Below are positions 1 to 64,000 of a stretch of 64,000 nucleotides of DNA, one piece after another. The position numbers and the translations under genes are program-made. The DNA comes from Microcaldota archaeon (GTDB lineage: Archaea > Micrarchaeota > Micrarchaeia > Anstonellales > Bilamarchaeaceae). How positions within the stretch are numbered: the first letter of the stretch is position 1; each line of letters opens with the position of its first letter. The notes under the pieces were generated by a model, which did not search any database, had not been told where the DNA came from, and worked only from the letters and a program-made list of their open reading frames with translations. Location of the stretch: positions 1 through 64,000 of the forward strand of contig JAFGCC010000014.1 in assembly GCA_016932815.1 (NCBI GenBank), in the 5' to 3' direction.

Positions 1-1
1 G

Positions 2-127
2 GAGTTCCTGCGGGTAAAGAAGATTCTGCTTGATTACGTGCTTGCGGAACTGGAAGGGAAAAAGAAGTGCGAATTAAGCATATTCAATATAAAGAAGGGA
101 GCAGGCAGGCCCAAAAGGGGGCAATAG
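2..127 (+). CDS. C-terminal fragment of an unidentified protein
   Basis: Frame 2 is open from the left edge to a TAG stop and encodes about 41 residues, rich in Lys and Leu and ending in GAGRPKRGQ. The gene begins outside the window, so only its tail is visible. It converges on the HEAT-like gene on the other strand with about 25 bp between stops. The basic GRPKR tail would suit a nucleic-acid-binding protein, but no family can be named from this piece. Confidence 0.5.
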   Translation, partial: EFLRVKKILLDYVLAELEGKKKCELSIFNIKKGAGRPKRGQ

Positions 128-152
128 CAACAAGGGGGGAAGCTTGTGCCGT

Positions 153-875
153 TCATCCGCCGTTTTCCAGAATTTCGCGCAAGCCTTTGATGAAATCCTC
201 ATCGGCCCTGCATGAGTGCATTCCTCCCGCAGGAGGCGGTGCATCCGAAGAGCCTTCATTCTCCAAGATGCGCAGCAGGACACCCGTATCCTTGCGGAGG
301 ATTGCGGATGCCGCAGCCCTGACTTCCGGATGGGAAGAATCCGTTTCCGCAAGCTTGAGCGCTTCCGCGTTCCATTGAAGGCTCCTGAGTGCGCGTATCC
401 CCGAATCCGCGTGCGCGGTGTGCAGGGCAACGAATTTGAGGCATTCTTCGCTCCAGCTGAGCTTTTGCACCGCGAGCATCCTGGCCTCCTTGTTTTGCGA
501 GAGCACTGCAATCCCCTGGAGCGCCCCGTCTTCCCGGGAGAGCTTTTCAACTGCGGAAATTGCGGAATCTTCGTGCGGAGAATGCATCGCGATGTATTTT
601 AGCGGGAAAACGATGCGCGGGAGCTTTAAGAGCCTGCCTAGCGCCTCCTTGCGCGTATCCGCATAAAAAGAATGGGCCGCAACGTAGGAGAGTGCGTCCT
701 CATCCTGTGCAAGCATCCGCACTGCGGCAGCCCTCTTCCTTGGGCTCCTGCTTGCGGCAAGCCCCACGGCTTTTGAGATTTCCGCGCCCCCCATGTGCGG
801 GCCGCACATTACCGGGCTTTTGCGTTTTTCCTGTGGGGCGTTTCCGCCGCGGGGGGAATTAACCTGTTTTCTCAT
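153..875 (-). CDS. HEAT-like helical repeat protein
   Basis: Encodes about 240 residues made of degenerate helical repeats of roughly 20-25 residues. Each unit resembles 'AL.YVA.HS...D.R.EAL.RL', as in HEAT/PBS-lyase repeats, so a solenoid binding surface is likely. There is no signal peptide or catalytic motif. The ATG at 875 is preferred over the in-frame ATG at 887, because the TATA box at 904-913 places transcription start near 883-885, downstream of 887. It is divergent from a second protein with similar repeats, and the same repeat style recurs in the J-domain proteins near 39-42 kb. The partner is unknown. Cytoplasmic location is inferred. Confidence 0.75.
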   Translation of the reverse strand: MRKQVNSPRGGNAPQEKRKSPVMCGPHMGGAEISKAVGLAASRSPRKRAAAVRMLAQDEDALSYVAAHSFYADTRKEALGRLLKLPRIVFPLKYIAMHSPHEDSAISAVEKLSREDGALQGIAVLSQNKEARMLAVQKLSWSEECLKFVALHTAHADSGIRALRSLQWNAEALKLAETDSSHPEVRAAASAILRKDTGVLLRILENEGSSDAPPPAGGMHSCRADEDFIKGLREILENGG

Positions 876-903
876 GAAAATACACATTTATTTGGGCGGG
901 GAA

Positions 904-913
904 CTATTTAAAG
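904..913 (-). promoter_or_regulatory. TATA box for the minus-strand HEAT-like gene
   Basis: Read on the minus strand this is TTTAAATAG. It lies about 30 bp upstream of position 883-885, giving a leader of about 8-10 nt before the ATG at 875. Confidence 0.55.
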
Positions 914-990
914 CTTGCCTGCAGCCGAGAGCGGGGAAGGGATTTTCATGCACATTCGCAGGTTCCCGGCGCATGTGTCCTGCGGGTGCG

Positions 991-999
991 TTTATAAAC
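991..999 (+). promoter_or_regulatory. TATA box for the plus-strand HEAT-like gene
   Basis: TTTATAAAC lies about 30 bp before a predicted start site near 1020. A GGGTGAG Shine-Dalgarno-like site at 1021-1027 follows, then the ATG at 1032. Confidence 0.6.
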
Positions 1000-1031
1000 A
1001 GTTCCAGACACAAATATCCTGGGTGAGACTA

Positions 1032-2078
1032 ATGAAGATGCACAGGGTTCTAATGCAGAAGGAAGGGGCTGCGCTCTCAGGCGGGATTCGGGGGAAGCAT
1101 GGTGGGCAGGACATGCAGCTTGCGCCCAGGCAGCTTGCCAGGATGCTAAATAGCTCACACGCGCCCACCAGGTGGGAAGCGCTCAGGCAGCTAAAGGGCA
1201 AGAAGGCACTAACTCTCCTTGCGATAAATTCCGGCTATCCCGATGTCAGGAGGGACGCAACCGCCATGATAAAAGATGACGAATTGCTCTACAAGGTTGC
1301 GCGCGAATCCAAGGACCCCCTCATCCAGACTTCCGCAGTTGGGGAAATATCAAGCCAGCAGATGCTAGTTAGAATGATGGGCAGCCAGTCAATACCTCCC
1401 CATGCCAGGGAAGTCGCAATGAGCAGGATTGATGATTTGCCCGCGGCAAAGGGGCGCAGGGATTCAGCAATTCTCGAACCGATAAACACTGCAAACGTGG
1501 ATGAACTAAGGCGCATGTCCCTCAATTCCCCATGCCCAAAAACAAGGGTTGCCGCGGGCCTCGCAGCAGTTGCATTCACCAGGGAACTAAACAGGATGGT
1601 GCTAGCGGAAATAGCAGAGGAAACCGTGGAGATTAATGTGGGAATTGCAGCCATAAGAAAGATACGGAACCCCGGGCTGCTCGAAAACCTTGCCCTCTCA
1701 GATACTCTTGTCCTCGAAAAATCCGGAAAGACGTTTGCGCCAATCCTCCAGCTTGAAGCGGTAAAAAACACCCACTGCCCGGAATGCCTAAAGAGGGTGC
1801 TCCTAGGAAGCGGGAAGGAGGAAGTGCGGGATGCTGCGGCAGTGCAGATAGCCAGCCTCAGAGGGGGAGCCATGATTCTGGTAAACATCATAGTTTCTGC
1901 CAAAAGCCCGCATGAAGGAATTTCCGCCGCAATCAGGGCGCTGCACGATGTGGAATTGCTTGAAGGGATTAGCGGGAACGTTAATGCGAATGCGGGCATA
2001 CGCCTTGAAGCGGGCAGGCGGATTGTGGAAATCGAACAATTTGAAGCCAGGCTTGCGCGGGAAATCGAAGTGGCATAA
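1032..2078 (+). CDS. HEAT-like helical repeat protein
   Basis: Encodes 348 residues. From about residue 30 onward the protein is a series of helical repeats (for example 'ARMLNSSHAPTRWEALRQL' and 'LLAINSGYPDVRRDATAMI') typical of HEAT/ARM-like solenoids. The reading frame is open farther upstream, but the TATA box at 991 and the GGGTGAG site at 1021 select the ATG at 1032. It is divergent from a shorter repeat protein and ends one base before the convergent HTH-ACT regulator. No catalytic motif, membrane segment or signal peptide is visible. It probably acts as a protein- or nucleic-acid-binding scaffold, with the partner unknown. Confidence 0.75.
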   Translation: MKMHRVLMQKEGAALSGGIRGKHGGQDMQLAPRQLARMLNSSHAPTRWEALRQLKGKKALTLLAINSGYPDVRRDATAMIKDDELLYKVARESKDPLIQTSAVGEISSQQMLVRMMGSQSIPPHAREVAMSRIDDLPAAKGRRDSAILEPINTANVDELRRMSLNSPCPKTRVAAGLAAVAFTRELNRMVLAEIAEETVEINVGIAAIRKIRNPGLLENLALSDTLVLEKSGKTFAPILQLEAVKNTHCPECLKRVLLGSGKEEVRDAAAVQIASLRGGAMILVNIIVSAKSPHEGISAAIRALHDVELLEGISGNVNANAGIRLEAGRRIVEIEQFEARLAREIEVA

Positions 2079-2079
2079 A

Positions 2080-2580
2080 TTATTCTATCGAAAGCCTGTT
2101 GATTTCCCGCATTCCCCTCAATTTGGAGAGCGCGTTTGCAGGAAGCCTTTTTTCGAGCACGATTGTTAATTTCGGGTTCGGGTAGATGTCCGGGTCGTCT
2201 GCTACAATCTGCCGGATTGTGATTTTCGCATCGGAGATGATTTTCGTTGCCCTGCCTATAATTCCTACCGCGTGCGGCTCCGCTTCTATTACTATTACTT
2301 CAAAGCCCAGGTGCCTTGCCGCCTTCCCTATGAATGCGGTTGGCTCGAGGTGCCCGAAGATTCCCTGTAGTTCGGGAATTGCGGAAATCATGCGGGCGGT
2401 CTCCAGGACCACCCTGCGGTCTATTTCAAGTGCCCGTGCAATCTTTGCAGGGCTCATTTCTATTTTCCCACAGTAGATGCCCCCCTCTTTGCTGACGGAC
2501 AAGCCGTATCTTAGGAAGGTTTCCGCAACCCTTTTTCGCATGGGGAAGCACGAGAACGCGCTCTCAAGTATCGGATACAT
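2080..2580 (-). CDS. HTH-ACT amino-acid-responsive regulator (TrpY-like candidate)
   Basis: Encodes 166 residues. The N-terminal part (about 10-65) looks like a winged-helix/HTH ('MSPAKIARALEIDRRVVLETAR'). The C-terminal part (about 90-166) is an ACT-like domain ('AVGIIGRATKIISDAKITIRQIV'), which usually binds an amino acid. It matches the archaeal COG2061-type group of ACT-containing regulators. The gene is divergent from trpE, and both promoters appear to share one TATA element at 2605-2618. In Methanothermobacter the Trp repressor TrpY, also HTH plus ligand-binding domain, is divergent from its trp operon. By that analogy it may repress trpEGDCFBA and itself. The TrpY box TGTACA is not seen here, so the operator must differ. 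Confidence 0.75.
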   Translation of the reverse strand: MYPILESAFSCFPMRKRVAETFLRYGLSVSKEGGIYCGKIEMSPAKIARALEIDRRVVLETARMISAIPELQGIFGHLEPTAFIGKAARHLGFEVIVIEAEPHAVGIIGRATKIISDAKITIRQIVADDPDIYPNPKLTIVLEKRLPANALSKLRGMREINRLSIE

Positions 2581-2604
2581 AATGTATATTTTTGTGCGCT
2601 AAAG

Positions 2605-2618
2605 CTTTAAATATATCA
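2605..2618. promoter_or_regulatory. Shared bidirectional TATA element between regulator and trp operon
   Basis: The AT stretch TTTAAATATAT reads as a TATA box on both strands. On the plus strand it predicts a start near 2636, before the GGGGGAGG ribosome site and the trpE ATG at 2649. On the minus strand it predicts a nearly leaderless start at the regulator ATG (2580). It is flanked by an imperfect direct repeat, TTTGTGCGCTAAAGC (2591-2605) and TTTGCTCAAAGC (2619-2630), a plausible operator pair. Confidence 0.55.
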
Positions 2619-2648
2619 TTTGCTCAAAGCACATGGGGGAGGATTAAG

Positions 2649-4082
2649 ATGATTTACAAGAAACTTGGGATAAACATAAACCCTTACCAGCTATATGCGC
2701 TAATAAACAGGGAGCACGAGGAATCCTTCCTCTTAGAATCGCATGAGGGGCGCGAAAAACTGGCGAGGTTCTCGTTTATCGGCTTCAACCCTAAAAAGCG
2801 CATAAAGGCGCGGGGAAGCGTTGTTTTTGTGGAGGGCGAGGAGACCGATTCGGATGCGCCCCTGAGGGTTCTGGATAATGAATTGCCCAGAATCAAGGTG
2901 GAAAAAGAGGGCTTCGTTGGGGGCGCAGTTGGATATTTCTCTTATGAATACGCAAGGAGGCTTGCCGGAATCCTTGATGAGGATAAGCCCGGAAAAGCAT
3001 TCCCTGATTTTGAATTCGGGATTTTTGAAGATTGCATAATATATGACCACCGCAAGAGGAGCGTGCACTATTTATCCCACGGGGAGGACCGCTCAGAAGA
3101 GGTGCGCTCAATTTCCAAGGAGGACTTGTTTTTGGGCCCATTTGAGAGCGGAAGGCCCAAGGAGAACATGGGCAGGGAAAAATACGAGGGAATAGTGGAA
3201 GCTGCAAAAGAGAAAATAAACGATGGGGAAATCTTCCAGGTCGTGCTCTCGCGCAAATACGAGGTTCCCTTTGAGGGCAACCCGCTTAGGCTGTATAATT
3301 ACTTGAAACAGGTTAATCCCTCCCCGTATATGTATTTTCTTAGTTTCTGCGACCGGAAGGTAATTGGGGCTAGCCCGGAAAACCTGGTCAGGGTTACTGC
3401 CATGGGTGAAAAATCGGGGGGGAATCCGGAGGTCAGGGAACCTTCGGTTCCAACTCGCCTCAGAGAGGCGAACCCTCAAACTGAAGGGGGGGTGTCCCCC
3501 CCTGCGGTTCGGATTGACAGTTATGCGACGCTTGCAGGAACGAGAAAGAGGGGGAAAACCCCGCAGGAGGATTCCTCGCTTGAAGCGGAATTGCTCTCCG
3601 ATGAAAAAGAGCGCGCGGAGCACCTCATGCTGGTTGATTTGACCAGGAACGATGTGGGCAAGGTTTCGCGCTTTGGGAGCGTGAATGTGCCCGAACTAAT
3701 GGAGGTGCACAAGTACTCGCACGTGCAGCACCTTGCCTCGCACGTGGTTGGGGAGCTTGCAGAAGGGAAGGACTGCTTTGATGCGTTCAATTCGCTCTTT
3801 CCCGCGGGAACGGTTTCCGGTGCGCCCAAGGTTCGCGCAATGGAAATAATAGATGATCTTGAAGAGAGTGCCCGCGGGCCTTACAGCGGCGCAGTCGGGT
3901 ACTTCTCCTTCAACCGCAACTGCGATTTCGCAATCGCAATACGCACCCTCTTTGCAAAGAGGCAGAAAGCCTGCGTGCAGGCCGGGGCGGGAATAGTCTA
4001 TGATTCTGTCCCTGCAAAAGAATACGATGAAACCGAGAACAAGATGCGCATATTGCTCAATGCACTGGAGGTGTCCCAATGA
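2649..4082 (+). CDS. trpE: Anthranilate synthase component I
   Basis: Encodes 477 residues and makes anthranilate from chorismate, with ammonia supplied by TrpG; this is the first committed step to Trp. The chorismate-binding core is clear: FQVVLSRKYE, GASPENL, LAGTRKRG, EHLMLVDLTRNDVG, and the C-terminal PAGTVSGAPKVRAMEIIDDLE and GAVGYFSFN. The ATG at 2649, behind a GGGGGAGG site, is chosen over the open frame upstream. About 34 extra residues lie between SPEN and AGTR (about 254-288), a segment that is only about 16 residues in E. coli TrpE. They are encoded by a palindrome-rich DNA stretch. The insertion lies in a surface loop and keeps the frame. The gene overlaps trpG by ATGA, so translation is probably coupled. 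Confidence 0.96.
   Translation: MIYKKLGININPYQLYALINREHEESFLLESHEGREKLARFSFIGFNPKKRIKARGSVVFVEGEETDSDAPLRVLDNELPRIKVEKEGFVGGAVGYFSYEYARRLAGILDEDKPGKAFPDFEFGIFEDCIIYDHRKRSVHYLSHGEDRSEEVRSISKEDLFLGPFESGRPKENMGREKYEGIVEAAKEKINDGEIFQVVLSRKYEVPFEGNPLRLYNYLKQVNPSPYMYFLSFCDRKVIGASPENLVRVTAMGEKSGGNPEVREPSVPTRLREANPQTEGGVSPPAVRIDSYATLAGTRKRGKTPQEDSSLEAELLSDEKERAEHLMLVDLTRNDVGKVSRFGSVNVPELMEVHKYSHVQHLASHVVGELAEGKDCFDAFNSLFPAGTVSGAPKVRAMEIIDDLEESARGPYSGAVGYFSFNRNCDFAIAIRTLFAKRQKACVQAGAGIVYDSVPAKEYDETENKMRILLNALEVSQ
3437..3511. repeat. In-frame palindromic element inside trpE
   Basis: Three perfect short hairpins stand in tandem: GGAACC-TTC-GGTTCC (3437-3451), CGCCTC-AGA-GAGGCG (3456-3470) and seven G, TGT, seven C (3486-3502). 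Alternative longer pairings also exist: CCTTCGGTT (3441-3449) with AACTGAAGG (3479-3487), and CGAACC (3469-3474) with GGTTCG (3506-3511). The block coincides with the extra loop in TrpE. The architecture recalls Rickettsia palindromic elements, which insert in frame in genes. No second copy was noticed in this window. Confidence 0.8.
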
Positions 4083-4699
4083 ATACTAGCAAGATGGAGG
4101 GCAGGGGGACTGTGTGCAATAAGAGGATACTAATAATTGACAATTACGATTCGTTTGTCTATAACCTCTACCAATGCCTGGGGGAGCTTGGGGCAGAACC
4201 CATTGTGCGCAGGAACGACGAGGTTACGCTTGAAGGGATACGGGAGATGAATGTTTGCGCAATAGTCCTATCCCCCGGGCCGGGGCACCCGGAGAACGCG
4301 CGGGATTTCGGCGTGTGTGCGGACGTGCTATCATCTTTGCCGGATGTTCCCATACTGGGAGTGTGCCTTGGGCACCAGGGGATAATAACGCATTTTGGGG
4401 GGAAGGTGGGGAAGGTCCTGCCCATGCACGGAAAGGTAAGCGTGGTTTCACACAGCGGGAAGGGGCTCTTTGAGGGGATTCCCAATCCGCTTGAAGTTAT
4501 GCGCTACCATTCGCTTGCGGGGCTTGAGATTCCAGAGTGCCTGGAAGTCTGCGCAAATGTTGAGGGGGACGGGTGCGTAATGGCGGTTGCGCACAGGGCG
4601 CAGAAGATATACGGGCTCCAATTCCACCCCGAGAGCATAATGACGCAGGAAGGCAAAGGGATTCTTTATAATTTCCTAAAGATTGCGGGGGTTTTGTAA
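4079..4699 (+). CDS. trpG: Anthranilate synthase glutamine amidotransferase subunit
   Basis: Encodes 206 residues of a class I glutamine amidotransferase that delivers ammonia from glutamine to TrpE. Visible motifs are LIIDNYDSFVYNL near the N terminus, the oxyanion segment LSPGPGHPE, the nucleophile motif GVCLGHQGI and the His-Glu of LQFHPESIMT. The ATG overlaps the trpE stop as ATGA. About a dozen residues precede the usual family start, so the N terminus is slightly long. It lies one base before trpD and belongs to the trpEGDCFBA operon. It could also serve p-aminobenzoate synthesis in principle, but the context argues for Trp. Confidence 0.95.
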   Translation: MNTSKMEGRGTVCNKRILIIDNYDSFVYNLYQCLGELGAEPIVRRNDEVTLEGIREMNVCAIVLSPGPGHPENARDFGVCADVLSSLPDVPILGVCLGHQGIITHFGGKVGKVLPMHGKVSVVSHSGKGLFEGIPNPLEVMRYHSLAGLEIPECLEVCANVEGDGCVMAVAHRAQKIYGLQFHPESIMTQEGKGILYNFLKIAGVL

Positions 4700-5698
4700 A
4701 TGGTAAAAATGCTGCAAAGGATAATGGATAAGGAGGGCATGGATTCTTCCGAAGCGGAAGCCCTGATGCGCTCTATTATGGGAGGGGAATTTTCCGATGC
4801 GGAGATTGCGGGGATTCTCGTGGCCCTCAAGATGAAAGGGGAAAGCGTTGAGGAGATTTCCGCTTTTGCAAAAGTCATGCGGGAGAATTCGGTCCGCATA
4901 GCCCCAAAAGTGGAGGGGGCGCTGGTTGATACCTGCGGAACAGGCGGGGACTCGCTTGGGACTTTCAACATTTCCACCGCTGCCGCATTCATTGCCTGCG
5001 GGGCGGGAATCCCGATTGCAAAGCACGGGAACAAGGCGGTTTCGGGAAAAAGCGGCTCGGCAGACGTTCTTGAGGAGCTTGGAGGAAGGATGCTTAGCCC
5101 CCCGCAGGTGGAAGCGTGCATCGGGGAAGTCGGGTTCGGGTTCATGTTCGCGCCCTTTTTCCATCCCGCAATGAAGAACGTGATGCCCGTTAGGGGGGCG
5201 CTTGGGGTGCGCACGGTTTTCAATATCCTAGGGCCGCTAACCAACCCTGCTGGTGCGCAAGCGCAGGTTCTTGGGGTATTCGAGCCTTCGCTCCTGCCCA
5301 AGATGGCGCAAGTGCTTGATTCCTTGGGAGTCGGGCACGCATTGGTAGTACATTCTGGGGGGATGGATGAACTTGGGCTAGGCGAATCGGAAGTTGCCGA
5401 ACTAAAAAATGGGAATGTGGAATCGTATTCGCTTGATTCTGCGGAGTTCGGGTTCCTTCCTGCAAAGATTCCCGCATGCTCATCCGCTTCGGAGAGCGCG
5501 GAAATCGTGCGGGGGGTTCTTGAAGGGAAGGCTGGGCCTGCGCGGGATGTTTGCGTGCTCAATGCGGCAGCCGCAATCTACGTTGGGGGAGGCGCTTCAG
5601 GCATCGGGGAGGGAGTTGGGATTGCGGAGAATTCGATTGATTCGGGTTCTGCTCTTGGGAAGCTTGAAGAGTTTGCCCGTTTTGGGAGGGATGGATAA
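4700..5698 (+). CDS. trpD: Anthranilate phosphoribosyltransferase
   Basis: Encodes 332 residues and transfers phosphoribose from PRPP to anthranilate. The family signature is complete: DTCGTGGDSLGTFNISTAAAF for PRPP and metal binding, then KHGNKAVSGKSGSADVLEELG, HPAMKNVMPVR, and NILGPLTNPAGA. The length is normal for the family. The ATG follows the trpG stop directly and the stop directly precedes trpC, indicating co-transcription and probably coupled translation. It is cytosolic, with no unusual insertions. Confidence 0.96.
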   Translation: MVKMLQRIMDKEGMDSSEAEALMRSIMGGEFSDAEIAGILVALKMKGESVEEISAFAKVMRENSVRIAPKVEGALVDTCGTGGDSLGTFNISTAAAFIACGAGIPIAKHGNKAVSGKSGSADVLEELGGRMLSPPQVEACIGEVGFGFMFAPFFHPAMKNVMPVRGALGVRTVFNILGPLTNPAGAQAQVLGVFEPSLLPKMAQVLDSLGVGHALVVHSGGMDELGLGESEVAELKNGNVESYSLDSAEFGFLPAKIPACSSASESAEIVRGVLEGKAGPARDVCVLNAAAAIYVGGGASGIGEGVGIAENSIDSGSALGKLEEFARFGRDG

Positions 5699-6526
5699 AT
5701 GGATATCCTAGACAAGATTGCGGCGCAGGTTAGGCAAACGATTGATTCTGGCTACTATTCGTGCAGGAGAGCAGATGAAAGCGAATGCTACCTTCTTGGC
5801 TCTAAATTCCGCTCCCTATCCAAAAAGATGCGCGGGGGGGAGTTTGCGCTAATTTCCGAAATAAAGCCCGCATCCCCATCTTCCGGGAGGATTTTTTCCG
5901 GGGAAATTGCGGAGGCTGCGCGGCAGATGAGGCAGGGAGGGGCAAGCGCCATCTCCGTCCTTACCGAACCGGAATTCTTCGGCGGGGAGCTGGAGAACAT
6001 AACGATTGCAAAAAGGGAGAGCGGTCTTCCCATCCTCATGAAGGATTTCATAATAGAGCCCCTGCAGCTTGAAGCGGGGGCACGCTGCGGGGCGGACATC
6101 GCATTGCTAATCGTTTCGCTATTTGAGCGCGGATACTGCTTGCTGGATTTGGATTCGATGATTGAACGCGCGCATTCTCTTGGGATGGAAGTGCTGCTTG
6201 AAGCGCATACCACAGAGGAGTTTAGGCTTGCCCTTGATACTGAAGCGGACATATTGGGAATAAACAACCGGGACCTTGGGAGCATGGAGGTTTCAATCGG
6301 GAATACGCTGGAAATACTCTCGGATGCCGGATGCACCTGCAAAGGAGGGTGCGAGGGGGGCGAAAGGGATGCCGTTAATGGAAAGCCGGTAATTAGCGAA
6401 AGCGGGATATCCACTAGGGAGGACGTGCTCAGGGTTAAGGAAGCCGGGGCAGGCGGGGCGCTAATTGGAACTTCGATACTACGCTCGCCTGATATTGCGG
6501 GGAAATTGCGGGAGCTGGTTTTATGA
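5699..6526 (+). CDS. trpC: Indole-3-glycerol phosphate synthase
   Basis: Encodes 275 residues of a TIM-barrel enzyme that closes the indole ring. Recognisable active-site segments are EIKPASPSSGRI, SVLTEPEFFGG, LPILMKDFI, EVLLEAHT, GINNRDLGSMEVS, VISESGIST and ALIGTSIL. Compared with the usual enzyme it carries an extra loop before VISESGI of about 16 residues, Cys/Gly-rich (CTCKGGCEGG). Similar Gly/Ser/Cys-rich loop insertions occur in AroD and MTAP in this window. It overlaps trpF by four bases (ATGA). Confidence 0.95.
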   Translation: MDILDKIAAQVRQTIDSGYYSCRRADESECYLLGSKFRSLSKKMRGGEFALISEIKPASPSSGRIFSGEIAEAARQMRQGGASAISVLTEPEFFGGELENITIAKRESGLPILMKDFIIEPLQLEAGARCGADIALLIVSLFERGYCLLDLDSMIERAHSLGMEVLLEAHTTEEFRLALDTEADILGINNRDLGSMEVSIGNTLEILSDAGCTCKGGCEGGERDAVNGKPVISESGISTREDVLRVKEAGAGGALIGTSILRSPDIAGKLRELVL

Positions 6527-7143
6527 AGGCGAAAATCTGCGGGATAATGCGGGAAGAGGATGCGGAACTCGCAGCGGGCCTTGGGGCGGATTTTTTGGGA
6601 GTTGTCATGGCTCCAGAATCCAAAAGGAGCATTTCCGCACAGGAAGCGCGGAGAATCCTCTCGTGCGTTTCCATTCCGGGGGTTGTAGTTACCACGCATT
6701 CATCCTTGGAGGAATTGCAGGAAATTGCAGGGAATGTTGCGCCTTCTTATTTGCAGCTGCATTCGGATGTTCCCGTAGATGTCCTTGAGGGGCTTGCCGG
6801 GGAAACCAAGCTGATAAAAACCCTGCGGGCAGTTGCGGGAAGGGAAATTGGGGAATACACCAAACTCATGCGCGAATACGCAAAATACTCGGAATTCTTC
6901 CTTTTGGATGGGGAGAAGGGAGGCTCCGGGAAAACGATTGACTGGGGGATGTGCGCAAAAATCGTGGCGGCGGCTCCGAAGCCCGTGTTCCTTGCAGGAG
7001 GGCTGAATCCGGAGAACGTGCGCGAGGCAATTGGCGTTGTGAGGCCCTTCGGGGTGGACGTTTCATCCGGGGTAGAAGAGTGCCCTGGGAAAAAGAGCGC
7101 GGAGAAAATGCGAAGATTCATAGAGGTGGCAAACAATGGGTAG
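6523..7143 (+). CDS. trpF: Phosphoribosylanthranilate isomerase
   Basis: Encodes 206 residues and performs the Amadori rearrangement of phosphoribosylanthranilate. The N-terminal [10 protein letters not shown] (catalytic Cys of KICG), the [15 protein letters not shown] segment with the catalytic Asp, and [11 protein letters not shown] plus GVDVSSGVE at the C-terminal phosphate site are all present. Length is typical. It overlaps trpC by ATGA and trpB by eight bases. As in most prokaryotes outside the enterics it is not fused to TrpC. Confidence 0.95.
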
Positions 7144-8317
7144 GTACTTTGGCAGATATGGCGGGCAGTTCGTGCCCGAAACCCTGATTCCGGCAATGAA
7201 GGAACTAGAAGCCGGATACCTGAAGTTCAAAGACGATGATGGATTCAGGGAGGAACTTGAGTATTATTTGCGAGAATATGCGGGGAGGGAGACTCCCTTG
7301 TATTTTGCAAAGAGGCTGAGCGCGGAGCTTGGGGGAGCGAAAATCTACATAAAGAGGGAGGACCTGCTCCATACGGGCGCGCACAAGATAAACAACGCGC
7401 TTGGGCAGGCACTCCTGGCAAAGAGGATGGGCAAAAAGCGCATTATAGCCGAGACCGGGGCGGGCCAGCACGGGGTTGCAAGCGCAACGGTTGCAGCGCT
7501 TTTGGGCCTAGAATGCGAAGTGTACATGGGAAAAGTGGATACGCAGAGGCAGGCGCTAAACGTTTTCCGGATGAAGCTCCTTGGGGCAAAAGTGAATGTG
7601 GTGGAGACCGGTTCGCAGACGTTGAAGGATGCCGTAAATGATGCCCTGAGGGATTATACTGCGAACTTCTCTGATACCCATTATCTTTTAGGCTCGGCCC
7701 TTGGGCCCCATCCGTATCCCACCATGGTGCGGGATTTCCAGTCCGTAATAGGGAGGGAGGCAAGGGAGCAGATTCTGGAGGCGCAGGGGAAGCTCCCCGA
7801 TTGCCTGATTGCCTGTGTTGGGGGAGGAAGCAACGCAATAGGGCTGTTCTACCCCTTCTTGGATACCCACGTAAAAATGATTGGGGTTGAGGCCGGGGGA
7901 AACGGAAAGAAGCATGCAGCGCGGCTTGGGGGAAAAGGGAGAGTCGGAATCCTGCACGGGATGATTAGCTACCTGCTTGAAGACTCTAATGGGCAGATAG
8001 AGGAAACGCATTCGGTTTCCGCTGGGCTTGATTATCCCGCTGTGGGCCCAGAGCACTGCGAACTAATGGATGCGGGGCGCGTTTCTTATGTTTCCGCACT
8101 TGATTCGGAAGCGCTGGAAGCGTTCCATTTGCTTTCGTCCACTGAAGGGATTATTCCCGCCCTTGAGAGCGCGCACGCGGTTGCGCACGCACTAAAGGTT
8201 GCAAAGGAAATGGGCGGAGAGGAGAGCATCATAATCAACCTTTCAGGCAGGGGGGACAAGGACGTTGAGCAGGTAAAAAAGATGGAGGATTCTGGGAAAA
8301 GAGAGGTGGAAAAATGA
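7136..8317 (+). CDS. trpB: Tryptophan synthase beta chain
   Basis: Encodes 393 residues of the PLP-dependent subunit that condenses indole and serine. It starts with the typical [16 protein letters not shown] and carries the PLP lysine in [13 protein letters not shown], the [10 protein letters not shown] segment, [10 protein letters not shown] for phosphate binding and LSGRGDKD near the C terminus. It is a TrpB1-type chain with the [10 protein letters not shown] region needed for pairing with TrpA, which is encoded directly downstream with an ATGA overlap. It has no obvious insertions. Confidence 0.97.
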
Positions 8318-9129
8318 GGATTGAAAAGATGTTTTCCGCTCTTAAGGAGCGGGGAGTTGGGGCGTTCATGCCTTATGTGTGCTGCGGGGACCCATCTGCT
8401 GAATTCACGCTTGCGCTAATTGAAAAACTCGTTGGGAATGGCGCGGACGCAATTGAGCTTGGGATTCCCTTTTCCGACCCGATTGCGGATGGGAAAACTA
8501 TCCAGGCGGCATCTTCGCGGGCCCTGGATTCCGGGATGACGCCCCTTAAGGCGCTGGGGATTGTTTCGGAGGTTAGGAAGCGCGGGATTGAGGTTCCAAT
8601 ATTGATTATGGCTTATTACAATATCGTTTATGCAAATGGGGGGCGGGAGTTCCTAAAGAAGGTTAAGGAAGCGGGCGCGGACGGGATGATTGTTCCAGAT
8701 GCCCCGCTTGAGGAATCTTCTGAACTGCGGAAGCTGTGCAGTGACGCGGGGATTGATTTGATTTATTTTATCACTCCCAACTGCCCGGATTCGCGGCTTA
8801 AGGAGATTGCCTCTGTTGCAAAGGGATTCCTGTATGCGGTTGCGGTCCTGGGGATTACAGGGGAGAGGGAGGTTGTTGCACCCGAGGCGATTGCGCTAGT
8901 TGAGCGTGCAAGGAAGGTTACTGCTTTGCCGGTCGTTGTCGGATTCGGGATTTCAAAGCCTTCGCACGCAACTTCGCTCATGCGCGCTGGAGGTTCTGGG
9001 ATTATTGTGGGAAGCGCAATCGTTAATCTATATTCCAAACACGTTGGGGAGGAGTTCGATTCCACTGAGGCGTTGGAGGAGATTGGGGAATTCGCAAAAA
9101 GCATGAAGGGTGCGCTTTCTGGCAAGTGA
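8314..9129 (+). CDS. trpA: Tryptophan synthase alpha chain
   Basis: Encodes 271 residues of the TIM-barrel subunit that cleaves indole-3-glycerol phosphate and channels indole to TrpB. Key segments are [18 protein letters not shown] with the catalytic Glu and Asp, [31 protein letters not shown]-like GITGERE, and [10 protein letters not shown] with [11 protein letters not shown] for phosphate. It is the last gene of the trp operon and converges on the six-paralogue zincin cluster with 27 bp between the stops. Confidence 0.97.
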
Positions 9130-9156
9130 ATGCGGGGTGCTTCTCTTAGCGCCAGC

Positions 9157-10347
9157 TTAGCCGAAAATAGCCCTTTTTGCCTGCTTTAGCGCTTCTTCCC
9201 TGAGGTTTTTCATGTCCGCCAATCCCAGGGAGGATGCGATTCCCTTGAGTATCCCAAGGGAAGTTTCGTGTATGGTTTTGTGGCTCATGCACATGTATCT
9301 TGCGAATGCGCCTATGGGCTTGTCCCAGTCCACGCCCTCTATTCCAAGGATGCCGTTGAAATGCTCCAAGAACGTGCCCAAGGCGATGTCATGGCAATCG
9401 GTGCTGCCCTGCCAGAGAGGCTGTGCGTGGGCGAGGAATTCCATGAATGACACGCGGGGGGCACCGGAAACGCTCTGCATAAAGGACTCTGCAAAAAGTT
9501 CGTGCAGTGCATCAGGAGGCCTCTCTTTTGGGCTTAGGATGTCCAGTATCATGTGCCCAACTTCATGGAGGGTGTTGTCGAATATTAGCTTGTCGAGGAA
9601 TCCGGGTTTGTCTTCAAGGGTGCCGAGCTGGCAGAGCAGGCAGCAGAAAGTGAAAAAGGGATTGCTCCCTTTTGCGGCCACGCTGCCGTGCACTCTCTCC
9701 AAAACCCGGGCGGCCTCCGCCTCATCCATCGCCCCGACAAAAGGGGCGAGGCGGCTGGGGAAATGCTTTGCGCCTTCAAGGTAAATGGGTGCCAGCTTAC
9801 CGGGCACTTCCGGGAAAACGAAAATCTTTTTCTGGCCATGCGGGCTTGGGTCCGCATAAAGCGCACCGATGTTAAGCCTCCCCAGCGGGCGGGGAAAAGC
9901 GTCTTCTGCTCCCATCCCATGCACGTTTGCAACGAACACTAGCGGGGCGCCGCAGATTGAAGTTTCATAGAAGATGTCCCCATAATAAACGTCCTTGTCT
10001 ATGTGGTCGAACTGGAGGAACACTCCCTTCTGCGCCATTGCGCATTCTATGGGGAGCAGGGTTTCCACGTAATATTTGTAAAGCGGGGCCAGCTGCATCC
10101 CCTCAAAGTAATCCTGGGGGGAGTTGGTTGCAGCAAGGCGCTCGCCTGGAGCGGGAGCGTTTCCGTGCTCCAGGACTTTCCTGAAGAACTCCCTTGTTGC
10201 CCCCGAGATTTCCTTTGCGTGGATTTTTGAAGGCGGAACGACACTCCGAGACTGCCTTCTAAACTGCCTCAGCCTTGCGGATATTGGCATTCCCGGTTTT
10301 GGGGAATGTGCATCCGGTTTTTGGATTATCTTTTGTGAGCCTGCCAT
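9157..10347 (-). CDS. HExxH zincin-like paralogue 1 (last gene of six-gene array)
   Basis: Encodes 396 residues. HEVGH at 261-265 plus a Glu in HELFAE at about 283 form a gluzincin-like zinc site (two His and a distal Glu). The family architecture is shared by six adjacent genes: an N-terminal motif ISARLRQFRRQ...IHAKEI, a central GDIF...(C)GAPLVFVAN block, a KKIFVFPE strand, the metal site and a terminal helix ending AKRAIFG. The ATG at 10347 is chosen because GCGAGG upstream is a ribosome site rather than coding. No signal peptide is seen, so a cytosolic metallopeptidase is likely, with an unknown substrate. I cannot assign a named peptidase family. Confidence 0.8.
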   Translation of the reverse strand: MAGSQKIIQKPDAHSPKPGMPISARLRQFRRQSRSVVPPSKIHAKEISGATREFFRKVLEHGNAPAPGERLAATNSPQDYFEGMQLAPLYKYYVETLLPIECAMAQKGVFLQFDHIDKDVYYGDIFYETSICGAPLVFVANVHGMGAEDAFPRPLGRLNIGALYADPSPHGQKKIFVFPEVPGKLAPIYLEGAKHFPSRLAPFVGAMDEAEAARVLERVHGSVAAKGSNPFFTFCCLLCQLGTLEDKPGFLDKLIFDNTLHEVGHMILDILSPKERPPDALHELFAESFMQSVSGAPRVSFMEFLAHAQPLWQGSTDCHDIALGTFLEHFNGILGIEGVDWDKPIGAFARYMCMSHKTIHETSLGILKGIASSLGLADMKNLREEALKQAKRAIFG

Positions 10348-10363
10348 GGTTGTGCCTCGCACG

Positions 10364-11521
10364 TTATTGGCCGAAGATTATCCTTTCCGCCTTGTGTACC
10401 TCCTTTTGGGAAGAGTGCCCCAGCCTGAAAGAGAACTCCCTGCAAATCTGTTTTAGCACCCCGGATGCCGCAGCATGTATTTCATTGGGGCTTGCTGCGG
10501 CATATTTGAGGACTGCGTTGAAATTGAGCAGGGGATTTCCGCCGCACTCGCCAAAATAGGGATTGAATCTCTCAATGAAATGCGTTATGCCCCGGAAATG
10601 CGGGTCAGAGCCTCCCTTCATGTAATTGGAGAGTATCTCTCCCAGATACAAATGCGGAAGCCTTGCAAGTGATATTGCAAATGCGTATGCGAAGAATTCG
10701 TGGGAACTTTTCGAAGCTTCCACCTTGGAGCCAAGGAGCACGTGCCCAAGCTCGTGGAGCAGCGTATAATGTGCCATTAAATCCAGCAGGTTCCCCTTCC
10801 CCTGGTTCTTTGCGGAATGATATGCGAACTTGCACATGAATTCCGCAGCGTCAATCGGAGTTTTCATGGAGCCTGCAAGGGATGCCGGGAGGGTGCCATT
10901 GAAAATCGGCAAATCCCCGTTGTCGCTGGCAAATGGCCCCTCCAGGATTTGCGGCGGAACCTTGAACCTCATTATCGGAATGTAATCGCGCATCTTCTCT
11001 AGCATATCCAAGAAGATGCATACGTGCCTGCGGGAGAATGGCGAATCGATTGTCTGCATCCCTCCGATATACGACTTGGACATGTCCAACGGCATATTCC
11101 CTTCCAATGAGTGGATTTTCGTATTGGCTATGAAAAGCAATGGGGACTTTGCAAGCGAAGTGCGGAAAACTATGTCCCCGGACAAGACAGTATTTATCGC
11201 GGGGGAAAAGCGGGTGAATATTCCTTCATTTTGCATTTGCTCCTCGAAGGGGCTTACGCGCTCCCCATAAAACCCGGCAAATTCATGCAGATTGGTTCCC
11301 GGGCAGATGGGCGCGTGCTTTAAGTGCCTCTTTGCAGGGCTTCCCAGATTACTGTGCGCCGCGAAAAACTCTTTTCTCGCTTCCGAGAGTTTTTTTGCAT
11401 ATTTGCCAGAAGGCGGAGGCTGCCTGCGAAATTCCCGCAACCTTGCGGAGATGCTTTTTTGCTCCGGGGCAGGAGGCTGGCTCCGGAACGCCCTATCCAG
11501 CATTGCGCGCATCTTTCCCAT
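10364..11521 (-). CDS. HExxH zincin-like paralogue 2
   Basis: Encodes 385 residues with HELGH at 256-260 and the candidate third ligand Glu275 in SHEFFAYA. The shared N-terminal motif is SISARLREFRRQ, the central block is GDIVFRTSLAKSPLLFIANT, then HVCIFLDM, and the tail is AERIIFGQ. The open frame reaches 11650 but that would overlap paralogue 3. The ATG at 11521 lies seven bases after GGGTGA, whose TGA is the stop of paralogue 3, so translation is probably coupled. The junction to paralogue 1 is different and uses GCGAGG. Sequence divergence from its neighbours is large outside the motifs, so the duplications are old. Confidence 0.8.
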   Translation of the reverse strand: MGKMRAMLDRAFRSQPPAPEQKSISARLREFRRQPPPSGKYAKKLSEARKEFFAAHSNLGSPAKRHLKHAPICPGTNLHEFAGFYGERVSPFEEQMQNEGIFTRFSPAINTVLSGDIVFRTSLAKSPLLFIANTKIHSLEGNMPLDMSKSYIGGMQTIDSPFSRRHVCIFLDMLEKMRDYIPIMRFKVPPQILEGPFASDNGDLPIFNGTLPASLAGSMKTPIDAAEFMCKFAYHSAKNQGKGNLLDLMAHYTLLHELGHVLLGSKVEASKSSHEFFAYAFAISLARLPHLYLGEILSNYMKGGSDPHFRGITHFIERFNPYFGECGGNPLLNFNAVLKYAAASPNEIHAAASGVLKQICREFSFRLGHSSQKEVHKAERIIFGQ

Positions 11522-11528
11522 TTTCAAA

Positions 11529-12668
11529 TCACCCAAAAACCGCTTCCTCCGCATCCTTTGCGGCCCCTTCCAGGAATCCTTCCTGGCTTTTTCCCAGCTC
11601 AGTGCAGACGCCCTCCAGTATTGCAGAGGAAATAGTGCGCACCTGCCCAACAGGCATGCACAGGTACCTGGGCAATGAATCGATTAGGGAGCGGGGCCCA
11701 AGCTCTTCTTTTATCCCAAGGCGCCTGTTGAACTCCCCTACGAACTCTTTTGCGGCGTGGGTGTGGGGACCTTTGGGGGAGTAGAGGTACAAAGCCGCCT
11801 GCTTAACCAATTCCGCTAGGTAGAGCCGCGTGGACTTGGAAGCGCTAAGCGAAGATGAATACGCGAAGAATTCATCTACGGCTGTTGGCATCGCCCTATC
11901 CGGGATTAGCTTCCTCAATAGCATATGCCCGGCCTCGTGCATTAGCGAATCGAAAACGAACTTGTCTAGGAGGGAATCCCTATCCTCCCCAAGCAGGGAG
12001 TGCTGGTAGAGCATTTCTGCCAATAGCGATGGGAGCCTCGGGTAGGAAAATCCTGCATCGATTAATCCCTCAACTGCCTGCCGGATGTGGAACCCTGCGA
12101 TTTTTTCGTTGAGGGGGGTTTCCGTATGCAGGAACTCTAATGGGTTCTTTTCCGCGCGCTCAAAATGGCCGAGAATCTTCTTCTCTGCCTGGTCTGCGAA
12201 AACGAATATTCTCTGGGGAGCGGGGGGGAACCCCGGGGAGAATGCCGCGGCAATCAGCCGCCTTTGGAGGAGCGAGCCAAGAGCCGTTTCCCTGGCATTG
12301 AGTTTCGTGTTTGCAACGAAAGCCGTTTCGCACCCGCATATTGCGGACTGGCGGATTATGTCCCCGAAGGTTACCGCATTCCCCACAAGTTCAAAAGAGA
12401 GGAAAACCCCTTTCTCCGCCATTTCATTTTCCAGGGGGAAGAGCACGTCCGCATAATACTGCAGGAGGGATTCCGCCCTGGATTCCCATTCCCTGAATGC
12501 GGGGCTGCCCTCTTTTGCCCCTGGTTTTGGGCGGCGGGAAAACGGGTGCCCAAGCTCCTTGTTCCTGCGGAAGAATGCCTCCCTTGCTTCAGCGAGCGCC
12601 TTTGCATTGAGCTTGGATGGGGAGGGCTTTTCCCTTGATTTTTTTAGCAGCAAAGATATTGGCGCCAT
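11529..12668 (-). CDS. HExxH zincin-like paralogue 3
   Basis: Encodes 379 residues with HEAGH at 244-248 and Glu266 in VDEFFAYS as the likely third zinc ligand. The N terminus (ISLLLKKSREKPSPSKLNAK) is a shorter version of the family motif. The central block is FGDIIRQSAICGCETAFVANT, followed by RIFVFADQ, and the tail is EEAVFG. The start at 12668 is chosen because it sits seven bases after GGGTGA, the end of paralogue 4; earlier in-frame ATGs lie inside that gene. It is part of the minus-strand operon driven from about 15920. Function is unknown beyond probable zinc-dependent hydrolysis. Confidence 0.8.
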   Translation of the reverse strand: MAPISLLLKKSREKPSPSKLNAKALAEAREAFFRRNKELGHPFSRRPKPGAKEGSPAFREWESRAESLLQYYADVLFPLENEMAEKGVFLSFELVGNAVTFGDIIRQSAICGCETAFVANTKLNARETALGSLLQRRLIAAAFSPGFPPAPQRIFVFADQAEKKILGHFERAEKNPLEFLHTETPLNEKIAGFHIRQAVEGLIDAGFSYPRLPSLLAEMLYQHSLLGEDRDSLLDKFVFDSLMHEAGHMLLRKLIPDRAMPTAVDEFFAYSSSLSASKSTRLYLAELVKQAALYLYSPKGPHTHAAKEFVGEFNRRLGIKEELGPRSLIDSLPRYLCMPVGQVRTISSAILEGVCTELGKSQEGFLEGAAKDAEEAVFG

Positions 12669-12675
12669 TTTTGCT

Positions 12676-13680
12676 TCACCCATAGATAATCCTCCTTGCA
12701 GGCTCAACTACCTGCTCATGCATATTTTCCAGGCTCACTCCCAGGCAGGCGCAGAGGCTTCCGAGAACGCCCGAAGCCGCGGCGCGTATTTCCCCTGCCG
12801 GGACTGATGCGCAGCGGATTAGGGAAGCTGCCTGCTCCTGCGTATTGGCCCAGCCCATTCCAAGGGAGGAACTCAGCTTCCCAAGGAAATCGTTTGAGCC
12901 GTAAAAATGCTCGCTGGGCCTGCGCCCTCTGGCATATACAGCGCATATCATAGAGAGGCAGATGCGCGTTTCAATTGCGTTGGGGAGGGAGAACGCGTAT
13001 GCGAAAAGCTCGGAAGTTTCCCCGGAAACCCCCTCCTTTCCTCCTAGGAGCGTGTGGCCGGTTTCGTGGAAGAGGACTTCCAGCAATGCCGCATCGAGAA
13101 GGCGGTCTTTGCCCTGGCTCTTTGCGGAAGCGTATGCGCTCCTGCACAGGTAATCCGATGCATCCTCTAGTGTGGAGATTCCGCTTTTGGGCTGGGGCGC
13201 TTTCAGGGAAAGGCCCTCTCCAAGCCTGCTTGCTGTGCGGTCTGCGAAGATGCAGATGCGCTCATAGGAGGTCCCCTTTAGGAGGGTGTGCATTCCCCTG
13301 GCCCCTCTTGGCACGGGATATTTGTCGCCCCTGCCCAGGGGGAAAACTTCGGTGTTGCTGCAAAAGAGGATTGGGCAGCCGCGTATTGAGGCGCGGTGGA
13401 AGATGTCGGCTGCAATGCCAAAGTTCCTGCTAAAGAAGAACTTGAAGAACACGCCTTTTTCCTCCATTCCTAGCTGGAGGGGAAGCACGTTTCTGTTGTG
13501 GAAGCGGTCGTAGGTTGGGGCATCGAGCACCTGCGCCTTCTTCCCGAATTCGCAAATTCCCCCGTTGCGCAGGAGGAGCCTGAAGAACTCGTTGCCCTTT
13601 GCCTTTAGTTCCTTAACGTGGGCGCGGGAGGGGGATTTTGCATTGCCGGCCTGCTTCAACATAGAAGATAGTGCTGCCAT
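12676..13680 (-). CDS. HExxH zincin-like paralogue 4
   Basis: Encodes 334 residues, the shortest of the six. HETGH at 205-209 and Glu224 in SELFAYAF form the probable zinc site. The central block ADIFHRASIRGCPILFCSNTE is nearly the family consensus and matches paralogues 5 and 6 well; RICIFADR follows, and the tail is ARRIIYG. The ATG lies seven bases after the GGGTGA that ends paralogue 5. No membrane segment or signal peptide is seen. All metal ligands are retained, so it should be active if the family is enzymatic. Confidence 0.8.
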   Translation of the reverse strand: MAALSSMLKQAGNAKSPSRAHVKELKAKGNEFFRLLLRNGGICEFGKKAQVLDAPTYDRFHNRNVLPLQLGMEEKGVFFKFFFSRNFGIAADIFHRASIRGCPILFCSNTEVFPLGRGDKYPVPRGARGMHTLLKGTSYERICIFADRTASRLGEGLSLKAPQPKSGISTLEDASDYLCRSAYASAKSQGKDRLLDAALLEVLFHETGHTLLGGKEGVSGETSELFAYAFSLPNAIETRICLSMICAVYARGRRPSEHFYGSNDFLGKLSSSLGMGWANTQEQAASLIRCASVPAGEIRAAASGVLGSLCACLGVSLENMHEQVVEPARRIIYG

Positions 13681-13687
13681 GATTAAT

Positions 13688-14794
13688 TCACCCGAAAACC
13701 GCTTTTTCTGCTTGTTCCAGGATGTTCTCCCGCATGGCCTCCAGGCTGATTGCGTGTTTTGCGCAAAGCCTGCTTATTAGTTTGTTAGCCGCCTTGCGTA
13801 TTTCCCCTGCACGCATGTTTGCAAATCCCGCAATCATCCTGGGAAATTTTCCCGAAGCTTCATCTGCCCCTGCAAGAAGCGGCTTGAGCATTGCAAAAAA
13901 ATTGCCTGCTGCAACTCTGTGGTCGATGGTTCCGCACTCATGTGCGTGCGCATCGGAAATGATGGATAAGAGTATGCGGGGCGCTTTCGCGTGTGCGAGG
14001 GAAAATGAGAATGCGAAAAGCTCGTGGAATTCCATTGGGAAATAACCGTGGCGGCAGAGCTCCATGTGGGCGCCTTCGTGGAGAAGGGTGTCGTATGCCC
14101 GGTTGTTTATTAGCTTGCCCGCGCCCATTTTGCGCGCAGAGAAATACGCGTGGTTGCGCAGGAATCCGCATGCGTATTCGAGAGCGTGCATGCGGGGAGC
14201 CTTGGGGGCGGAAACAACTGTTTCCAGCTTGTGCTCCACAGTATTCCGGATGGTGTCTGCAAAAACGCAGATTCTCTCTTTTGAGTATGCGCCCTGCCGC
14301 ACGTGCTCTCCTGTGCCCGCAACGGGCAGGGATGCCTCCGCCTCCCGGCTTATCCTGGAAAAGGACGTATTTGCGCCAAAGAAAACCGGGCACTCTTCAG
14401 TTGAATCCCGGCTAAACATTGCTTCCCCTGGGCCGCCCATTGATGCGCGGTGGAAGATGTCGCTGCTTAGCATCCGGTTGGAAGTGAAACTGAGGCTCAC
14501 GTGTATTCCCTCTTCTGCAAGCTTTGTGGTTAGGGGAAGCACGTTTTTATTGCAAAATTTCCCCATTGACTCCCAGTCGGAGATTATCAATTCGCTTCCG
14601 CACTTCCAGAGGATGTTCTTTTTTAGGAGGTAATCTGCAAAGCTGCTGAATTCGCCCTGAATCTCTTTTGCGCGGAGCTTTGAGGGAGAGGGTTTTGAAT
14701 CGAATTCCCTTAGCTTCTCTGAGAGGCTCTTAGGGCTAGGGGGAGCAGGCGCACGCCCCTGCATTTTCATTGTTCTTTTGCATGATTTTGCCAT
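13688..14794 (-). CDS. HExxH zincin-like paralogue 5
   Basis: Encodes 368 residues. Its motif reads HEGAH at 239-243, where the usual Gly before the second His is replaced by Ala, but both His and the Glu are kept, and Glu258 in FHELFAFSF supplies the third ligand. The N-terminal KSLSEKLREFDSKPSPSKL, central SDIFHRAS...CPVFFGANT, RICVFADT and tail EKAVFG follow the family plan. About 12 extra residues interrupt the central block. It starts seven bases after the GGGTGA of paralogue 6 and is co-transcribed with the others. Confidence 0.8.
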   Translation of the reverse strand: MAKSCKRTMKMQGRAPAPPSPKSLSEKLREFDSKPSPSKLRAKEIQGEFSSFADYLLKKNILWKCGSELIISDWESMGKFCNKNVLPLTTKLAEEGIHVSLSFTSNRMLSSDIFHRASMGGPGEAMFSRDSTEECPVFFGANTSFSRISREAEASLPVAGTGEHVRQGAYSKERICVFADTIRNTVEHKLETVVSAPKAPRMHALEYACGFLRNHAYFSARKMGAGKLINNRAYDTLLHEGAHMELCRHGYFPMEFHELFAFSFSLAHAKAPRILLSIISDAHAHECGTIDHRVAAGNFFAMLKPLLAGADEASGKFPRMIAGFANMRAGEIRKAANKLISRLCAKHAISLEAMRENILEQAEKAVFG

Positions 14795-14801
14795 TTTTGC
14801 C

Positions 14802-15869
14802 TCACCCGGAAACGAGCTTTTTCACCTTCTCAAAAGGATTGCCCATAAAGTCCTCTTTTGATGCTCCAAGGGATTTGCAGACTGCCCCGAATACCTCAAT
14901 TGCCGCGGAAAGAATCCTGTCCGCTGGAGCCTGGAAGTATTTGGGGATTAATGCTTCAATGGGGGAATCGCGGGCATCCTCCCCGAAAAGCCGGGAATTG
15001 CACCCTGCAACCAGTTCCGCGGAAGCACTTTTGTGGAGGCTGCTGCCATCCTGGGATGGGACTGCCATCTTGATTATATTGGCAAAATCCACGTGGGGGG
15101 ATTGCGAGTTTGCAAGCACGTATGAGAAGGCAAAGCGTTCCTGTGCGGGCGAATCCAGCGTCCATTGCGGAAACCTCCGGGTGAATGCCATGTGCCCAAG
15201 CTCGTGCGCGATATATCCAACGAGTACGTCCTCGAGCGACATTTTCTCTCCGAATGAGAAGAAATTGGACAGTGCGGAATATGCCTCTGCAAGCAATGAA
15301 GGGGGCACACCCTTGGCGGAAGGGCCGCCATAATGCCTTCCTAAGAGGGGCATCAGGGTTTCGGCGGGGATAGTATGTGCGGCATCCCCAAGGCCCTCTA
15401 TTGCCCCTCCCATTATTATGGAATTGGATTCAAGGAGCGATTCCGCCAAGTCTGCGAAGATGGCTATCCTCTCGCCCTTAATGGAATTTTCGCACGGATT
15501 GAAGATGCAGGAATAGTGTGCCGGGATTATTGTCACGTTTGGGTCCCCTGCCCCCCGGGGATTAGTGGAGATTTCCGAATTCGCAAGGAAGATGACTGGG
15601 CAGCCTTCTATCTGCGCCCTGTGGAAGATGTCCGCGGTGGTTATCGCCTCCTTCTCCCAACTAAAGGAGAACAGCACGCCCTTCTTTCCCATTTTCTCTT
15701 CTATTGCAATCAACTTTCTGGAAAATGAGCCAAGCCTTGCCGCGTCTTTTGTGTCAATCTTATCATAGGCGGAGAACACCTTATTCTTGAGCTTCGCTAA
15801 CTTCCTTGCGTGGATTTGCGTGGGGGGAGTGCCCTTGCGGAATTCGTTTAGCCTTGTGGAGATGGACAT
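14802..15869 (-). CDS. HExxH zincin-like paralogue 6 (first gene of the array)
   Basis: Encodes 355 residues. HELGH at 222-226 and Glu244 in QERFAFSY form the likely zinc site. The N-terminal SISTRLNEFRKGTPPTQIHARKL and central TADIFHRAQIEGCPVIFLANSE are close to the family consensus; RIAIFADL follows, and the tail is KKLVSG. It is promoter-proximal: a TATA box at 15918-15927 and a GCGAGG ribosome site seven bases before the ATG at 15869 set the start. The open frame extends to 16106 across the divergent aromatic promoter, which makes the longer start unlikely. Confidence 0.8.
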   Translation of the reverse strand: MSISTRLNEFRKGTPPTQIHARKLAKLKNKVFSAYDKIDTKDAARLGSFSRKLIAIEEKMGKKGVLFSFSWEKEAITTADIFHRAQIEGCPVIFLANSEISTNPRGAGDPNVTIIPAHYSCIFNPCENSIKGERIAIFADLAESLLESNSIIMGGAIEGLGDAAHTIPAETLMPLLGRHYGGPSAKGVPPSLLAEAYSALSNFFSFGEKMSLEDVLVGYIAHELGHMAFTRRFPQWTLDSPAQERFAFSYVLANSQSPHVDFANIIKMAVPSQDGSSLHKSASAELVAGCNSRLFGEDARDSPIEALIPKYFQAPADRILSAAIEVFGAVCKSLGASKEDFMGNPFEKVKKLVSG

Positions 15870-15917
15870 TTGGGTTCCTCGCATAACTGTTACAGTATGT
15901 GTATTGGGATGAGAAAT

Positions 15918-15927
15918 GTTTATAAAG
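15918..15927 (-). promoter_or_regulatory. TATA box for the six-zincin operon
   Basis: Minus-strand CTTTATAAAC lies about 30 bp upstream of a predicted start near 15895. It is followed by GCGAGG and the ATG of paralogue 6. Confidence 0.6.
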
Positions 15928-16050
15928 GAGGGCTTTTGTGGAGAATACGGGCAAAAGCGGGGGGATATTTGCAAAAAAGCGGATTGGGGCGGCCCGGGGG
16001 CCCTGGCGGCGGGGGTTTCGCCTTTGCTCGGGGCAACGAGAGAGGCAGGT

Positions 16051-16058
16051 TTTATAAT
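16051..16058 (+). promoter_or_regulatory. TATA box for the aromatic operon
   Basis: TTTATAAT predicts transcription start near 16078-16082. That leaves a leader of about 205 nt before the DAHP synthase ATG at 16288, unusually long for this genome, where many genes are leaderless. Confidence 0.65.
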
Positions 16059-16077
16059 CTTTCCTTGCACAAATAAA

Positions 16078-16205
16078 ACCAAGGAAAAAAGTGGTTTTAA
16101 TGGCAATGGCTAGGAAAAACCGGGAATCCTGGTTCGCATTCTCCAGCTTTAGCTATTGCCCGGAAAACCGCTGAGAGATTTTTTCCTTGGTCTTGGTGGT
16201 TTTCC
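16078..16205 (+). promoter_or_regulatory. Candidate attenuator leader RNA of the aromatic operon
   Basis: The leader holds several mutually exclusive pairings. ACCAAGGAAAAAA (16078-16090) is perfectly complementary over 13 bp to TTTTTTCCTTGGT (16179-16191). AAAACCA (16075-16081) can instead pair with TGGTTTT (16092-16098). AACCGGG (16118-16124) forms a 7-pair hairpin with CCTGGTT (16128-16134), burying the Trp codon. GGAAAACC (16162-16169) pairs with GGTTTTCC (16198-16205). A run of six T (16179-16184), a typical archaeal termination signal, comes five bases after the leader ORF stop. The layout resembles ribosome-dependent attenuators of bacteria. The mechanism is inferred. Confidence 0.65.
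16100..16174 (+). CDS. Aromatic leader peptide, candidate attenuation sensor
   Basis: A 24-codon ORF lies between the promoter and DAHP synthase, starting about 20 nt after the predicted transcription start. Residues 11-19 read WFAFSSFSY, so all three aromatic amino acids appear in a nine-residue run (one Trp, three Phe, one Tyr). These are exactly the end products of the pathway the operon serves. The UGA stop at 16172-16174 is followed five bases later by six T. Upstream, GTGG at 16091-16094 is only a weak ribosome site. In bacteria, peptides of this kind sense charged tRNA during translation of trp, phe and his leaders. Here the same logic is proposed for an archaeon. No protein product is expected to persist. 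Confidence 0.75.
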   Translation: MAMARKNRESWFAFSSFSYCPENR

Positions 16206-16287
16206 CGCTTGATGTGATTTAGAGTAATCTTTGCAAAAAACTGGAGAAGAAAAAAGAAATGATTGGAAAAACTAGAGATGGTAAAAA

Positions 16288-17265
16288 ATGAAGGGATTGA
16301 AACTTGCCGCATTAAACGGCGAAGGAAGGACGATTGTGCGCGTGGGGGATGCCAAAGTGGGAGAGGGGCTTACCGTTATAGCCGGCCCGTGCGCAGTTGA
16401 GAGCGAAGAGCAGCTCCTGGATACCGCGAGGGCGGTAAAGGAAGCCGGGGCGGATATGCTGCGCGGAGGCGCATTCAAGCCGCGCACTTCCCCGTATGCT
16501 TTCCAGGGGCTTGGGCTAAAAGGGTTGAAACTGCTTGAAAAAGCAAGGGATGAAACCGGGCTCCCTATTGTGACCGAAGTTCTGGACACCAGGGACGTAT
16601 CCTGGGTTTGCGAATACGCGGACGTGCTCCAGATTGGGGCTAGGAACATGCAGAATTTCTCGCTCCTAAAGGAAGTTGGGAAAATGAATAAGCCCATACT
16701 CCTAAAGAGGGGGATGAATTCGACTATCAGCGAGTGGCTAAACTGCGCGGAATACATCCTAAACGACGGGAACCCGGGCGTAATACTCTGCGAGAGGGGA
16801 ATCCGCACATTCGAAACCTACACGCGGAACACGCTGGACTTGAGTGCGGTTCCCGCAGTAAAGGGGCTAACCCACCTTCCGGTGATTGTGGACCCCACTC
16901 ATGCGACCGGCAGGAAGGAGCTAATTGAGCCTATGGCGGTTGCGGGAGTAGCCGTAGGCGCAGACGGGCTTATTGTGGAAGTGCACAACAATCCGGAGGC
17001 TGCTCTCTGCGACAAGGACCAGGCGCTAACACCCCCACAATTTAATAGCCTAATTGGGAAAGCAAGAAGGATGCGGAAGTTCATAGAGGAACTTAACGGT
17101 GCGGATGGAAGCGCCCCGGATAGTGCGAATGAGGGGAGGGCTTCTGGCGATTGTGCTTCCGGGGTGCAAACTCCCAAAAAGGCGGGCGAAAAGGGGAAGC
17201 CCGCGGATTCTTCTTCCAAAACGGATGAAGCGCAGGGATGCGGATGCTGCGGGGGATGCGAATGA
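16288..17265 (+). CDS. aroF: 3-deoxy-7-phosphoheptulonate (DAHP) synthase, type I-beta-like
   Basis: Encodes 325 residues and condenses PEP with erythrose-4-phosphate, the entry step to all aromatic amino acids. The KdsA/AroF-like barrel shows [82 protein letters not shown] and [13 protein letters not shown]. There is no ACT or chorismate-mutase domain, so allosteric control is not apparent. This fits control at the leader RNA. After residue 275 comes a tail of about 50 residues, Ser/Gly/Lys-rich, ending CGCCGGCE, which could bind metal. It overlaps aroB by ATGA. Confidence 0.94.
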
Positions 17266-18284
17266 GGATTCTTGAGGTGGAAGCCAACAGGGCGACCAAA
17301 TGCAGGATTCTCTTGGGAGAATCAATAAGCAGGCTAAAAGAATACTGCGGGGGCAGGAGAACAATTATCGTTGCCGACCCCATGATAGTAAAGCTATACG
17401 GGGAGAAGCTCAAGGGTTTTGAAATCGTAGAAACGGGAATGGGGGAAGAGGAGAAAACCCTTGAGACCGTGGAAAAACTGTATTCGCGGTTTTTGGAGCT
17501 TGGGTTGGACCGGAACTCCTTTGTAGTGGGGATAGGCGGCGGGATAGCCTGCGACATTGCGGGCTTTGCAGCTTCCACCTACCTTAGGGGAATCGGGTTC
17601 GGGTTTGCCCCCACCACCCTGCTTGCGCAGGTGGATGCTAGCGTGGGCGGAAAGAACGGGGTCAATTACAGGGGATACAAGAACCTGATTGGGACTTTCA
17701 ACCAGCCCGAATTCGTGCTCTGTGATTTTGAGCTGCTAAAGACGCTTCCGCCACGGCAGGTTTCCTGCGGCTTTGCGGAAAACATAAAGTGCGCGGCGAT
17801 TGCGAATCGGGAACTGTTTGAATACCTGGAAGGAAAGGGCGAAGAACTCCTCAAGCTTGAGCGCCCGGTTATAGAGAAGGCGGTTTACGATTCTTTGGCG
17901 GTAAAAGCGGGAATCGTTGCGCGCGATGAGAGGGAGCAGGGGGAGAGGAGGAAGCTCAATTTCGGGCACACCCTTGGGCACGCTTACGAGAAGGTCCTGG
18001 GGATTCCGCATGGGGAGGCAATCAGCATAGGAATGGTTGCGGCTGCGAAGCTTTCGGTGCGCAGGGGGATGCTAAAGCAGGGGGAGGCAGACAGGCTGGA
18101 AAACCTCCTTGCTGCAGTCGGGCTCCCAACTAGCGCAGAAGCATCCAAGGATGCGCTGCTGGATGCCATGCTTAAGGACAAAAAGCGCGAGGAAGCGAAA
18201 ATAAACTTCGTTCTCCTTCGCGGGCTAGGCGACGCGCAGGTCGTTGAGATGGGGATGGAAGAGCTGGAGGCGCTTCTTGGATGA
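17262..18284 (+). CDS. aroB: 3-dehydroquinate synthase
   Basis: Encodes 340 residues and converts DAHP to 3-dehydroquinate using NAD and zinc. The fold-specific segments are [21 protein letters not shown] for [47 protein letters not shown] and the zinc-binding [15 protein letters not shown] and [10 protein letters not shown]. This is the bacterial/canonical AroB rather than the archaeal alternative (AroB-prime route), consistent with the DAHP synthase in front. The start at 17262 overlaps the DAHP synthase stop as ATGA; the longer open frame is rejected because it lies in the coding tail upstream. Confidence 0.95.
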
Positions 18285-19030
18285 TATGTGCTAGCATAGG
18301 CGAGAGCAGTATTGAAGATTGCATTAGCGCATTGGGAAAAGTGGGGTTTGCGGAAGTGCGGCTGGACTCCATTTCCGGCATAGGCGTTGGGGATGTGCGC
18401 AGGATATTCTCGCTTTCAAGTTCCGGAAAGAAGCTTATTGCAACCTGCAGGAAGGAAGCCTGCGCAGGATGCGGTATTGCACAAGATGGGGGAAGCGCAG
18501 GTTCTGGCAGGGGAGCCCATGATTGTGCCGGAGGAAGGAGCGCCGGGAAAATCCTTGATGATTCTCTTAGGAAGGAACTCCTCCTTGCCGCAATAGATTC
18601 CGGGGCGGCATACGTGGATTTGGAAGTGGAGATGGCGGAGGGGATGCGCAAGGAGATTGCCGATAGGGCAAAAGAGAGAGGATGCAAACTGATAGTTTCC
18701 TTCCACGATTTTAGCGGCACCCCGAAGCGGGAGGAGCTTGGCAAAATCGTGGAGAGGTGCTTCTCCTGCGGCGCGGACGTTGCGAAAATCGCCTGCATGG
18801 TTGATTCCCAGCAGGACAATGCGAGGCTGCTTGGGTTGCTTGGGGAATGGAAGGGGCTAATAGTAATAGGGATGGGCAAGAAAGGCAGGAGCACCAGGGT
18901 ATTGGCTCCGCTTCTTGGGGCAGAATTCACTTTCGCTTCCCTTGGGGGGAAAACCGCCCCGGGGCAGATGGAACTTGGAAAAATGAGAGAGATTATAGAG
19001 AGAATAGAAGATGAATTGGAGACGGATTGA
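18281..19030 (+). CDS. aroD: 3-dehydroquinate dehydratase, type I
   Basis: Encodes 249 residues and dehydrates 3-dehydroquinate through a Schiff base. FAEVRLDSI near the N terminus, LIVSFHDFSGTP with the catalytic His, VAKIACMV with the Schiff-base Lys, and SLGGKTAPGQM at the C terminus are typical. An extra Gly/Ser/Cys-rich stretch (CAGCG...GGSAGSGRG...CAGG, about residues 61-88) interrupts the barrel after the second strand and is not expected in the family. ATGA overlap with aroB; it meets aroE-aroK at a TTGA overlap or a few bases later. Confidence 0.93.
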   Translation: MICASIGESSIEDCISALGKVGFAEVRLDSISGIGVGDVRRIFSLSSSGKKLIATCRKEACAGCGIAQDGGSAGSGRGAHDCAGGRSAGKILDDSLRKELLLAAIDSGAAYVDLEVEMAEGMRKEIADRAKERGCKLIVSFHDFSGTPKREELGKIVERCFSCGADVAKIACMVDSQQDNARLLGLLGEWKGLIVIGMGKKGRSTRVLAPLLGAEFTFASLGGKTAPGQMELGKMREIIERIEDELETD

Positions 19031-19032
19031 AA

Positions 19033-20367
19033 ATGGAAAACGAACCTACCATGGGAACGGAAATATTTGCGGTTGCGGGAAACCCCGTGCTGCATAGCAG
19101 GAGCCCGCAGCTTATGAACTGCGCATTTGAGTCCCTGGGAATTGACGCGGTATATACGAGGATGCTAGCCGGAAGCGGGGAAGAGGCGGTGAGGACCGCA
19201 AAAGAAATCGGGCTTGGAGGGCTGAATATAACCTCGCCTTTCAAGGGGGAGGTCATTGAGCACCTAGATGAAGTTAGTACGCAAGCGCGCAAATTGGGGG
19301 CTGTGAACACTATTGTTTTTGAGGGGGATTCTGCCTCCGGGCACAATACGGATTATCTTGGGGCAATCGGGGCGCTGGAAAACGCATCCATCGGGATTAG
19401 GGGGAAGAAGGCGGTTGTTCTCGGAGCCGGGGGGGCGGGGAGGGCTGCCGCATTCGGCCTGCACTCCGAAGGCGCAAAAGCCACCCTCCTGAATCGGGAT
19501 GCGCAAAAAGCGCAGGAGGCGGCGGATGCGATAGGCTGCGCTTTTGGGGGCATGGGCACCCTCGCAGAGGAACTGCTTGATTCTGACATCGTGGTTTCCT
19601 GCCTCCCTAGGGGGCTAAACCTCATTGAGGCGCAGATGCCCAAAGAGGGAGCGGTTCTCATGGATGCCAATTACGGGGAATCCCCCCTGGCGGGCATTGC
19701 GCAGAAAGCCAACTGCACGTTCATTGATGGGCGCGAATGGCTGCTTGCGCAGGCTGCGCCCTCCTTTGAGCTTTTTGTGAGCAAGATTGCGCCCATAGAA
19801 GCGATGCGGGAGGCTGTTTACGCGGATTTGCCCGAAGAGGGAGTGTGGAAGGGAACGGGCAACATAGCCCTAATCGGGTTTATGGGCGTAGGAAAAAGCG
19901 CTGTTGCAAGGGAGCTGTCAGTAGAGAGCGGGAAGGAGCTAACCGACGTTGATTTGGAAATAGAGAAGCGTGCCGGAGCGAGCATAAAGCACATCTTCTC
20001 CGAATTCGGGGAGGATGAATTCCGCTCCATGGAGCGCGAAGAGATTGCGAGGGTTGGGCAAGCCCGCAACAAGGTAATAGATTGCGGCGGAGGAGCCGTG
20101 CTTGATGAGGGGAACGTGGAAATACTGCGCAAGAGTTCGGTTCCGGTGTGGCTGTGGGCGAGGCCTGAGACCGCGCTATCACGGCTCGGTGAAGAATCCG
20201 GAAGGCCCCTTTTGGATGTGGAAGACAGGATGGGGCTTGCCAGGAAACTTAGTTCGGGGCGCAGGGGGAAATACGCGAAAACCGCGCAGATGATTATAAG
20301 CAGCGAAGGAAGGAGCGCTGCGGAAGTTGCAGGGATGATATTGCATGAAACAGGTAAATCCATCTGA
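19033..20367 (+). CDS. aroE-aroK: Shikimate dehydrogenase-shikimate kinase fusion
   Basis: Encodes 444 residues with two catalytic domains. Residues about 5-270 are shikimate dehydrogenase: NPVLHSRSPQLMN, GLNITSPFKGEVI, AVNTIV, HNTDYLGA, VVLGAGGAGRAAAFGL. Residues about 275-444 are a bacterial-type P-loop shikimate kinase: IALIGFMGVGKSAVAREL, DVDLEIEKRAG, FRSMEREEI, VIDCGGGAVL, and RPLL as the lid. Most archaea use an unrelated GHMP-family shikimate kinase, so the kinase domain suggests acquisition from bacteria. The ATG at 19033 is preferred to an in-frame TTG at 19027. It overlaps aroA by 23 bases. Confidence 0.93.
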   Translation: MENEPTMGTEIFAVAGNPVLHSRSPQLMNCAFESLGIDAVYTRMLAGSGEEAVRTAKEIGLGGLNITSPFKGEVIEHLDEVSTQARKLGAVNTIVFEGDSASGHNTDYLGAIGALENASIGIRGKKAVVLGAGGAGRAAAFGLHSEGAKATLLNRDAQKAQEAADAIGCAFGGMGTLAEELLDSDIVVSCLPRGLNLIEAQMPKEGAVLMDANYGESPLAGIAQKANCTFIDGREWLLAQAAPSFELFVSKIAPIEAMREAVYADLPEEGVWKGTGNIALIGFMGVGKSAVARELSVESGKELTDVDLEIEKRAGASIKHIFSEFGEDEFRSMEREEIARVGQARNKVIDCGGGAVLDEGNVEILRKSSVPVWLWARPETALSRLGEESGRPLLDVEDRMGLARKLSSGRRGKYAKTAQMIISSEGRSAAEVAGMILHETGKSI

Positions 20368-21601
20368 GGTTTCCGGGGAAATTGCCGCACCGGCCTCAAA
20401 GAGCATGATGCAGAGGGCTGTAGCCGCGGCCATACTCTCGCGCGGGACTACGGAGATACTAAACCCCTCTTTTTGCGAAGACTGCGAGGCCGCTTTGGGC
20501 ATTGCGAAGGCTCTTGGGGCGAAAGTGCGCAAGGAGAACGGGGGAGTTTTGATTGAGAGCCGGGGCATCGTTTCTTCTCCGCCATCTAGGGAATTGGACT
20601 GCGGGGAATCCGGAACCTGCATCAGGATGTTTGCGCCCATTGCGGGGCTCTATGAAGAGGAGTTGGTTCTTTCCGGGCGGGGCTCTCTTATGTCCCGTCC
20701 CGTTGGGATGGTAAAGGATGCGCTCCTGGAGATTGGCGCGCGCGTTGGGACTGCCAAGGGATACGCGCCAATCAAGGTGCGCGGGCCAATAAACTCCGCG
20801 CACTTTGCAATAGACTGCTCGGAGACTTCACAGCTCCTAAGCGGGCTGCTAATGGCGCTTCCTTTGTGCGAGGGGGATTCCTCAATAGAGGCGCGCAATT
20901 TGAAGAGCTCGCCCTATGTGGACATGACTATTTCCCTGCTTGGGCATTTCGGGGTAAAAGTTGAGCGGGATGGGGAGCATTTTGAGATAATGGGCGGGCA
21001 GAAATACCATCCATCAAGCTATACTGTTGAAGGCGACTGGTCTTCTGCCTCGTTCCTGTTTGTTGCAGGGGCGGTTTCCGGCTCGGTTACCGTTTTGGGC
21101 CTGGATTCGGGTTCCTTGCAGGGGGATAAGAGGATACTTGAGGTCCTGGGGAAGGCCGGGGCGAAAGTGGAATCTTCGGATGGGGCGGTTTTGGTTGAAA
21201 AGGGCGCGCTCATGGGATTTGAGTTTGATGCAAGCGACTGCCCGGACTTGTTCCCCCCGCTTGTCGCGCTAGCCTGCAATTGTTCTGGGAAAAGCGTGAT
21301 TCTGGGTGTTAGGAGGCTGCTTGGGAAAGAGAGCAACCGTGCTGCGGCACTCGTTTCCGAATTCGGGAAGCTGGGGGCTAAAATCAGGGTTGCGGGGGAC
21401 GCAATTGAGATTGAAGGCGGGGCTAAGCTTTCCGGAGGGGAAGTGGATTCGCATTCGGACCATAGGATTGCGATGGCGTGCGCGGTTGCTGCCCTTAATT
21501 GCAGCGGGAGCGTGCGCATCCTTAATGCGGAATGCGTCTCCAAATCGTACCCCTCGTTCTTTGAGGATTTGGAAAAACTGGCGGAGGGCAAGGGCAAATG
21601 A
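20345..21601 (+). CDS. aroA: 5-enolpyruvylshikimate-3-phosphate synthase
   Basis: Encodes 418 residues and transfers enolpyruvyl from PEP to shikimate-3-phosphate. Typical segments are IAAPASKSMMQRAVAAA, LDCGESGTCIRMFAPIA, LSGRGSLMSRPVGM, DCSETSQLLSGLLMALP, GDWSSASFLFVAGA, DCPDLFPPLVALA and DSHSDHRIAMACAVAAL. The start codon lies inside the end of aroE-aroK (23-base overlap), which is long for this operon but required by the N-terminal conserved segment. It is cytosolic, with no insertions seen. Confidence 0.95.
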   Translation: MKQVNPSEVSGEIAAPASKSMMQRAVAAAILSRGTTEILNPSFCEDCEAALGIAKALGAKVRKENGGVLIESRGIVSSPPSRELDCGESGTCIRMFAPIAGLYEEELVLSGRGSLMSRPVGMVKDALLEIGARVGTAKGYAPIKVRGPINSAHFAIDCSETSQLLSGLLMALPLCEGDSSIEARNLKSSPYVDMTISLLGHFGVKVERDGEHFEIMGGQKYHPSSYTVEGDWSSASFLFVAGAVSGSVTVLGLDSGSLQGDKRILEVLGKAGAKVESSDGAVLVEKGALMGFEFDASDCPDLFPPLVALACNCSGKSVILGVRRLLGKESNRAAALVSEFGKLGAKIRVAGDAIEIEGGAKLSGGEVDSHSDHRIAMACAVAALNCSGSVRILNAECVSKSYPSFFEDLEKLAEGKGK

Positions 21602-21638
21602 AGGCCATCTGGCAGGGCGTTGTTAAACGGTGAGGCAA

Positions 21639-22655
21639 ATGAACACTATTGGAAGGATGTTTCGGGTAAGCGTGCTAGGCGAATCGCACGGGAAGTGCGT
21701 GGGGGCACTTATAGACGGTTGCCCTGCGGGGCTTGAGTTTCCATCTGCATTAATTGAAGCGGAGCTTGGGAGGCGCAAGAGCGGGGCGAAGGGCACCACC
21801 GCGCGCAGGGAATCCGATGAGCCCATGGTAATGAGCGGGGTTTTCAACGGGAAGACCACCGGTGCGCCAATATTAATATTGTTTGAGAATGCGGATGCGG
21901 ATTCTTCTTCTTATGAGAAATTGAAAAATACCCCTCGGCCTTCGCACGCGGATTTTGCCTCCATGAAAAAGTATGGAAGGTTCGCGGATTACCGCGGGGG
22001 CGGGCACTTCTCCGGCAGGCTTACTGCGGGGATTGTTGCCGCGGGCGCTATTGCGAAATCCCTGCTTTCTAAGATGGAGGTTCGTGCTCACGTAATTGAG
22101 GCGGGCGGAGTTAAGATTAATGGGGAGCCCATGGAGGATTCCGGGTTCGTGGATGTTTTGGATTCCGCAATCGAGGAGGGGGATTCTTTGGGCGCGATAG
22201 TAGAGTGCAGGGTTTCCGGGGTTCCGGCCGGGCTTGGGGAGCCGTTTTTTGATTCCCTAGAATCCGCGATTTCCCATGTGGCATTCTCTCTTCCCGGGAT
22301 TAAGGGGGTTGAGTTTGGGGCGGGATTTTCCTGCGCCAGGATGAGGGGGAGCGAATTCAACGATGCGATTGTGGATGCTTCTGGAAAGACTTCAACTAAC
22401 AATTCGGGAGGGATTAACGGCGGGATTGGCAACTCCAACGAGCTTGTGTTCCGCGTTGCGGTGCGGCCTGCTGCAAGCATAAATAAATTGCAGGAAACCG
22501 TGGATTTGGAAACCGGGAAGAAAACGGAAATATCAATCGGGGGAAGGCACGATGCGTGCATAGCGCTGCGGGTTCCGGTGGTGCTTGAAGCTGCCTGCGC
22601 GATTGTGCTCCTGGACATGATGCTGCTTGAAGGAAAGATGAAGAGGGTGGTTTGA
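21639..22655 (+). CDS. aroC: Chorismate synthase
   Basis: Encodes 338 residues and makes chorismate from EPSP with reduced FMN. The start NTIGRMFRVSVLGESHGKCVGA, then RRKSGAKGTTARRESDEP, FSGRLTAGIVAAGAIAK, and GGINGGIGNSNELVFRVAVRP are typical, as is RHDAC near the C terminus. The ATG at 21639 is chosen because GGTGAGG at 21629-21635 is a good ribosome site. The 37-bp gap after aroA is the widest inside the operon. The gene supplies chorismate to both TrpE and PheA. Confidence 0.95.
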   Translation: MNTIGRMFRVSVLGESHGKCVGALIDGCPAGLEFPSALIEAELGRRKSGAKGTTARRESDEPMVMSGVFNGKTTGAPILILFENADADSSSYEKLKNTPRPSHADFASMKKYGRFADYRGGGHFSGRLTAGIVAAGAIAKSLLSKMEVRAHVIEAGGVKINGEPMEDSGFVDVLDSAIEEGDSLGAIVECRVSGVPAGLGEPFFDSLESAISHVAFSLPGIKGVEFGAGFSCARMRGSEFNDAIVDASGKTSTNNSGGINGGIGNSNELVFRVAVRPAASINKLQETVDLETGKKTEISIGGRHDACIALRVPVVLEAACAIVLLDMMLLEGKMKRVV

Positions 22656-22656
22656 G

Positions 22657-23718
22657 ATGGATGCATTAGAGAGCGTAAGAGAAAGGATTGAAGTTATTGA
22701 CGGGAAGATTCTCCGGCTCCTAAATGAGCGCATGGAGTATGCGCTGCGCACACGGAACCTAAAGAGCGGAATCGTGGATGAAAAGCGGGAGGAGGAGGTG
22801 CTAGAGAGGGTGAGGGAGAACTCCCGCGGGTTGTTGTATGCGGATTTCTCTTCCAAGCTGTTTAGGGAGATAATGGATGAGAGCAGGAAACTCCAGGGCG
22901 AATCCCTTACCCTTGTGGGCTTCCAGGGCGAGCATGGGGCTTTCGGGGAATATGCGGTAAACGAGTTCAACTCGGATTACGTCCCCCTCTCCTGCAGGGA
23001 GTTCGCGGACGTATTTGAGGGGGTTGAGAGCGGTCAGCTTGATTTGGGCATTGTGCCCGTTGAGAACTCCCTTGAGGGCGCGGTTACGCAGGTCAACGAT
23101 TTGCTAATTGAGAGGAACGTGCGCGTGGTCGGGGAAGTGAGGGTCCCGATTAAGCACTGCCTGTTGGCTGTCCCTGGTACTGACCACCGCGAAATCCGCG
23201 TCGTGTATTCGCACCCGCAGGCTCTTGCGCAATGCAGGGAGTTTATTGCGAGAAATAAATTGGGGGCGCGCCCTTTTTACGATACTGCCGGTGCGGCGAA
23301 GATGGTTTCTAAAGAGAGGAACCGTGCGAATGCGGCAATTGCCTCCGAGATTTGCGCGGAAATTTACAACCTGGATGTGATAAAGGAGAACCTTGCGGAC
23401 AACGCTTCCAATTCAACCCGCTTCCTGGTCATTTCCAAGGGCGAGGGGCCTGGGAATGGGAACAAGTGCTCCATAATATTTTCCACAAAGCACGAGGCTG
23501 GCGCATTGTTTTCGATACTAGAGCTATTTGCGGATGCGAAGATAAACCTTACCCGCATCGAGTCTAGGCCATCGCGGAAGAACGTTGGGGAGTATGCGTT
23601 CCTGCTTGACTTTTTGGGTTCGGATGCGGATTCAAAAGTGAAGGATGTGCTCTCCGCTGTTGAGGGCAAGGCTGCGATGTACAAATTCTTAGGCTGTTAT
23701 GCGGAGGCGGCGAAATGA
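22657..23718 (+). CDS. pheA: Bifunctional chorismate mutase-prephenate dehydratase with ACT domain
   Basis: Encodes 353 residues in P-protein order. Residues 1-85 are an AroQ-type chorismate mutase (RERIEVIDGKILRLLNERM). Residues about 86-270 are prephenate dehydratase (GFQGEHGAFGEYAV, GIVPVENSLEGAV, NSTRFLVI). Residues about 280-353 are an ACT domain with the IESRP motif that normally binds Phe for feedback inhibition. The operon thus has one enzyme with visible allosteric control. It starts two bases after aroC and overlaps tyrA by ATGA. Confidence 0.95.
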   Translation: MDALESVRERIEVIDGKILRLLNERMEYALRTRNLKSGIVDEKREEEVLERVRENSRGLLYADFSSKLFREIMDESRKLQGESLTLVGFQGEHGAFGEYAVNEFNSDYVPLSCREFADVFEGVESGQLDLGIVPVENSLEGAVTQVNDLLIERNVRVVGEVRVPIKHCLLAVPGTDHREIRVVYSHPQALAQCREFIARNKLGARPFYDTAGAAKMVSKERNRANAAIASEICAEIYNLDVIKENLADNASNSTRFLVISKGEGPGNGNKCSIIFSTKHEAGALFSILELFADAKINLTRIESRPSRKNVGEYAFLLDFLGSDADSKVKDVLSAVEGKAAMYKFLGCYAEAAK

Positions 23719-24497
23719 GGATTGCTGTCGTTGGAATCGGGAACATGGGCAGCTGGATTGCAAAAGAGCTTGCCAAAGATGGGAACAGCGTTGCCGTTTA
23801 CGATACCAATCCTTCGCGCACAGAAAGAATTGTTGGCGCGGATATTCGCGCATTAGGCTCAATTTCGGAGCTTGGGGATTTTTCTCCGGAGCTGCTCGTA
23901 AACGCAGTGAATATCGAGAAGACTACAGAGGTTTTCTCCGGGTTTTTGGGATTCCTTGCCCCAGGATGCATGATTGCGGATGTGGCATCTGTGAAGGGGG
24001 AACTTCCTTCATATTATGAATCTTGCGGGTTCAGCTTCGTTTCGGTGCACCCGATGTTCGGGCCGACCTTTGCAAACGTGGAGGATTTGCGCAAGGAGAA
24101 TGCGGTGATAATTTCCGAATCGTGTGATGAGGGAAAGGAGTTTTTCCGCTCGTTCTTTTCCTCTTTGGGGCTTAACGTATTTGAGTATTCTTTTTTAGAG
24201 CATGAGAGGATGATGGCGTATTCTTTGGCGCTTCCTTTTGTGTCTTCAATGGTGTTTGCCGCGTGCATGGACAAAACTGCCGTTCCGGGGACCACTTTTG
24301 CAAAGCACAAGGCGATTGCAAAGGGGCTTTTTTCAGAAGACGACCACCTGCTTGCGGAAGTCATTTTCAACCCTGAGGCTTTGTCGCAGGTGGAGAAGGT
24401 TACCGGGAGGCTTGAATATTTGAAGCACATAATCAGGGACAAGGATTTTAAGGAAGCGCAGAGATTTTTCTCAAAGCTTAGGGAGAACATGGAATAA
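23715..24497 (+). CDS. tyrA: Prephenate dehydrogenase
   Basis: Encodes 260 residues of the TyrA family and oxidatively decarboxylates prephenate. An N-terminal Rossmann motif IAVVGIGNMGSWIAKEL with YDTNPSR, then IADVASVKGEL, the substrate segment SVHPMFGPT and the helical dimerisation domain (EHERMMAYSLALPFVSS) are all visible. No ACT domain is attached, so Tyr feedback on this enzyme is not apparent. ATGA overlap with pheA. It could act on arogenate, which the sequence alone does not resolve. Confidence 0.93.
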   Translation: MRIAVVGIGNMGSWIAKELAKDGNSVAVYDTNPSRTERIVGADIRALGSISELGDFSPELLVNAVNIEKTTEVFSGFLGFLAPGCMIADVASVKGELPSYYESCGFSFVSVHPMFGPTFANVEDLRKENAVIISESCDEGKEFFRSFFSSLGLNVFEYSFLEHERMMAYSLALPFVSSMVFAACMDKTAVPGTTFAKHKAIAKGLFSEDDHLLAEVIFNPEALSQVEKVTGRLEYLKHIIRDKDFKEAQRFFSKLRENME

Positions 24498-24509
24498 GAC
24501 GGTGTGCCA

Positions 24510-25562
24510 ATGAACTTTTACGAACTAGCGGAAAAGGCTTTGCAGCTGGAGAAGGAAGGAAAGAGGATTATACGCTTGAACATCGGGGATACGGGGCTTC
24601 CCACTCCAGCCTGCGCAATTGAGGCTGCGTGCTCTTCCATGAAATCCAAGAAGGCGAAATACGTTTCCTCTGCAGGAATTCCCGAACTTCGGGAAGCAAT
24701 CGCGAAAAAGGAGGGCTGCTCTGTTGATAACGTGGTTGTGGGGCCCGGCTCAAAAGCGCTCCTTTATGGGCTCCTTAGCGTCCTTGCTTCAAAAGGGGAC
24801 AAGGTAGCTTTTCCTTCTCCATACTGGCCGGCTTATGAGATGATTTGCAAACAGCTTGGGCTTGTGCAGGTTAATTTGAAAGGCTCCATGGAATCGGACT
24901 GGGCCTTCGGGGACCTTGCCCTTGATGGGGCGAAAGTTTTCATGCTGTGCAATCCCCTGAATCCCACCAGCTCTGTTTATTCTCCATCCGTCGTGGAAAA
25001 ATGCATAAAAGAGGTTTCGGATTCCGGGGCATACATGATATTGGATGAGGCTTACAAGGAGCTTGCGTTTGAGCCGATTCCGCGCTATGAAGGGGCAATA
25101 AGGGTCCGCTCTTTTTCCAAGGAATTCAACATGGAGGGCTGGAGGCTTGGGTATATCGTTGCGCCCGAAGAGGTTGCAAAGAAAATGATTTCTTACAACC
25201 AGATTACGGCTACCTGCGTGCCGGAATTCATCCAGCGCGGGGGAATTGCCTGCCTGGAGGATTCTTCGCGGATTGTTTCTGAGAACCGTGCAATCTGGAA
25301 GAAGCGTGCTGCGGTTGCTTCCGCTGCCCTTAGTGAAGCGGGCTTTGAATTCTCGCCTCCTGCTTCGGGGATTTACGCTTTTGCAACGCATCCTGGGATT
25401 GATGATGCGTGGGAATTTGCGATTGGGATGCTCGATAAGGGGGTTGCGGTTGCACCCGGAAGCCCTTTTGGCGGGTATGACAAATATCTTAGGATTTGCT
25501 TAAGCCAGCCTGAGGAATTCCTCGAGGAAGCGATTTTGAAGATGGGCGAGGCGCTGAAGTAG
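24510..25562 (+). CDS. Class I/II aminotransferase, probable aromatic aminotransferase
   Basis: Encodes 350 residues of a fold-type I PLP enzyme. Visible motifs are IIRLNIGDTGLPTP, VVVGPGSKALLYGLL for PLP phosphate, FPSPYWPAYE, MLCNPLNPTS, MILDEAYKEL, the Schiff-base Lys in SFSKEFNMEGWRLGY and YLRICLSQP with the carboxylate Arg. As the last gene of the aromatic operon it most likely transaminates phenylpyruvate and hydroxyphenylpyruvate, though aspartate aminotransferases look alike. The ATG at 24510 follows GGTG at 24501-24504. Confidence 0.9.
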   Translation: MNFYELAEKALQLEKEGKRIIRLNIGDTGLPTPACAIEAACSSMKSKKAKYVSSAGIPELREAIAKKEGCSVDNVVVGPGSKALLYGLLSVLASKGDKVAFPSPYWPAYEMICKQLGLVQVNLKGSMESDWAFGDLALDGAKVFMLCNPLNPTSSVYSPSVVEKCIKEVSDSGAYMILDEAYKELAFEPIPRYEGAIRVRSFSKEFNMEGWRLGYIVAPEEVAKKMISYNQITATCVPEFIQRGGIACLEDSSRIVSENRAIWKKRAAVASAALSEAGFEFSPPASGIYAFATHPGIDDAWEFAIGMLDKGVAVAPGSPFGGYDKYLRICLSQPEEFLEEAILKMGEALK

Positions 25563-25614
25563 CCCGTTGTGAGACTTACTAATATAAGAATATGCAAAGC
25601 AAATAACATATTAT

Positions 25615-26394
25615 ATGGAGTTTGATGAGCTCGTTTCCTTCACTTTGGGAGGCTACAGTGCCAAAACGAGGATTCTAGGAGGAGAACTCCTTAATGAAAT
25701 CTACAAAGTACTCCTCATAGGCCAGCGCGCACAGCAATACCTGATTCCAATAAAAATGGGCGCTGTGAGCAGGTTCAGGCATGGATGGTCTTGGAGGGAC
25801 CCCTGCGAAGGAGTCCTGCTTGATGATGGCACAAACGCAAGGGTGTTCGCAGAAGAAGCAAAAGCGGCAGAAGCTGCCGGGGGCGATATGGTTGGCGTTC
25901 CGGAAGGGGCTGCCGCAGAGGATGTGGGAGCCGTTGAAGTAAGCAGGGAAGCCGCTATAAGGGGAATCCTCAAGGCGGCCAACCAGGTTCTCGATGCAAA
26001 AGGGCAGGCGGAACTCGCAATGTTGCTCTTGGAGAGGAGTGGGGCGGCGCAGCAGGAAGGGGCAATAGGTGCGGATTCTGAAATAAGCGAAGGGGGAGAG
26101 GCGCCTTCAGCAGAGGAGAGGGCTGCAATGGTAAAGGACATCTTATTTGCAACTGCCCTTCTGGAAGAGGAGGATGTGCGCGTATTGCATGGGGAGTTGG
26201 CAAAAAGGCTCCAGGATTCCGAAGCGGATATTAAAGAGGAGGGCAAGAAAATGCCTGCTCCGAAGAAAAAGCGGGAGATGGCGGCAGAGGGGGCACAAAA
26301 ACCGTTTGATAAAAAGAGGCACTCTCCACCCGAAGCGAATCCCAAGCCAAAGAAGGCAATGTGCATGATGCGGGTTCGCAAGCTAAAGATATGA
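25615..26394 (+). CDS. Uncharacterised acidic/basic low-complexity protein
   Basis: Encodes 259 residues. Residues 1-75 look folded (FDELVSFTLGGYSAKTRIL...LIPIKMG). The middle is Ala/Glu-rich with predicted helices (AAIRGILKAANQVLDAKGQAELAMLLLE). The last 55 residues are Lys/Pro-rich and end in a basic MRVRKLKI. A TATA-like AATATAAG at 25580-25588 suggests a nearly leaderless transcript separate from the aromatic operon. I recognise no family; the basic tail could contact nucleic acid. Confidence 0.7.
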   Translation: MEFDELVSFTLGGYSAKTRILGGELLNEIYKVLLIGQRAQQYLIPIKMGAVSRFRHGWSWRDPCEGVLLDDGTNARVFAEEAKAAEAAGGDMVGVPEGAAAEDVGAVEVSREAAIRGILKAANQVLDAKGQAELAMLLLERSGAAQQEGAIGADSEISEGGEAPSAEERAAMVKDILFATALLEEEDVRVLHGELAKRLQDSEADIKEEGKKMPAPKKKREMAAEGAQKPFDKKRHSPPEANPKPKKAMCMMRVRKLKI

Positions 26395-26406
26395 TAAGAA
26401 TGCCGG

Positions 26407-26871
26407 CTAGAGCTTCTTATCCATTTTCTCAAGGACTCCGGAGAGGCCCTTGATTGCGCCGGTTAATTCGTAATAAACGTCCACGCCATTCTCAAGCTGG
26501 TTCATCTCAAGCGAATGGCTGAACAATCCGATGTCCAGGACACGGAGGTTTCCCTTTATCTCTATTGGGGAGAAAGTTATGCCTGGGTTTCCAATCATGC
26601 TTTGGAGGCGTTCCTTGTTGGAGGTTTTCTCTTCTAGCCATTTGACTAGGTTGTTTGTTACGTTCTCGTAAAAGGCTTCCACGTCTTTTTTCTCTCCTTC
26701 GATTACTACTTCCACCCTTCCGTCTGGGAGATTGAAGACACCGCCTTTCTTGAAGCCTGCGCGGATTAGCTTTTCTGTGAGGATTAGCCTGCACCCAATG
26801 TGCTGGACCCGGTTGTGGACCTCTTTGGGCTCGATGTAGAATACTGCCTGCACTATTTCTTCCTTTGCCAT
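26407..26871 (-). CDS. Acylphosphatase-like domain protein
   Basis: Encodes 154 residues. The segment FNLPDGRVEVVIEGEKKDVEAFYENV closely resembles the acylphosphatase strand-helix pattern, and HNRVQHIGCRLILTEKLIRAG aligns with the helix before it. The classical catalytic Arg of the VQGVxxR loop is not evident, so the enzyme activity is doubtful and a binding role is possible. The second half (about 85-154) is unassigned. It converges on the preceding gene and is divergent from the AT-rich nuclease-like gene. Confidence 0.65.
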   Translation of the reverse strand: MAKEEIVQAVFYIEPKEVHNRVQHIGCRLILTEKLIRAGFKKGGVFNLPDGRVEVVIEGEKKDVEAFYENVTNNLVKWLEEKTSNKERLQSMIGNPGITFSPIEIKGNLRVLDIGLFSHSLEMNQLENGVDVYYELTGAIKGLSGVLEKMDKKL

Positions 26872-27015
26872 TTATCCTGCACCGCTTGAATGGACATGTT
26901 CCTGCAACAATTGTTTTAAGGCTTCTTGTGGGGGAGGTTTCCGGGATTCCGATTGGAGGCAAATTAAGGGCAAAAAATCTGGAAAGAATATAAATATTTG
27001 CACTCATAGATTATC

Positions 27016-27534
27016 ATGGCAGGTAAAAACTCAAAGTCAAATGGGAGAAATAGGATTGGTCCAAAGGAGAGGGGACGGATACAAAGTCTTCGCAATGCCC
27101 TCAAAAACTACAAATTTGAAAAAAGGGATGCGTGTGCAGAAAATCCATTTGTGGACAAGATTAGGTCGTCTCTAATCCAAAAAGCTGCTTTTAAGGATCT
27201 CAAACGGAGAAATATAGGTCCCGTTGCGGAGATATTGGGTAAGAAATACATACCTGACTTGGTGTTGCCTGGAAGAGGGAACCTGCTTGCTGTTGAGTTC
27301 AAAATTCTTAAGGGTAATGCTACAAGCGATGACATCTCATTCAAAGAAGGGATAGCCCAGGCGGTAATAAATAGAATCAAGTACAAATATGTTATGTTAG
27401 TGCTTGTAGATATAAGCAAGGAGGGTAAACATCGCGGAGTAGATAAACGCTCTTCTCCGAACTACACGAGGCTCTACAATAAGCTAAAAGGGGAGAATAT
27501 TGAGATTGTCCCGATGGGGCCCACAAAAAGATAA
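27016..27534 (+). CDS. PD-(D/E)xK nuclease-like protein in an AT-rich patch
   Basis: Encodes 172 residues. IPDLVLPGRGNLLAVEFKIL fits the PD...(D/E)xK nuclease signature, with Asp in PDL and Glu-Phe-Lys after a strand. A preceding helix-rich segment (FVDKIRSSLIQKAAFKDLKRR) could supply another acidic ligand. The gene is visibly more AT-rich than its neighbours and uses different codons, suggesting horizontal acquisition. AATATAAATA at 26987-26996 predicts a leaderless transcript. It might be a restriction endonuclease-like or Holliday-junction-type nuclease, but no methylase lies next to it. Confidence 0.6.
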   Translation: MAGKNSKSNGRNRIGPKERGRIQSLRNALKNYKFEKRDACAENPFVDKIRSSLIQKAAFKDLKRRNIGPVAEILGKKYIPDLVLPGRGNLLAVEFKILKGNATSDDISFKEGIAQAVINRIKYKYVMLVLVDISKEGKHRGVDKRSSPNYTRLYNKLKGENIEIVPMGPTKR

Positions 27535-27582
27535 TTGGTAGAGTTGGGCCAGATAAGTCAAGATGTCAGAGAAAATGAACCG

Positions 27583-27590
27583 TTTATAAA
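27583..27590 (+). promoter_or_regulatory. TATA box for the ribosomal protein/RNA polymerase cluster
   Basis: TTTATAAA predicts a start near 27613 and a leader of about 55 nt before eL18. The leader contains a small hairpin, GCCC-GAAAA-GGGC (around 27644-27656), then GGTG ahead of the ATG at 27668. Confidence 0.6.
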
Positions 27591-27667
27591 CCTTTCTAAT
27601 ACTAAATAGAACCAGCACTTATTTGAGTCCCGGATGGGGCGAGCCCGAAAAGGGCGAAGGTGTTTTG

Positions 27668-28015
27668 ATGAAAACGAAAATAGAAAACAAGAAGCTATTG
27701 GCGCTCATAACCGAGCTTATGAAAGCCGAGAAGGACATCTGGAAAAAGGCCGCAAAGGAGCTGTCCAAGCCCACCAGGAGGAGGCCCCAGGTGAACGTGA
27801 GCAAGATTGAAGAGCACGTGAACGATGGCGAAACCGTCCTCGTTCCGGGCAAGCTGCTAGGCTCCGGCCACATCAGCAAGAAGGTTGATGTTGCGGCATT
27901 CGCGTGCAGCAATAGCGCAAAGGCGCTAATTGAAGAATGCGGCGGGAAAATCATGAGCATAGAGGAGCTCATGAAGGCGAACCCTGAAGGGAAGAACGTT
28001 CGCATATTGGTGTAG
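27668..28015 (+). CDS. rpl18e: 50S ribosomal protein eL18 (L18e)
   Basis: Encodes 115 residues of the large-subunit protein eL18. RPQVNVSKIEEHVNDGETVLVPGKLLGSGHI and DVAAFACSNSAKALIEECGGKIMSIEELM are typical of archaeal L18e. The ATG at 27668 after GGTG is chosen over the longer frame, whose extra N terminus reads through the leader hairpin. It heads the conserved archaeal order eL18-uL13-uS9-RpoN. Confidence 0.93.
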   Translation: MKTKIENKKLLALITELMKAEKDIWKKAAKELSKPTRRRPQVNVSKIEEHVNDGETVLVPGKLLGSGHISKKVDVAAFACSNSAKALIEECGGKIMSIEELMKANPEGKNVRILV

Positions 28016-28024
28016 GTGGTTCTA

Positions 28025-28444
28025 ATGATAGTAATTGACGCTAAGGACGCAAGGCTCGGAAGGCTCTCCACCTTCGTTGCAAAAAAGCTCCTGGAGGGAG
28101 AGGAAGTCCGCATAATAAACGCAGAGGAGGCGGTGCTCTCCGGAAAGCCCCAGGTCACAATAGAGAAGTACAATGCGAGGAGGCAGCTCCAGTTCAAGGG
28201 GAACCCGGAGAAGAGCCCCTACTGGCCGAAAGTCCCAGACCGCTTCGTAAAGAGGCTAATTAGGGGAATGCTCCCGCGCAAGAAGGCGCGCGGCAGGGAG
28301 GCATACGGGAAACTCCGCGTTTATATGGGAGTCCCCGCGGATGTAAAAGGCGAGCCGGTAAAGGTGGAAGGCGCCGAGCTTGGGAAGCTTACCAAGTACA
28401 TAAAGATAAAGGAACTCTGCAGGCACATAGGGTACCAGGGATGA
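28025..28444 (+). CDS. rpl13: 50S ribosomal protein uL13
   Basis: Encodes 139 residues. IDAKDARLGRLSTFVAKKLLEGEEVRIINAEEAVLSG is the uL13 N-terminal signature, followed by FVKRLIRGMLPRKKARGREAYGKLRVYMG. A GGTGG site at 28015-28019, overlapping the eL18 stop, precedes the ATG at 28025. The stop overlaps a possible early start of uS9. It is a large-subunit protein that also regulates its own mRNA in some organisms. Confidence 0.95.
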   Translation: MIVIDAKDARLGRLSTFVAKKLLEGEEVRIINAEEAVLSGKPQVTIEKYNARRQLQFKGNPEKSPYWPKVPDRFVKRLIRGMLPRKKARGREAYGKLRVYMGVPADVKGEPVKVEGAELGKLTKYIKIKELCRHIGYQG

Positions 28445-28449
28445 TTTTT

Positions 28450-29073
28450 ATGGCAGAAAAGAAGACTACCGAGAAAAAGAAGGCTGCCCCTAAGAAGAAG
28501 GCGGCCAAGAAGGAAGAAAAGGCCGAGCCGAGCGAGGCGGCAAAGGAGGCTCCGAAGGAGAGCAAGCCTGAGGCAAAGGTCCAGGTGCTAGACGACCCCA
28601 AGGACGCCCCAAAGAGCGTAAAGGAGAACTCCGCAACCAAGAAGCCCGCAAAGAAGGCGAAGAAGAAAAAGAAGGGCACGCAGGTTGAGCACGCAAGGGG
28701 AAAGAGGAAGAAGGCAATTGCGAGGGCAACCGTGAAGGAGGGCTCCGGAAGAATCAGGGTCAACAGCAGGCTCGTTTCCGCTTCCGGAAACAAGTACTTC
28801 AAAGGAATCGTAGAGGAGCCGCTGCTCCTTTTGGGCCCGGACGGATTGAAAGTTGACGTTAATGTGAGCGTTCGCGGAGGCGGGGAAATGGGGCAGGCAC
28901 AAGCCTGCAGGACCGCAATCGCGAGGGCACTTGCGCAGTACTTCGGGGAAGGAATCGCCGCAAAATTCAAGGAAGACGACACCTACCTCCTGAGGGAAGA
29001 CCCCAGGCGGGTTGAGCCCAAGAAATACAAGGGAAGGAAGGCAAGGGCAAGGTTCCAGAAATCATATAGGTGA
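28450..29073 (+). CDS. rps9: 30S ribosomal protein uS9 with long K/A/E-rich N-terminal extension
   Basis: Encodes 207 residues. The last 130 are canonical uS9 (GKRKKAIARATVKEGSGRIRVN, GGGEMGQAQACRTAIARAL, and the C-terminal ARFQKSYR that reaches the P-site tRNA). The first 80 residues are a low-complexity extension of Lys, Ala, Glu and Pro (KKKAAPKKKAAKKEEK), absent from ordinary uS9. An ATG at 28441 overlaps the uL13 stop and would add three residues; the second ATG (AEKKTTEKK) is slightly preferred. The tail is likely disordered and may bind rRNA. Confidence 0.92.
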   Translation: MAEKKTTEKKKAAPKKKAAKKEEKAEPSEAAKEAPKESKPEAKVQVLDDPKDAPKSVKENSATKKPAKKAKKKKKGTQVEHARGKRKKAIARATVKEGSGRIRVNSRLVSASGNKYFKGIVEEPLLLLGPDGLKVDVNVSVRGGGEMGQAQACRTAIARALAQYFGEGIAAKFKEDDTYLLREDPRRVEPKKYKGRKARARFQKSYR

Positions 29074-29077
29074 ATTA

Positions 29078-29272
29078 ATGGAATTTCCGGTAAGATGCTT
29101 CACGTGCGGCGCCGTAATAGGCGATTTGTACGAGAAATACAAGGCTGGGCTTGAGAGCAAGAGCGCAGGAGAACTCCTAGATGAGATGGGTATCGATAGG
29201 TACTGCTGCCGGCGCATGTTCTTAGGGCACGTAGAAGGTATGGAGGCAATCAAGAAATACAGGAGAGTATGA
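29078..29272 (+). CDS. rpoN: DNA-directed RNA polymerase subunit N
   Basis: Encodes 64 residues of the small zinc-binding subunit homologous to eukaryotic Rpb10. PVRCFTCGAVIGDLYEKY contains the CxxC pair and YCCRRMFLGHVE the second Cys pair, a complete atypical zinc site. The longer open frame upstream lies inside rps9 and is rejected. RpoK, often next in archaeal clusters, is not present here; a tRNA and uS2 follow. Confidence 0.96.
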   Translation: MEFPVRCFTCGAVIGDLYEKYKAGLESKSAGELLDEMGIDRYCCRRMFLGHVEGMEAIKKYRRV

Positions 29273-29280
29273 ATACAATC

Positions 29281-29353
29281 GGGGCCGTAAGGTAACCTGG
29301 TATCCTGCAAGCTTGGGGTGCTTGTTATCTGAGTTCAAATCTCGGCGGCCCCA
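29281..29353 (+). tRNA. tRNA-Pro (anticodon GGG)
   Basis: Cloverleaf read by eye: acceptor GGGGCCG with CGGCCCC, D arm with GGTA loop, anticodon stem CAAGC/GCTTG with loop TTGGGGT (anticodon GGG), variable TTAT, T arm CTGAG-TTCAAAT-CTCGG, discriminator A. CCA is not encoded. It lies between rpoN and rps2 and is probably cut from the polycistronic transcript. Confidence 0.92.
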
Positions 29354-29385
29354 AATGTTCAAAACTTCAATAAATCGGTGAAAAA

Positions 29386-30279
29386 ATGGAAGAAAACGAA
29401 GCGGAAAACACAGAAGAGAGATCATCATTCCTCATCCCACAGGAGAAATACCTGGAAACGGGAATCCACATAGGGACAAGGTTCAAGACCGTGGACATGA
29501 AGCAATTCATCTTCAAGATGAGGGACGACGGCCTTTTCATACTGGATTTGAGGAAAATCGATGAGAGGATAAGGCAGGCCGCAAAAATCATCGGCAAGTA
29601 CAAGCCCGAGGACGTCCTGGTGGTCGCATCAAGGATGTATTCGGGAAACGCGGCGGAGAAGTTCTCCGGCCTTACCGGAGTGGGGCTGCTAAAGGGAAGG
29701 TTCATCCCCGGCACCATGACGAACGTGAATTTGCCCGGGTTCAAGGAGCCAAAGCTCATAATCGTCTGCGACCCCAAAGGTGAATGGGAAGCAATCAGGG
29801 AGGCCGCAATGACCGGGGTCCCGGTTGTCGCCCTCTGCGATACCGACAACAACACCGCATTCGTGGACTGGGTTGTCCCCGCAAACAACAAGGGGCGCCG
29901 CTCCCTTGCAATCGTTTTCTACCTTCTAGCGCGCGAGCTCATGATGAAGCAGGGCAAGATTGCCTCCTACGATGAGTTTGATTACCGCACAGACTACTTT
30001 GAGAGGTTTGATTCCGGAGAATCCAAGCCCAAAAAGCAGCCTGAAAAGGAGCCCGAAGCGCAGGCGGACGACGTTCCTTCCAAAGAGGCTTCGGAAGAAT
30101 CCGCAAAGGAAGAGAGCGAGGACGTTCGCGCAAAGAAGGCGCTTGCACAAGCCAATGAGTCTGCTCCCAAGAAAGCCGCGAAGAAGCCTGCGAAGAAAGA
30201 GGCAGAGCCCAGGAAGGAAGCTTCGGAAGAATCCTCCGGGGAGGCTCCTGCGGAAGAGAAAGGGGAATCCGAAGAGTAA
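29386..30279 (+). CDS. rps2: 30S ribosomal protein uS2 with K/E/A-rich C-terminal tail
   Basis: Encodes 297 residues. The uS2 core spans about 15-205: YLETGIHIGTRFKTVDMKQFIFKMR, ILDLRKIDERI, FIPGTMTNVNLPGFKEPKLIIVCDP, VPVVALCDTDNN, VDWVVPANNKGRRSLAIVFYLLAREL. About 90 residues of Lys, Glu, Ala and Ser follow, with repeated KEASEES and PAKKEAEP units. Together with the uS9 extension this indicates lineage-specific disordered tails on small-subunit proteins. The gene follows tRNA-Pro and ends before a hairpin terminator. Confidence 0.95.
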   Translation: MEENEAENTEERSSFLIPQEKYLETGIHIGTRFKTVDMKQFIFKMRDDGLFILDLRKIDERIRQAAKIIGKYKPEDVLVVASRMYSGNAAEKFSGLTGVGLLKGRFIPGTMTNVNLPGFKEPKLIIVCDPKGEWEAIREAAMTGVPVVALCDTDNNTAFVDWVVPANNKGRRSLAIVFYLLARELMMKQGKIASYDEFDYRTDYFERFDSGESKPKKQPEKEPEAQADDVPSKEASEESAKEESEDVRAKKALAQANESAPKKAAKKPAKKEAEPRKEASEESSGEAPAEEKGESEE

Positions 30280-30316
30280 TCCCCCCATTCATTTTATTTT
30301 TCAGTAGATTGTTTTA

Positions 30317-30358
30317 GGCGGGCAATTAAACCCTGCCCGCCGCCCGTTTTCTCATTTT
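30317..30358 (+). terminator. Hairpin plus T-rich tract after rps2
   Basis: A perfect 8-bp stem GGCGGGCA (30317-30324) and TGCCCGCC (30334-30341) with a 9-nt loop is followed by TTTTCTCATTTT. It sits 38 bp after the uS2 stop and can end the ribosomal operon. Confidence 0.6.
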
Positions 30359-30488
30359 AATTATGGTGCAGCGCCCGCATTAGGAAATATTTGAAAATAG
30401 GGAATGCACGGCGGGTTTGGGGGATGCTTATTCTCCCGCCTTAAGTGCCCAAATTGGATTCCGTGCAGCATCTGCTAATCCATAGAGC

Positions 30489-31655
30489 CTACTGGTAGAA
30501 GAACGCTATGCAGTTGTCCTTTACCGCCTGGCTCTTTATGTAGTTGCAGTAGGTCAGGGTGTCCTCCTGCTTTGCAAGCTCCTGGAAGCACTTGTCCTTC
30601 CACTCCGGGAGGGTGATGCCGTTGCATTCTGCGAAACTAAGGTCCCCTGAGCCGAATATCAGGGCCGAATAGCATATCTGGCGCACATACAGCGTTTCTA
30701 TTTCGTTGCATGCGAGCAAATCATCGTATGCGTAGGCATACTGCTCAAAGCAGTCCTCCCTGGAGGTGGGTGCGCGCGTGTCTATTGCGTAGCATCCTCC
30801 CTTGTCCCCGCTTTCAAGCGCATAATCTGTGTAGCACTCCCACTGCCTGGTCACAAGCAGGGCGGAGCACAGGGAAGGCTCCCCGTTCTCAATCGCATAG
30901 TGCGTGAAGCACTCGAATGCAATCTCGGAATCGTATTTGCCGTCTATGTAATAGCAGAAGCGGGGGGTTTTGTCCCCAAGCGCATAAATGTAGTAGCAGA
31001 GCTCCTTGTTTGAGCCTTCCAGCTCCCTGCACCCGTCCTTGTAGGTGAGGGCGCTTGTGCAGCCTTCCATCTTGGGTTCGGAATCTATGAAAGCGCAGGC
31101 TTCCTTATTATAGAAGTTGAAAGCGTAATCCAGGAAGCACTGGTCGCTCCTGCAATAACTGTAATTCTGGTATTCAAATGCCATGCACCTTGCTTTTTCC
31201 TCGGTTTCAAGCACGAAAGTGCAAGGGGGGGAGAGCGCTTCCACGCAGAGAGCGCGGGCCTCATCCACCATCAGGTCGCAGATTGAGATATTTTCGGTTT
31301 CGTATGCGAGGTGCTCCAAGCACCCTTCTTTTAGTTCGTAGGATACCAGCTGGAGGCAGTTGGGAAGCGAATCGTTGGATAGGGGCAGCACGCATGCGTC
31401 CCTCTCGCTTGCGGGGAGCTTGAGGCAGTAAGACGGGTCGTTTTCTGCGAGGGCGAGGGCTGCCCAGTCTTCTCCGGCCTCCACGGCCTCTTCGCCTGTT
31501 CCGCTTGCGTTGCTTGCTTCAACCTCGGCTATCCAGTTGTCCACGCTTATGGAGGGGCCTTCTTCGGAAGGCGAAACATCGTCGCCTCCCCCCAGGCACC
31601 CGGGGAACAGCAATAGCGGGAATGCGAGCAAAATGTAGAACAAACGAACATCCAT
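30489..31655 (-). CDS. Cys-rich repeat lipoprotein
   Basis: Encodes 388 residues. An N-terminal signal (RLFYILLAFPLLLFPGC) ends in a lipobox-like LFPGC, so membrane anchoring through the Cys is likely. The mature part is a series of about nine Cys-pair repeats of about 30-40 residues, each like 'R..CY..YA......C..I', suggesting stacked disulfide-bonded helical hairpins outside the cell. A minus-strand TATA (TTTATA, 31681-31686) predicts a leaderless transcript starting at this ATG; the upstream in-frame ATG at 31676 would precede the start site. The family is not recognised beyond DPANN-style surface proteins. Confidence 0.8.
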   Translation of the reverse strand: MDVRLFYILLAFPLLLFPGCLGGGDDVSPSEEGPSISVDNWIAEVEASNASGTGEEAVEAGEDWAALALAENDPSYCLKLPASERDACVLPLSNDSLPNCLQLVSYELKEGCLEHLAYETENISICDLMVDEARALCVEALSPPCTFVLETEEKARCMAFEYQNYSYCRSDQCFLDYAFNFYNKEACAFIDSEPKMEGCTSALTYKDGCRELEGSNKELCYYIYALGDKTPRFCYYIDGKYDSEIAFECFTHYAIENGEPSLCSALLVTRQWECYTDYALESGDKGGCYAIDTRAPTSREDCFEQYAYAYDDLLACNEIETLYVRQICYSALIFGSGDLSFAECNGITLPEWKDKCFQELAKQEDTLTYCNYIKSQAVKDNCIAFFYQ

Positions 31656-31743
31656 GAGGTGGAGAATAGGCGGCAAGGAATATAAACATATTGGAATTTT
31701 TGTGGGGAAATGCGGGTGGCGTTTACCGAAGTAAAACGATGGG

Positions 31744-31751
31744 TATATAAA
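31744..31751 (+). promoter_or_regulatory. TATA box with 5' hairpin leader
   Basis: TATATAAA predicts a start near 31773. Directly at that point a perfect hairpin GCCTGC-TTT-GCAGGC (31774-31788) begins, followed by a strong GGAGGTGAG ribosome site at 31796-31803 and an ATG at 31804. Confidence 0.55.
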
Positions 31752-31803
31752 GTGTTTGGGCTGAATTAACCGAGCCTGCTTTGCAGGCCGTGTGGGAGGT
31801 GAG

Positions 31804-31989
31804 ATGGAGCCATTCTTGGCTTACCATCTCCCTTCTTTCTATTTGCTTTCGGGGGGAACTTTGGGCATTAGCATCCGCCATGCCTTCTTGGCGGGATTCC
31901 TTTTTGCGCCACATGGGATTTGGAGGCTGTGCCTTGTGCAATCAATTGTCCTGCGGGAGCGCCCCTTCTCCGCACAGAAGCAAGCTTAA
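31804..31989 (+). CDS. Small hydrophobic protein, tentative
   Basis: Encodes 61 residues starting EPFLAYHLPSFYLLSGGTLG, moderately hydrophobic with one possible membrane segment (about residues 10-40) and a basic C terminus. I recognise no family. It is supported mainly by context: a good TATA box, a 5' hairpin and the strongest Shine-Dalgarno site in the window directly before the ATG. The next gene, a membrane protein, starts 27 bp downstream. It could also be a regulatory upstream ORF for that gene. Confidence 0.45.
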   Translation: MEPFLAYHLPSFYLLSGGTLGISIRHAFLAGFLFAPHGIWRLCLVQSIVLRERPFSAQKQA

Positions 31990-32015
31990 TAAAGAGGAAG
32001 CGAGTAGGTGCGTGC

Positions 32016-32555
32016 ATGGAAGCCGTGTATGCCACACTCAACAAGCGGGAATACGAATTTGATGCGGGGCTGGACCTCCTCTCCCTCGTGGGATTCTCAT
32101 TCCTCGCATTCGCCATTCCTTTCCTGTTCCCGCACCCGCAGGCGGTTACCGGGATACTCGTGAATGCGTTCCTGATTGCAGCGGCGCTTTCTATGAAGGG
32201 AAGGAACGTTCTCCCCTTAATCCTGCTCCCTAGCATGGGGGCGCTTGCAAACGGGCTGCTCTTTGGGCCGCTGACAATCTTCCTAATATACCTAATCCCA
32301 TTCATCTGGATTGGGAACTTCCTGCTCGTATTCGGGATAAAGAAGCTTATGCAGGAGGAGGGAATCGGGTATTGGGCCTCTGGGATTGCCTCCTGTGCAA
32401 TCAAGGCGGGGGCAATCTTCCTTGGTGCGTACGGGCTTTGCCTTGCGGGAGTTGTTCCGGAAGCCCTGCTCCTCCCCATGGGAATCCTGCAGGCCGGGAC
32501 CGCGCTTGGGGGGGTACTGATTGTGGGCGCAGGCAAAAAGCTGCTTGGATTCTAG
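32016..32555 (+). CDS. Polytopic membrane protein
   Basis: Encodes 179 residues with about five to six hydrophobic helices (LSLVGFSFLAFAIPFLF, ILVNAFLIAAAL, FGPLTIFLIYLIPFIWIGNFLLVF, SGIASCAIKAGAIFLGAYGLCLAGVV, LQAGTALGGVLIVGAG). The start at 32016 follows GGTGCG; the frame extends farther upstream without a ribosome site. It converges on the [FeFe]-hydrogenase-like gene with 27 bp between stops. The layout resembles small integral membrane proteins sometimes found next to archaeal [FeFe] hydrogenases, but no function can be assigned. Confidence 0.8.
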   Translation: MEAVYATLNKREYEFDAGLDLLSLVGFSFLAFAIPFLFPHPQAVTGILVNAFLIAAALSMKGRNVLPLILLPSMGALANGLLFGPLTIFLIYLIPFIWIGNFLLVFGIKKLMQEEGIGYWASGIASCAIKAGAIFLGAYGLCLAGVVPEALLLPMGILQAGTALGGVLIVGAGKKLLGF

Positions 32556-32582
32556 AATAAGAGGCCTGCACCCAAAATGCCC

Positions 32583-33707
32583 TTAGTCCTTGGGAAGCTC
32601 CACCTTGTGGAAATAGAGCAGGTCGCGGGCTTTTTCAGAACCAGGGCGCTCTAGGAGCTCCCGGTACAGCATCTTGAGGGTGGGGTTCTCCTGCGGGACT
32701 GTTGCAAATAGCCTCTTTGAATCCGCAGCGCGCCTTAGCCCTTCTGCGCGGGCCTTGAGCTTCTCTTCTGTGGGGGGCAGGGGCTGGCCCGGCCCTCCGA
32801 CGCACCCATAGGGGCAGTTCATCACTTCCACGAAATGGACCTTCTTTCCGGCCTGGATTTCCTTGAACGCTTTCTCAAAATTCGCAAAGCCGTGGACTGT
32901 GAGGACGCGGAGGGTGTATTCCCCAAGCTTTACCTTCCTCTCTTTTATCGTGTCGTCCTTGCGGAAGAAGGTTTCGTCTTCCTTCTCAACGTCTAAGACG
33001 TGCGCGAGGGTTGTAAGGAGGGCTTCCACCAGGCCCCCCGTGACTCCGAAAACAACGCCGTCCTTGGATGAGCCTGGGAGCAGTTCGGAGAATTCCGCTT
33101 CTGGGATGCTCTTTAGGTCCAATCCCCTCTTCTTGGCCCACGCAATCAATTCCGCGGTCGTGACAACGTAATCCACGTACGGGCTCCCATCCGGCAGGCG
33201 CTCCATGGTTTCGTATTTTTTGAGCACGCATGGCATTATGCTAACCGAGACTATCCTCTTTCTTGGGAGATTGAGCTTCTTCTGGAGATAGCTGGTTATT
33301 ATGCTGCCAGTAATCATGTGGGGCGAGGCAATCGGGGAGATGTGCTTGCAGATATCCGCGTGGGCTCTTGAGCAGTACAGCCTCCAGCCGATGCAGCAGG
33401 AATTGAACACGGGGAAGTAATCGTCGTCGCCCCGCTCTAGGGCGTGGAGGATTTCGTATGCCTCTTCGTAGATGTTAACGTCCGCTCCAAGCGGGGTGTC
33501 CACGACGTGGTCAAAGCCCAGCGCCTTTAGGAGGCCCACCGTCTTGCCCGTGAGGTCTTCACCTGGGGCATAGCCAAAGCCCTCCCCCACAGAAACCCTT
33601 ACTGCGGGGGCAATCTGCACCGCAACTACCTTCTCAGGGTCGGCAAGCTCTTTTTCCAAGGCTGCGAAAAGCTCTTCCTGCTTGTTTAGGTAGATGTCAT
33701 CGGGCAT
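32583..33707 (-). CDS. H-domain-only [FeFe]-hydrogenase-like protein
   Basis: Encodes 374 residues matching only the catalytic H-domain of [FeFe] hydrogenases. The three signatures are FNSCCIGW (L1, family TSCCPxW), IMPCVLKKYE (L2) and EVMNCPYGCVGGPGQP (L3). The four expected cluster ligands are Cys105, Cys160, Cys298 and Cys302, and the proton-relay Cys104 is present. L1 has Asn for Thr and Ile for Pro. There is no N-terminal ferredoxin domain. Ultraminimal [FeFe] hydrogenases are known in DPANN archaea; a Nar1-like Fe-S role is the alternative. Start 33707 fits a leaderless transcript from TTATATTT at 33730-33737. HydE, HydF and HydG are not in the window. Confidence 0.88.
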   Translation of the reverse strand: MPDDIYLNKQEELFAALEKELADPEKVVAVQIAPAVRVSVGEGFGYAPGEDLTGKTVGLLKALGFDHVVDTPLGADVNIYEEAYEILHALERGDDDYFPVFNSCCIGWRLYCSRAHADICKHISPIASPHMITGSIITSYLQKKLNLPRKRIVSVSIMPCVLKKYETMERLPDGSPYVDYVVTTAELIAWAKKRGLDLKSIPEAEFSELLPGSSKDGVVFGVTGGLVEALLTTLAHVLDVEKEDETFFRKDDTIKERKVKLGEYTLRVLTVHGFANFEKAFKEIQAGKKVHFVEVMNCPYGCVGGPGQPLPPTEEKLKARAEGLRRAADSKRLFATVPQENPTLKMLYRELLERPGSEKARDLLYFHKVELPKD

Positions 33708-33759
33708 GTGGAAATGGTTGTGAGAAAATAAATATAACCTTAATGTGCAAGGCGAATCC

Positions 33760-34668
33760 TCATTCCACCCTGAATGCGAAATCAAATCCCTTGTATTCCC
33801 ACTCCCCGTATCCTGCGATATCCAGCATCTGCGTGTCGTAAACCCCGCCGAAGGGGTTGCCTTCCACCCGATACCATTCCACCCCAGCACTTGAGGGGGA
33901 ATAGAATTCCAGGGCAATCCAGTAGGTGCCGTTTTGGAGTTCTGTCTTGTTGAAGGAGATAGACTGCCATGAGGGGCTGCCCCCTATTAAGGATGCGTCT
34001 ATTTCCCCGCGCAGGAGTTCTTTTCCCACTCCGATATTGCCCCAGTTGTTTGGAGGCTCATGCAGGGAGATTATGAGCTTTGAAGACGGGGGGCAGGGAA
34101 CCATTGCCTGCACATATACGGAGATTTCGCTTGCATTGATTGGCACATCCAGCGTGAATGCCTGCGCCTGCTTGACCTGCATCCCTACTGCGTCGTAGAA
34201 CCAGGTTATGCTCCAGTTGTATAAATCATAATAGCCCAAAGGGTATGCCTTGGCGTCCTTGCGCAGCACGTTGTTGCCAAGGTTCTCCTGCGGCTCAGGA
34301 TGCTCCGAATCCAGGCTCAATACCTCCACGCGGATGTGGTGGGCCTGCGTTGAATCGGCATAGAAGGGGAAATCGTAGTGGGACAGCGATTGCGGGGAAG
34401 CGATTGTTTCGTTGAAAAGCGTCTGGTTCCCGTCCAGTATCCAGATTGAGTAGGAAGAAGGGATGTGCCTCCCGTATATCTGCACCTGGGTGCGCATTGT
34501 ATAGTTCTCGGTAAGGCGGGGGTAGGCGGGAACCGTGGAGATTTCCTTTACGAAAAGGTCGTAGGAATAGTCCGGGGGTTCTGCCTGGGGCGCATCTTCC
34601 CCTCCGGGCCATATTGAGGGGCATCCTAGGAGCAGGAACAATGCCGCAAGCAGCAGGAAGCGCCTCAT
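33760..34668 (-). CDS. Lipoprotein with probable beta-sandwich ectodomains
   Basis: Encodes 302 residues. A signal peptide RRFLLLAALFLLLGCPS ends in a lipobox LLGC. The mature protein is Tyr/Ser/Asn-rich and looks like two beta-sandwich modules. The first resembles a CARDB-like domain (PRLTENYTMRTQVQIYG...SSYSIWILDGNQTLFNE...ENLGNNVL). The second resembles a carbohydrate- or surface-binding domain (WQSISFNKTELQNGTYWIALEFYS). Several NxS/T sites could be N-glycosylated. The ATG at 34668 begins the signal peptide; another at 34677 is possible. Confidence 0.75.
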   Translation of the reverse strand: MRRFLLLAALFLLLGCPSIWPGGEDAPQAEPPDYSYDLFVKEISTVPAYPRLTENYTMRTQVQIYGRHIPSSYSIWILDGNQTLFNETIASPQSLSHYDFPFYADSTQAHHIRVEVLSLDSEHPEPQENLGNNVLRKDAKAYPLGYYDLYNWSITWFYDAVGMQVKQAQAFTLDVPINASEISVYVQAMVPCPPSSKLIISLHEPPNNWGNIGVGKELLRGEIDASLIGGSPSWQSISFNKTELQNGTYWIALEFYSPSSAGVEWYRVEGNPFGGVYDTQMLDIAGYGEWEYKGFDFAFRVE

Positions 34669-34771
34669 GATGCCCATTCCCCAGCAAAGGTTAAAACCGG
34701 ATTCCCATATATTAATAGGGCTAAGAAGGCGGGGGGAAGCAGGCGGGCGGGCTTCGGGAAAGGGAGGAACC

Positions 34772-34779
34772 TTTAAAAA
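34772..34779 (+). promoter_or_regulatory. TATA box for EF-1A
   Basis: TTTAAAAA predicts a start near 34800 and an approximately 80-nt leader. GGTG at 34870-34873 precedes the ATG at 34880. A second TATA-like GTTATACAAT around 34858 is too close to the ATG to be the main promoter. Confidence 0.45.
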
Positions 34780-34879
34780 CGTGTCTATCAATAAACCTTA
34801 TGCTTGCTTTTTGTGCGGTTTGCACTTAAGTGATAAGCTCATTTGACGGTAAAAAATGTTATACAATAGGTGAAAAGAT

Positions 34880-36133
34880 ATGGCAGCTAAAGAGCACATG
34901 AACATAGTGTTTGTCGGCCATGTAGACGCGGGCAAATCCACCTGTGTCGGTAGGCTTCTCTATGAGACGGGTGCACTCCCGGAACAGACGCTTAGGAAAT
35001 ACAGGGAAGAGGCTGAAAAGCTTGGGAAGGCGACTTTCGAGTTTGCATTCGAGATGGACACCCTCAAAGAAGAGCGTGAGAGGGGAGTTACCATCGACGT
35101 TTCGCACAAGAAGTTCGACACCCAGAAGTACGAATACACGATTATCGATGCGCCCGGCCACAGGGACTTTGTAAAGAACATGATTACAGGTGCCAGCCAG
35201 GCAGACGCCGCGGCACTCGTGGTTTCGGTAAAAGACGGAATCCAGCCCCAGACCAAGGAGCACGCGTTCCTTGCAAAGGTGCTCGGAATCAACCAGTTCG
35301 TCGTCCTAATCAACAAGATGGACGCGGTCGGATACGACGAGGCGAAGTACAAGCAGGTAACCGAAGAGGTAAAGAAGCTCCTCTCCGGCATGGGATACAA
35401 GGTTGACACAATCAACTTCATCCCGACTTCCGGATACCTGGGAGACAACATCGCAAAGAAGTCGCCCAACACCCCATTCTACACCGGGCCCGTGCTCCTT
35501 GAGATTCTGGATGCGTTTACCGTGCCTGCAAAGCCATCGGATAAGCCCCTTAGGCTGCCTATCCAGGACGTCTTCACAATTACCGGCCACGGAACCGTTC
35601 CGGTAGGAAGGGTTGAGACCGGAAGCATGAAGGTAGGCGAAAAGGTCGTTTTCATGCCCTCTGGCGCAACCGGGGAAGTGAAGAAGATCGAGATGCACCA
35701 CCAGGAGATGCCCGAAGCGAAGACCGGTGACAACGTCGGATTCAACGTAAAGGGTGTCGACAAGAAGGACATCAAGAGGGGAGACGTGATTGGCTCTTCG
35801 GCCAGCCCGCCCACAGTTGCAGATGAATTCACCGCACAGATCGTGGTGCTCAACCACCCGACTGCGATTTCCGTAGGCTACACTCCGGTGCTCCACATAC
35901 ACACCGCGCAGTTTGCAGCCAAGATTACCGAAATCGTGCAGAAGAAGGGGCAGGAAGGCAAAGCGGACTTCCTCAAGACCGGTGACGCTGGAGTGGTTAA
36001 GTTCAAGCCTCTCAAGCCCATCGTGATTGAGAAGTACGCGGAATTCCCCCCTCTGGGAAGGTTTGCAATCAGGGACATGGGACAAACTGTTGCGGCAGGC
36101 GTCGTTCTCGAGGTCGTGCCTAAGAAGCAGTAA
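34880..36133 (+). CDS. tuf: Translation elongation factor EF-1 alpha
   Basis: Encodes 417 residues of the GTPase that carries aminoacyl-tRNA to the ribosome. G1 is GHVDAGKST, the switch I region contains [16 protein letters not shown]3 is [22 protein letters not shown], and G4 is INKMD. Domains 2 and 3 follow with [18 protein letters not shown] and [19 protein letters not shown]. This is archaeal/eukaryotic EF-1A, not bacterial EF-Tu. It is followed by uS10 as in most archaea. Confidence 0.97.
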
Positions 36134-36162
36134 TCCCTTTTTTCCCTTTTTATTATTTTTAC
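36134..36162 (+). terminator. T-rich tract after EF-1A
   Basis: CCCTTTTTTCCCTTTTTATTATTTTT directly follows the stop codon. Archaeal RNA polymerase stops at such T runs, so some transcripts may end here before uS10. Confidence 0.4.
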
Positions 36163-36173
36163 CAAGTGATTGA

Positions 36174-36479
36174 ATGACAAGAGCAAAAATCATCCTCAAA
36201 GGCGAACAGCCAGACGACCTCCAGAAGGTAATAGACCAGATAAAGGACCTGTCGCGGACCTTGAATATGAAGGTTACCGGGCCGGTTCCCCTTCCGAGGC
36301 GGAGGCTAGGCATTTCCACCAGGCGCACGCCCTGCGGGGATGGTTCTGACACCTATGAGCACTGGGAAAAGAGGATTTCCAAGCGCATGGTGATGGTAGA
36401 AGGCGAGGAGAAGATGATTCGGCAGATTCTCCGCGTCAAGGTGCCAGACAGCGTATTCGTGAAGATTTCCCTCGTGTAG
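36174..36479 (+). CDS. rps10: 30S ribosomal protein uS10
   Basis: Encodes 101 residues. KIILKGEQPDDLQKVIDQIKDLSRTLNMKVTGPVPLPRRRL is the uS10 pattern, ending with RILVKVPDSVFVKI-like LRVKVPDSVFVKISLV. It binds the 30S head. It lies 40 bp after EF-1A, the usual archaeal order, and is followed by a T-rich stretch near 36496-36515 that may terminate transcription. Confidence 0.95.
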   Translation: MTRAKIILKGEQPDDLQKVIDQIKDLSRTLNMKVTGPVPLPRRRLGISTRRTPCGDGSDTYEHWEKRISKRMVMVEGEEKMIRQILRVKVPDSVFVKISLV

Positions 36480-36619
36480 GCGGGGGAAAGCTTACCTTTT
36501 TTATCTTTTCCTCTTAAATAAAGGAAAGTTGTTGGTCCTAGGGTAAAACAAAAAGGCAGCATAAAACGTTGTTTTTTGGTGCGGCTTTTTGCCCTGGAAT
36601 AAAACGGTTATAAAAAGCC

Positions 36620-36692
36620 GCCTTGGTAGCTCAGTAGGTAGAGCGCGTGCTTGGTAAGCACGAGGTCGCGAGTTCGATTCTCGCTCAAGGCT
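36620..36692 (+). tRNA. tRNA-Thr (anticodon GGT)
   Basis: Acceptor GCCTTGG pairs with TCAAGGC (one G-U). The D arm is GCTCAGTAGGTAGAGC, the anticodon stem CGTGC/GCACG with loop TTGGTAA (anticodon GGT), and the T arm GCGAG-TTCGATT-CTCGC. Discriminator T at 36692 is shared with the TAA stop codon of the convergent gene. CCA is not encoded. Confidence 0.93.
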
Positions 36693-37768
36693 TACTGCTT
36701 TTTGAAATACTTGGGAAAGCTCAACTTGTGCAGCCCGAATATGTTCTCGCTCCTGCCGCGCGTGGGGGCTATCCCGCACATATTCTCGCCTATGGGGCCA
36801 AACAGGGAGGCAAAGGCGTTTGAGGCCATCAGGTGGGGGGCGGTACTCACGACCTTTTCCCGTATCCTCGAAATCGCTTCAAGCGCCTCCATGCCTGCGT
36901 CGCAAGCCTCCGACATCTCAACGAGCTTGTCCGCGTGCTCCCGCGGGTTCGGGGGCTCATTGTGCGGCCAGTATTTTCCAAGCTCTTCGGAAAATGCTTC
37001 CTCCCTTGCCAGTTGGGCGCTTGAGAGTTCCACCAGTGTTTCGAGTTCCTTGAGTTCTTTTTCGAACAGCCTGTTGGCCGCTTCATCCATCTTGGCGGAA
37101 ACTACTTTTGAGGGGTCGCGTCTCTGGAGGGCTTCCACCCTAGAAACGAAATCCGGGTTTTCCCGCGAGAGGCCCGTTCCCGCGCTTATCCTCCTTAGTG
37201 CATCCATGTATTCGTTGTAGAACTCGTCTATGCTCCCAAGTTCGTTTTCCAGTCCTAACATTGCGTCCGTGAATCCGTATCGGGTCCCCAGGTGCTCAAA
37301 GCCGTTGTCCACGTTGGAGAAGGATTCCAGCCGGTTTAGGATTCCCGCCTCTGTTATATTGCAGGCTTCCTCAAAATGCGGGGCGGCGAGTTCAATGGCA
37401 CGAGGCTCTTCTGCCAAAGACAGCATGTCCATGGATATCCAGGAAACCAGGGAATGGTTTGCGCAATCTAGCATGCGCTTGGAGAACACATTTAGCACCT
37501 GCGTTTCCAGTCCGGAAAGCCTCTCTTCTACGCTTGCGGCATCTGCCTTTCCATCCGCATCTTTGAGCTTCATATATTCGCGCTCTGCGATTTCCTCCGG
37601 GGTGGGGACGTTGCCCAAGGGGTCCGTGGTCGCAGCCAGCCTGGCAAGGGGGGCAACTGCGCGGGCAATCCGCAATATTGCTTCTTCTTTGGTGAGCAGT
37701 TTCTGGGAGATTTTAGCCTTCGGGATTTTTTGCTCCTTCGGAATTCTTTTTAGTTGTTTTGGATTCAT
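36692..37768 (-). CDS. Unrecognised helical protein, last gene of the J-domain operon
   Basis: Encodes 358 residues, almost entirely predicted helix, with Glu/Ala-rich coiled-coil-like stretches (KMDEAANRLFEKELKELETLVELSSAQLAREEAF) and a basic N terminus (KQLKRIPKEQKIPKAK). No membrane segment, signal peptide or catalytic motif is seen. It starts within the stop of the papain-like gene (ATGA), behind AGGAGG, so it is translated with it. Its stop abuts tRNA-Thr. The function is unknown; co-expression with two J-domain proteins and a hydrolase suggests a shared complex. Confidence 0.7.
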   Translation of the reverse strand: MNPKQLKRIPKEQKIPKAKISQKLLTKEEAILRIARAVAPLARLAATTDPLGNVPTPEEIAEREYMKLKDADGKADAASVEERLSGLETQVLNVFSKRMLDCANHSLVSWISMDMLSLAEEPRAIELAAPHFEEACNITEAGILNRLESFSNVDNGFEHLGTRYGFTDAMLGLENELGSIDEFYNEYMDALRRISAGTGLSRENPDFVSRVEALQRRDPSKVVSAKMDEAANRLFEKELKELETLVELSSAQLAREEAFSEELGKYWPHNEPPNPREHADKLVEMSEACDAGMEALEAISRIREKVVSTAPHLMASNAFASLFGPIGENMCGIAPTRGRSENIFGLHKLSFPKYFKKQ

Positions 37769-38805
37769 GGGAACCGCCTCCTAATATCCATGTAAAACTC
37801 CCTGAGGATTCGTATGATTTCCGCTGCCCTTAGGAACTGGACGTGGCTGCGGGTGAATCTGGAGATTCCATCCTCGTTCCCGCATACCGCGGTTTCGCAT
37901 TCCATAGCGGGTGCATTTGCCGCATCCTCCAGGGAAACCCTTCCCGCTGGGCCCTGTGATATTGCGCCTTCTACGCAACTTAATTCCGGGCACCTTGCTA
38001 GTTCGCTGGGGGAAGCCGTGGGTGCAGCAACGCTGAGGGGATATCCCATACCGATAAACATTTCACATACGAGCTGGGAGCAGAACGGCCCTGAGCGCAA
38101 GGGAGGGACTTTCTCCCCTCCAAATGGGGGGAATGCCTTCTCCCATGCAGAAAAAAGGGAATGCACGCATCCGCTCTTAGCCAGGCGGGCAAGGGTGCGG
38201 CGGATGAGGGACTGCTCATCTTCTGGAACCGCAAACGCGAGCCCCCTGGCCAAATCCGCAAGTAGGGGGTATTCTAGGAATAGCGAATCCTGCATTGCAG
38301 AATTGAGGAGTATTGTTGCGCGCGCATCCACGATAAGCTCGATTTCCTCGTGAATCCTCCTGAAATTGGTGGAGCGGGAGAATTGCCCGCCTTTGAAGCG
38401 AAGTTTCGGGGGATGCATGAATGAAATCCTGCCGCACTCAAGGTCGGATAATGCCTGGAGGCGCAGGGCGGAGAGGAAGTGTTCGTTGCGGTAAACCCCC
38501 GCAATAGTGGCGTGGGGGATTTTCATTAGGGGCTCGCAATAGCGCCCGCTCCTCTCAAAATCATGGACCTTGAGCCTCGTTATTACGGAGCCGCCGAAAC
38601 TAGCTTCCAGCACGCAATTCTTATTCACGAATATCCCTGCGTGGGAGAAAACGCCCCTGCCCGCCCAGGCTACCGCCTTGTCCATGAAGCCGCCCTCATA
38701 TGAGAGGAGGACGTCTCCGGGCCTAATTAGCCTCTGCCTTATACGGGTGTCGGGGCCGACCTTCTCGTGCCTTGGGAAGGGGGCGCTGAGGAGCCTGGTT
38801 TGCAT
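37765..38805 (-). CDS. Permuted papain-like (YiiX/NlpC-P60 superfamily) hydrolase
   Basis: Encodes 346 residues. RPGDVLLSYEGGFMDKAVAWAG followed by FSHAGIFVNKNCVLEAS is the circularly permuted NlpC/P60 pattern with the catalytic His in SHAGI, and FCSQLVCEMFIGMG near residue 240 supplies the catalytic Cys. The family includes amidases and peptidases acting on lipids or peptides. The region between the two motifs is long (about 160 residues) and helical. No signal peptide is seen. GGTGAG just upstream supports the ATG at 38805. It lies between a J-domain protein and the helical protein in one operon. Confidence 0.75.
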   Translation of the reverse strand: MQTRLLSAPFPRHEKVGPDTRIRQRLIRPGDVLLSYEGGFMDKAVAWAGRGVFSHAGIFVNKNCVLEASFGGSVITRLKVHDFERSGRYCEPLMKIPHATIAGVYRNEHFLSALRLQALSDLECGRISFMHPPKLRFKGGQFSRSTNFRRIHEEIELIVDARATILLNSAMQDSLFLEYPLLADLARGLAFAVPEDEQSLIRRTLARLAKSGCVHSLFSAWEKAFPPFGGEKVPPLRSGPFCSQLVCEMFIGMGYPLSVAAPTASPSELARCPELSCVEGAISQGPAGRVSLEDAANAPAMECETAVCGNEDGISRFTRSHVQFLRAAEIIRILREFYMDIRRRFP

Positions 38806-38833
38806 GTTCTCACCGATAGCATGATTCTTGATG

Positions 38834-40252
38834 TCATATCCGCTTAATCCTGCACACCTTTAGCGGTGCGGGCTGCACGGGAGCCGGGGTTTTTGCCCTG
38901 GGGGCAATCTTCCGGGAATCCCCCGCAGTGGATACCGGCCCTTCTTTGGGCCCCATTCCTTTGAGCTTGCAGAGTGCATACCTTGACGTCCTGCGCGTAA
39001 CGTCCCGGGAATCCCGGATTGTTTCCAGTGCCCACTCTTCCTGCGCGGAATCCACGAGGGATTTTCCAGCCGCGTCCATGAGGGCTTCGCCCAGGTGCGG
39101 GCTGGTTGCGATTTCCTCTAGTTCCCGCGGGCCCAGGGCTTCAGGGGCAATCGAGAGGATGCGGGCAAGTTTTTCTTCTGCGGCATCCGGAATTTCTTCC
39201 GGAATGGAGTAAGTGCCGCCATCGCAAAAGCGGCATCTTTCAAGAAGATTGTATAGGGATTTCGCGTTGGACCACTTAACGAGTTCGAAGCCTGCGGCAA
39301 CCTGCACTTCGTATCCGAAGATTGGCTCCCCCATTACGTAATCGAGCCATTTGCGCTCGAGAGTGCCGGAGAGCCCTTCGATGGATTTTATGAGCCGTTT
39401 CCTGGCAATGCCGCATACTTCCTTTGAAACCTTGCGGGAGGCGATTATTGAAGCGAGCGTTTTTACTTCGGGCCCCTCATCGCCCTGCATCATCAGCCGG
39501 GAAGCGGCGGCATTCCTGAGCCCAACCCCGAACTGCCAGGATGGATCATGAACTATCCTCTCAAGCTCCCCAGGCTCGAACCAAGTATCCCCCCGCAGGA
39601 ATATGCCGGCAAGCTTCTCTTCTGCGTGTTTCTGGACGAAGGGGAGGTTGCGCTCCCTGAAGAAGGCGATTAGCTCATGCCCATCGGACTGCTCCACGAG
39701 CTTTTTCCCGATTGCAGTCCGCACACTCTCATTGAGCTTGCGGGAATGAAGCTGTGAATACAGCCATTCGCTGCCGATATCCGGGGCGGAAGCGATTGCT
39801 TCGGAGAGCCTCTCATCTACGCGGTGGCTTACTTCCGCCCTGAGGCCTTGCCTTTCGGAAAAACTGAGCAACTCCTCAAAGCTCGCGTTATCAACGTCTT
39901 CTATGGTAAGCGCGGGCTTGCAGTACCAGACCTCGCGAAACCCGGGGCCATCAGATACCGTGGCACGGATGAGGTCCATGTAGCCTTCCATGTTGATTAC
40001 AACGGACTCGATGAATCCCGTTTCTGGGCCGAAGCCTGTCCTCAACTGGAAATCGTAATCCTGCCTCTTCTGCGCATTTGAGAGCACATCGTATGCCTCT
40101 GCGGCTTCCTTGAATCCCTCTTCGGCTTTCGGATTGTTTGGGTTGCGGTCAGGATGCAGCTTCATTGCGAGCCTGCGGTAGGCCCGCTTTATCTGCTGCG
40201 CAGTTGCATCCTGCGAAACTCCGAGGGCATCGTAGTAAGATTTCCTGGACAC
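38834..40252 (-). CDS. J-domain protein with HEAT-like repeat array (B)
   Basis: Encodes 472 residues. Residues 1-70 are a J domain with the HPD motif (YYDALGVSQ...[15 protein letters not shown]...[15 protein letters not shown]), which stimulates Hsp70 ATPase. The rest, about 130-440, is an array of helical repeats of the HEAT type. It lacks the Gly/Phe region, the zinc domain and the C-terminal substrate domains of DnaJ, so it is not the housekeeping DnaJ. A Cys pair in ERCRFCDGG is isolated. The start is GTG, seven bases after the stop of the upstream paralogue. Confidence 0.82.
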
Positions 40253-40259
40253 CTGAGAA

Positions 40260-41864
40260 TCATCTCTTGATTTTTTGCGGAGGCTTGTTGCGCGCGGGAT
40301 TGTGCCCCTTTGGCGGTTTTATCTTACCTCCAATGCCGTAGGCAAGATTCTTTGCGCCCCGCACGAATGCGGGCTTTTTGGCTTCGCGGACCGCATCAAG
40401 CTTCTTCTGCGCATAATCGGTTACGGAGCCAAAGAGGGCAAGCGAATTCGCAGCCGCATGCAGCTTTGTTTCATCGTCTCCCATCTGGTCCACCCTGGTC
40501 ATTCCTGCGGCAATCCGGAGCGTGTCTCCGAGGCGGTTGCACATTGCAAGGCTGTCTAGCCATTCGGAATTGCATTGCGTGCCCAGTGATTTTATGATGC
40601 GCGTTAGTTTATCTTCCGCCGCATCCCTTACCGCTTCGGGCACGAAATGGGTTACCATGCACAAGGAGGTAAGCTCTCCCGCCTCGGCACCCTCAACATA
40701 CCTAAGGCCCGCGGCAATCTTGAGCCTGTTTCCCAGGTTGAGGTCCTGGGTTAGTTCCCTTAGCCATCCCGGGCTGATTCCTTCTGAGGGGTCTTCTATT
40801 AATCGTATTAGCTCGGTCTCCGCGGCGGCGTTTACTTGCGGGGGAACGTAGCCTGACCTTGCCATCCTGACTAGCTCCTCGTCGTAAATATCGGATTCTG
40901 CGCCGTAGGCTTTTGCAAGGCTGCATCCCACGGCTATCCTTAGCTCCTCCCCGTAGTGTTCTGCGTGGAAGAGGATTCTTTCTAGGCGGTCCAGGTCCGC
41001 CCACTCGTACTGCCCCATTTCGGAGATTTCTTCGTGGTTTAGTGAATCGTAGAGCTCGGCCATTTCATTTAGCATGCGCGCAAGTTTTGCTTCAGCAGCA
41101 TCCTGCACTTTTGAAGGGAGGTTGCCCGTATCCAGGATTGCAAGCATTACCTGCCCGCTGTTGGATTGTTTGACCCACCGCATACCCGCGGCCTCCCTGA
41201 CCGGGTTGCCCACGTCGCTGCAAAGGAGGGAGTCAAGCCATTCCTCATCAAGGTCCTCCCGGTAGGTTTCATCATCAGCGTACCTCTTCCCATAGGTTTC
41301 TAGCTGGCGGATTAGGCGCTCGTCCACTTCAAGCTTTATCCTGAAATCCAGGTTGCGCTTTGCGGCAATCCTGCCCAACTCGTATATGTCCGCGTTCGCT
41401 ACGTCATCCCAGGTTACATTCGGTGTGGGGTTGTAATATCCTGCGCGGGGGCCGCGGCGGTTGGGCATGCCGCCGAATACCTGCTCGAAAATTGCCTGGG
41501 CAAAATCCGCTCCGGGGAATCCCGCAGAATCCACTTCGAAGCCTTCGGGCACTTCCACCCTTACGGCGAATCCTCCTCCAACAATATCCACGATTGTAAC
41601 TCCAATGCCCCCTGGATGCGGGAAGCCCCCGATGCCCATGCCCATCATGCGGAGTTCACGGTCGTATTGTTCCTTCATCTCCGGGGTGGTCAAGGTCTTG
41701 TGCGCCTCGGTGACCTGCTTGAACCTCTCTTCGGCTTCGGGATTGTTGGGGTTGCGGTCGGGGTGGAACTCCATTGCAAGCCTGCGGTAAGCCTGCTTTA
41801 TTTCCTTATCGCTGGCATTGGGTGAGACGCCTAGGATTTCATAGTAATTTTTCTTCTGGGGCAT
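40260..41864 (-). CDS. J-domain protein with HEAT-like repeat array (A)
   Basis: Encodes 534 residues. The J domain (1-70) reads [22 protein letters not shown] and [12 protein letters not shown] with the HPD motif. A Gly-rich, beta-like linker (about 75-130) follows, then about 350 residues of helical repeats (for example '[27 protein letters not shown]'). The repeats resemble those of the paralogue downstream and of the proteins at 0.15-2.1 kb. It is the first gene of a four-gene minus-strand operon; TTTAAAAA at 41888-41895 predicts a leaderless start. The role may be to recruit Hsp70 to a specific target bound by the solenoid. Confidence 0.84.
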
Positions 41865-41984
41865 GGGTAATATTCTGGCTGGGAGCCTTTTTAAAGGTTA
41901 GTGAAAGTGAAAAAACGTGTAGTATGGCGCTGGGAAAAGGGGAACGTGCCCCAGGTTCCCATAAGCGGTTCCTGGCCCGCGGAA

Positions 41985-42410
41985 TTACCCAACCTCAATC
42001 TGCACCTTCTTGTTTATGTCAAAAGACATGGGCAAATCAAGCACCCCAACTACATACCAGCGGACGCGGGGAAGCATGCCGATTGCGCTTGCGATTCCCG
42101 CAACTGCCCCAAGGGCGCCTTCTTTGGGAAGGACGTGCTGCTTGGGAGCGGGGAGCTCAAACTCGTATTCCCCGCTTGCGTATTCCTGCTCCCCGCCTAG
42201 CTCCTTCTTGAATTGGTAGACGCGGACGGTGCGCTGGTGCCCTTCGTGGTCACGCTCCTTCCTCTCGCCGATTATTTCCACGCGCAGCCCCTTTGCCTTC
42301 CTGGGCTTTGGGAGGTCCAGTTTCAGCTTTCCGGAAATCTTTCCTCCCGCACTCACTTCGCGCGTGTTCAATTCCAGTTCAATCTTGCCTTCACCTATTC
42401 CCAAAACCAT
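41985..42410 (-). CDS. Arrestin-like (Spo0M-type) fold protein
   Basis: Encodes 141 residues. GKIELELNTREVSAGGKISGKLKLDLPKPRKAKGLRVEIIGERKER matches the N-terminal arrestin/Spo0M sandwich, and YEFELPAP plus the final SFDINKKVQIEV match its last strands. Only one arrestin lobe is present. A hydrophobic insert (LGAVAGIASAIGMLP) lies in the second half. GGTGAATC before the ATG and a minus-strand TATA near 42441-42450 support the start at 42410. The function of archaeal members is unknown. Confidence 0.75.
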   Translation of the reverse strand: MVLGIGEGKIELELNTREVSAGGKISGKLKLDLPKPRKAKGLRVEIIGERKERDHEGHQRTVRVYQFKKELGGEQEYASGEYEFELPAPKQHVLPKEGALGAVAGIASAIGMLPRVRWYVVGVLDLPMSFDINKKVQIEVG

Positions 42411-42551
42411 TCCGATTCACCGCCAGAAATATGGAATGCAACAATAAAATACCTATTGTTTTCTGGCAAGCGGGCGCATCCCCCTTCGGAAAAAGGGCAA
42501 ACTCCGACGGGGTTTTAAAAAGCTTATTGAACAAAGGGAAAAAAGATAGAC

Positions 42552-43478
42552 ATGCAGGACGCGAAAGAACAGCCGCCGCCGGCTCCTCCCGAGGACATAG
42601 TCAAGATGTCCAGATACAAGATTGCCTCGGACGAAAACCCCAGAGACGTATTCTGGAGGCTCGTGGAAGCCTACAAGGAGGGGGAGAAATTCGGCGAGCT
42701 TGCGGTGCAATACCCGGAACTGCAGGAAGCGCTGGTAAACATAGGTTGCAGCGTTCTTGAAGAGGAGCCGCGCGGATATCGCGTGCGGGCATCCAAAACC
42801 GTCATTGCAAACGCGCTTTTCGCGATGGTGGTTGCGGGGGGATGGAAGGATTCGCTAGAGAGGCTGCTCTCTAATTTGTACCAGAGGAAGAAGGGCCCGG
42901 AGGTAAATATGCTAGTCGCATTCGGGAACGCCTTTGCAACACACCCTGCGGTTGTCGGCGAATGGCTAAAGGAGCTCTTAGGCTCGGAGAGGCCGTCCGA
43001 AGAAGTGCTCTCATACGTACTGCACGCGGGGGATGCGGACATGGTGCGCTTTCTGAGGGGGGAACTGCTCAACATCGCAAGGACCGAGATAAACGAGCCG
43101 CAGGTTTTCGCAATGGAATCCCTGGGAATCCTGCTTCCGGATGACGAGGATGCAAGGAAACTGTTCGTGCAGATGATGGATGACTGGGACGAGGAAACCA
43201 AGAAGGCGGCATTGAACACCCTAAAGAGGGTGGAAATCCCGGAAGCGGGCAAGAAGGCGGTTTCCATGTACCCCCAGGAAGTGAGCGAGGAAACAAGAAT
43301 GGAGCTTGAGGAAATCGTTGTGCGCAACAAGGAGCACTGCAGGGCGCCAATCCGGGCTGCGGCACCACGGCTTGATGGTAAAGAAAAGGAAGCGCTTTGT
43401 GCGCTTGCAAGGAGGGTTTATGGGCAGAAGGAGGCGCACGGGCTAATCGGGGGGGGAAGTGTGCCTAAAGGGTATTGA
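42552..43478 (+). CDS. HEAT-like helical repeat protein
   Basis: Encodes 308 residues, predicted all-helical after a Pro-rich N terminus (EQPPPAPPED). Segments such as TKKAALNTLKRVEIPEAGKKAV and SYVLHAGDADMVRFLRGELL resemble HEAT/Armadillo-like units. No catalytic motif is seen. TTTTAAAA at 42513-42520 predicts a nearly leaderless transcript. Its 3' end overlaps the H1-like gene by 20 bases. It may be co-transcribed with the KH protein and topoisomerase VI genes downstream. The partner is unknown. Confidence 0.72.
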   Translation: MQDAKEQPPPAPPEDIVKMSRYKIASDENPRDVFWRLVEAYKEGEKFGELAVQYPELQEALVNIGCSVLEEEPRGYRVRASKTVIANALFAMVVAGGWKDSLERLLSNLYQRKKGPEVNMLVAFGNAFATHPAVVGEWLKELLGSERPSEEVLSYVLHAGDADMVRFLRGELLNIARTEINEPQVFAMESLGILLPDDEDARKLFVQMMDDWDEETKKAALNTLKRVEIPEAGKKAVSMYPQEVSEETRMELEEIVVRNKEHCRAPIRAAAPRLDGKEKEALCALARRVYGQKEAHGLIGGGSVPKGY

Positions 43479-43818
43479 GGCGGAGCCTGCGCCCTCCGGG
43501 GAACCTCCTGCGGGAATCGGGGGCAGGAGGCTGAAATTGGGGCTCATGCTAAAAACCGGGGCTGCCGCAGGCAAAGCCGGGAAGGCTGCTCTGAACAAGA
43601 AGAAGCCTGCTGCAAAGCCCGATGGGAAGGAAGCTTCCGCAGGAGGGGGGGCGAAGGCGGCCAAAGCAAAAAAGAACTCCGGGGCGCCAAAGGCAAAGAA
43701 GGCAGCGAAGGCTCCGGCATTGAGGGCGAAGGCAAAGGCCAAGCCCGCAAAAAAGAAACAGAAGCCCGCGCCAAAGAAGGCGGCAGCCGGCAAGGCGGGC
43801 AAAAAGAGGAAACGGTGA
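43459..43818 (+). CDS. Lys/Ala-rich basic protein (histone H1-like tail)
   Basis: Encodes up to 119 residues. From about residue 45 the sequence consists almost only of Lys, Ala, Pro and Gly (AAKAPALRAKAKAKPAKKKQ) and ends KKRKR, like bacterial and eukaryotic H1-type tails. It is probably disordered and binds nucleic acid. The GTG at 43459 overlaps the upstream gene; an internal ATG at 43546 is a plausible alternative start. It sits directly before a KH protein and topoisomerase VI, so a role on DNA or rRNA is reasonable but unproven. Confidence 0.6.
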   Translation: MCLKGIEAEPAPSGEPPAGIGGRRLKLGLMLKTGAAAGKAGKAALNKKKPAAKPDGKEASAGGGAKAAKAKKNSGAPKAKKAAKAPALRAKAKAKPAKKKQKPAPKKAAAGKAGKKRKR

Positions 43819-43822
43819 ATTT

Positions 43823-44344
43823 ATGGAAATGCTCAGGATTCCGCATGATAGGATGGGAGAGCTCCTTGGCAAAGACGGGGAGAACAAGAAGAAGATTGAG
43901 AATCATTTCAACGTGAAAATCATCATACGCGACGAGGGGGAAGTGACGATTGAGGGCGATTCCGCGGACACGTTTTTCGCAAAGGATGTCGTGGCGGCAA
44001 TAGGCAGGGGATTTTCCATCGACGATGCGGTTAAGCTTTTTAAGGATGAGTATGCATTTGTGCTCATAGATTTGCGCGAGCATTTCGGCACGGAACGTGC
44101 CCTAACGCGCATGAAAGGGCGCATAATAGGGGAGGGGGGGAAGATAAAAAAGGAGATTGAGGCTGCCACCGAATCCATGATTTCGGTCTATGGGCACACG
44201 GTTGCGATAATCGCCCCGGCAGAAAACATGGGGTTCGCAAAGGAGGCAATCGGCAAGATAATAGACGGGGCTCCGCATACTGCGGTCCTCAACTACCTCC
44301 ACGGGGTAAGAGAGCGCATATTTGCGATGAAGCTAAAGGGATAG
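43823..44344 (+). CDS. Two-KH-domain RNA-binding protein (Dim2/Pno1-like)
   Basis: Encodes 173 residues with two KH domains. The first contains GELLGKDGENKKKIENHFNVKIII, the second RMKGRIIGEGGKIKKEIEAATE, including the GxxG loop. This matches archaeal Dim2p/Pno1, which binds the 3' end of small-subunit rRNA during maturation and interacts with aIF2-alpha. In many archaea it lies beside rio1 and the top6 genes, and the top6 part of that order is kept here. It starts five bases after the basic protein and ends three bases before top6B. Confidence 0.9.
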   Translation: MEMLRIPHDRMGELLGKDGENKKKIENHFNVKIIIRDEGEVTIEGDSADTFFAKDVVAAIGRGFSIDDAVKLFKDEYAFVLIDLREHFGTERALTRMKGRIIGEGGKIKKEIEAATESMISVYGHTVAIIAPAENMGFAKEAIGKIIDGAPHTAVLNYLHGVRERIFAMKLKG

Positions 44345-44346
44345 GA

Positions 44347-45882
44347 ATGGAAAAGGACATATTCAAGGGATTCAAGGAATACTCGGTTGCGGAGTTCTTC
44401 AAGAAGAACAGGCAGATGCTGGGCTTCTCCGGCAAGATACGTTCCCTGACCACAATCGTGCACGAATACGTTACCAACTCGCTGGATGCATGCGGGGAGG
44501 CCGGGATACACCCGGAAATTGAAGTCTGGGTGGATGAAATCGAGAAAAACGAGAAATACCTGGTAAGAGTGAGGGACAACGGCCCCGGGATTCCGGAGAA
44601 GCACCTGGGAAAGGCGTTGGGAATGATGCTTGCGGGAACCAAGTTCCACCGCTACGTCCAGCAGAGGGGGCAGCAGGGAATCGGCGCCGCAGGATGCACG
44701 ATGTATTCGCTTGTGACGACCGGCCAGCCCGTGAAGGTTGTTTCAAAGCATGGGGGGGTAAAACTGAGCTGCTCCCTGGGAATAGACTTCAAGGCGAACC
44801 AGCCGGTCCTCTCCGAGCGGCAGGTGGAAGAGTGCCCGCCCGAGGAGCACGGGCTCGACGTTGAAGGAGTATTCGGGGACACCAAATACGAGAACAGCTT
44901 GCAAGGGGTGCGCGAATACCTAAAGAGGACCGCAATCGTGAATCCCCATGCGGCTATAATTTTCAACAGCCCCGAAAAAGAGAGGATGGAATACCCCAAG
45001 TCCGTAGAGGAGCTCCCGGAGAGGGCAACGGAAGTGAAGCCGCACCCCCTTGGAATCAGGCCGAATGATTTGCTTGACTTGGCGGGGAAAGTGAAGGGGT
45101 ACACCAAGCTCTCCGCGCTATTGCAGAACGAATTTACGAGAGTGAGCTTAAACAAGGTAAAGGAATTGCAGGACCTGCTGCCGGATGTGGATTTGGGGAT
45201 GAATCCCGCGAAGCTCTCCTGGGGCGATGCGGAAAAAATAGTCGGGGCATTCGGGAAGGTAAAATGGATTGCGCCCGCAACCGATTCGGTAATACCAATC
45301 GGGAAGGAGCAGGTGGAAAAATCCCTGCGCAACATACTCAATCCCGAACTGGTTTATGTTACCGGGAGGCCGCCAAAAATATACCGGGGCGGGATTCCCT
45401 TCATAGTGGAAGTGGGGATTGCATACGGGGGGGACATAAAAAGCGAGGGGAAAGGCGGGGTGGTAATGAGGTTTGCGAACAGGGCGCCGCTCCTCTTTGA
45501 CACAGGCGGCTGTGCCATAACGCAGACTGCGAAGAACGTGGACTGGAAGAGGTATGAAATCAAGAATTTTGACGAGGAGCCGGTTGCGATTTTAGTGAAT
45601 GTTGCAAGCGTGCACATTCCTTATACTTCCGCGGGCAAGCAATCCATTGCCTCAGAAGACGACGTTGTAGAGGAAATCCGCAACGCGATGATGGAAGCCG
45701 GAAGGCATGTGCAGAAGCACCTCTCCGGAAAGAGGAGGGAGAGGGAAAAAAGCACCAAGAGGAAGGCAATCATGAGGTATGTGGGCCAGCTTAGTTCGGA
45801 CATGGCGGAGCTTGCCGGGAATGCGGAGGCGGAAGCGCTCAAGAGCAGGCTTACGGGCATGATTGAGGAACGCTTTGAATAA
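44347..45882 (+). CDS. top6B: DNA topoisomerase VI subunit B
   Basis: Encodes 511 residues of the ATPase subunit. The GHKL Bergerat fold shows HEYVTNSLDACGEAG, VRVRDNGPGIPEKHLG and QQRGQQGIGAAGCTMYS. A helix-two-turn-helix and a transducer domain follow, with the switch Lys expected in TAGKQSIASED-like SAGKQSIASED near residue 440. It pairs with Top6A encoded next to pass one duplex through another. The C-terminal end is short, without an extra Ig-like domain. Confidence 0.96.
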   Translation: MEKDIFKGFKEYSVAEFFKKNRQMLGFSGKIRSLTTIVHEYVTNSLDACGEAGIHPEIEVWVDEIEKNEKYLVRVRDNGPGIPEKHLGKALGMMLAGTKFHRYVQQRGQQGIGAAGCTMYSLVTTGQPVKVVSKHGGVKLSCSLGIDFKANQPVLSERQVEECPPEEHGLDVEGVFGDTKYENSLQGVREYLKRTAIVNPHAAIIFNSPEKERMEYPKSVEELPERATEVKPHPLGIRPNDLLDLAGKVKGYTKLSALLQNEFTRVSLNKVKELQDLLPDVDLGMNPAKLSWGDAEKIVGAFGKVKWIAPATDSVIPIGKEQVEKSLRNILNPELVYVTGRPPKIYRGGIPFIVEVGIAYGGDIKSEGKGGVVMRFANRAPLLFDTGGCAITQTAKNVDWKRYEIKNFDEEPVAILVNVASVHIPYTSAGKQSIASEDDVVEEIRNAMMEAGRHVQKHLSGKRREREKSTKRKAIMRYVGQLSSDMAELAGNAEAEALKSRLTGMIEERFE

Positions 45883-45900
45883 CCGGAGGGGTGGATGAAG

Positions 45901-46998
45901 ATGGGAGACGCTAACACGATTGAAAAATTGAAGGGCATGGGAGCGACCATGGTGGAGCAGGTAAAGGGGGGAAAATCGCCCACTTTCGAGACTCCCTTGC
46001 GCAGCAGGGGCAACATAGAATACGACAAGGCGGTCGGGTTCCTGCGGCTTGGGGACAAGACCGAAGAGAGGAAGTTCCTCAACGTTGCGCAGGCAAGGAC
46101 GTTCATGCAGACGGTTGCGGTTGCGAATAAGACCAAGAAATTCCTGCTTGAGGATTTGCACACAAGCATCAGGGGCCTCTACTACCAATTGAAGTTCAGC
46201 CTGGGAGAAAACTTAGATGAGAGCCTATTTGAGGAGCAGACGGAGTCCAATGCGCTAATAGAGGATTTGGAAGTCGCCCTTGGGATAAAGAGGGAGGACT
46301 TGCACCTTACTACCGACAGGAAGGGAGTGGTTGCGGGCGAGATGGTTATAAAGGACAATTTTGCCGGGGAGGAAACCACCATAGATTGCGCAAAGCAGGG
46401 GCGCAGCGGATGGATGATTCCAAGCGACGTGGACAATGGCATGGAATTCGTGGACGTAAAGGCGAAATACGTGCTCGTAGTGGAAAAGGACGCGCTCTGG
46501 CAGAGGCTAAACGAGGATAGGTTCTGGAAAAAGGACAACTGCATACTAATTACGCCCAAGGGGCAGGCTTCGCGGGGGACGCGGAGGCTAATCCGCAGGC
46601 TAGCGGACATAGGGCTGCCCGTTTACGTATTTACCGACTGCGATGCGTGGGGATGGTACATCTACTGGACGATAAAGACCGGGAGCATGAACCTCGCATA
46701 CCTTGGCTCGGACTTCTCCATACCGGAAGCGCGCTTCATCGGGGTGACCATGGGGGACATTGAGGAATTCGAGTTCCTAAAGAAGCTAACGATAAAGGCG
46801 AAGCCAATAGATATAAAAAGAGCCCAGGAGATGCTCGATTACCCCTGGATAAACATTTACCCGGAGTGGGTGGGGGAGCTAAAGAAAGTCCTAAAAGAGA
46901 AAAAGAAAATCGAGCAGGACGCGTTGCAGGGGGAGAAGCTCACTTTCGTCGGAGAATACATACGCAAGAAAATCGGAAACAAGGAGTGGTTGCCATGA
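45901..46998 (+). CDS. top6A: DNA topoisomerase VI subunit A
   Basis: Encodes 365 residues of the Spo11-like cleavage subunit. The catalytic Tyr lies in SIRGLYYQLKF, and the Toprim domain shows VVEKDALWQRL and VFTDCDAWGWYIYWTI. The usual TDGDPWG is altered to TDCDAWG, but both Asp residues are kept. The N terminus is a little long. The ATG at 45901 has GGGGTGG at a better distance than the ATG at 45895. It overlaps the following unknown gene by ATGA. Confidence 0.95.
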   Translation: MGDANTIEKLKGMGATMVEQVKGGKSPTFETPLRSRGNIEYDKAVGFLRLGDKTEERKFLNVAQARTFMQTVAVANKTKKFLLEDLHTSIRGLYYQLKFSLGENLDESLFEEQTESNALIEDLEVALGIKREDLHLTTDRKGVVAGEMVIKDNFAGEETTIDCAKQGRSGWMIPSDVDNGMEFVDVKAKYVLVVEKDALWQRLNEDRFWKKDNCILITPKGQASRGTRRLIRRLADIGLPVYVFTDCDAWGWYIYWTIKTGSMNLAYLGSDFSIPEARFIGVTMGDIEEFEFLKKLTIKAKPIDIKRAQEMLDYPWINIYPEWVGELKKVLKEKKKIEQDALQGEKLTFVGEYIRKKIGNKEWLP

Positions 46999-48293
46999 AC
47001 CTTCCATCTATGGCCCTCATAGCCCAGCTAGAAGACGTACTGAAGGACTCGCGCCCATACAACCCTGAGAACACCGGGAAGATAGAGGAAATCCGCGAGG
47101 ACATGCTGCAGGCGGGATTCAACGCCCCCTTCAAGGGAATCATGCAAAGGAGCATGGACGAGGCAAGGGACCTGGGGGAAGCCGAATGGGCGGACCTCAA
47201 GAAGCAGATTTCGTATTTTAGGCAGGTTGCAAACCTCAAAAAGTATTCGCTTGCAAGGGCCAGCGTTGCCCTGAGCGCGCACAGGCTCGCGGAGAATTTC
47301 CTCAAGATGGGGTATTCGGACATAGTAGAGCACGGGCCGCTTGATGGGAACCACATACGGCTCCTAATGGAGACCGGGAACGAGGGAATCCTGGCGTATA
47401 GGACACTCATGGACCGCTTTGATGTGATGTCGGATTCTAGCAACTGCTTCTCGGTAAAAGTGGAATACAAGGGCGAAAAGCACACGATTGCGATTGAGGA
47501 TAGGGAGAGAATAGACTTCAAGGTCGCGCGCATGTTCGGCATAGAGGCGCAGGTCCTGGATGTGAAATCCAGCCTGAAGAGGAAGCCAATCATCACTTCC
47601 AAGGGAACGAGGGTTTCGCTTGTTTCCTCAATCGTGAATTACGTCTCGCTGGATGTTGAGAGGAAGCTCGCTTCGGCTGAGAAGGGCAAGCTCAAAGAAT
47701 ACAACGATTTTCTTAGGGGCAAGGGGCTCCGCCCTGACGTGCTAGTTGACAAGGTGGAAGGATACCCCGGACTAAAAGAGGAGATGCACGCTAAGGGGCT
47801 CCTGGGCAGGGAAAACGGCAAATATACGCTGGAGAAGGAGATTGCATCCGAGATTGTGCGCAGGAGGAAAGAGAGGGGCGGGGAGATACTAAAGAGGAGC
47901 ACGATGCTCCTCCTGGTGCCCATGTTCCGCTTCTACCTCTCAAACCCGAAAGAGAAGAGGAGGAAGGAGAACCTCTACCCGGGAATGGTGGTTACCCCCA
48001 GCAACAGCCAGATAAGGATATTCACTTTCCTATACGAATTGGATGAGGAGCTTCCCGCTTCCGCCATACTCCGCAAGAAAATGGAAATAGAGGAGAAAGG
48101 GGCGCGGATTGACCACAGGATGCTTGCGGCCGGGCTCCTCCTTAGCGAAACGAAAAAGGGCGAGAAATGGGTTGCTAACTTCCTGAAAATGGACGAATCC
48201 GAGGTAAAGAAGGCGGCCGTGATGTTCAAGTCCATGGAAAAAGATGGCAGGGGAGGGGAATTCCTCCAAAGGATTAAGGATAAAAAGCCATAG
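46995..48293 (+). CDS. Unrecognised protein translationally coupled to topoisomerase VI
   Basis: Encodes 432 residues. It is mostly helical and basic, with a mixed central region (CFSVKVEYKGEKHTIAIEDRERIDFKVARMFGIEAQ, about 155-190) and a C-terminal helical part. There is no membrane segment and no obvious nuclease or ATPase motif. The ATG overlaps the top6A stop (ATGA), which implies synthesis in step with Top6A and possibly association with it. The longer open frame upstream lies inside top6A and is rejected. I recognise no family. The following HTH protein may belong to the same transcript. Confidence 0.75.
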   Translation: MNLPSMALIAQLEDVLKDSRPYNPENTGKIEEIREDMLQAGFNAPFKGIMQRSMDEARDLGEAEWADLKKQISYFRQVANLKKYSLARASVALSAHRLAENFLKMGYSDIVEHGPLDGNHIRLLMETGNEGILAYRTLMDRFDVMSDSSNCFSVKVEYKGEKHTIAIEDRERIDFKVARMFGIEAQVLDVKSSLKRKPIITSKGTRVSLVSSIVNYVSLDVERKLASAEKGKLKEYNDFLRGKGLRPDVLVDKVEGYPGLKEEMHAKGLLGRENGKYTLEKEIASEIVRRRKERGGEILKRSTMLLLVPMFRFYLSNPKEKRRKENLYPGMVVTPSNSQIRIFTFLYELDEELPASAILRKKMEIEEKGARIDHRMLAAGLLLSETKKGEKWVANFLKMDESEVKKAAVMFKSMEKDGRGGEFLQRIKDKKP

Positions 48294-48328
48294 CTGGATA
48301 TTTGGGTTAGCCGCAGGTGAATTAGGGT

Positions 48329-48745
48329 ATGGAAAAAAGCGCAGATAGCAAACAGGCAGTGGAACTCAAGGGAACAAGGGATCAGATCTACAGCCAGATA
48401 TCCGGGAACAAGGACTCTGAGGCGTTTTTCCTCAAAACCAAGCCGAATGTAATGATGTTCGTTGTGCTGCTCAACGAAACGAAAATAAAGGACCTCTACA
48501 TAAGCGAAGGGATTTACCGCACTATACCCCAGAAGGTCATGAAGAGCCTAAAGAAGAGCGTAAACCTGGTCGTTAAAAAATGCAGGAGGGGAAGGCCGCA
48601 CAAGTACAGTGAGGAGGAAATACGCAGGATTCTCCAGGAGTCCGGGAGCAACGACGAGAAGATGAAAAAGCTTGGGATGCCGCGCAGGACGTTTTTCTAC
48701 TGGAAGAGGAAGCTCGGCTTCTCAAAGAAGAGGAAGAGGAAATAA
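48329..48745 (+). CDS. Small basic protein with C-terminal helix-turn-helix
   Basis: Encodes 138 residues. The last 50 residues read GRPHKYSEEEIRRILQESG and MKKLGMPRRTFFYWKRKLG, a resolvase/homeodomain-like helix-turn-helix flanked by an AT-hook-like RGRPHK and a KKRKRK tail, so DNA binding is likely. The N-terminal 75 residues have a beta-alpha pattern (VMMFVVLLNETKIKDLYIS) and may bind a ligand or dimerise. It lies 35 bp after the topoisomerase-coupled gene. The target is unknown. Confidence 0.7.
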   Translation: MEKSADSKQAVELKGTRDQIYSQISGNKDSEAFFLKTKPNVMMFVVLLNETKIKDLYISEGIYRTIPQKVMKSLKKSVNLVVKKCRRGRPHKYSEEEIRRILQESGSNDEKMKKLGMPRRTFFYWKRKLGFSKKRKRK

Positions 48746-48877
48746 TCCCGTTTTGCGGGCTTTGGAAAGTAGCGGGGGAAAATTGCTTATTTTGCATATT
48801 GAGCGGGAGCCATCCCCAATTCCCCGCCAATATCCTGGGATTCTTTCTTCCCCTAATACCCTAGAGCCCCGGACATC

Positions 48878-51244
48878 CTAGGATTCTTCCTGTGAGGCAG
48901 CCTGCATATCCTCTCCGACATAGGTTTCGATTGCCTCCCTCCATGATTCCGCATCGTACTGCTCGCACGAACCCATGATTCCGCGGTAGCGGCCTAGGAG
49001 GGTGAAGCCGTAATTTGCCTTGTCCTGGGTGCCTGAAGGGAGAGTGGGGTATTTGCATTCTGCAACGTAGTCTATGAATACTTTGTTGTTGCAGCAGTTG
49101 TTCTCCTTTGCCTCTTCATCGTCGCAGCATGGGTCCTCTCCGGAAACCGCCTCGCAGTAGGTGTCGGTTACGTCCCTCTGCTTGCTAAAGTCCTGCGCCC
49201 ACAGCTCCATCTTGCCCGAAACGGACGTGGCGCCGCTATAATAATAGGATGAGACGAAAATCGCTATTGCGTATTTCATGTTTTCGTACGCCTCGCTCCC
49301 ATGCTCGTATTCACTAAGCCCAAGCTGGGCCTCGTGGTTCTTTACGAACTCCTTGCCCACTCTGAGCTTGTCGATTATTATCTGGGTTCCCAGGCATATG
49401 TTGTTCTCGCGGTTGAAGGGATTGAAGTCCTCTCCCCCGCAACGCAGGGCCTCATCTTCGTACTGGACGTTGCCTCCGGGCACCTGGCCCCATTGGTCTG
49501 CGGGGTAGGTGTGCACCTGCATTATCCCCATGGAATGGATGTATTTGTTGGGGGAAGCCGGGGTCTGGACGTTGCAGACTCCCTCCGGGTCGGAAACCGA
49601 AGTTAGGCAGTTGGGGCATGAAGTTACCTGGGATGCTGAGCACGTATCGCCTCCGGGGCCATTGGTATCGTCGTTGAGGCCGGTTTCCATCCACGCTATT
49701 GCGCGCGCTAGCACCGGGTCCAGGTCAACTAGGTCGGAATAAATGTCTAATTCCGGGTACATCTCGCACTTGTATGATGGCACGCTTACCGCCCGGCTCC
49801 GGTAGTTGTCGATTTCTTCTGGGAAGCTCGTTATCAGCTGGCCGTTGCACCTATAGAATGTGTCCGCGGGCCCTATTGGCTCAAGCTCGTCCGCGCTGGG
49901 CGCGGTGCCCGAATAGAAAGAATCAAGCTGGAAAAGGTTGAAGTTGCTTGCAAAAGAGCAGTCGGTGCAATCTGAGGGGGAGAACACGTTGAAGAGGAAT
50001 CCACGGTAGTTGTAGTATCCCTGGCAGAGCGAAAACCATGCGGTGTGCTGGGAATACGTTTCCCCTTCAACACTCATCATGCCGCAATTTTCGCATTCGA
50101 GGGGGCCGCTGGTTACGCCAAAGAGGGAGTAGGGTGCGACTCCGATTACTCCGTTGCTGACTATCGCGGGGGAATACTTGAAGATGTCCCCGTAGGCTTT
50201 TACGATTTCGGACTGCGACCACGTGCAGGTCCCATACTGTGCGCCGCCTGAGTTGTATCCTCCAACATCCAGGAGGACGTATGCCCATATGCTGGGCTTC
50301 CCGTAGGTTTCCAGCACGTACTGCGAATAATCAATTCCATCGTAGATTAGGGAGCTTCCCACGCAGTTGGGGGCATAATGGGAGTTTAGCCCGACTCCTA
50401 TTAGGTCTATTTTCGAATATGCTTCGGAGTAGGTCGCAAAAACGTAGTCTATTGCCTCGTAAGTTGCAGAATATCCCCGGGAAGTTTCCTGCGGGTTTAT
50501 GCTGCGGTTATATGCAAGCCTGGGAGATAGCGCAATCATGCAGTTGGGGCATGCATCCTTCATCGCAAAAGCCTGCTCCACGGCAAGGTCGATTGCCGCA
50601 TAATCGTAAGGGTCGAAATCGAATTCGGAAGAGAGGATTACCGGGCCCACGCCGTTGAACTCAGTTGCTATGCGGGCAGCCTGGGAGGTCCCTTCTACGG
50701 TGCCGTTGCTATGGAGAAGGTACATGGGGATTACGTTCTTGTCCAAAAAGCACTCTGCGCGCTCTGCTGCGGGAAGGGGGTAATCGAATCCTTCGGACGC
50801 CTCAAGCCAGCGCACCGCAAGGCGGGCGGAATTGTTGCAGTAGGAATTTGCGTAGCTGAATTCCGCGAAATTGGAGCCCTGCCCAATCATGAACGGGATA
50901 AATCCCGTGTTCTCCTCGCCTTCTAGGTTGTTGCGGAAGAACTCTTCTGTGCAGCCTTCCTGGAACCAGCACCGCCCCCCGGTTAGGGGAAGGTCGTAGA
51001 ACCAATGGTAGGGATTTGTGATGTCGTATTCTTCTCCCTTGCAGACCATGCACACGCAATCCTCGTCGCTATTTACGCACGAGGAATTATCCAGCCCCAG
51101 GGTCTCGCCGAAATCCGAGATGCGGACTTCGGAGCCTTCAAGGGCGTAATAATCGTCAAGCTCGCTGCATCCGGATAGAAATACAAAAATGAATATCAGC
51201 GAGGCAAATAGCAAAAATGCAAAATTCTTCGTGTTCGTGCTCAT
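48878..51244 (-). CDS. Large lipoprotein with C-terminal lysozyme-like (SLT) domain
   Basis: Encodes 788 residues. The signal FAFLLFASLIFIFVFLSGC ends in a lipobox (LSGC). Residues about 90-420 look like a secreted TIM-barrel/glycoside-hydrolase-like module (IALSPRLAYN, LIGVGLNSHY, WAYVLLDVGGYN). Near 510-640 lies a lytic-transglycosylase-like fold: LARAIAWMETGLNDD with a candidate catalytic Glu at about 520, and MGIMQVH at about 575. The protein is Cys-rich with NxS/T sites, fitting an exported location. The ATG overlaps the stop of the 1921-aa gene. Archaea lack murein, so the substrate may be external or a pseudomurein-like or glycan layer. Confidence 0.8.
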   Translation of the reverse strand: MSTNTKNFAFLLFASLIFIFVFLSGCSELDDYYALEGSEVRISDFGETLGLDNSSCVNSDEDCVCMVCKGEEYDITNPYHWFYDLPLTGGRCWFQEGCTEEFFRNNLEGEENTGFIPFMIGQGSNFAEFSYANSYCNNSARLAVRWLEASEGFDYPLPAAERAECFLDKNVIPMYLLHSNGTVEGTSQAARIATEFNGVGPVILSSEFDFDPYDYAAIDLAVEQAFAMKDACPNCMIALSPRLAYNRSINPQETSRGYSATYEAIDYVFATYSEAYSKIDLIGVGLNSHYAPNCVGSSLIYDGIDYSQYVLETYGKPSIWAYVLLDVGGYNSGGAQYGTCTWSQSEIVKAYGDIFKYSPAIVSNGVIGVAPYSLFGVTSGPLECENCGMMSVEGETYSQHTAWFSLCQGYYNYRGFLFNVFSPSDCTDCSFASNFNLFQLDSFYSGTAPSADELEPIGPADTFYRCNGQLITSFPEEIDNYRSRAVSVPSYKCEMYPELDIYSDLVDLDPVLARAIAWMETGLNDDTNGPGGDTCSASQVTSCPNCLTSVSDPEGVCNVQTPASPNKYIHSMGIMQVHTYPADQWGQVPGGNVQYEDEALRCGGEDFNPFNRENNICLGTQIIIDKLRVGKEFVKNHEAQLGLSEYEHGSEAYENMKYAIAIFVSSYYYSGATSVSGKMELWAQDFSKQRDVTDTYCEAVSGEDPCCDDEEAKENNCCNNKVFIDYVAECKYPTLPSGTQDKANYGFTLLGRYRGIMGSCEQYDAESWREAIETYVGEDMQAASQEES

Positions 51245-54200
51245 GCTGCCCTACCCCATTTCCTTCTCCTCTCAAGCTCCCGCTCCACGTTCCGATCCCC
51301 GCGCAATTCGTCCATCTTGAGGTTCCTGTGCACCCCGAAGCTGCAGCTGTGGTTCTGGAACGGGTCGCAGAGTGAGCCGCAATGCGGGCAGCGCACCTTC
51401 TTCCTGCATGCGGTGCAGGCCGAGCCTGCCGCGTGCGGGCTTCCGCACGAGCCGCAGTGGACTATGCTTTTAGTTGCCCCAAGCACGGTCTTGCGGTGGA
51501 GGTAGTTGCCGAAATCTACGACCTTCTGCCTTGCAAAGCGGTCGAGCCCGTAGAGGACCTTGCTTCCGCGGCTCATGCCGTCATTGCTGATGTTGTCTTT
51601 CATCATCGAATCAAGCGAGTATGCGGCGCGGTCTATTTTCATCTTGTATTCGCGGCCCTTGTAGAATGCCCAGAGGGCCGGGTTGATGAAGCGGAAGAGG
51701 GAGTTGTCCCCGATTTCGCCTCCGCGGAAGAACTTGTATGACTGTATTTCGCTGTTGCGCTGCATTAGCGCGTTGAAGGGGTCTATGTCGCGCTTTATTA
51801 TGCCGATATTGGCCTGCTTGTCCACGTATTCATCCGACTTGAAAAACGGGCGGAAGCGCGATTCGTAGCGCAGGTAGTTGGCCGCGCGCGAATCCATGTG
51901 CAGGTTCTGGGAGAAATCCACGTATGAGGCTCCGGGGTTTGCGTTGCCCCAGACTGCATTTACCCCTGACTGGAACATCCAGGTGTCCTCTACGCTCCTG
52001 GTTACTCCCCTCTGCATTTCCGCTCCCCCGAATCCGCGCTCTACCATCGAACCCATCGCCTTCATCATCCCGCTCCTTACCGCGCCTGGGCGCTCGTAGT
52101 AGGGGGCGTTGTCTGCGCGGTCCATTAGGAAGAACCCCTTGTTCATTATGAAGTTCTGGATGGGCTTGACCGGCATCATGTAGAATGGCAGCATGGGCGA
52201 GCCTATGAAGCTGGCGGCGGTTTTCTGCCACTTGGTTGCGCGGGGGTCAAAGGAGGAATAGAACCAGTTGACCATTGAGCGGCGCGCGTCTGCGAACCTG
52301 GGGGCGGTGCTGTGGAACGGGTTGAGCGTATCCCTGGTTAGTTCGGGGGAAGGCATTGTGGGCATCTGTGAGGCTAGCTCCCTGCGGGCTTCCTCCTGCG
52401 CCCTCTCCCGCGCCATTCCCGCTCTTGCCATCGCATCGGCGCGGGCTGCAACCTGCTGGTTGTACTGCTCCATCTCCAGCCTGTGCCTCTCCTGCTGTTT
52501 CCTGAGCATCTGGTTATAGCCTTCGGTTGCATAAGTGTCCTGTCCGAGTGCGGATGAGCTCTGCGCCTCTTCCGGGCTCAGGAGTCCCCTGCCCCCTGCG
52601 CCGCTGTACTTGCGGTCGTACTTTGACTGGGCGCCCCAGCGGTTTGTGATGTAAGAGCGGTAGCCCAGAAGGAGCGGCGAACCTACCGCGTAGTTGAAAA
52701 CGAACGGGCTGTACTGGAGGTCCATGAGGGAGGATTTTATGTTGGACCAGCTATACCATGGCTTGTTGAAGCCCCCGTAGTTCCAGCGGCGGTAGGGTGC
52801 AGGGCCGTATGCGGTTGCGGGCCCCATGTGGAAGAAGGATGAGAAGATAAATGAGTTGCCTATCCCTGCCGAGTTGCCCCTTGGGTCACGGGTAACGTTC
52901 TCATCCCATTGGCAGTGGTAGCGCAGGAAGCTGTCTACTAGGCGGTTGTATTCCTTCATTGCCGCGCTGTTGCGGTCTGTTGGGTCGCCGTATTCGCCTG
53001 CGGCGAGCTTTGCTGCGAACCTTGCCCCGGTCTGGCGGAAATACTCGGAAGTGAGGCTTCCTTCGTATGAAGTGCGCGTCTGGGAGCCGAACGTGTTGAG
53101 CATGAACTGCTCAAGGCCCACATTCGCATTCTTGAGGTGCGGGCTTAGGATGTCGGATGCGCTGTAGAATGCCTTCTTTATGAAGCCCCTTATGCCGTTT
53201 GCGGCCTCAATCTTGTCCCAGCCGCGCATGTCTTCTGGGAGGGGCGCGGAGCCTGGGAGGAGGCGGATTGCCTCCCTATAATTGTTGAAGTCGCTCCAGT
53301 TGCCGCTCTGCTTGCCGTTGTGGTAGAAGAGCATTGCAAGCTTGGTGCGGCGGTCTTCTTTGGGCGCGCCTGCTTCCGCCCATGCCTTTAGCTCCACTAC
53401 TGCCTGGGCGCGCTCCAGGGAGTTTGCGGAATTGGTGTATCTATAGAGCATATTCTCCTTTGAAACCTGCTCGCGCAGCTGCCTGTTGCCAATCTCCCTT
53501 ATGTTGGAGATGTTGCGGCCAAAGAGGGTTCCAAGCTCCATGCCGTTTTCCTCGAACATGCGCATTATGGCTGCGCCGCAGCCGCGGATTGCCTTCTTGT
53601 TGCCGGAATCGGATATCGCAGAGAGCCTTGCGAAGAACTTGCGCAAATCGTTATCGCTAAGCCTCAGGTCCGCGAGGGTTATTGCCTGCCTCCCGTCTGC
53701 GCGGGCGCGCTCCTTGGCGTCTGCAAAGCTGCGCATTATGTTGGTGTATGCCTGCAGGTCCGGCGCGCTGAGGTCCTTTATGTGTTCCCTCTCGGGGCTT
53801 AGGACCGCGGAGTCTTTTCCGAAGAGGATTTCGCGCAGGGGCTGTCCGCGCATGATTGTGTCCGGGGCGAATTCGCTCCAGCGGCCTCCGCGCTTTATGT
53901 AGTATTTCGCATTTACTATACGGTCTGCCTGGCCGAGCTTTGTTGCGTGCTCCGTTACGAAGGGAACGTACTGGCCTTCGCGCAGGCGCAGCCACACCCC
54001 GTCAGAGAGTTCCGAGAGGCCCATGGATTTTTTCATGTAGCGCTTGATATCGGAATCGGAAACGGACGTGTAGTGGGCGTATCCGCGCTCATTTTTCTGC
54101 GTATTGAATAGGTGGGCGCGGTAGGAATCCCAGAGCCCTATGAAGCGGTCAAACTCGCCCTTTGAAGTGAAATACGTATTGGGATTGTCCACCTCCATTA

Positions 54201-57006
54201 TGCCCTTTAGGCGGCTAAAGAGGTGGGATTCTATTAGCTGGTTTATGCGGGCGCGCTCGGCCTGCTCGAATGTGAGTTTGCCCCCTTTGCTGTAGCGCTC
54301 ATCTAGCATGTCCTGCACCGCGCGCGGGACCATGTGGGCGCGCTTTACTTCCCCGTAGGCCTGCTCCTCAACGCAGGAAACCGCTCCGCGCATCGGGCCG
54401 CCCACTGTCCTCCAGTGCGCGTGCATGTCCACGCGCCAGAGCCCCTTGCGCGGGCCGTATTCTTCCCCGTGGCTTGAGATGGCTAGCATGTCGTCCTTGC
54501 GGTCTCCGCGGGCGCCTGAGATATAGAGCTGGCCGGCAAGGTCTGTGAACTTGGAGGCGTCCTTGCCTATTCCGGCAAAGCCGGAGGCGATTGCAAGGTT
54601 CTTTAGCCAGCTCTCCATGTTCTTCATTACCAGGCGCACGTCCACTCCAAGCTCGGTCTTGCCGAGATTCTTTGAATCGGGATTCAGGACTCCGAAGCGC
54701 TCGTTTGCGATGCGCAGGAACGTGTAGTCCCCGGCGTGCTGCAGCAGCGTCCTTCCGGTTACGTTGAAGTCGTCCAGGGTGTCTTCGCGCTCAAGCATCC
54801 TGCGGTAGTTTGCGCGGAAAAATGCCCCAAAAGTGTAATCATTGCCCTGCGAATCATATAGTTGCTGGCGGCCGACTAGGAAGGTGAACTCTCCCCCCTT
54901 GGTTACGCTCTCAAAGTCTATCGCGTCGTTTATGCGGAACTGCTCTTCTAGGTAACGGCGCAGGCGCACGTAGCGGTGCGCGTTGATTACGGTTTCGCGC
55001 TCTTCGGGCGTATCGTATCCTTCAGACTGGTCAAAGCTCTGCGGGACTTCGGTTTGTATCCTGCGGAGCATGTTTAGGGCGGCTACTGCGCGGGCGTCAA
55101 AGTGGACGTTGTTGTTGCGCATAAGCTGAATTATGCGCTCGGCCTTCTGCAGCTCGTTTAGGTTCTTGTTTGACAATATCCTGCGCAACTCGAATTCGAC
55201 CGCCCTAAAGCCCTTCATGTTGAAGTTCTTAAATAACAGGGAATCCGGGCCCTCAAGCCCTATGCGCATTACCTGCTCCCGGGTTAGGTTCATTTTCCTG
55301 CGGTCATTATCGCTGAAATAATGCTCTAGCAGGCAGCCTATAAGGTAATTGGTTATGTCCCTCTCCGCCTCTTTCATGAGGCGCTTGTAGTCCGCTTCGC
55401 CTTTTGCAAAATGGTCGTAGAAAGTAACGAGCCTGCGCTCTTCTGGGGAGAGCGCAATCCAGTTCTGGAAGCCTGAGGCCTTCTTTCCCTCTTTCCTCTT
55501 GGCATCTACTGCCATCTGGATGCGCTTTATGTTCTTTCCCCCGCTCATCACGCTGTCTGCGCCCCTTACCGCGCTGCGCAGCAGGTTCGGGTAGAACTTG
55601 AGTATGCGGCGCGTACCGAAGGCGAAGGAAGCGGTTGCCCCTTTTATGTGCTCGCCTATGAACGGGATTCTCCCGAGGGTACTCCCCACCCCCTTGCCGA
55701 GCCACTTGGGCATATCGCCGGTTGCCTTGCCGAATGCGGCTATCTGCATCTGGTTGCGCACGTCCATGTCAACTAGGTCTATTACCCTGTCGTGGAGCCC
55801 GCGCTTGTCGTTTAGCTCCCTGCTTAAGGGCGCTTCGCGCAGTTCGCGGATTATCTCCCCGTATTCTTCTGCGGCTTTCGCGTCCTCTTCGGATTCAACC
55901 CACTTGAAGTTCCTAAGCTTTAGGACGCGGCTTACATAGCGCATGTCCTTTCCTGCGAGGGCCGCCCTCATGGCAAGGAGCTTTATTGTGTTGCTCGCCT
56001 TTGAATCGAGGATTGCGTTTATCACCCTCTGTGAGACGCCCCTTGCGCGCAGTTCGCGCAGGAGTTCGGGCATCGTGGCCTTTGCCGCGCGCTGGAGGTC
56101 GGATGCGATTTCTGCCATCTGCCCTTTTATGCGGCCAAAGCCCGCGCCCATTGTAAGGCCGGAATACGAGATTGTCTTGGCCTTGGGCAGCAGCGGTGTC
56201 GTTATGTCCATTAGGGAGTGGGGGCTGCGCCCGGAGAAAAACATTGAAGCTAGCAAGAGGCCGCACATTAGTATTGAAGCGAAGCAGAGTGGGGAGCCCA
56301 GGCGCTCCTGCAATCCGGAATTGACCATTCCCGCAATTACCCCAAGGACGGTTGCATCCTTGCCGCAGAACATTATCGTTTCGGTTACGGTCTTAAAATC
56401 GTCTTCGTAGGTTGCGCCCATCTGGGGGTCTGCGAAAGTCGCATAAACCTGCACGCAGGTTTCCGCTGAGAGGGTTTGGGCATCCTGCACCAGTTCATGG
56501 GTATATACCTCCTTGGGAACCGTGCACGTGGTTTTTCCCCCGGAATCGGTCGGGGGCGCGGGGTCGCATCCACTAATGTAGTGCTTGCGGAGCACGGATT
56601 CTGCGCCTTCTGTGGCTTCAAGCCCCTCCTGTGTCTCGGGAGTGTATTTCTCGTAGTAGTAGAAGTATATTTCCGCGCCTTCCAGGGGTTCGCTGACTGC
56701 CTCGAACTGGCCCAGGTAGCCTTCAAGCTCATCCTGGAGGATGTCCTGGGATGCCTGGTCGTTCCCCTCTAAGGCAACCTGGATTGCGTCCTCAAGCTTT
56801 GAGAGGTCTCCCTGCTCTTCTATGTTGAGCGAGGAAACGGAGAGCTTTGCGGTCAGGACTGTATCCCTGCCTGTTAGCTCCATTACGGAAATCCAGCTGG
56901 CGGTGTCTTTGGTTAGGAATTCCCCGGCGGGTGCGGCAAGCGAGAGGACGATGAGCATGGCTAGGAGTATTTTACACCAATTGCATCCACTTACAACTGC
57001 CGCCAT
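51241..57006 (-). CDS. Giant membrane-anchored protein with C-terminal zinc ribbons
   Basis: Encodes 1921 residues. An N-terminal hydrophobic segment (ILLAMLIVLSLAAPAG) and an exported region of about 190 residues with paired Cys are followed by membrane segments near 225-265 (LCFASILMCGLLLASMFFSG). The remaining 1600 residues are polar, Arg-rich and mostly helical. Near 1850-1890 two zinc-ribbon units occur (CGSCGSPHAAGSACTAC and CPHCGSLCDPFQNHSC). A Gln/Arg coiled-coil lies around 1500-1560. It is coupled (ATGA) to the SLT lipoprotein downstream. The topology, small outside and huge inside, recalls VirB6/TrbL-like transporter parts, but similarity is not evident. Confidence 0.75.
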   Translation of the reverse strand: MAAVVSGCNWCKILLAMLIVLSLAAPAGEFLTKDTASWISVMELTGRDTVLTAKLSVSSLNIEEQGDLSKLEDAIQVALEGNDQASQDILQDELEGYLGQFEAVSEPLEGAEIYFYYYEKYTPETQEGLEATEGAESVLRKHYISGCDPAPPTDSGGKTTCTVPKEVYTHELVQDAQTLSAETCVQVYATFADPQMGATYEDDFKTVTETIMFCGKDATVLGVIAGMVNSGLQERLGSPLCFASILMCGLLLASMFFSGRSPHSLMDITTPLLPKAKTISYSGLTMGAGFGRIKGQMAEIASDLQRAAKATMPELLRELRARGVSQRVINAILDSKASNTIKLLAMRAALAGKDMRYVSRVLKLRNFKWVESEEDAKAAEEYGEIIRELREAPLSRELNDKRGLHDRVIDLVDMDVRNQMQIAAFGKATGDMPKWLGKGVGSTLGRIPFIGEHIKGATASFAFGTRRILKFYPNLLRSAVRGADSVMSGGKNIKRIQMAVDAKRKEGKKASGFQNWIALSPEERRLVTFYDHFAKGEADYKRLMKEAERDITNYLIGCLLEHYFSDNDRRKMNLTREQVMRIGLEGPDSLLFKNFNMKGFRAVEFELRRILSNKNLNELQKAERIIQLMRNNNVHFDARAVAALNMLRRIQTEVPQSFDQSEGYDTPEERETVINAHRYVRLRRYLEEQFRINDAIDFESVTKGGEFTFLVGRQQLYDSQGNDYTFGAFFRANYRRMLEREDTLDDFNVTGRTLLQHAGDYTFLRIANERFGVLNPDSKNLGKTELGVDVRLVMKNMESWLKNLAIASGFAGIGKDASKFTDLAGQLYISGARGDRKDDMLAISSHGEEYGPRKGLWRVDMHAHWRTVGGPMRGAVSCVEEQAYGEVKRAHMVPRAVQDMLDERYSKGGKLTFEQAERARINQLIESHLFSRLKGIMEVDNPNTYFTSKGEFDRFIGLWDSYRAHLFNTQKNERGYAHYTSVSDSDIKRYMKKSMGLSELSDGVWLRLREGQYVPFVTEHATKLGQADRIVNAKYYIKRGGRWSEFAPDTIMRGQPLREILFGKDSAVLSPEREHIKDLSAPDLQAYTNIMRSFADAKERARADGRQAITLADLRLSDNDLRKFFARLSAISDSGNKKAIRGCGAAIMRMFEENGMELGTLFGRNISNIREIGNRQLREQVSKENMLYRYTNSANSLERAQAVVELKAWAEAGAPKEDRRTKLAMLFYHNGKQSGNWSDFNNYREAIRLLPGSAPLPEDMRGWDKIEAANGIRGFIKKAFYSASDILSPHLKNANVGLEQFMLNTFGSQTRTSYEGSLTSEYFRQTGARFAAKLAAGEYGDPTDRNSAAMKEYNRLVDSFLRYHCQWDENVTRDPRGNSAGIGNSFIFSSFFHMGPATAYGPAPYRRWNYGGFNKPWYSWSNIKSSLMDLQYSPFVFNYAVGSPLLLGYRSYITNRWGAQSKYDRKYSGAGGRGLLSPEEAQSSSALGQDTYATEGYNQMLRKQQERHRLEMEQYNQQVAARADAMARAGMARERAQEEARRELASQMPTMPSPELTRDTLNPFHSTAPRFADARRSMVNWFYSSFDPRATKWQKTAASFIGSPMLPFYMMPVKPIQNFIMNKGFFLMDRADNAPYYERPGAVRSGMMKAMGSMVERGFGGAEMQRGVTRSVEDTWMFQSGVNAVWGNANPGASYVDFSQNLHMDSRAANYLRYESRFRPFFKSDEYVDKQANIGIIKRDIDPFNALMQRNSEIQSYKFFRGGEIGDNSLFRFINPALWAFYKGREYKMKIDRAAYSLDSMMKDNISNDGMSRGSKVLYGLDRFARQKVVDFGNYLHRKTVLGATKSIVHCGSCGSPHAAGSACTACRKKVRCPHCGSLCDPFQNHSCSFGVHRNLKMDELRGDRNVERELERRRKWGRAA

Positions 57007-57154
57007 GGATATTATTTGAATAAGAGGATATATAAATAATTAACCTTAGTATGCGCGCGCGTTCTCTGGATACGGCGTGGGATTGGGCGGAGGCACTTTG
57101 GGGGAAAATGCGGTTTTTGGGGCAAAAAGGAGAGGAAACTGAAAAAGAGGGTTT

Positions 57155-57176
57155 CCCCGGCAGCCTTTTGCCGGGG
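57155..57176 (-). terminator. Hairpin terminator of the tiny surface-protein gene
   Basis: A perfect 8-bp stem CCCCGGCA/TGCCGGGG with a 6-nt loop. Read on the minus strand it is followed by CCTCTTTTTCAG and further T runs, 15 bp after the stop codon at 57191. Confidence 0.55.
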
Positions 57177-57190
57177 GGGATTTAGCGCAC

Positions 57191-57373
57191 TTATGCGCGC
57201 TTGTGGAATGCGAATGCGCCTGCCGCAACCAGGGCGAACATGGGCGCGCAGCAGCATCCGTAGTAGCCATCGTCATAATAATAGTCGTCGTAGTCATCTG
57301 TCCATCCCAGGTCCGCCATTGCGGTCCCGCAAAGGAGCAGCACCATACAAAGCACAAGGTATTTTGCTTTCAT
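57191..57373 (-). CDS. Tiny exported protein with Asp/Tyr run and C-terminal anchor
   Basis: Encodes 60 residues: a signal peptide (KAKYLVLCMVLLLCGTAMA), an acidic aromatic stretch (DDYDDYYYDDGYYG), then CCCAP, a hydrophobic helix (MFALVAAGAFAF) and a basic end HKRA. The order Cys motif, membrane helix, basic tail resembles the tripartite sorting signals recognised by archaeosortase/rhombosortase-like enzymes. It has its own promoter (57401-57415) and terminator, so it is a true gene. The mature exposed part would be only about 20 residues. The Asp/Tyr run could bind metal or surfaces. Confidence 0.75.
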   Translation of the reverse strand: MKAKYLVLCMVLLLCGTAMADLGWTDDYDDYYYDDGYYGCCCAPMFALVAAGAFAFHKRA

Positions 57374-57400
57374 ATTTATCCCTTCGGGGGGATTTCAACC

Positions 57401-57415
57401 AAAAATTATAAAAAA
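57401..57415. promoter_or_regulatory. Bidirectional TATA element between the tiny surface gene and MTAP
   Basis: AAAAATTATAAAAAA reads as a TATA box both ways. On the plus strand it predicts a leaderless start at 57438; on the minus strand a start about nine bases before the ATG at 57373. Confidence 0.55.
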
Positions 57416-57437
57416 CTCCCCCTGCCCAACAGAAGTT

Positions 57438-58214
57438 ATGCTTGGAATTCTAGGGGGAAGCGGAATCTATTCGGTAGGGGGGCTCCGGAAGAAGGCGGTT
57501 TCCACCCCTTATGGTGAGGTTGAGGCTTATTTAGGGGAGAATGCTGCCGGTGGGGAGCCTGGCGGAAGCGGAAGGGCATCCGGAGGCAGGGAGGAGGCTG
57601 TGCAGGAGATTGTTTTCGTTCCCAGGCACGGGGCTGCCCACGAGGTGCCTCCGCACAAGGTAAATTACAAGGCGAACTTGTGGGCATTGAAGGATGCAGG
57701 GGTTTCAGGAATCCTGGCAATTTATGCTGCTGGGATAATCTCGGATTATTCTCCGGGGGAGCTTGTCCTCCTTGATGATTTTATCGGCTTTGGGATTCAT
57801 GCTTCCTTTTACGATAGGTTTGAGGGGAAAGGGGAACTGATGCACGCAGACATGGGAGAGCCGTATAACCGGGAGCTTTCCTCCTCTGTGGAGAAGGCCG
57901 CGGCTTCAGTTGGGGTTTCGCTTGCGAGCGGGGGGATTATTGCGACCACTCTTGGGCCGCGCTTTGAAACGCGGGCGGAGGTTTCCGCGCTCCGGAGGAT
58001 GGGAGCCAACCTCGTGAATATGACTAGTGCTTATGAGGCTTCTCTTTGCGGAGAGCTTGGGATTCCCTTATGCGGGATTGCGGTCGGGACCAATTATGCG
58101 TGCGGGATTTCGGGGAAGAACAAGCTTACGCATACCGAAGTTCTTGAGTGTATGAAGGAATCGAATGGGAAAATCCAGGCAATCGTGAGGAGAGTCGCGG
58201 CTTCGGACATCTGA
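57438..58214 (+). CDS. Methylthioadenosine/purine nucleoside phosphorylase family enzyme
   Basis: Encodes 258 residues that phosphorolyse a purine nucleoside, probably 5'-methylthioadenosine or -inosine. Motifs are ILGGSGIYSV, FVPRHGAAHEVPPHKVNYKANLWALK, YAAGIISDYSPGELVLLDDFI, GGIIATTLGPRFETRAE and GIAVGTNYACGISG. Between strands two and three it carries a Gly/Ser-rich insertion (AAGGEPGGSGRASGG), like the loops in AroD and TrpC. The active-site segment reads NMTSAYEA, where MTAP usually has NMTxxPE, so base specificity is uncertain. The transcript is probably leaderless. Confidence 0.88.
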   Translation: MLGILGGSGIYSVGGLRKKAVSTPYGEVEAYLGENAAGGEPGGSGRASGGREEAVQEIVFVPRHGAAHEVPPHKVNYKANLWALKDAGVSGILAIYAAGIISDYSPGELVLLDDFIGFGIHASFYDRFEGKGELMHADMGEPYNRELSSSVEKAAASVGVSLASGGIIATTLGPRFETRAEVSALRRMGANLVNMTSAYEASLCGELGIPLCGIAVGTNYACGISGKNKLTHTEVLECMKESNGKIQAIVRRVAASDI

Positions 58215-58306
58215 ACCTAAATAGACCTGCTTTCAGTTCCGTTCCAGACAACTGAGAAAGGTCCCCTAAAAAACGAGAGCCAGTCCAGTTTTCGATTGTT
58301 GGGGAT

Positions 58307-58831
58307 TCAATCGAACTTGGGGATTGAAATTTTACCCTTGAATCTGCGTTCTAAGTAGTATCTCACGATATCTTTAACCAACTCCTTTCCTTTCTTGCAT
58401 TCTGTCTTGAATAAGTCTCTTTCTTGTGCAGAGATATTCTCAGCAGTAAATTTATTTTTCTGCATTAATACAATCCAACTCCCAAAAAGGTCATGTGCGA
58501 TTTTATTTCTGAAATGTCTGAACGCCTCTATTCTCTTAGAATGTTGCTTCGAGATTAAGCCTTTGTGCAATAAGATACTTGGAGCATACTTTGGAAAATG
58601 TTTTTTCCCCATGAGTTCCCTAAACATTCCGACTGTTTGTTCTTCTTCATCAGACTCATACGAATATTCCACCATCATAGCTAGGGAGAAATCAAGAAAA
58701 GCATCTATCCGTATTAAGGCTTCTATGAAAAAACCTTGGGACATCGCATCATCAATTGCGGTAAATGAATTAACAAGATGTTCAATGATTTTCATTACGC
58801 CCTTTTTCTGGGCATCTGTTAATTCTGCCAT
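58307..58831 (-). CDS. HEPN-like protein in an AT-rich patch
   Basis: Encodes 174 residues, all-helical. FRHFRNKIAHDLFG contains the Rx4H signature of HEPN RNases (RNKIAH), placed after a long helical hairpin, as in MAE_28990- or DUF4145-like HEPN proteins. Base composition is clearly more AT-rich than the flanking genes, suggesting recent acquisition. No nucleotidyltransferase antitoxin lies next to it, so it may be an orphan. The ATG at 58831 behind GGTTGAG is preferred to the TTG at 58843. It follows tyrS on the same strand. Confidence 0.65.
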   Translation of the reverse strand: MAELTDAQKKGVMKIIEHLVNSFTAIDDAMSQGFFIEALIRIDAFLDFSLAMMVEYSYESDEEEQTVGMFRELMGKKHFPKYAPSILLHKGLISKQHSKRIEAFRHFRNKIAHDLFGSWIVLMQKNKFTAENISAQERDLFKTECKKGKELVKDIVRYYLERRFKGKISIPKFD

Positions 58832-58844
58832 ACTCTCAACCAAA

Positions 58845-59909
58845 TTATCGGGTAATCTGGATGCTCTTTAATTCCTCCAGGTATTTTGGATTCTTCTCAA
58901 AGTAATCGCGTGCGGGCTTTAGCATATCCGCAAGCTCCCTTCCTACTGCATTCTTGAGGTCCATCGGGTGCAGGGCTCCGGAAACGTATGCATTCCGCAG
59001 TTCTTCGGAAGTTGCAAACTCAACGTTCCCCCCAAATTTCTCCGGGCGCTCCACTTTAAGCGGGCGGTCGCGCAAGACCAGGTTTTCCGCGTATTCTATT
59101 AGCGGGTTCCCCTCTGCGACCTTTTCGGGGCAGAATGCCTTGTTTACCTTGCGGAGGATGTCCTTTTCGGATTCATGCACGAAAATCGCGGAATCCGGCT
59201 TGGACTTGCTCATTTTAGCGTCAATTAAATCCTCTTCTGAAGGGTTCATGCGCCCCGGGCCCTGCAGCGAGGGCAGAAGGTGGCCGTGCAATGCAACTGG
59301 CTTTTCCTTTCCAAGCCTGGGGGCTATTTCGCGGGCAAGCATGTGCACCTTGCGCTGGTCCATCCCGGCGTGCGCAATCTGCGCGTTTAAGAGGAATATA
59401 TCTGCCGCCTGCATTGCGGGATACAGGACCGAAGCGGAGCTTGTGGAGTCGCTCTCCTTCCTTCCCATAATCGTTATGCAGCGGAGCATGCGCTTGAGGG
59501 TGGTGTTGCGGGAAATGTCCAGCACCATCTTCCAGTAGTCCGCATCGTAGGAGCGGCTTGCGAGAACGTAATCCACCTTGTCTTCGGGTAGCCCAAGGGC
59601 TATGAAGCAGTGCTTGAAATAGCCTTCCGCAACGGAGCGGATTTTATCCAGGTCCCCTCCGAGCTTGCCGTTTATCCAGGTATGGTAATCGGCCAGCCAG
59701 ATGGTGGGCTTGCACCCGGCATCAAGGAGGTCTTTTACTTTCAGCGCGGTGCACAATCCGGTTCCTATGTGCGCAAATCCGGAAATTTCAAATCCTATGT
59801 AATGGGTGGGATGAGCGTGGGTTTCAAATAGCTCTTTTAGGTCTTCTTTTGTGACTATCTCCTGTGTGGGAGAGCGCATTGCGAGGTCTATTTTCCTTTC
59901 TGTGTCCAT
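58845..59909 (-). CDS. tyrS: Tyrosyl-tRNA synthetase
   Basis: Encodes 354 residues of the archaeal/eukaryotic class I TyrRS. The HIGH-like region is YIGFEISGFAHIGTG, followed by WLADYHTWINGK; the AGMDQRKVHMLARE segment is typical of TyrRS rather than TrpRS, and KMSKSKPDSAIFVHESE is the KMSKS loop. There is no C-terminal anticodon extension of the bacterial type. The gene follows DUF2070 by 15 bp in a minus-strand operon. It charges tRNA-Tyr, the species whose level the aromatic leader peptide could sense, although no direct link is shown. Confidence 0.93.
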   Translation of the reverse strand: MDTERKIDLAMRSPTQEIVTKEDLKELFETHAHPTHYIGFEISGFAHIGTGLCTALKVKDLLDAGCKPTIWLADYHTWINGKLGGDLDKIRSVAEGYFKHCFIALGLPEDKVDYVLASRSYDADYWKMVLDISRNTTLKRMLRCITIMGRKESDSTSSASVLYPAMQAADIFLLNAQIAHAGMDQRKVHMLAREIAPRLGKEKPVALHGHLLPSLQGPGRMNPSEEDLIDAKMSKSKPDSAIFVHESEKDILRKVNKAFCPEKVAEGNPLIEYAENLVLRDRPLKVERPEKFGGNVEFATSEELRNAYVSGALHPMDLKNAVGRELADMLKPARDYFEKNPKYLEELKSIQITR

Positions 59910-59924
59910 AAAATCAACCTGTCT

Positions 59925-61691
59925 TCAGCCTAGGCGGTACATCAGCCAGAGGATGGCTATTATCCCTGAGATTATTAAAATGGGGGCGGCAACCTTGGAG
60001 ATTGCGACTATCGCGTTTATCGTGGAGATTATTTCTATTGCCTGCTTTGCGCCAAGGGCGCGGATGTCCAATGTGACTTTTTTGGAATCAAAAGTTGCTT
60101 CCCGCATGTCCTCTTTTGCGTTGGCAATTAGAGACGAGATTTGCTCAAGCAGTATCGCGTCATCTGTGAGGGGATTCACGACCCCCCTTACGGAATTTAC
60201 CTTGTGCGTGTCGGTTGTGTAGACTGCCGCGACCACTTTTCCCCAAGCCTTTGCGCGAAAGAGGGATTCTACGCTGTTCATTATTTTCCTGCGGAATGTT
60301 GGGGTTACCCCGTTTGAGTCAATTAGGATTATCGCGTAGTGGGGAGTGGTGCCGAATACCGCGGCCTTTATTCCCGCAGGGCCTATCTTGGGCGAATCGC
60401 TCGCCCCGAATGCGAATCCGGCTTCAAGCTTGCAGGGAACCTGCTTTGAGCCCAGGGCGGAATCCAGGGCGGCCAGGTATTCAAAGCCCATTTTCGTTCC
60501 CGGCTCAACGTACTTGATTTCGCCGGTTTCCGCGTTGTGCTCATCCGCGATTGTTGCAGAATCCAGCATTCTCTCCGCGCGGGACATTAGAGCCATCCCC
60601 ATTCCCAATGAGATGTCCTCGGTCGTTTTTGGCGCGCGGGACAAGCCTATGAATGCGCTCTTGTTCTTTGAGAAGATTAGCGCTTCGGCTATCGCGTCAG
60701 GGCTTTCGGATGCGCAAAATGAAACCTTGCTTGGCGCGGGCTTTGCATCCTTTATGATTGAAGAGCATGCATCCACCACCTTCCGCAGTTCGCTTGCGGA
60801 AACCGGGTTTAGGTCGTGGGTTGCGCTCCCGTGGAAGACCATGGATTTTAATTTGTGCTTCCTATCCAGCTCCTCTGCAATGAGGTGGGAGAAGTTGCTT
60901 CCCCCCAGGTTCCCAAAAGGCCCGAAATGGACGCAGGGGACTATTAGTGCGTAATCCCCGTCTTTTCTCCTAAATAGGAAAAGCGAGAGGTAGGTGGTAA
61001 CCGTTTCGCCAACCTTGCGGAATGCGTTTTCTATGTCTTTTTTGTCGTAGAACCATTGGGAGAAGAACATTGAAACGGCATCGGTTGAAGCGACCCCGAA
61101 AGTGCGCTTCATGGGCGCGTTTATTAGCAGGAAGAAGATGAAGATTGCGCCAAGGAGGACGAATGAGGAGAGGTAGAACTTTATTAGGACGTTTATGGGG
61201 TCTGCTCCCATTGGGAGGAATCCGTCCATTATCAGGAATGCCGCCTGCAGGAATAGCTGGAGCATTGCAAAGAGGAGCGAGCGCCACTTGTGCACGAACA
61301 CTATTCTCGCTATGATGTACCAGGTTACAAAAACTATTGCGGCTCCGGCGAAAATCACTTCCCCGCTTATGGGAGTGGAGAAGTGCCTCAGGGAGACTGC
61401 CGCCATGTAGCTTAGGGCGAAGATTAACGCGCCTGCTAGGGCGGTTGCCGCAAGCCTCTTTAGGGGGACCCTGGGCATTAGGGCCTTTCCGAGCACTATT
61501 GCGAGGAAGCCCGGGATTGCAAGGACGAAAATAGCGGTGGGGATTGTTTCTGGAATCGGCACCCCGGTTACCAGCGAGATTCCCAGGCCAAGGAACAGGC
61601 TTAGGAGGAGCATTGCAACGAGGAGGTAGGTTGCCCTTGGGAGAGAAACGAAGTAGTTGGTTAGGGAGACCGCCTTCTCTATGTTACTCAT
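59925..61691 (-). CDS. DUF2070 family membrane protein
   Basis: Encodes 588 residues. The first 200 contain about six to seven transmembrane helices (ATYLLVAMLLLSLFLGLGI, IFVLAIPGFLAIVLG, and others). The rest is a soluble domain with the DUF2070 hallmark LIVPCVHFGPFGNLGGSNFSHLI and HGSATHDLNPVS. The C terminus has one more hydrophobic helix (ISKVAAPILIISGIIAILWLM). The family is conserved in archaea and its function is unknown. The ATG overlaps the end of the small upstream gene by eight bases, so translation is coupled. Confidence 0.92.
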   Translation of the reverse strand: MSNIEKAVSLTNYFVSLPRATYLLVAMLLLSLFLGLGISLVTGVPIPETIPTAIFVLAIPGFLAIVLGKALMPRVPLKRLAATALAGALIFALSYMAAVSLRHFSTPISGEVIFAGAAIVFVTWYIIARIVFVHKWRSLLFAMLQLFLQAAFLIMDGFLPMGADPINVLIKFYLSSFVLLGAIFIFFLLINAPMKRTFGVASTDAVSMFFSQWFYDKKDIENAFRKVGETVTTYLSLFLFRRKDGDYALIVPCVHFGPFGNLGGSNFSHLIAEELDRKHKLKSMVFHGSATHDLNPVSASELRKVVDACSSIIKDAKPAPSKVSFCASESPDAIAEALIFSKNKSAFIGLSRAPKTTEDISLGMGMALMSRAERMLDSATIADEHNAETGEIKYVEPGTKMGFEYLAALDSALGSKQVPCKLEAGFAFGASDSPKIGPAGIKAAVFGTTPHYAIILIDSNGVTPTFRRKIMNSVESLFRAKAWGKVVAAVYTTDTHKVNSVRGVVNPLTDDAILLEQISSLIANAKEDMREATFDSKKVTLDIRALGAKQAIEIISTINAIVAISKVAAPILIISGIIAILWLMYRLG

Positions 61692-61896
61692 GTGTAATCG
61701 ATTCCTTTGTTGTTTTTAAAGCTTTTTCCGGGCACTCTTTGTCTATTGCGTCCTTTAGGTGGAACGTGTTGTGCACGTATTCGTCGCACACCTGCTCGAA
61801 GGGGACTTCCCTTTTTTGCGCAAGCTTCATTAGTTCGAGAGTTATGTAGCGCAACTCGGAATTGGCTGCATACCTCTCGTCATCTCCGAAATCCAT
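61684..61896 (-). CDS. Small conserved-type helical protein upstream of DUF2070
   Basis: Encodes 70 residues: an acidic N terminus (DFGDDERYAANSELRYITLELMKLAQKREV) followed by a helical region (FEQVCDEYVHNTFHLKDAID). No family is recognised. GGGTG five bases before the ATG and a TATA box at 61931-61943 support the start; the longer open frame runs into the divergent NMD3 gene and is rejected. Overlap with DUF2070 suggests joint function. Confidence 0.7.
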   Translation of the reverse strand: MDFGDDERYAANSELRYITLELMKLAQKREVPFEQVCDEYVHNTFHLKDAIDKECPEKALKTTKESITHE

Positions 61897-61930
61897 TTCT
61901 GCACCCTGAGGGAGTATTGTATGAGAGAAC

Positions 61931-61943
61931 CTATTTAAATAAT
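61931..61943. promoter_or_regulatory. Bidirectional TATA element between the DUF2070 operon and nmd3
   Basis: CTATTTAAATAAT is nearly palindromic and serves both directions. The plus strand predicts a leaderless nmd3 start at 61964. The minus strand predicts a start near 61910 with a short leader carrying GGGTG before the ATG at 61896. Confidence 0.55.
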
Positions 61944-61963
61944 GCCGGTGGCTAAATAGGAGC

Positions 61964-62587
61964 ATGGAACTCCTCTGCCCAAAGTGCGGCGCATCCAACA
62001 GGGACGTGGGCTTTTCCGGGCCGTTTTGCGTAAAGTGCAGGCCGGTTGAGATAAAGTGCCCAAAAAGGATGGAATTCATCCGCTGCTCAAAGTGCAGGAG
62101 GGTGAGGCTCAAGGGCAACTGGGTTGCGTGTTCGGATGAGAAGCTTGCGCAGGAGGTCATCTCCAAATGCAAAGGCGAATTCCTTTCTGGGACCTACTCT
62201 TTTATGAACCAGGAAGCCACCTTTTTCGTGGGGGATTCCGAGCACATGTTCCCGGTCAAGAGGAGCATCAGCGTCAATATCGTAAAGAACATCTGCCCCG
62301 ATTGCGTTAGGAAAAGTGGGGGCTATTTTGAGGCAATAATCCAGTTTAGGGGCAAGGGGGCGAAAATCTCCCGCTATGAGCGGCTCTTCAAGAAAATGCT
62401 TGAGAAGAAGACTTTTGTGACCAAGGAGGAGCAGATGAAAGAGGGGCTGGACTTGTACATCGGGAACTCCCGCGCGGTTGTGGAACTCCTGGCCGAACTT
62501 GGAATCCGCGCCCGCATTAGCAAGAAGCTTGCCGGGGAGAAAGAGGGCAAGCGGTTGTATAGGACTACCTTCCTGGTTAGGGTTTGA
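61964..62587 (+). CDS. nmd3: NMD3-family ribosome-associated protein
   Basis: Encodes 207 residues. It begins LLCPKCGASNRDVGFSGPFCVKC, a treble-clef zinc site with CxxC pairs. A second pair lies in IRCSKCRRVRLKGNW and a third in NICPDCVRKSGGYFEAIIQFRG, matching the Nmd3 N-terminal region, which in eukaryotes exports the 60S subunit. Archaeal forms lack the nuclear export tail and probably act in large-subunit maturation. The transcript is predicted leaderless. It converges on the flippase-like gene. Confidence 0.9.
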   Translation: MELLCPKCGASNRDVGFSGPFCVKCRPVEIKCPKRMEFIRCSKCRRVRLKGNWVACSDEKLAQEVISKCKGEFLSGTYSFMNQEATFFVGDSEHMFPVKRSISVNIVKNICPDCVRKSGGYFEAIIQFRGKGAKISRYERLFKKMLEKKTFVTKEEQMKEGLDLYIGNSRAVVELLAELGIRARISKKLAGEKEGKRLYRTTFLVRV

Positions 62588-62662
62588 TGGGCATCCAGGC
62601 AGGACGTTGTTTCACTCCCCGCTCATTGTTAGCAGGATGAGGGTTGTGCTTCTTTGGGGGGA

Positions 62663-63616
62663 TTATTTTACGAGCTTTATTGCTTCTTCAATACCCGGGA
62701 GATTTACTAACGTGGTTTTGAACCTTGCAATTAGCATGAATGCGGTTGCCTTTGCGGCGGTTACCCCGAATAGGGAGAGGACGAGGACTCCACCTGCCTC
62801 GCTGAATCCCATTCCCGCCAAAGTTGGGGTGGGAACGAATTCTAGCATCGTGGCTAGGGGCTGGAAGAAGAAGTAGAATACCTCTTCCGTGTATTCAAAC
62901 GGGATTGTTATGTGCAGTGCTTTTGCGACTGCGAGCCAGGAGAATGCCTTGAACGTCCAGGTTAGGAGCAGCAGGAGGATTAAGAGGGGCGTGCGCTTTA
63001 GGACCACTTTTGAGTGCAATTGGACCCTATGGAACATCGAGTAGATTTTTCCAATAAACGGCCAGTCTTCTGTGAATGAGAATATCTTTAGGAACTTCTT
63101 GGAATACATTAGGAGGAGCATTATTAGGAGGACCAGCCCCAATCCTGCTACTCCCACGCCCATTATCCAGCCGTTTTCTATTGCGGCGTATTCCACCAGG
63201 TATAATGCTGCTAAACCGCCCACTATTATCTTGAAGATGAAATCGTAGGCTTGCGGGCCTAAGATTGAGACCATCGCTTTTTCGGAGGGGATTTTGTAGT
63301 TCCTGCTCATTACCGCCGCGGTTGCGAGGTATCCGCTTCTTGCGGGGGTGATGTCTGCTAGGAGCATTCCGGTCAGGTGGGCTTTTAGGATTTTTACCCA
63401 GTGGAGGGGCGTTCCCATGTCTTCAAGGAGTATTTTCATCCTAAGAACCATCATTGCGTACATGCACAGGAGGAGGACTATCGAGATGGCGAGCCAGGCT
63501 AGGTCTATGTTTGCAAGCTCTTCTACGAATTCGTTGAATCCCGCGAAGTTCAAAAGGACTGCAAGGATTAAGACCGAGACTGCAACGTCAAGGAGTATCT
63601 GGTACTTGCTAGTCAT
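62663..63616 (-). CDS. Flippase-like membrane protein (UPF0104/LPG_synthase_TM type)
   Basis: Encodes 317 residues with about eight transmembrane helices. VLRMKILLEDMGTPLHWVKILKAHLTGMLLADITPARSGYLATAAVM is the family signature near the N terminus, and PTPTLAGMGFSEAGGVLVLSLFG matches the conserved C-terminal loop. Relatives include AglD and MprF-like flippase domains that act on lipid-linked sugars or lipids. The ATG at 63616 is preferred over a TTG at 63628. It follows the pyrimidine-dimer glycosylase-like gene on the same strand. Confidence 0.85.
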   Translation of the reverse strand: MTSKYQILLDVAVSVLILAVLLNFAGFNEFVEELANIDLAWLAISIVLLLCMYAMMVLRMKILLEDMGTPLHWVKILKAHLTGMLLADITPARSGYLATAAVMSRNYKIPSEKAMVSILGPQAYDFIFKIIVGGLAALYLVEYAAIENGWIMGVGVAGLGLVLLIMLLLMYSKKFLKIFSFTEDWPFIGKIYSMFHRVQLHSKVVLKRTPLLILLLLLTWTFKAFSWLAVAKALHITIPFEYTEEVFYFFFQPLATMLEFVPTPTLAGMGFSEAGGVLVLSLFGVTAAKATAFMLIARFKTTLVNLPGIEEAIKLVK

Positions 63617-63646
63617 GAATTTTTTCAAGCGGTTCTACCTGTTGGG

Positions 63647-63997
63647 TTATGCTTGGGGCTTCTTTTTAAGAGTTGCTTTCGGGCAGTGCTTGGCGATTCT
63701 CTTGCGGCATTCTTTGCAGCGCCTGCTTAACTCGATTAAATTCGCTTTTGAATCTACTTTGCCCTCTCTTCTTTTTGTCTGGAAATTGAGGGGGGAATTG
63801 TGGTTGTAGCCCCTTCTTAGCATCTCTTTTGCAAGCTCATCGTGCCGCCTCTGTATGTTGTGGGTTTCCACCTGCCCCTTTTCTATGTGCCCTCTTATGC
63901 TTCGCTTCTTCCTGATTGCACCTGCGTACATATGGCATTCGCAATGTTCGGCAATCAGGTGTTTCCGGCAAAGGCATTTGGGCGGGACATTCCACAT
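63647..63997 (-). CDS. Pyrimidine dimer DNA glycosylase family protein
   Basis: Encodes 116 residues. PPKCLCRKHLIAEHCECHMYAG and IEKGQVETHNIQRRHDELAKEMLRRGYNH match the Pyr_excise family (T4 endonuclease V relatives), which removes UV-damaged pyrimidines or incises DNA. The C-terminal third is basic (RRCKECRKRIAKHCPKATLKKK). The start lies three bases from the window edge, so an upstream start beyond the window cannot be excluded. It precedes the flippase-like gene, with no obvious functional tie. Confidence 0.75.
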   Translation of the reverse strand: MWNVPPKCLCRKHLIAEHCECHMYAGAIRKKRSIRGHIEKGQVETHNIQRRHDELAKEMLRRGYNHNSPLNFQTKRREGKVDSKANLIELSRRCKECRKRIAKHCPKATLKKKPQA

Positions 63998-64000
63998 TCG

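Follow-up and report, generated by a model that had tools for sequence, protein, structure and literature searches.

Introduction

What do six adjacent, strongly diverged HExxH proteins do in a small archaeal genome, and can they be placed in any named metallopeptidase family? The locus that raises this question lies in a Microcaldota archaeon (assembly GCA_016932815.1), on a 64,000-nt stretch (contig JAFGCC010000014.1, positions 1 to 64,000) that was analysed as a whole and is referred to here as the window. At 9157-15869, on the minus strand, six tightly packed consecutive genes (Z1-Z6) encode proteins of ~330-400 aa; a preliminary description of the DNA had reported six open reading frames at this position and strand, and they are present there. 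The genes form a tandem set of common ancestry, with an invariant HExxH motif and distal Glu, uniform translation signals and no match to a known family. Here we describe the locus, the conserved residues and predicted fold of its products, their relatives, and their likeness to known peptidases. The reading that we consider fairly probable is that the six genes are translated together into intracellular metallopeptidases of gluzincin type whose substrates have diversified.

The six-gene locus and its translation signals

The set is transcribed in the order Z6, Z5, Z4, Z3, Z2, Z1 and fills the interval between trpA and the DAHP synthase gene (Table 1). Adjacent genes overlap by 8 nt at one extreme and lie 16 nt apart at the other. 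A TATA-box-like archaeal element (TTTATAAA), read directly in the sequence ahead of Z6, could be a single promoter for all six genes.

A Shine-Dalgarno-like element is found 7 nt upstream of the likely start of all six genes. The final Gly codon and stop codon of Z6, Z5, Z4 and Z3 read GGG TGA, and the GGTGA contained in this GGGTGA sits exactly 7 nt before the ATG of Z5, Z4, Z3 (at 12668) and Z2 (at 11521), respectively, while Z6 and Z1 have GAGG instead, at the same distance from the start. The genes for ribosomal protein S2 and EF-1alpha in the window carry GGTGA 4-6 nt before the start. Translation of the six genes therefore appears to be coupled and governed by equal signals; the tight spacing and uniform Shine-Dalgarno-like elements support the earlier proposal of one operon.

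The same signals bear on the terminal (I/V)(F/Y)G motif previously ascribed to the proteins. Z2 ends in FGQ and Z6 in VSG, and the terminal "FG" reflects in part a ribosome-binding site, because GGG TGA is the Shine-Dalgarno element of the next gene at four junctions. Since the Gly codon doubles in this way, its conservation need not mean a protein-level function; the terminal Gly is kept in Z1 and Z2 though the codon there is GGC, which makes a protein-level constraint possible. The DNA at the Z6/Z5 and Z4/Z3 junctions is near-identical (GGGTGARGCAAAAATGGC), a likeness that may go back to tandem duplication or to convergence of translation signals.

Table 1. Positions of the six genes, the candidate promoter element and the flanking genes (spacer, residues from the second His of HExxH to the distal Glu)
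Feature	Position	Strand	Length	HExxH (position)	Spacer	Remarks
Z6 (P0006)	14802..15869	-	355 aa	HELGH (15192-15206)	17	First gene of the operon; GAGG 7 nt upstream of ATG
Z5 (P0005)	13688..14794	-	368 aa	HEGAH (14066-14080)	14	
Z4 (P0004)	12676..13680	-	334 aa	HETGH (13054-13068)	14	E224 at 13009-13011
Z3 (P0003)	11529..12683	-	384 aa	HEAGH (11925-11939)	17	Alternative ATG at 12668, GGTGA 7 nt upstream; may be the true start
Z2 (P0002, translated from 11515)	10364..11521	-		HELGH (10742-10756)	14	ATG at 11521, GGTGA 7 nt upstream
Z1 (P0001, read from GTG at 10362)	9157..10347	-		HEVGH (9553-9567)	17	ATG at 10347, GAGG 7 nt upstream; last gene, convergent with trpA
TTTATAAA	15919..15926	-				TATA-box-like archaeal element, ~50 nt upstream of Z6; candidate promoter
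trpA	8314..9129	+				End of trp operon; context, outside the six-gene system
DAHP synthase gene	16288..17265	+				Start of aro operon; context, outside the six-gene system

Conserved residues and predicted fold

Aligned over their whole length, Z1-Z6 show pairwise identities of 23-33%. Despite this low identity, HExxH is found in the same alignment column in all six proteins and is followed by a distal Glu in the context E-[LFR]-F-A (6/6). Invariant residues occupy 18 of 295 ungapped columns, including all four H/E/H/E positions (chance ~1e-5), so the metal ligands are retained as first described. With the relative from genome G008 added (see below), 10 of 288 columns are invariant, of which four are catalytic (chance ~7e-7) and the others are a Pro close to the N-terminus, the Asp-Ile pair of one strand, the Phe and Asn of the strand that follows it, and the Ala after the distal Glu. 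The previously noted GDIF block stands as far as its invariant Asp-Ile is concerned, with the G present in Z1-Z3 only and ADIF or SDIF in Z4-Z6; the Pro ahead of the LVF strand is absent in Z3. Hydropathy agrees with the reported lack of signal peptides: no stretch in the six proteins reaches membrane level (maximum 19-residue Kyte-Doolittle values of 1.16-1.51), and neither a signal peptide nor a membrane anchor, as in secreted peptidases, is found by this measure. The six proteins thus look cytosolic.

The AlphaFold2 model of Z4, built on an eight-row alignment, is confident (pLDDT 87.9, pTM 0.89), and that of Z1 is mediocre (pLDDT 66.6). In the Z4 model, N-terminal helices and a helix at 54-74 are followed by five strands within 77-145, two helices, the putative metal helices and five C-terminal helices, an order like that of gluzincins. 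HETGH (205-209) lies in helix 191-212, and E224 in the next helix (220-234). Foldseek comparison of the Z1 and Z4 models with the PDB retrieved no zincin and no whole-fold match; the best results for Z4, estrogen-receptor/nuclear-receptor domains (E 0.02, TM <0.2), were set aside as meaningless helical look-alikes. The putative zincin active site proposed earlier is consistent with the Z4 model, where helix order and helix length fit: HExxH is on a helix that lies behind the sheet of five strands, and the Glu is on the helix that follows. The fold may be new, or a small zincin core may be hidden by the added helices; the Foldseek result for both models suggests that the catalytic domain may be unusual, or that the mutual orientation of the helices may differ from that in zincins.

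Distribution and evolution of the family

The host genome (G000; 1.25 Mb, 91.5% complete) is a draft of 25 contigs, the window being part of a 214 kb contig, and its EF-1alpha is 85-87% identical to those of four Micrarchaeota genomes. A family profile matches exactly the six genes in G000 and no others. A scan of the phylum with this profile, which also covers 43 same-family genomes, gives matches in 3 of 301 genomes, namely G000, G008 and G004. G008, from another genus, has one intact gene (360 aa), and HExxH and Glu are kept in 7/7 proteins (the six and G008), with spacers of 14, 16 or 17 residues. G004, from the same genus as the host, has one gene with an intact 410-aa frame, the product of which is homologous to the six end to end (hhalign 96.7%, 336 columns). 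This protein has M-A-L-G-K in place of HExxH (H to M, E to A, H to K) with the distal Glu alone kept, and is likely a dead relative. The MALGK relative (L019:1301-2530, in the same-genus genome CSMAG_931) lies beside a Rad50 gene and is a candidate pseudo-enzyme. Another match, in G039 (L011), is inside a ribosomal protein cluster and was rejected as chance.

Outside the phylum, the profile found no match in 371 genomes (phylum of a Woesearchaeota record) or in 87 genomes (phylum of a Diapherotrites record), each set being weaker evidence as it contains no positive control genome. A pattern-based contig scan of genomes with Z1, which reaches close relatives only, found no match either, and literature searches returned no description of such a cluster. 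As judged from these genomes, the family appears to be confined to a few Micrarchaeota and strongly lineage-restricted.

In a tree of the six with the G008 and G004 proteins, the six form one clade with support of 97/97 (unrooted split), and the set is therefore a lineage-specific expansion, as first suggested and in keeping with the presence of the family in so few genomes of the phylum. Z1 and Z3 group together, with support of 86/88 in the eight-row and 97/97 in the six-row tree; the latter places Z2/Z4/Z5 opposite Z1+Z3, with Z6 as a long, unplaced branch. Terminal branches exceed 1 change per site, indicating that the duplication is old or the divergence fast. The draft state of G000 might suggest an artefact, with unrelated reading frames containing HExxH brought together by assembly or chance, but this explanation is already refuted by profile scores of 383-475 bits over the full length, by the position of all six genes on one contig with GC like that of their surroundings, and by the conserved motif order and full-length homologues in two other genomes.

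Comparison with known metallopeptidases

Searches of Pfam, NCBIfam, PADLOC and PHROG gave nothing above curated cut-off or at significant E-value, and PDB sequence searches gave chance matches only, in agreement with the earlier statement that the proteins match no named peptidase family. The best PADLOC match (E 0.004) covers 32 residues of the HExxH helix only. A DnaJ-like PDB match of the Z2 N-terminus (E 0.29) and a SMYD1 match of the family profile (E 0.33) are at chance level and were discarded.

Like gluzincins, the six have HExxH and a distal Glu 14-17 residues on, in separate helices, after a β sheet with a preceding helix; no solved member, however, matches them in sequence or over the whole fold. 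The gluzincin-like definition used for M60-like proteins is HEXXHX(8,28)E (PMC3267712), a pattern that is present in 6/6 and in the G008 protein and lost in G004. M60-like proteins are extracellular, whereas the six look cytosolic.

The M78 family (IrrE/ImmA-like, PF06114) shows a local likeness, with a P..F..N strand, an HELGH helix and an E..A helix; the common pattern comprises a strand end P-[VLI]-x-F-x-[AN]-N, LxHExxHxxLG and E-x-x-A. The six could accordingly be divergent M78 peptidases in which a long stretch has been inserted ahead of the active-site helix, their substrates being repressors or stress regulators. The best PF06114 match is a weak one, to residues 250-276 of Z2 (E 0.2, 11.9 bits vs a cut-off of 22), and profile-profile comparison (hhalign) with five M78 proteins gives a probability of 18% over 20 columns, confined to the HExxH helix. 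The Asn and HExxH are ~15 residues apart in M78 (L104) vs 95 in Z4, where the insertion includes two extra helices; moreover, the six have no HTH domain, and a search of G000 for M78 genes found none. With a score below cut-off, so short an alignment and a different layout, M78 membership was rejected, and descent from this family is improbable.

Wss1 and SPRTN, known as minigluzincins, combine HExxH and Glu with a single sheet and a pair of metal helices. The six resemble them in this respect, and the solitary relatives of the six adjoin SMC (G008) and Rad50 (G004) genes, which would suit a role in DNA-protein crosslink repair or chromatin maintenance. Such a role is very unlikely, because only two neighbours are concerned, they are different genes and the orientation is opposite in G008, while the six-gene set lies between amino-acid operons and Pfam searches found no DNA-binding domain. 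Minigluzincins, which are named in PMC4559962, also differ in size and build from the six, which are 330-400 aa long with extra N-terminal, middle and C-terminal helices, and Pfam searches with a limit of E 10 gave no match of the six to WLM or SprT profiles. By these comparisons the family appears to work in the manner of gluzincins, and none of them assigns it to a named family.

Genomic context

The order trp then aro is also found in G008 (L112), where an open reading frame for a LysE-type permease (named by eye from the sequence) and no zincin lies between the operons. The zincin gene of G008 is found on a different contig, next to NadM-like and SMC genes and in opposite orientation to the latter. 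The six genes are therefore not visibly tied to aromatic amino acid synthesis. The same-genus genomes offer no clean empty site for comparison, since other genes lie to the left of S9/S2 and trpA was not found in the five genomes searched. A defence or toxin role, raised in the preliminary description, did not find backing: PADLOC recognised no known defence gene in the set or among nine unassigned neighbours in the window, and no relative of the six is present in the phage, plasmid and viral collections searched.

Several other features of the window were noted. Apparently complete trp and aro/phe/tyr operons are present at 2592-25562 in this small archaeal genome, and a shikimate dehydrogenase-kinase fusion is encoded at 19027-20367. 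Directly after the aro operon is a 259-aa open reading frame (25615-26394, plus strand), for which Pfam gave no match and nine related genomes gave no homologue. Two adjacent minus-strand genes (38834-41864) each encode an N-terminal DnaJ domain (E ~1e-26) followed by 400-460 residues without Pfam match, and adjoin two more unassigned genes (36692-38805). A 1921-aa open reading frame (51241-57006, minus strand) is followed by a 788-aa lipoprotein-like one (48878-51244).

Proposed activity and significance

In the proposed mechanism, one transcription unit would encode six paralogues, all of them intracellular zinc hydrolases and most likely peptidases of gluzincin type. By analogy with zincin chemistry, Zn2+ would be bound by both His residues of HExxH and by the Glu 14-17 residues on, and the Glu of HExxH would activate water for attack on the peptide bond. 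The cleft is predicted to be lined by a conserved hairpin (in Z4, Asp92-Ile93 and Phe106..Asn109). Z1-Z6 differ greatly from one another except at the N-terminus, in this hairpin and in the two metal helices, which suggests that the copies probably have different proteins or partners as substrates.

Alternatively, the proteins might bind metal without proteolysis, serving as structural or binding proteins or non-peptide hydrolases, perhaps as a hetero-oligomer of unequal subunits. The equal translation signals on all genes suggest balanced synthesis, the N-terminal segment is conserved outside the catalytic core, and the persistence of a G004 relative with an intact frame and no HExxH suggests that some lineages may use the fold for something other than proteolysis. 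However, the general-base Glu and the ligands are kept in 6/6, and pure binding proteins need no such Glu; we regard this alternative as unlikely for the six. The family is real, orphan and probably enzymatic.

For the favoured set of gluzincin-type peptidases, an accessory proteolytic function in biological conflict (with viruses, mobile DNA or partner cells) may fit somewhat better than housekeeping, given the sporadic distribution, the strong divergence with catalytic residues kept, and the likely dead single relative. Contact with partners or quality control would be other possible roles. A more far-reaching and rather doubtful proposal is that the family, restricted to a few Micrarchaeota, is an undescribed one with a new zinc-hydrolase fold, expanded into six co-translated members that are directed at different targets or assembled into one mixed protease complex, acting as an accessory weapon or shield in a reduced-genome archaeon.

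A family with no entry in the searched libraries and a confident fold without whole-fold PDB match is a good target for structure and activity studies, and the six putatively active copies, one putatively active single copy and one apparently dead copy would provide a ready-made natural mutational series. The retention of six diverged, apparently active copies in a 1.25 Mb genome, of a family near-absent in relatives, suggests strong and specific pressure.

Follow-up and report, generated by a model that had tools for sequence, protein, structure and literature searches.

Ribosome-mediated attenuation is a textbook mechanism of bacteria. In the 64,000-nucleotide stretch of DNA analysed here (the window), from a member of the Micrarchaeota, tiny archaea of the DPANN group, a short ORF with a run of aromatic codons lies between a TATA-like box and the first gene of an operon for aromatic amino acid biosynthesis, raising the question whether an archaeon senses its aromatic amino acids by the position of a ribosome on a leader peptide. 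Such a ribosome-sensing attenuator was the core of the original prediction, and it is supported by comparative evidence, namely the presence of the leader in 33 genomes, its covarying pairings and its TATA boxes. A leader-peptide attenuator of some kind is, in our judgement, very probable, and the sections below consider which RNA structures and which read-out it may use.

The leader ORF and its operon

The TATA box, the 24-codon ORF with five aromatic residues within a run of nine, the T6 run and the start of the DAHP synthase gene, all named in the original prediction, were confirmed in the window (Table 1). As placed from the TATA-like box, the transcript would start at about 16078-16082; most of the relatives' loci have a similar box 41 to 56 nt ahead of the leader ATG. 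The operon consists of nine genes, in which DAHP synthase is followed by aroB, aroD, an aroE-aroK fusion, aroA, aroC, pheA (CM-PDT-ACT), prephenate dehydrogenase and an aminotransferase, and from DAHP synthase through the last two enzymes it makes the amino acids encoded by the aromatic codons of the leader. The absence of an ACT domain from the DAHP synthase, also predicted, was borne out by Pfam, which detected in this protein PF00793 only, plus a weak NeuB match; the ACT domain of the operon sits in the PheA-type protein (chorismate mutase-prephenate dehydratase, 22657-23718). The DAHP synthase carries a low-complexity C-terminal extension (17085-17265) outside the enzyme domain, with a Cys/Gly cluster (GCGCCGGCE) at its end. 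An enzyme 77% identical to it is encoded on a Thermoplasmata-labelled contig (L058), possibly a misbinned micrarchaeal contig.

Table 1. Features of the aromatic leader and operon (positions in the window)
Feature	Position	Strand	Remarks
TATA-like box TTTATAAT	16051-16058	+	promoter element, predicted from sequence
A-rich 5' end ACCAAGGAAAAAA	16078-16090	+	perfect 13-bp pairing with the T-run region 16179-16191
Strand 1, GTGGTTTT, SD-like	16091-16098	+	just 5' of the leader ATG; H1 lower 5' arm; pairs with 16164-16171; conserved
Leader peptide ORF MAMARKNRESWFAFSSFSYCPENR, then stop	16100-16174	+	24 codons; counterparts in 33 Micrarchaeota genomes, one partial
H1 upper 5' arm	16102-16114	+	start codon and codons 2-5; pairs with 16148-16160; compensatory changes across relatives
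H1 3' arm, Phe-Ser-Tyr codons through AAAACCGC	16148-16171	+	folding, covariation
H2 5' arm GGAAAACCGCTGAGA	16162-16176	+	overlaps the leader stop; 15-bp stem with 16191-16205
T6 run (U-tract)	16179-16184	+	inside the H2 loop; candidate archaeal termination signal
H2 3' arm TCTTGGTGGTTTTCC	16191-16205	+	matching layout in most relatives
DAHP synthase, first gene of the operon	16288..17265	+	type I-beta; TIGR01361/PRK08673
Remaining aromatic operon genes	17238..25562	+	NCBIfam, Pfam

Judged from this one genome, the aromatic run is mildly unusual and weak evidence: dinucleotide shuffles gave p = 0.045, and it is equalled by about 1% of the segments of its length (288 nt) across the 64 kb. For most of the leaders collected from relatives, the single-locus shuffle p was at or below 0.03. 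Conservation of the ORF and its aromatic run in relatives had been set beforehand as the check on the prediction, and both are conserved in 33 genomes with varied peptides. Of the 49 Micrarchaeota genomes encoding this enzyme, 32 have an aromatic leader ORF upstream of DAHP synthase, namely 15 of 16 in the same family, 10 of 14 in the rest of the order (one of them, L038, cut by a contig end) and 7 of 19 in the rest of the phylum; this recurrence before the same gene makes chance untenable. The other 17 genomes with this DAHP synthase showed no leader by the criteria used. The closest relatives are uninformative on this point, because the genomes of the same genus lack DAHP synthase. The genomes appear to be mostly metagenome-assembled, no 16S rRNA gene was found in the assembly of the window, and all of the support is comparative or computed.

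Among relatives the ORF spans 18-40 codons and contains a run of Phe, Tyr and Trp, as exemplified by MTIARSRWQNFFYYFSFSYRYQENHK, MSILEGAIKVWNYFFGFFSFSYAY, MERAKPKTINYFYYSRFFWFSFFYYYFRFFWF and MTEVKANQQNWSFGFSFGYFG. The peptide sequences diverge and the aromatic run stays, with F, Y and W making up 19.5%, 9.3% and 3.5% of all residues, and an FSFSY motif recurs. One leader (G008) lies about 470 nt upstream of DAHP synthase, beyond hairpin-rich DNA. Palindromic hairpin-forming insertions were noted within or beside the leaders of L008, L020 and L034, in frame where they fall inside the ORF, and upstream of DAHP synthase in L016. In G019, which has no leader, GTGGTTTGAAAAATG is found immediately at the start of the DAHP synthase gene, a picture resembling loss of the leader body with retention of its initiation site; this arrangement suggests that the leader ORF is translated.

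The leader type was found solely before aromatic biosynthesis operons, of which one differs in its first gene. In G090, a leader MRNAKVCISGNSFFFSFSYY (L210, G090:C33 11704-11850) precedes an archaeal-type shikimate operon composed of aspartokinase, semialdehyde dehydrogenase (ASADH), a DeoC/LacD-type aldolase that we read as the archaeal ADTH synthase, DHQ synthase II, aroD, aroE-aroK and an aroA-aroC fusion. This locus shares the pathway with the other leader loci and begins with a non-homologous gene. An aromatic leader MKAGNNSGKLNSGSFNLAYSFYYFSY was also noted before two DAHP synthases in a record titled Woesearchaeota (L103, about 2448-2528), where the loop of a possible hairpin contains a T4 run; if this bin is right, it suggests that the device exists in another DPANN phylum.

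The window also contains a complete-looking trp operon (trpE to trpA, 2592-9129, plus strand), upstream of which a divergent ORF of 166 aa without a Pfam match lies on the minus strand (2080-2580). No consistent Trp or aromatic leader was found before trpE, and no convincing His-rich leader before hisG. Given the divergent ORF and the lack of a consistent Trp leader, trp may be under the control of a protein while aro is under the control of its leader. In several relatives trpE and DAHP synthase share a strand, with trpE about 5 kb further upstream. Between the two operons of the window, six tandem paralogous ORFs of about 340-430 aa each occupy 9157-15869 on the minus strand. They carry the HExxH motifs HEVGH, HELGH, HEAGH, HETGH, HEGAH and HELGH; no Pfam match was obtained for the two that were scanned. 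The six could represent a zinc metallopeptidase family.

Two hairpins around one shared strand

The original prediction drew attention to mutually exclusive pairings in the leader, including the 13-bp pairing of its 5' end. That pairing is perfect here, where 16078-16090 paired with 16179-16191 extends the first hairpin into the U-tract; it proved mostly specific to this genome, however, and the conserved pairings are H1 and H2, the latter formed with 16191-16205. The 13-bp pairing was rejected as the switch, not being conserved as such in relatives, some of which carry shorter A/G-rich versions of it as read by eye.

When the leaders were folded computationally, nearly the entire ORF formed one hairpin, H1. 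Its 5' side comprises the SD-like GUGGUUU, the AUG and codons 2-6, and its 3' side the Ser-Phe-Ser-Tyr codons and an AACCRC located at the stop or beyond it. The lower stem of H1 in the window joins 16090-16098 with 16164-16172. In the alignment of 13 leaders, 85.7% of the H1 cells are paired, and both partners differ in 21 cells, compared with 6.2±2.1 for shuffled alignments (none of 500 reaching the observed value) and at most 9 when the partners were slid; one pair was seen as GC, AU, UA and CG across relatives. Pairing in H1 would also explain the codon usage of the peptides, in which 63 of 94 Ser codons are AGC. H1 is complete before the U-tract, ending 5-15 nt ahead of it.

H2 consists of GGAAAACCRC paired with the downstream GUGGUUUUCC, its paired strands being GGAAAACC/GGTTTTCC. 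The segment AACCRC is common to the foot of H1 and to H2, and the base of H1 and H2 are thus mutually exclusive. Among 23 leaders, the strands of the same leader paired more strongly than swapped partners did; neither for 1:2 nor for 2:3 did any of 20000 permutations equal the observed strength. The sequences being related, this result is supportive and should not be read as a strict probability. The covariation of H2 is modest, with 36-98 of 500 shuffles reaching the observed counts of both-sides changes, a weakness due in part to alignment registers, and in the distant leaders L158, L160, L161, L163 and L177 H2 is weak or rearranged. By calculated energies H2, once transcribed, is usually more stable than the full H1.

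The loop of H2 in micrarchaeal leaders contains a T/C-rich tract, mostly T4-T7. A tract of T4 or longer was located between the 5' arm and the 3' end of H2 in 20 of 20 leaders and further downstream in three of the 20; nearly all micrarchaeal leaders inspected lacked a T-run after H2. An intrinsic terminator, that is, a GC hairpin with an immediately following T-run, was not found between the leader and the first gene. A loose TAGNGTNATTRATA-like motif was noticed between H2 and the DAHP synthase start, at 16218-16229 in the window and at equivalent sites in many relatives.

A covariance model of H1 and H2 built from 13 leaders recovered most of the leaders outside the training set, and its phylum-wide matches with E < 0.001 were nearly all located before DAHP synthase. 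The structure was not recognized by Rfam: no match reached the gathering score in 15850-16400, where weak hits had E values of at least 1.7, and over the window and the leader only tRNAs and chance hits were obtained, with no T-box or other leader family.

Ribosome position and the fate of the U-tract

The stop of the ORF falls within the 5' arm of H2. The position of the ribosome was modelled by masking the RNA up to a footprint edge 12-17 nt past the A site. A ribosome placed where the aromatic run begins left about 15 expected H2 pairs, whereas one placed at the stop left 2.7, within a range of 2.4-3.8; the order of stall over stop was obtained in 21 of 22 loci. Starvation would thus favour H2 and sufficiency would prevent it. 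As the pathway should be on in starvation, H2 would be the permissive state. Since H2 usually wins once transcribed, the off state would need either a ribosome at the stop or prior formation of H1, a kinetic effect.

Passage of polymerase over the T run upon stalling, as originally proposed, is plausible. H2 encloses this run rather than preceding it, so that the read-out is probably unlike bacterial intrinsic termination. With the U-tract lying 5' of the H2 3' arm, H2 comes too late to affect termination while polymerase is on the U-tract; its target could instead be a factor that recognizes the U-tract once the RNA has emerged. The genome encodes a full-length aCPSF1 (G000:C1, 856 bits), so that both the U-rich tract and the factor of aCPSF1/FttA-dependent termination are present. 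aCPSF1 is known to bind terminator U-tracts (PMC8716108), and FttA prefers U-rich RNA located 30-36 nt behind the RNA 3' end (PMC11616081), a spacing that for this U-tract would place polymerase just past the H2 3' arm.

We propose that the attenuator senses a shortage of charged Phe-, Tyr- and possibly Trp-tRNA and governs the whole aromatic operon. On a leader that is untranslated or has just been released, H1 would form and the U-tract directly 3' of it would stay free. When aromatic amino acids are ample, a ribosome at the stop would cover the H2 5' arm, preventing H2 and leaving the U-rich stretch open to termination, for which aCPSF1/FttA acting on the U-tract of the emerging RNA is the likeliest agent, and the operon would be off. 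When the aromatic tRNAs are uncharged, a ribosome stalled on the run would cover the Phe-Ser-Tyr codons and block H1, setting AACCRC free; H2 would then fold, sequestering the U-tract together with the U-rich 3' arm, and transcription would proceed into the DAHP synthase gene. An attenuator of this kind, with stalling leading to an H2 that hides the U-tract and arrival at the stop leading to termination, is probably the best explanation overall. Within it, archaeal termination at the U-tract, either by aCPSF1/FttA or intrinsic, is the most likely read-out, and the exact U-tract read-out as set out above is put forward tentatively, at slightly less than even chance.

The same sensor might work with a bacterial-like read-out, in which H1 is the terminator hairpin upstream of the U-tract, a stalled ribosome blocks H1 during transcription of the U-tract, and H2 merely stops H1 from re-forming. 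The completion of H1 5-15 nt before the U-tract, and its extension into the tract through 16078-16090 in this genome, would fit such a scheme. A ribosome at the stop, however, would block H1 too, the T-run does not directly abut H1 at most loci, and the conservation of H2 is more than a side role would call for. Archaeal RNA polymerase, moreover, generally terminates at U-tracts with no need of a hairpin. We regard this read-out as unlikely. Somewhat less likely still is translational attenuation, in which the leader stall alters the initiation of DAHP synthase translation or the stability of the mRNA without early termination. It would accord with a single predicted transcript carrying both leader and gene and with locus L055, where the 3' arm of the hairpin runs into the SD of DAHP synthase; in most loci, however, the SD lies 40-80 nt 3' of H2 with no complementary hairpin partner seen, and translational control has no need of a conserved U-tract.

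Two further readings, neither involving a working sensor, are highly improbable. The ORF might encode a functional small hydrophobic protein, as its conservation and the recurrent FSFSY motif could imply, but its length of 18-40 aa and its composition vary freely with F, Y and W interchanging, its Ser codons are mostly AGC where paired in H1, a sign of selection on RNA, and it accompanies aromatic biosynthesis operons exclusively. The leader might equally be the remnant of a bacterial attenuator that arrived with the operon and has lost its function in archaea, given that the DAHP synthase is about 70% identical to Spirochaetia and Aminicenantes enzymes and that bacterial relatives have aromatic leader ORFs; against this stand an archaeal RNA architecture unlike the bacterial one, compensatory changes across an order and service to the archaeal-type operon of G090.

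Relation to known attenuators

The leader resembles bacterial attenuators (trp, pheA, his and ilv of Proteobacteria; Actinobacteria, PMC1262725) in that a short ORF enriched in the regulated amino acid precedes the operon for its biosynthesis, and in that the ribosome position, here by computation, selects between alternative RNA pairings. It differs from them in that no GC hairpin with a T-run terminator is present, the U-tract lying inside the loop of the alternative hairpin, in that the first arm holds the leader's own start site, and in its archaeal host with aCPSF1/FttA. Also related, and of a known bacterial kind, are the leaders of bacterial AroA-I-beta genes (L060, L073, L077, L079, L094, L099 and L110), which likewise have Phe/Tyr-rich ORFs before a homologous enzyme, about 60-70% identical to that of the window. 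Where inspected, these mostly have a terminator-like hairpin and then a T-run further downstream; in L060, L073, L094 and L099 such a hairpin with its T-run, T5 or similar, lies some tens of bases further on. The micrarchaeal covariance model gave no significant match on the bacterial leaders.

Termination by aCPSF1 (FttA) at U-tracts shares with the proposed device a U-rich termination signal, but the papers describing it (PMC8716108, PMC11616081) concern general 3'-end formation and factor-dependent termination, with no amino-acid-sensing leader peptide coupled to it. In translational attenuation of the ermC type a stalled leader ribosome also flips an RNA structure; ermC, however, senses a drug and exposes an SD, whereas the micrarchaeal codons match the end products of the pathway and the hairpins mostly lie far from the SD.

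In a search of full-text literature, which largely leaves subscription papers outside its scope and is thus not proof, no archaeal leader-peptide attenuator was found described, and the uORF4u paper names archaea in general terms only. The principle is already known; its occurrence in this domain of life and the layout of the RNA are, as far as we found, new. The leader may represent the first known archaeal leader-peptide attenuator, with a new read-out in which a stalled ribosome lets a hairpin loop hide the U-tract from the termination nuclease aCPSF1/FttA, in place of the terminator and antiterminator of bacteria, a combined claim to which we give a little under an even chance. A covarying leader of phylum-wide occurrence suggests that in archaea, too, a leader links the charging of tRNA with translation and transcription. 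Such a leader allows transcription-translation coupling in archaea to be tested on evolutionary grounds, and likewise the idea that aCPSF1/FttA is a regulated terminator beyond its housekeeping role.
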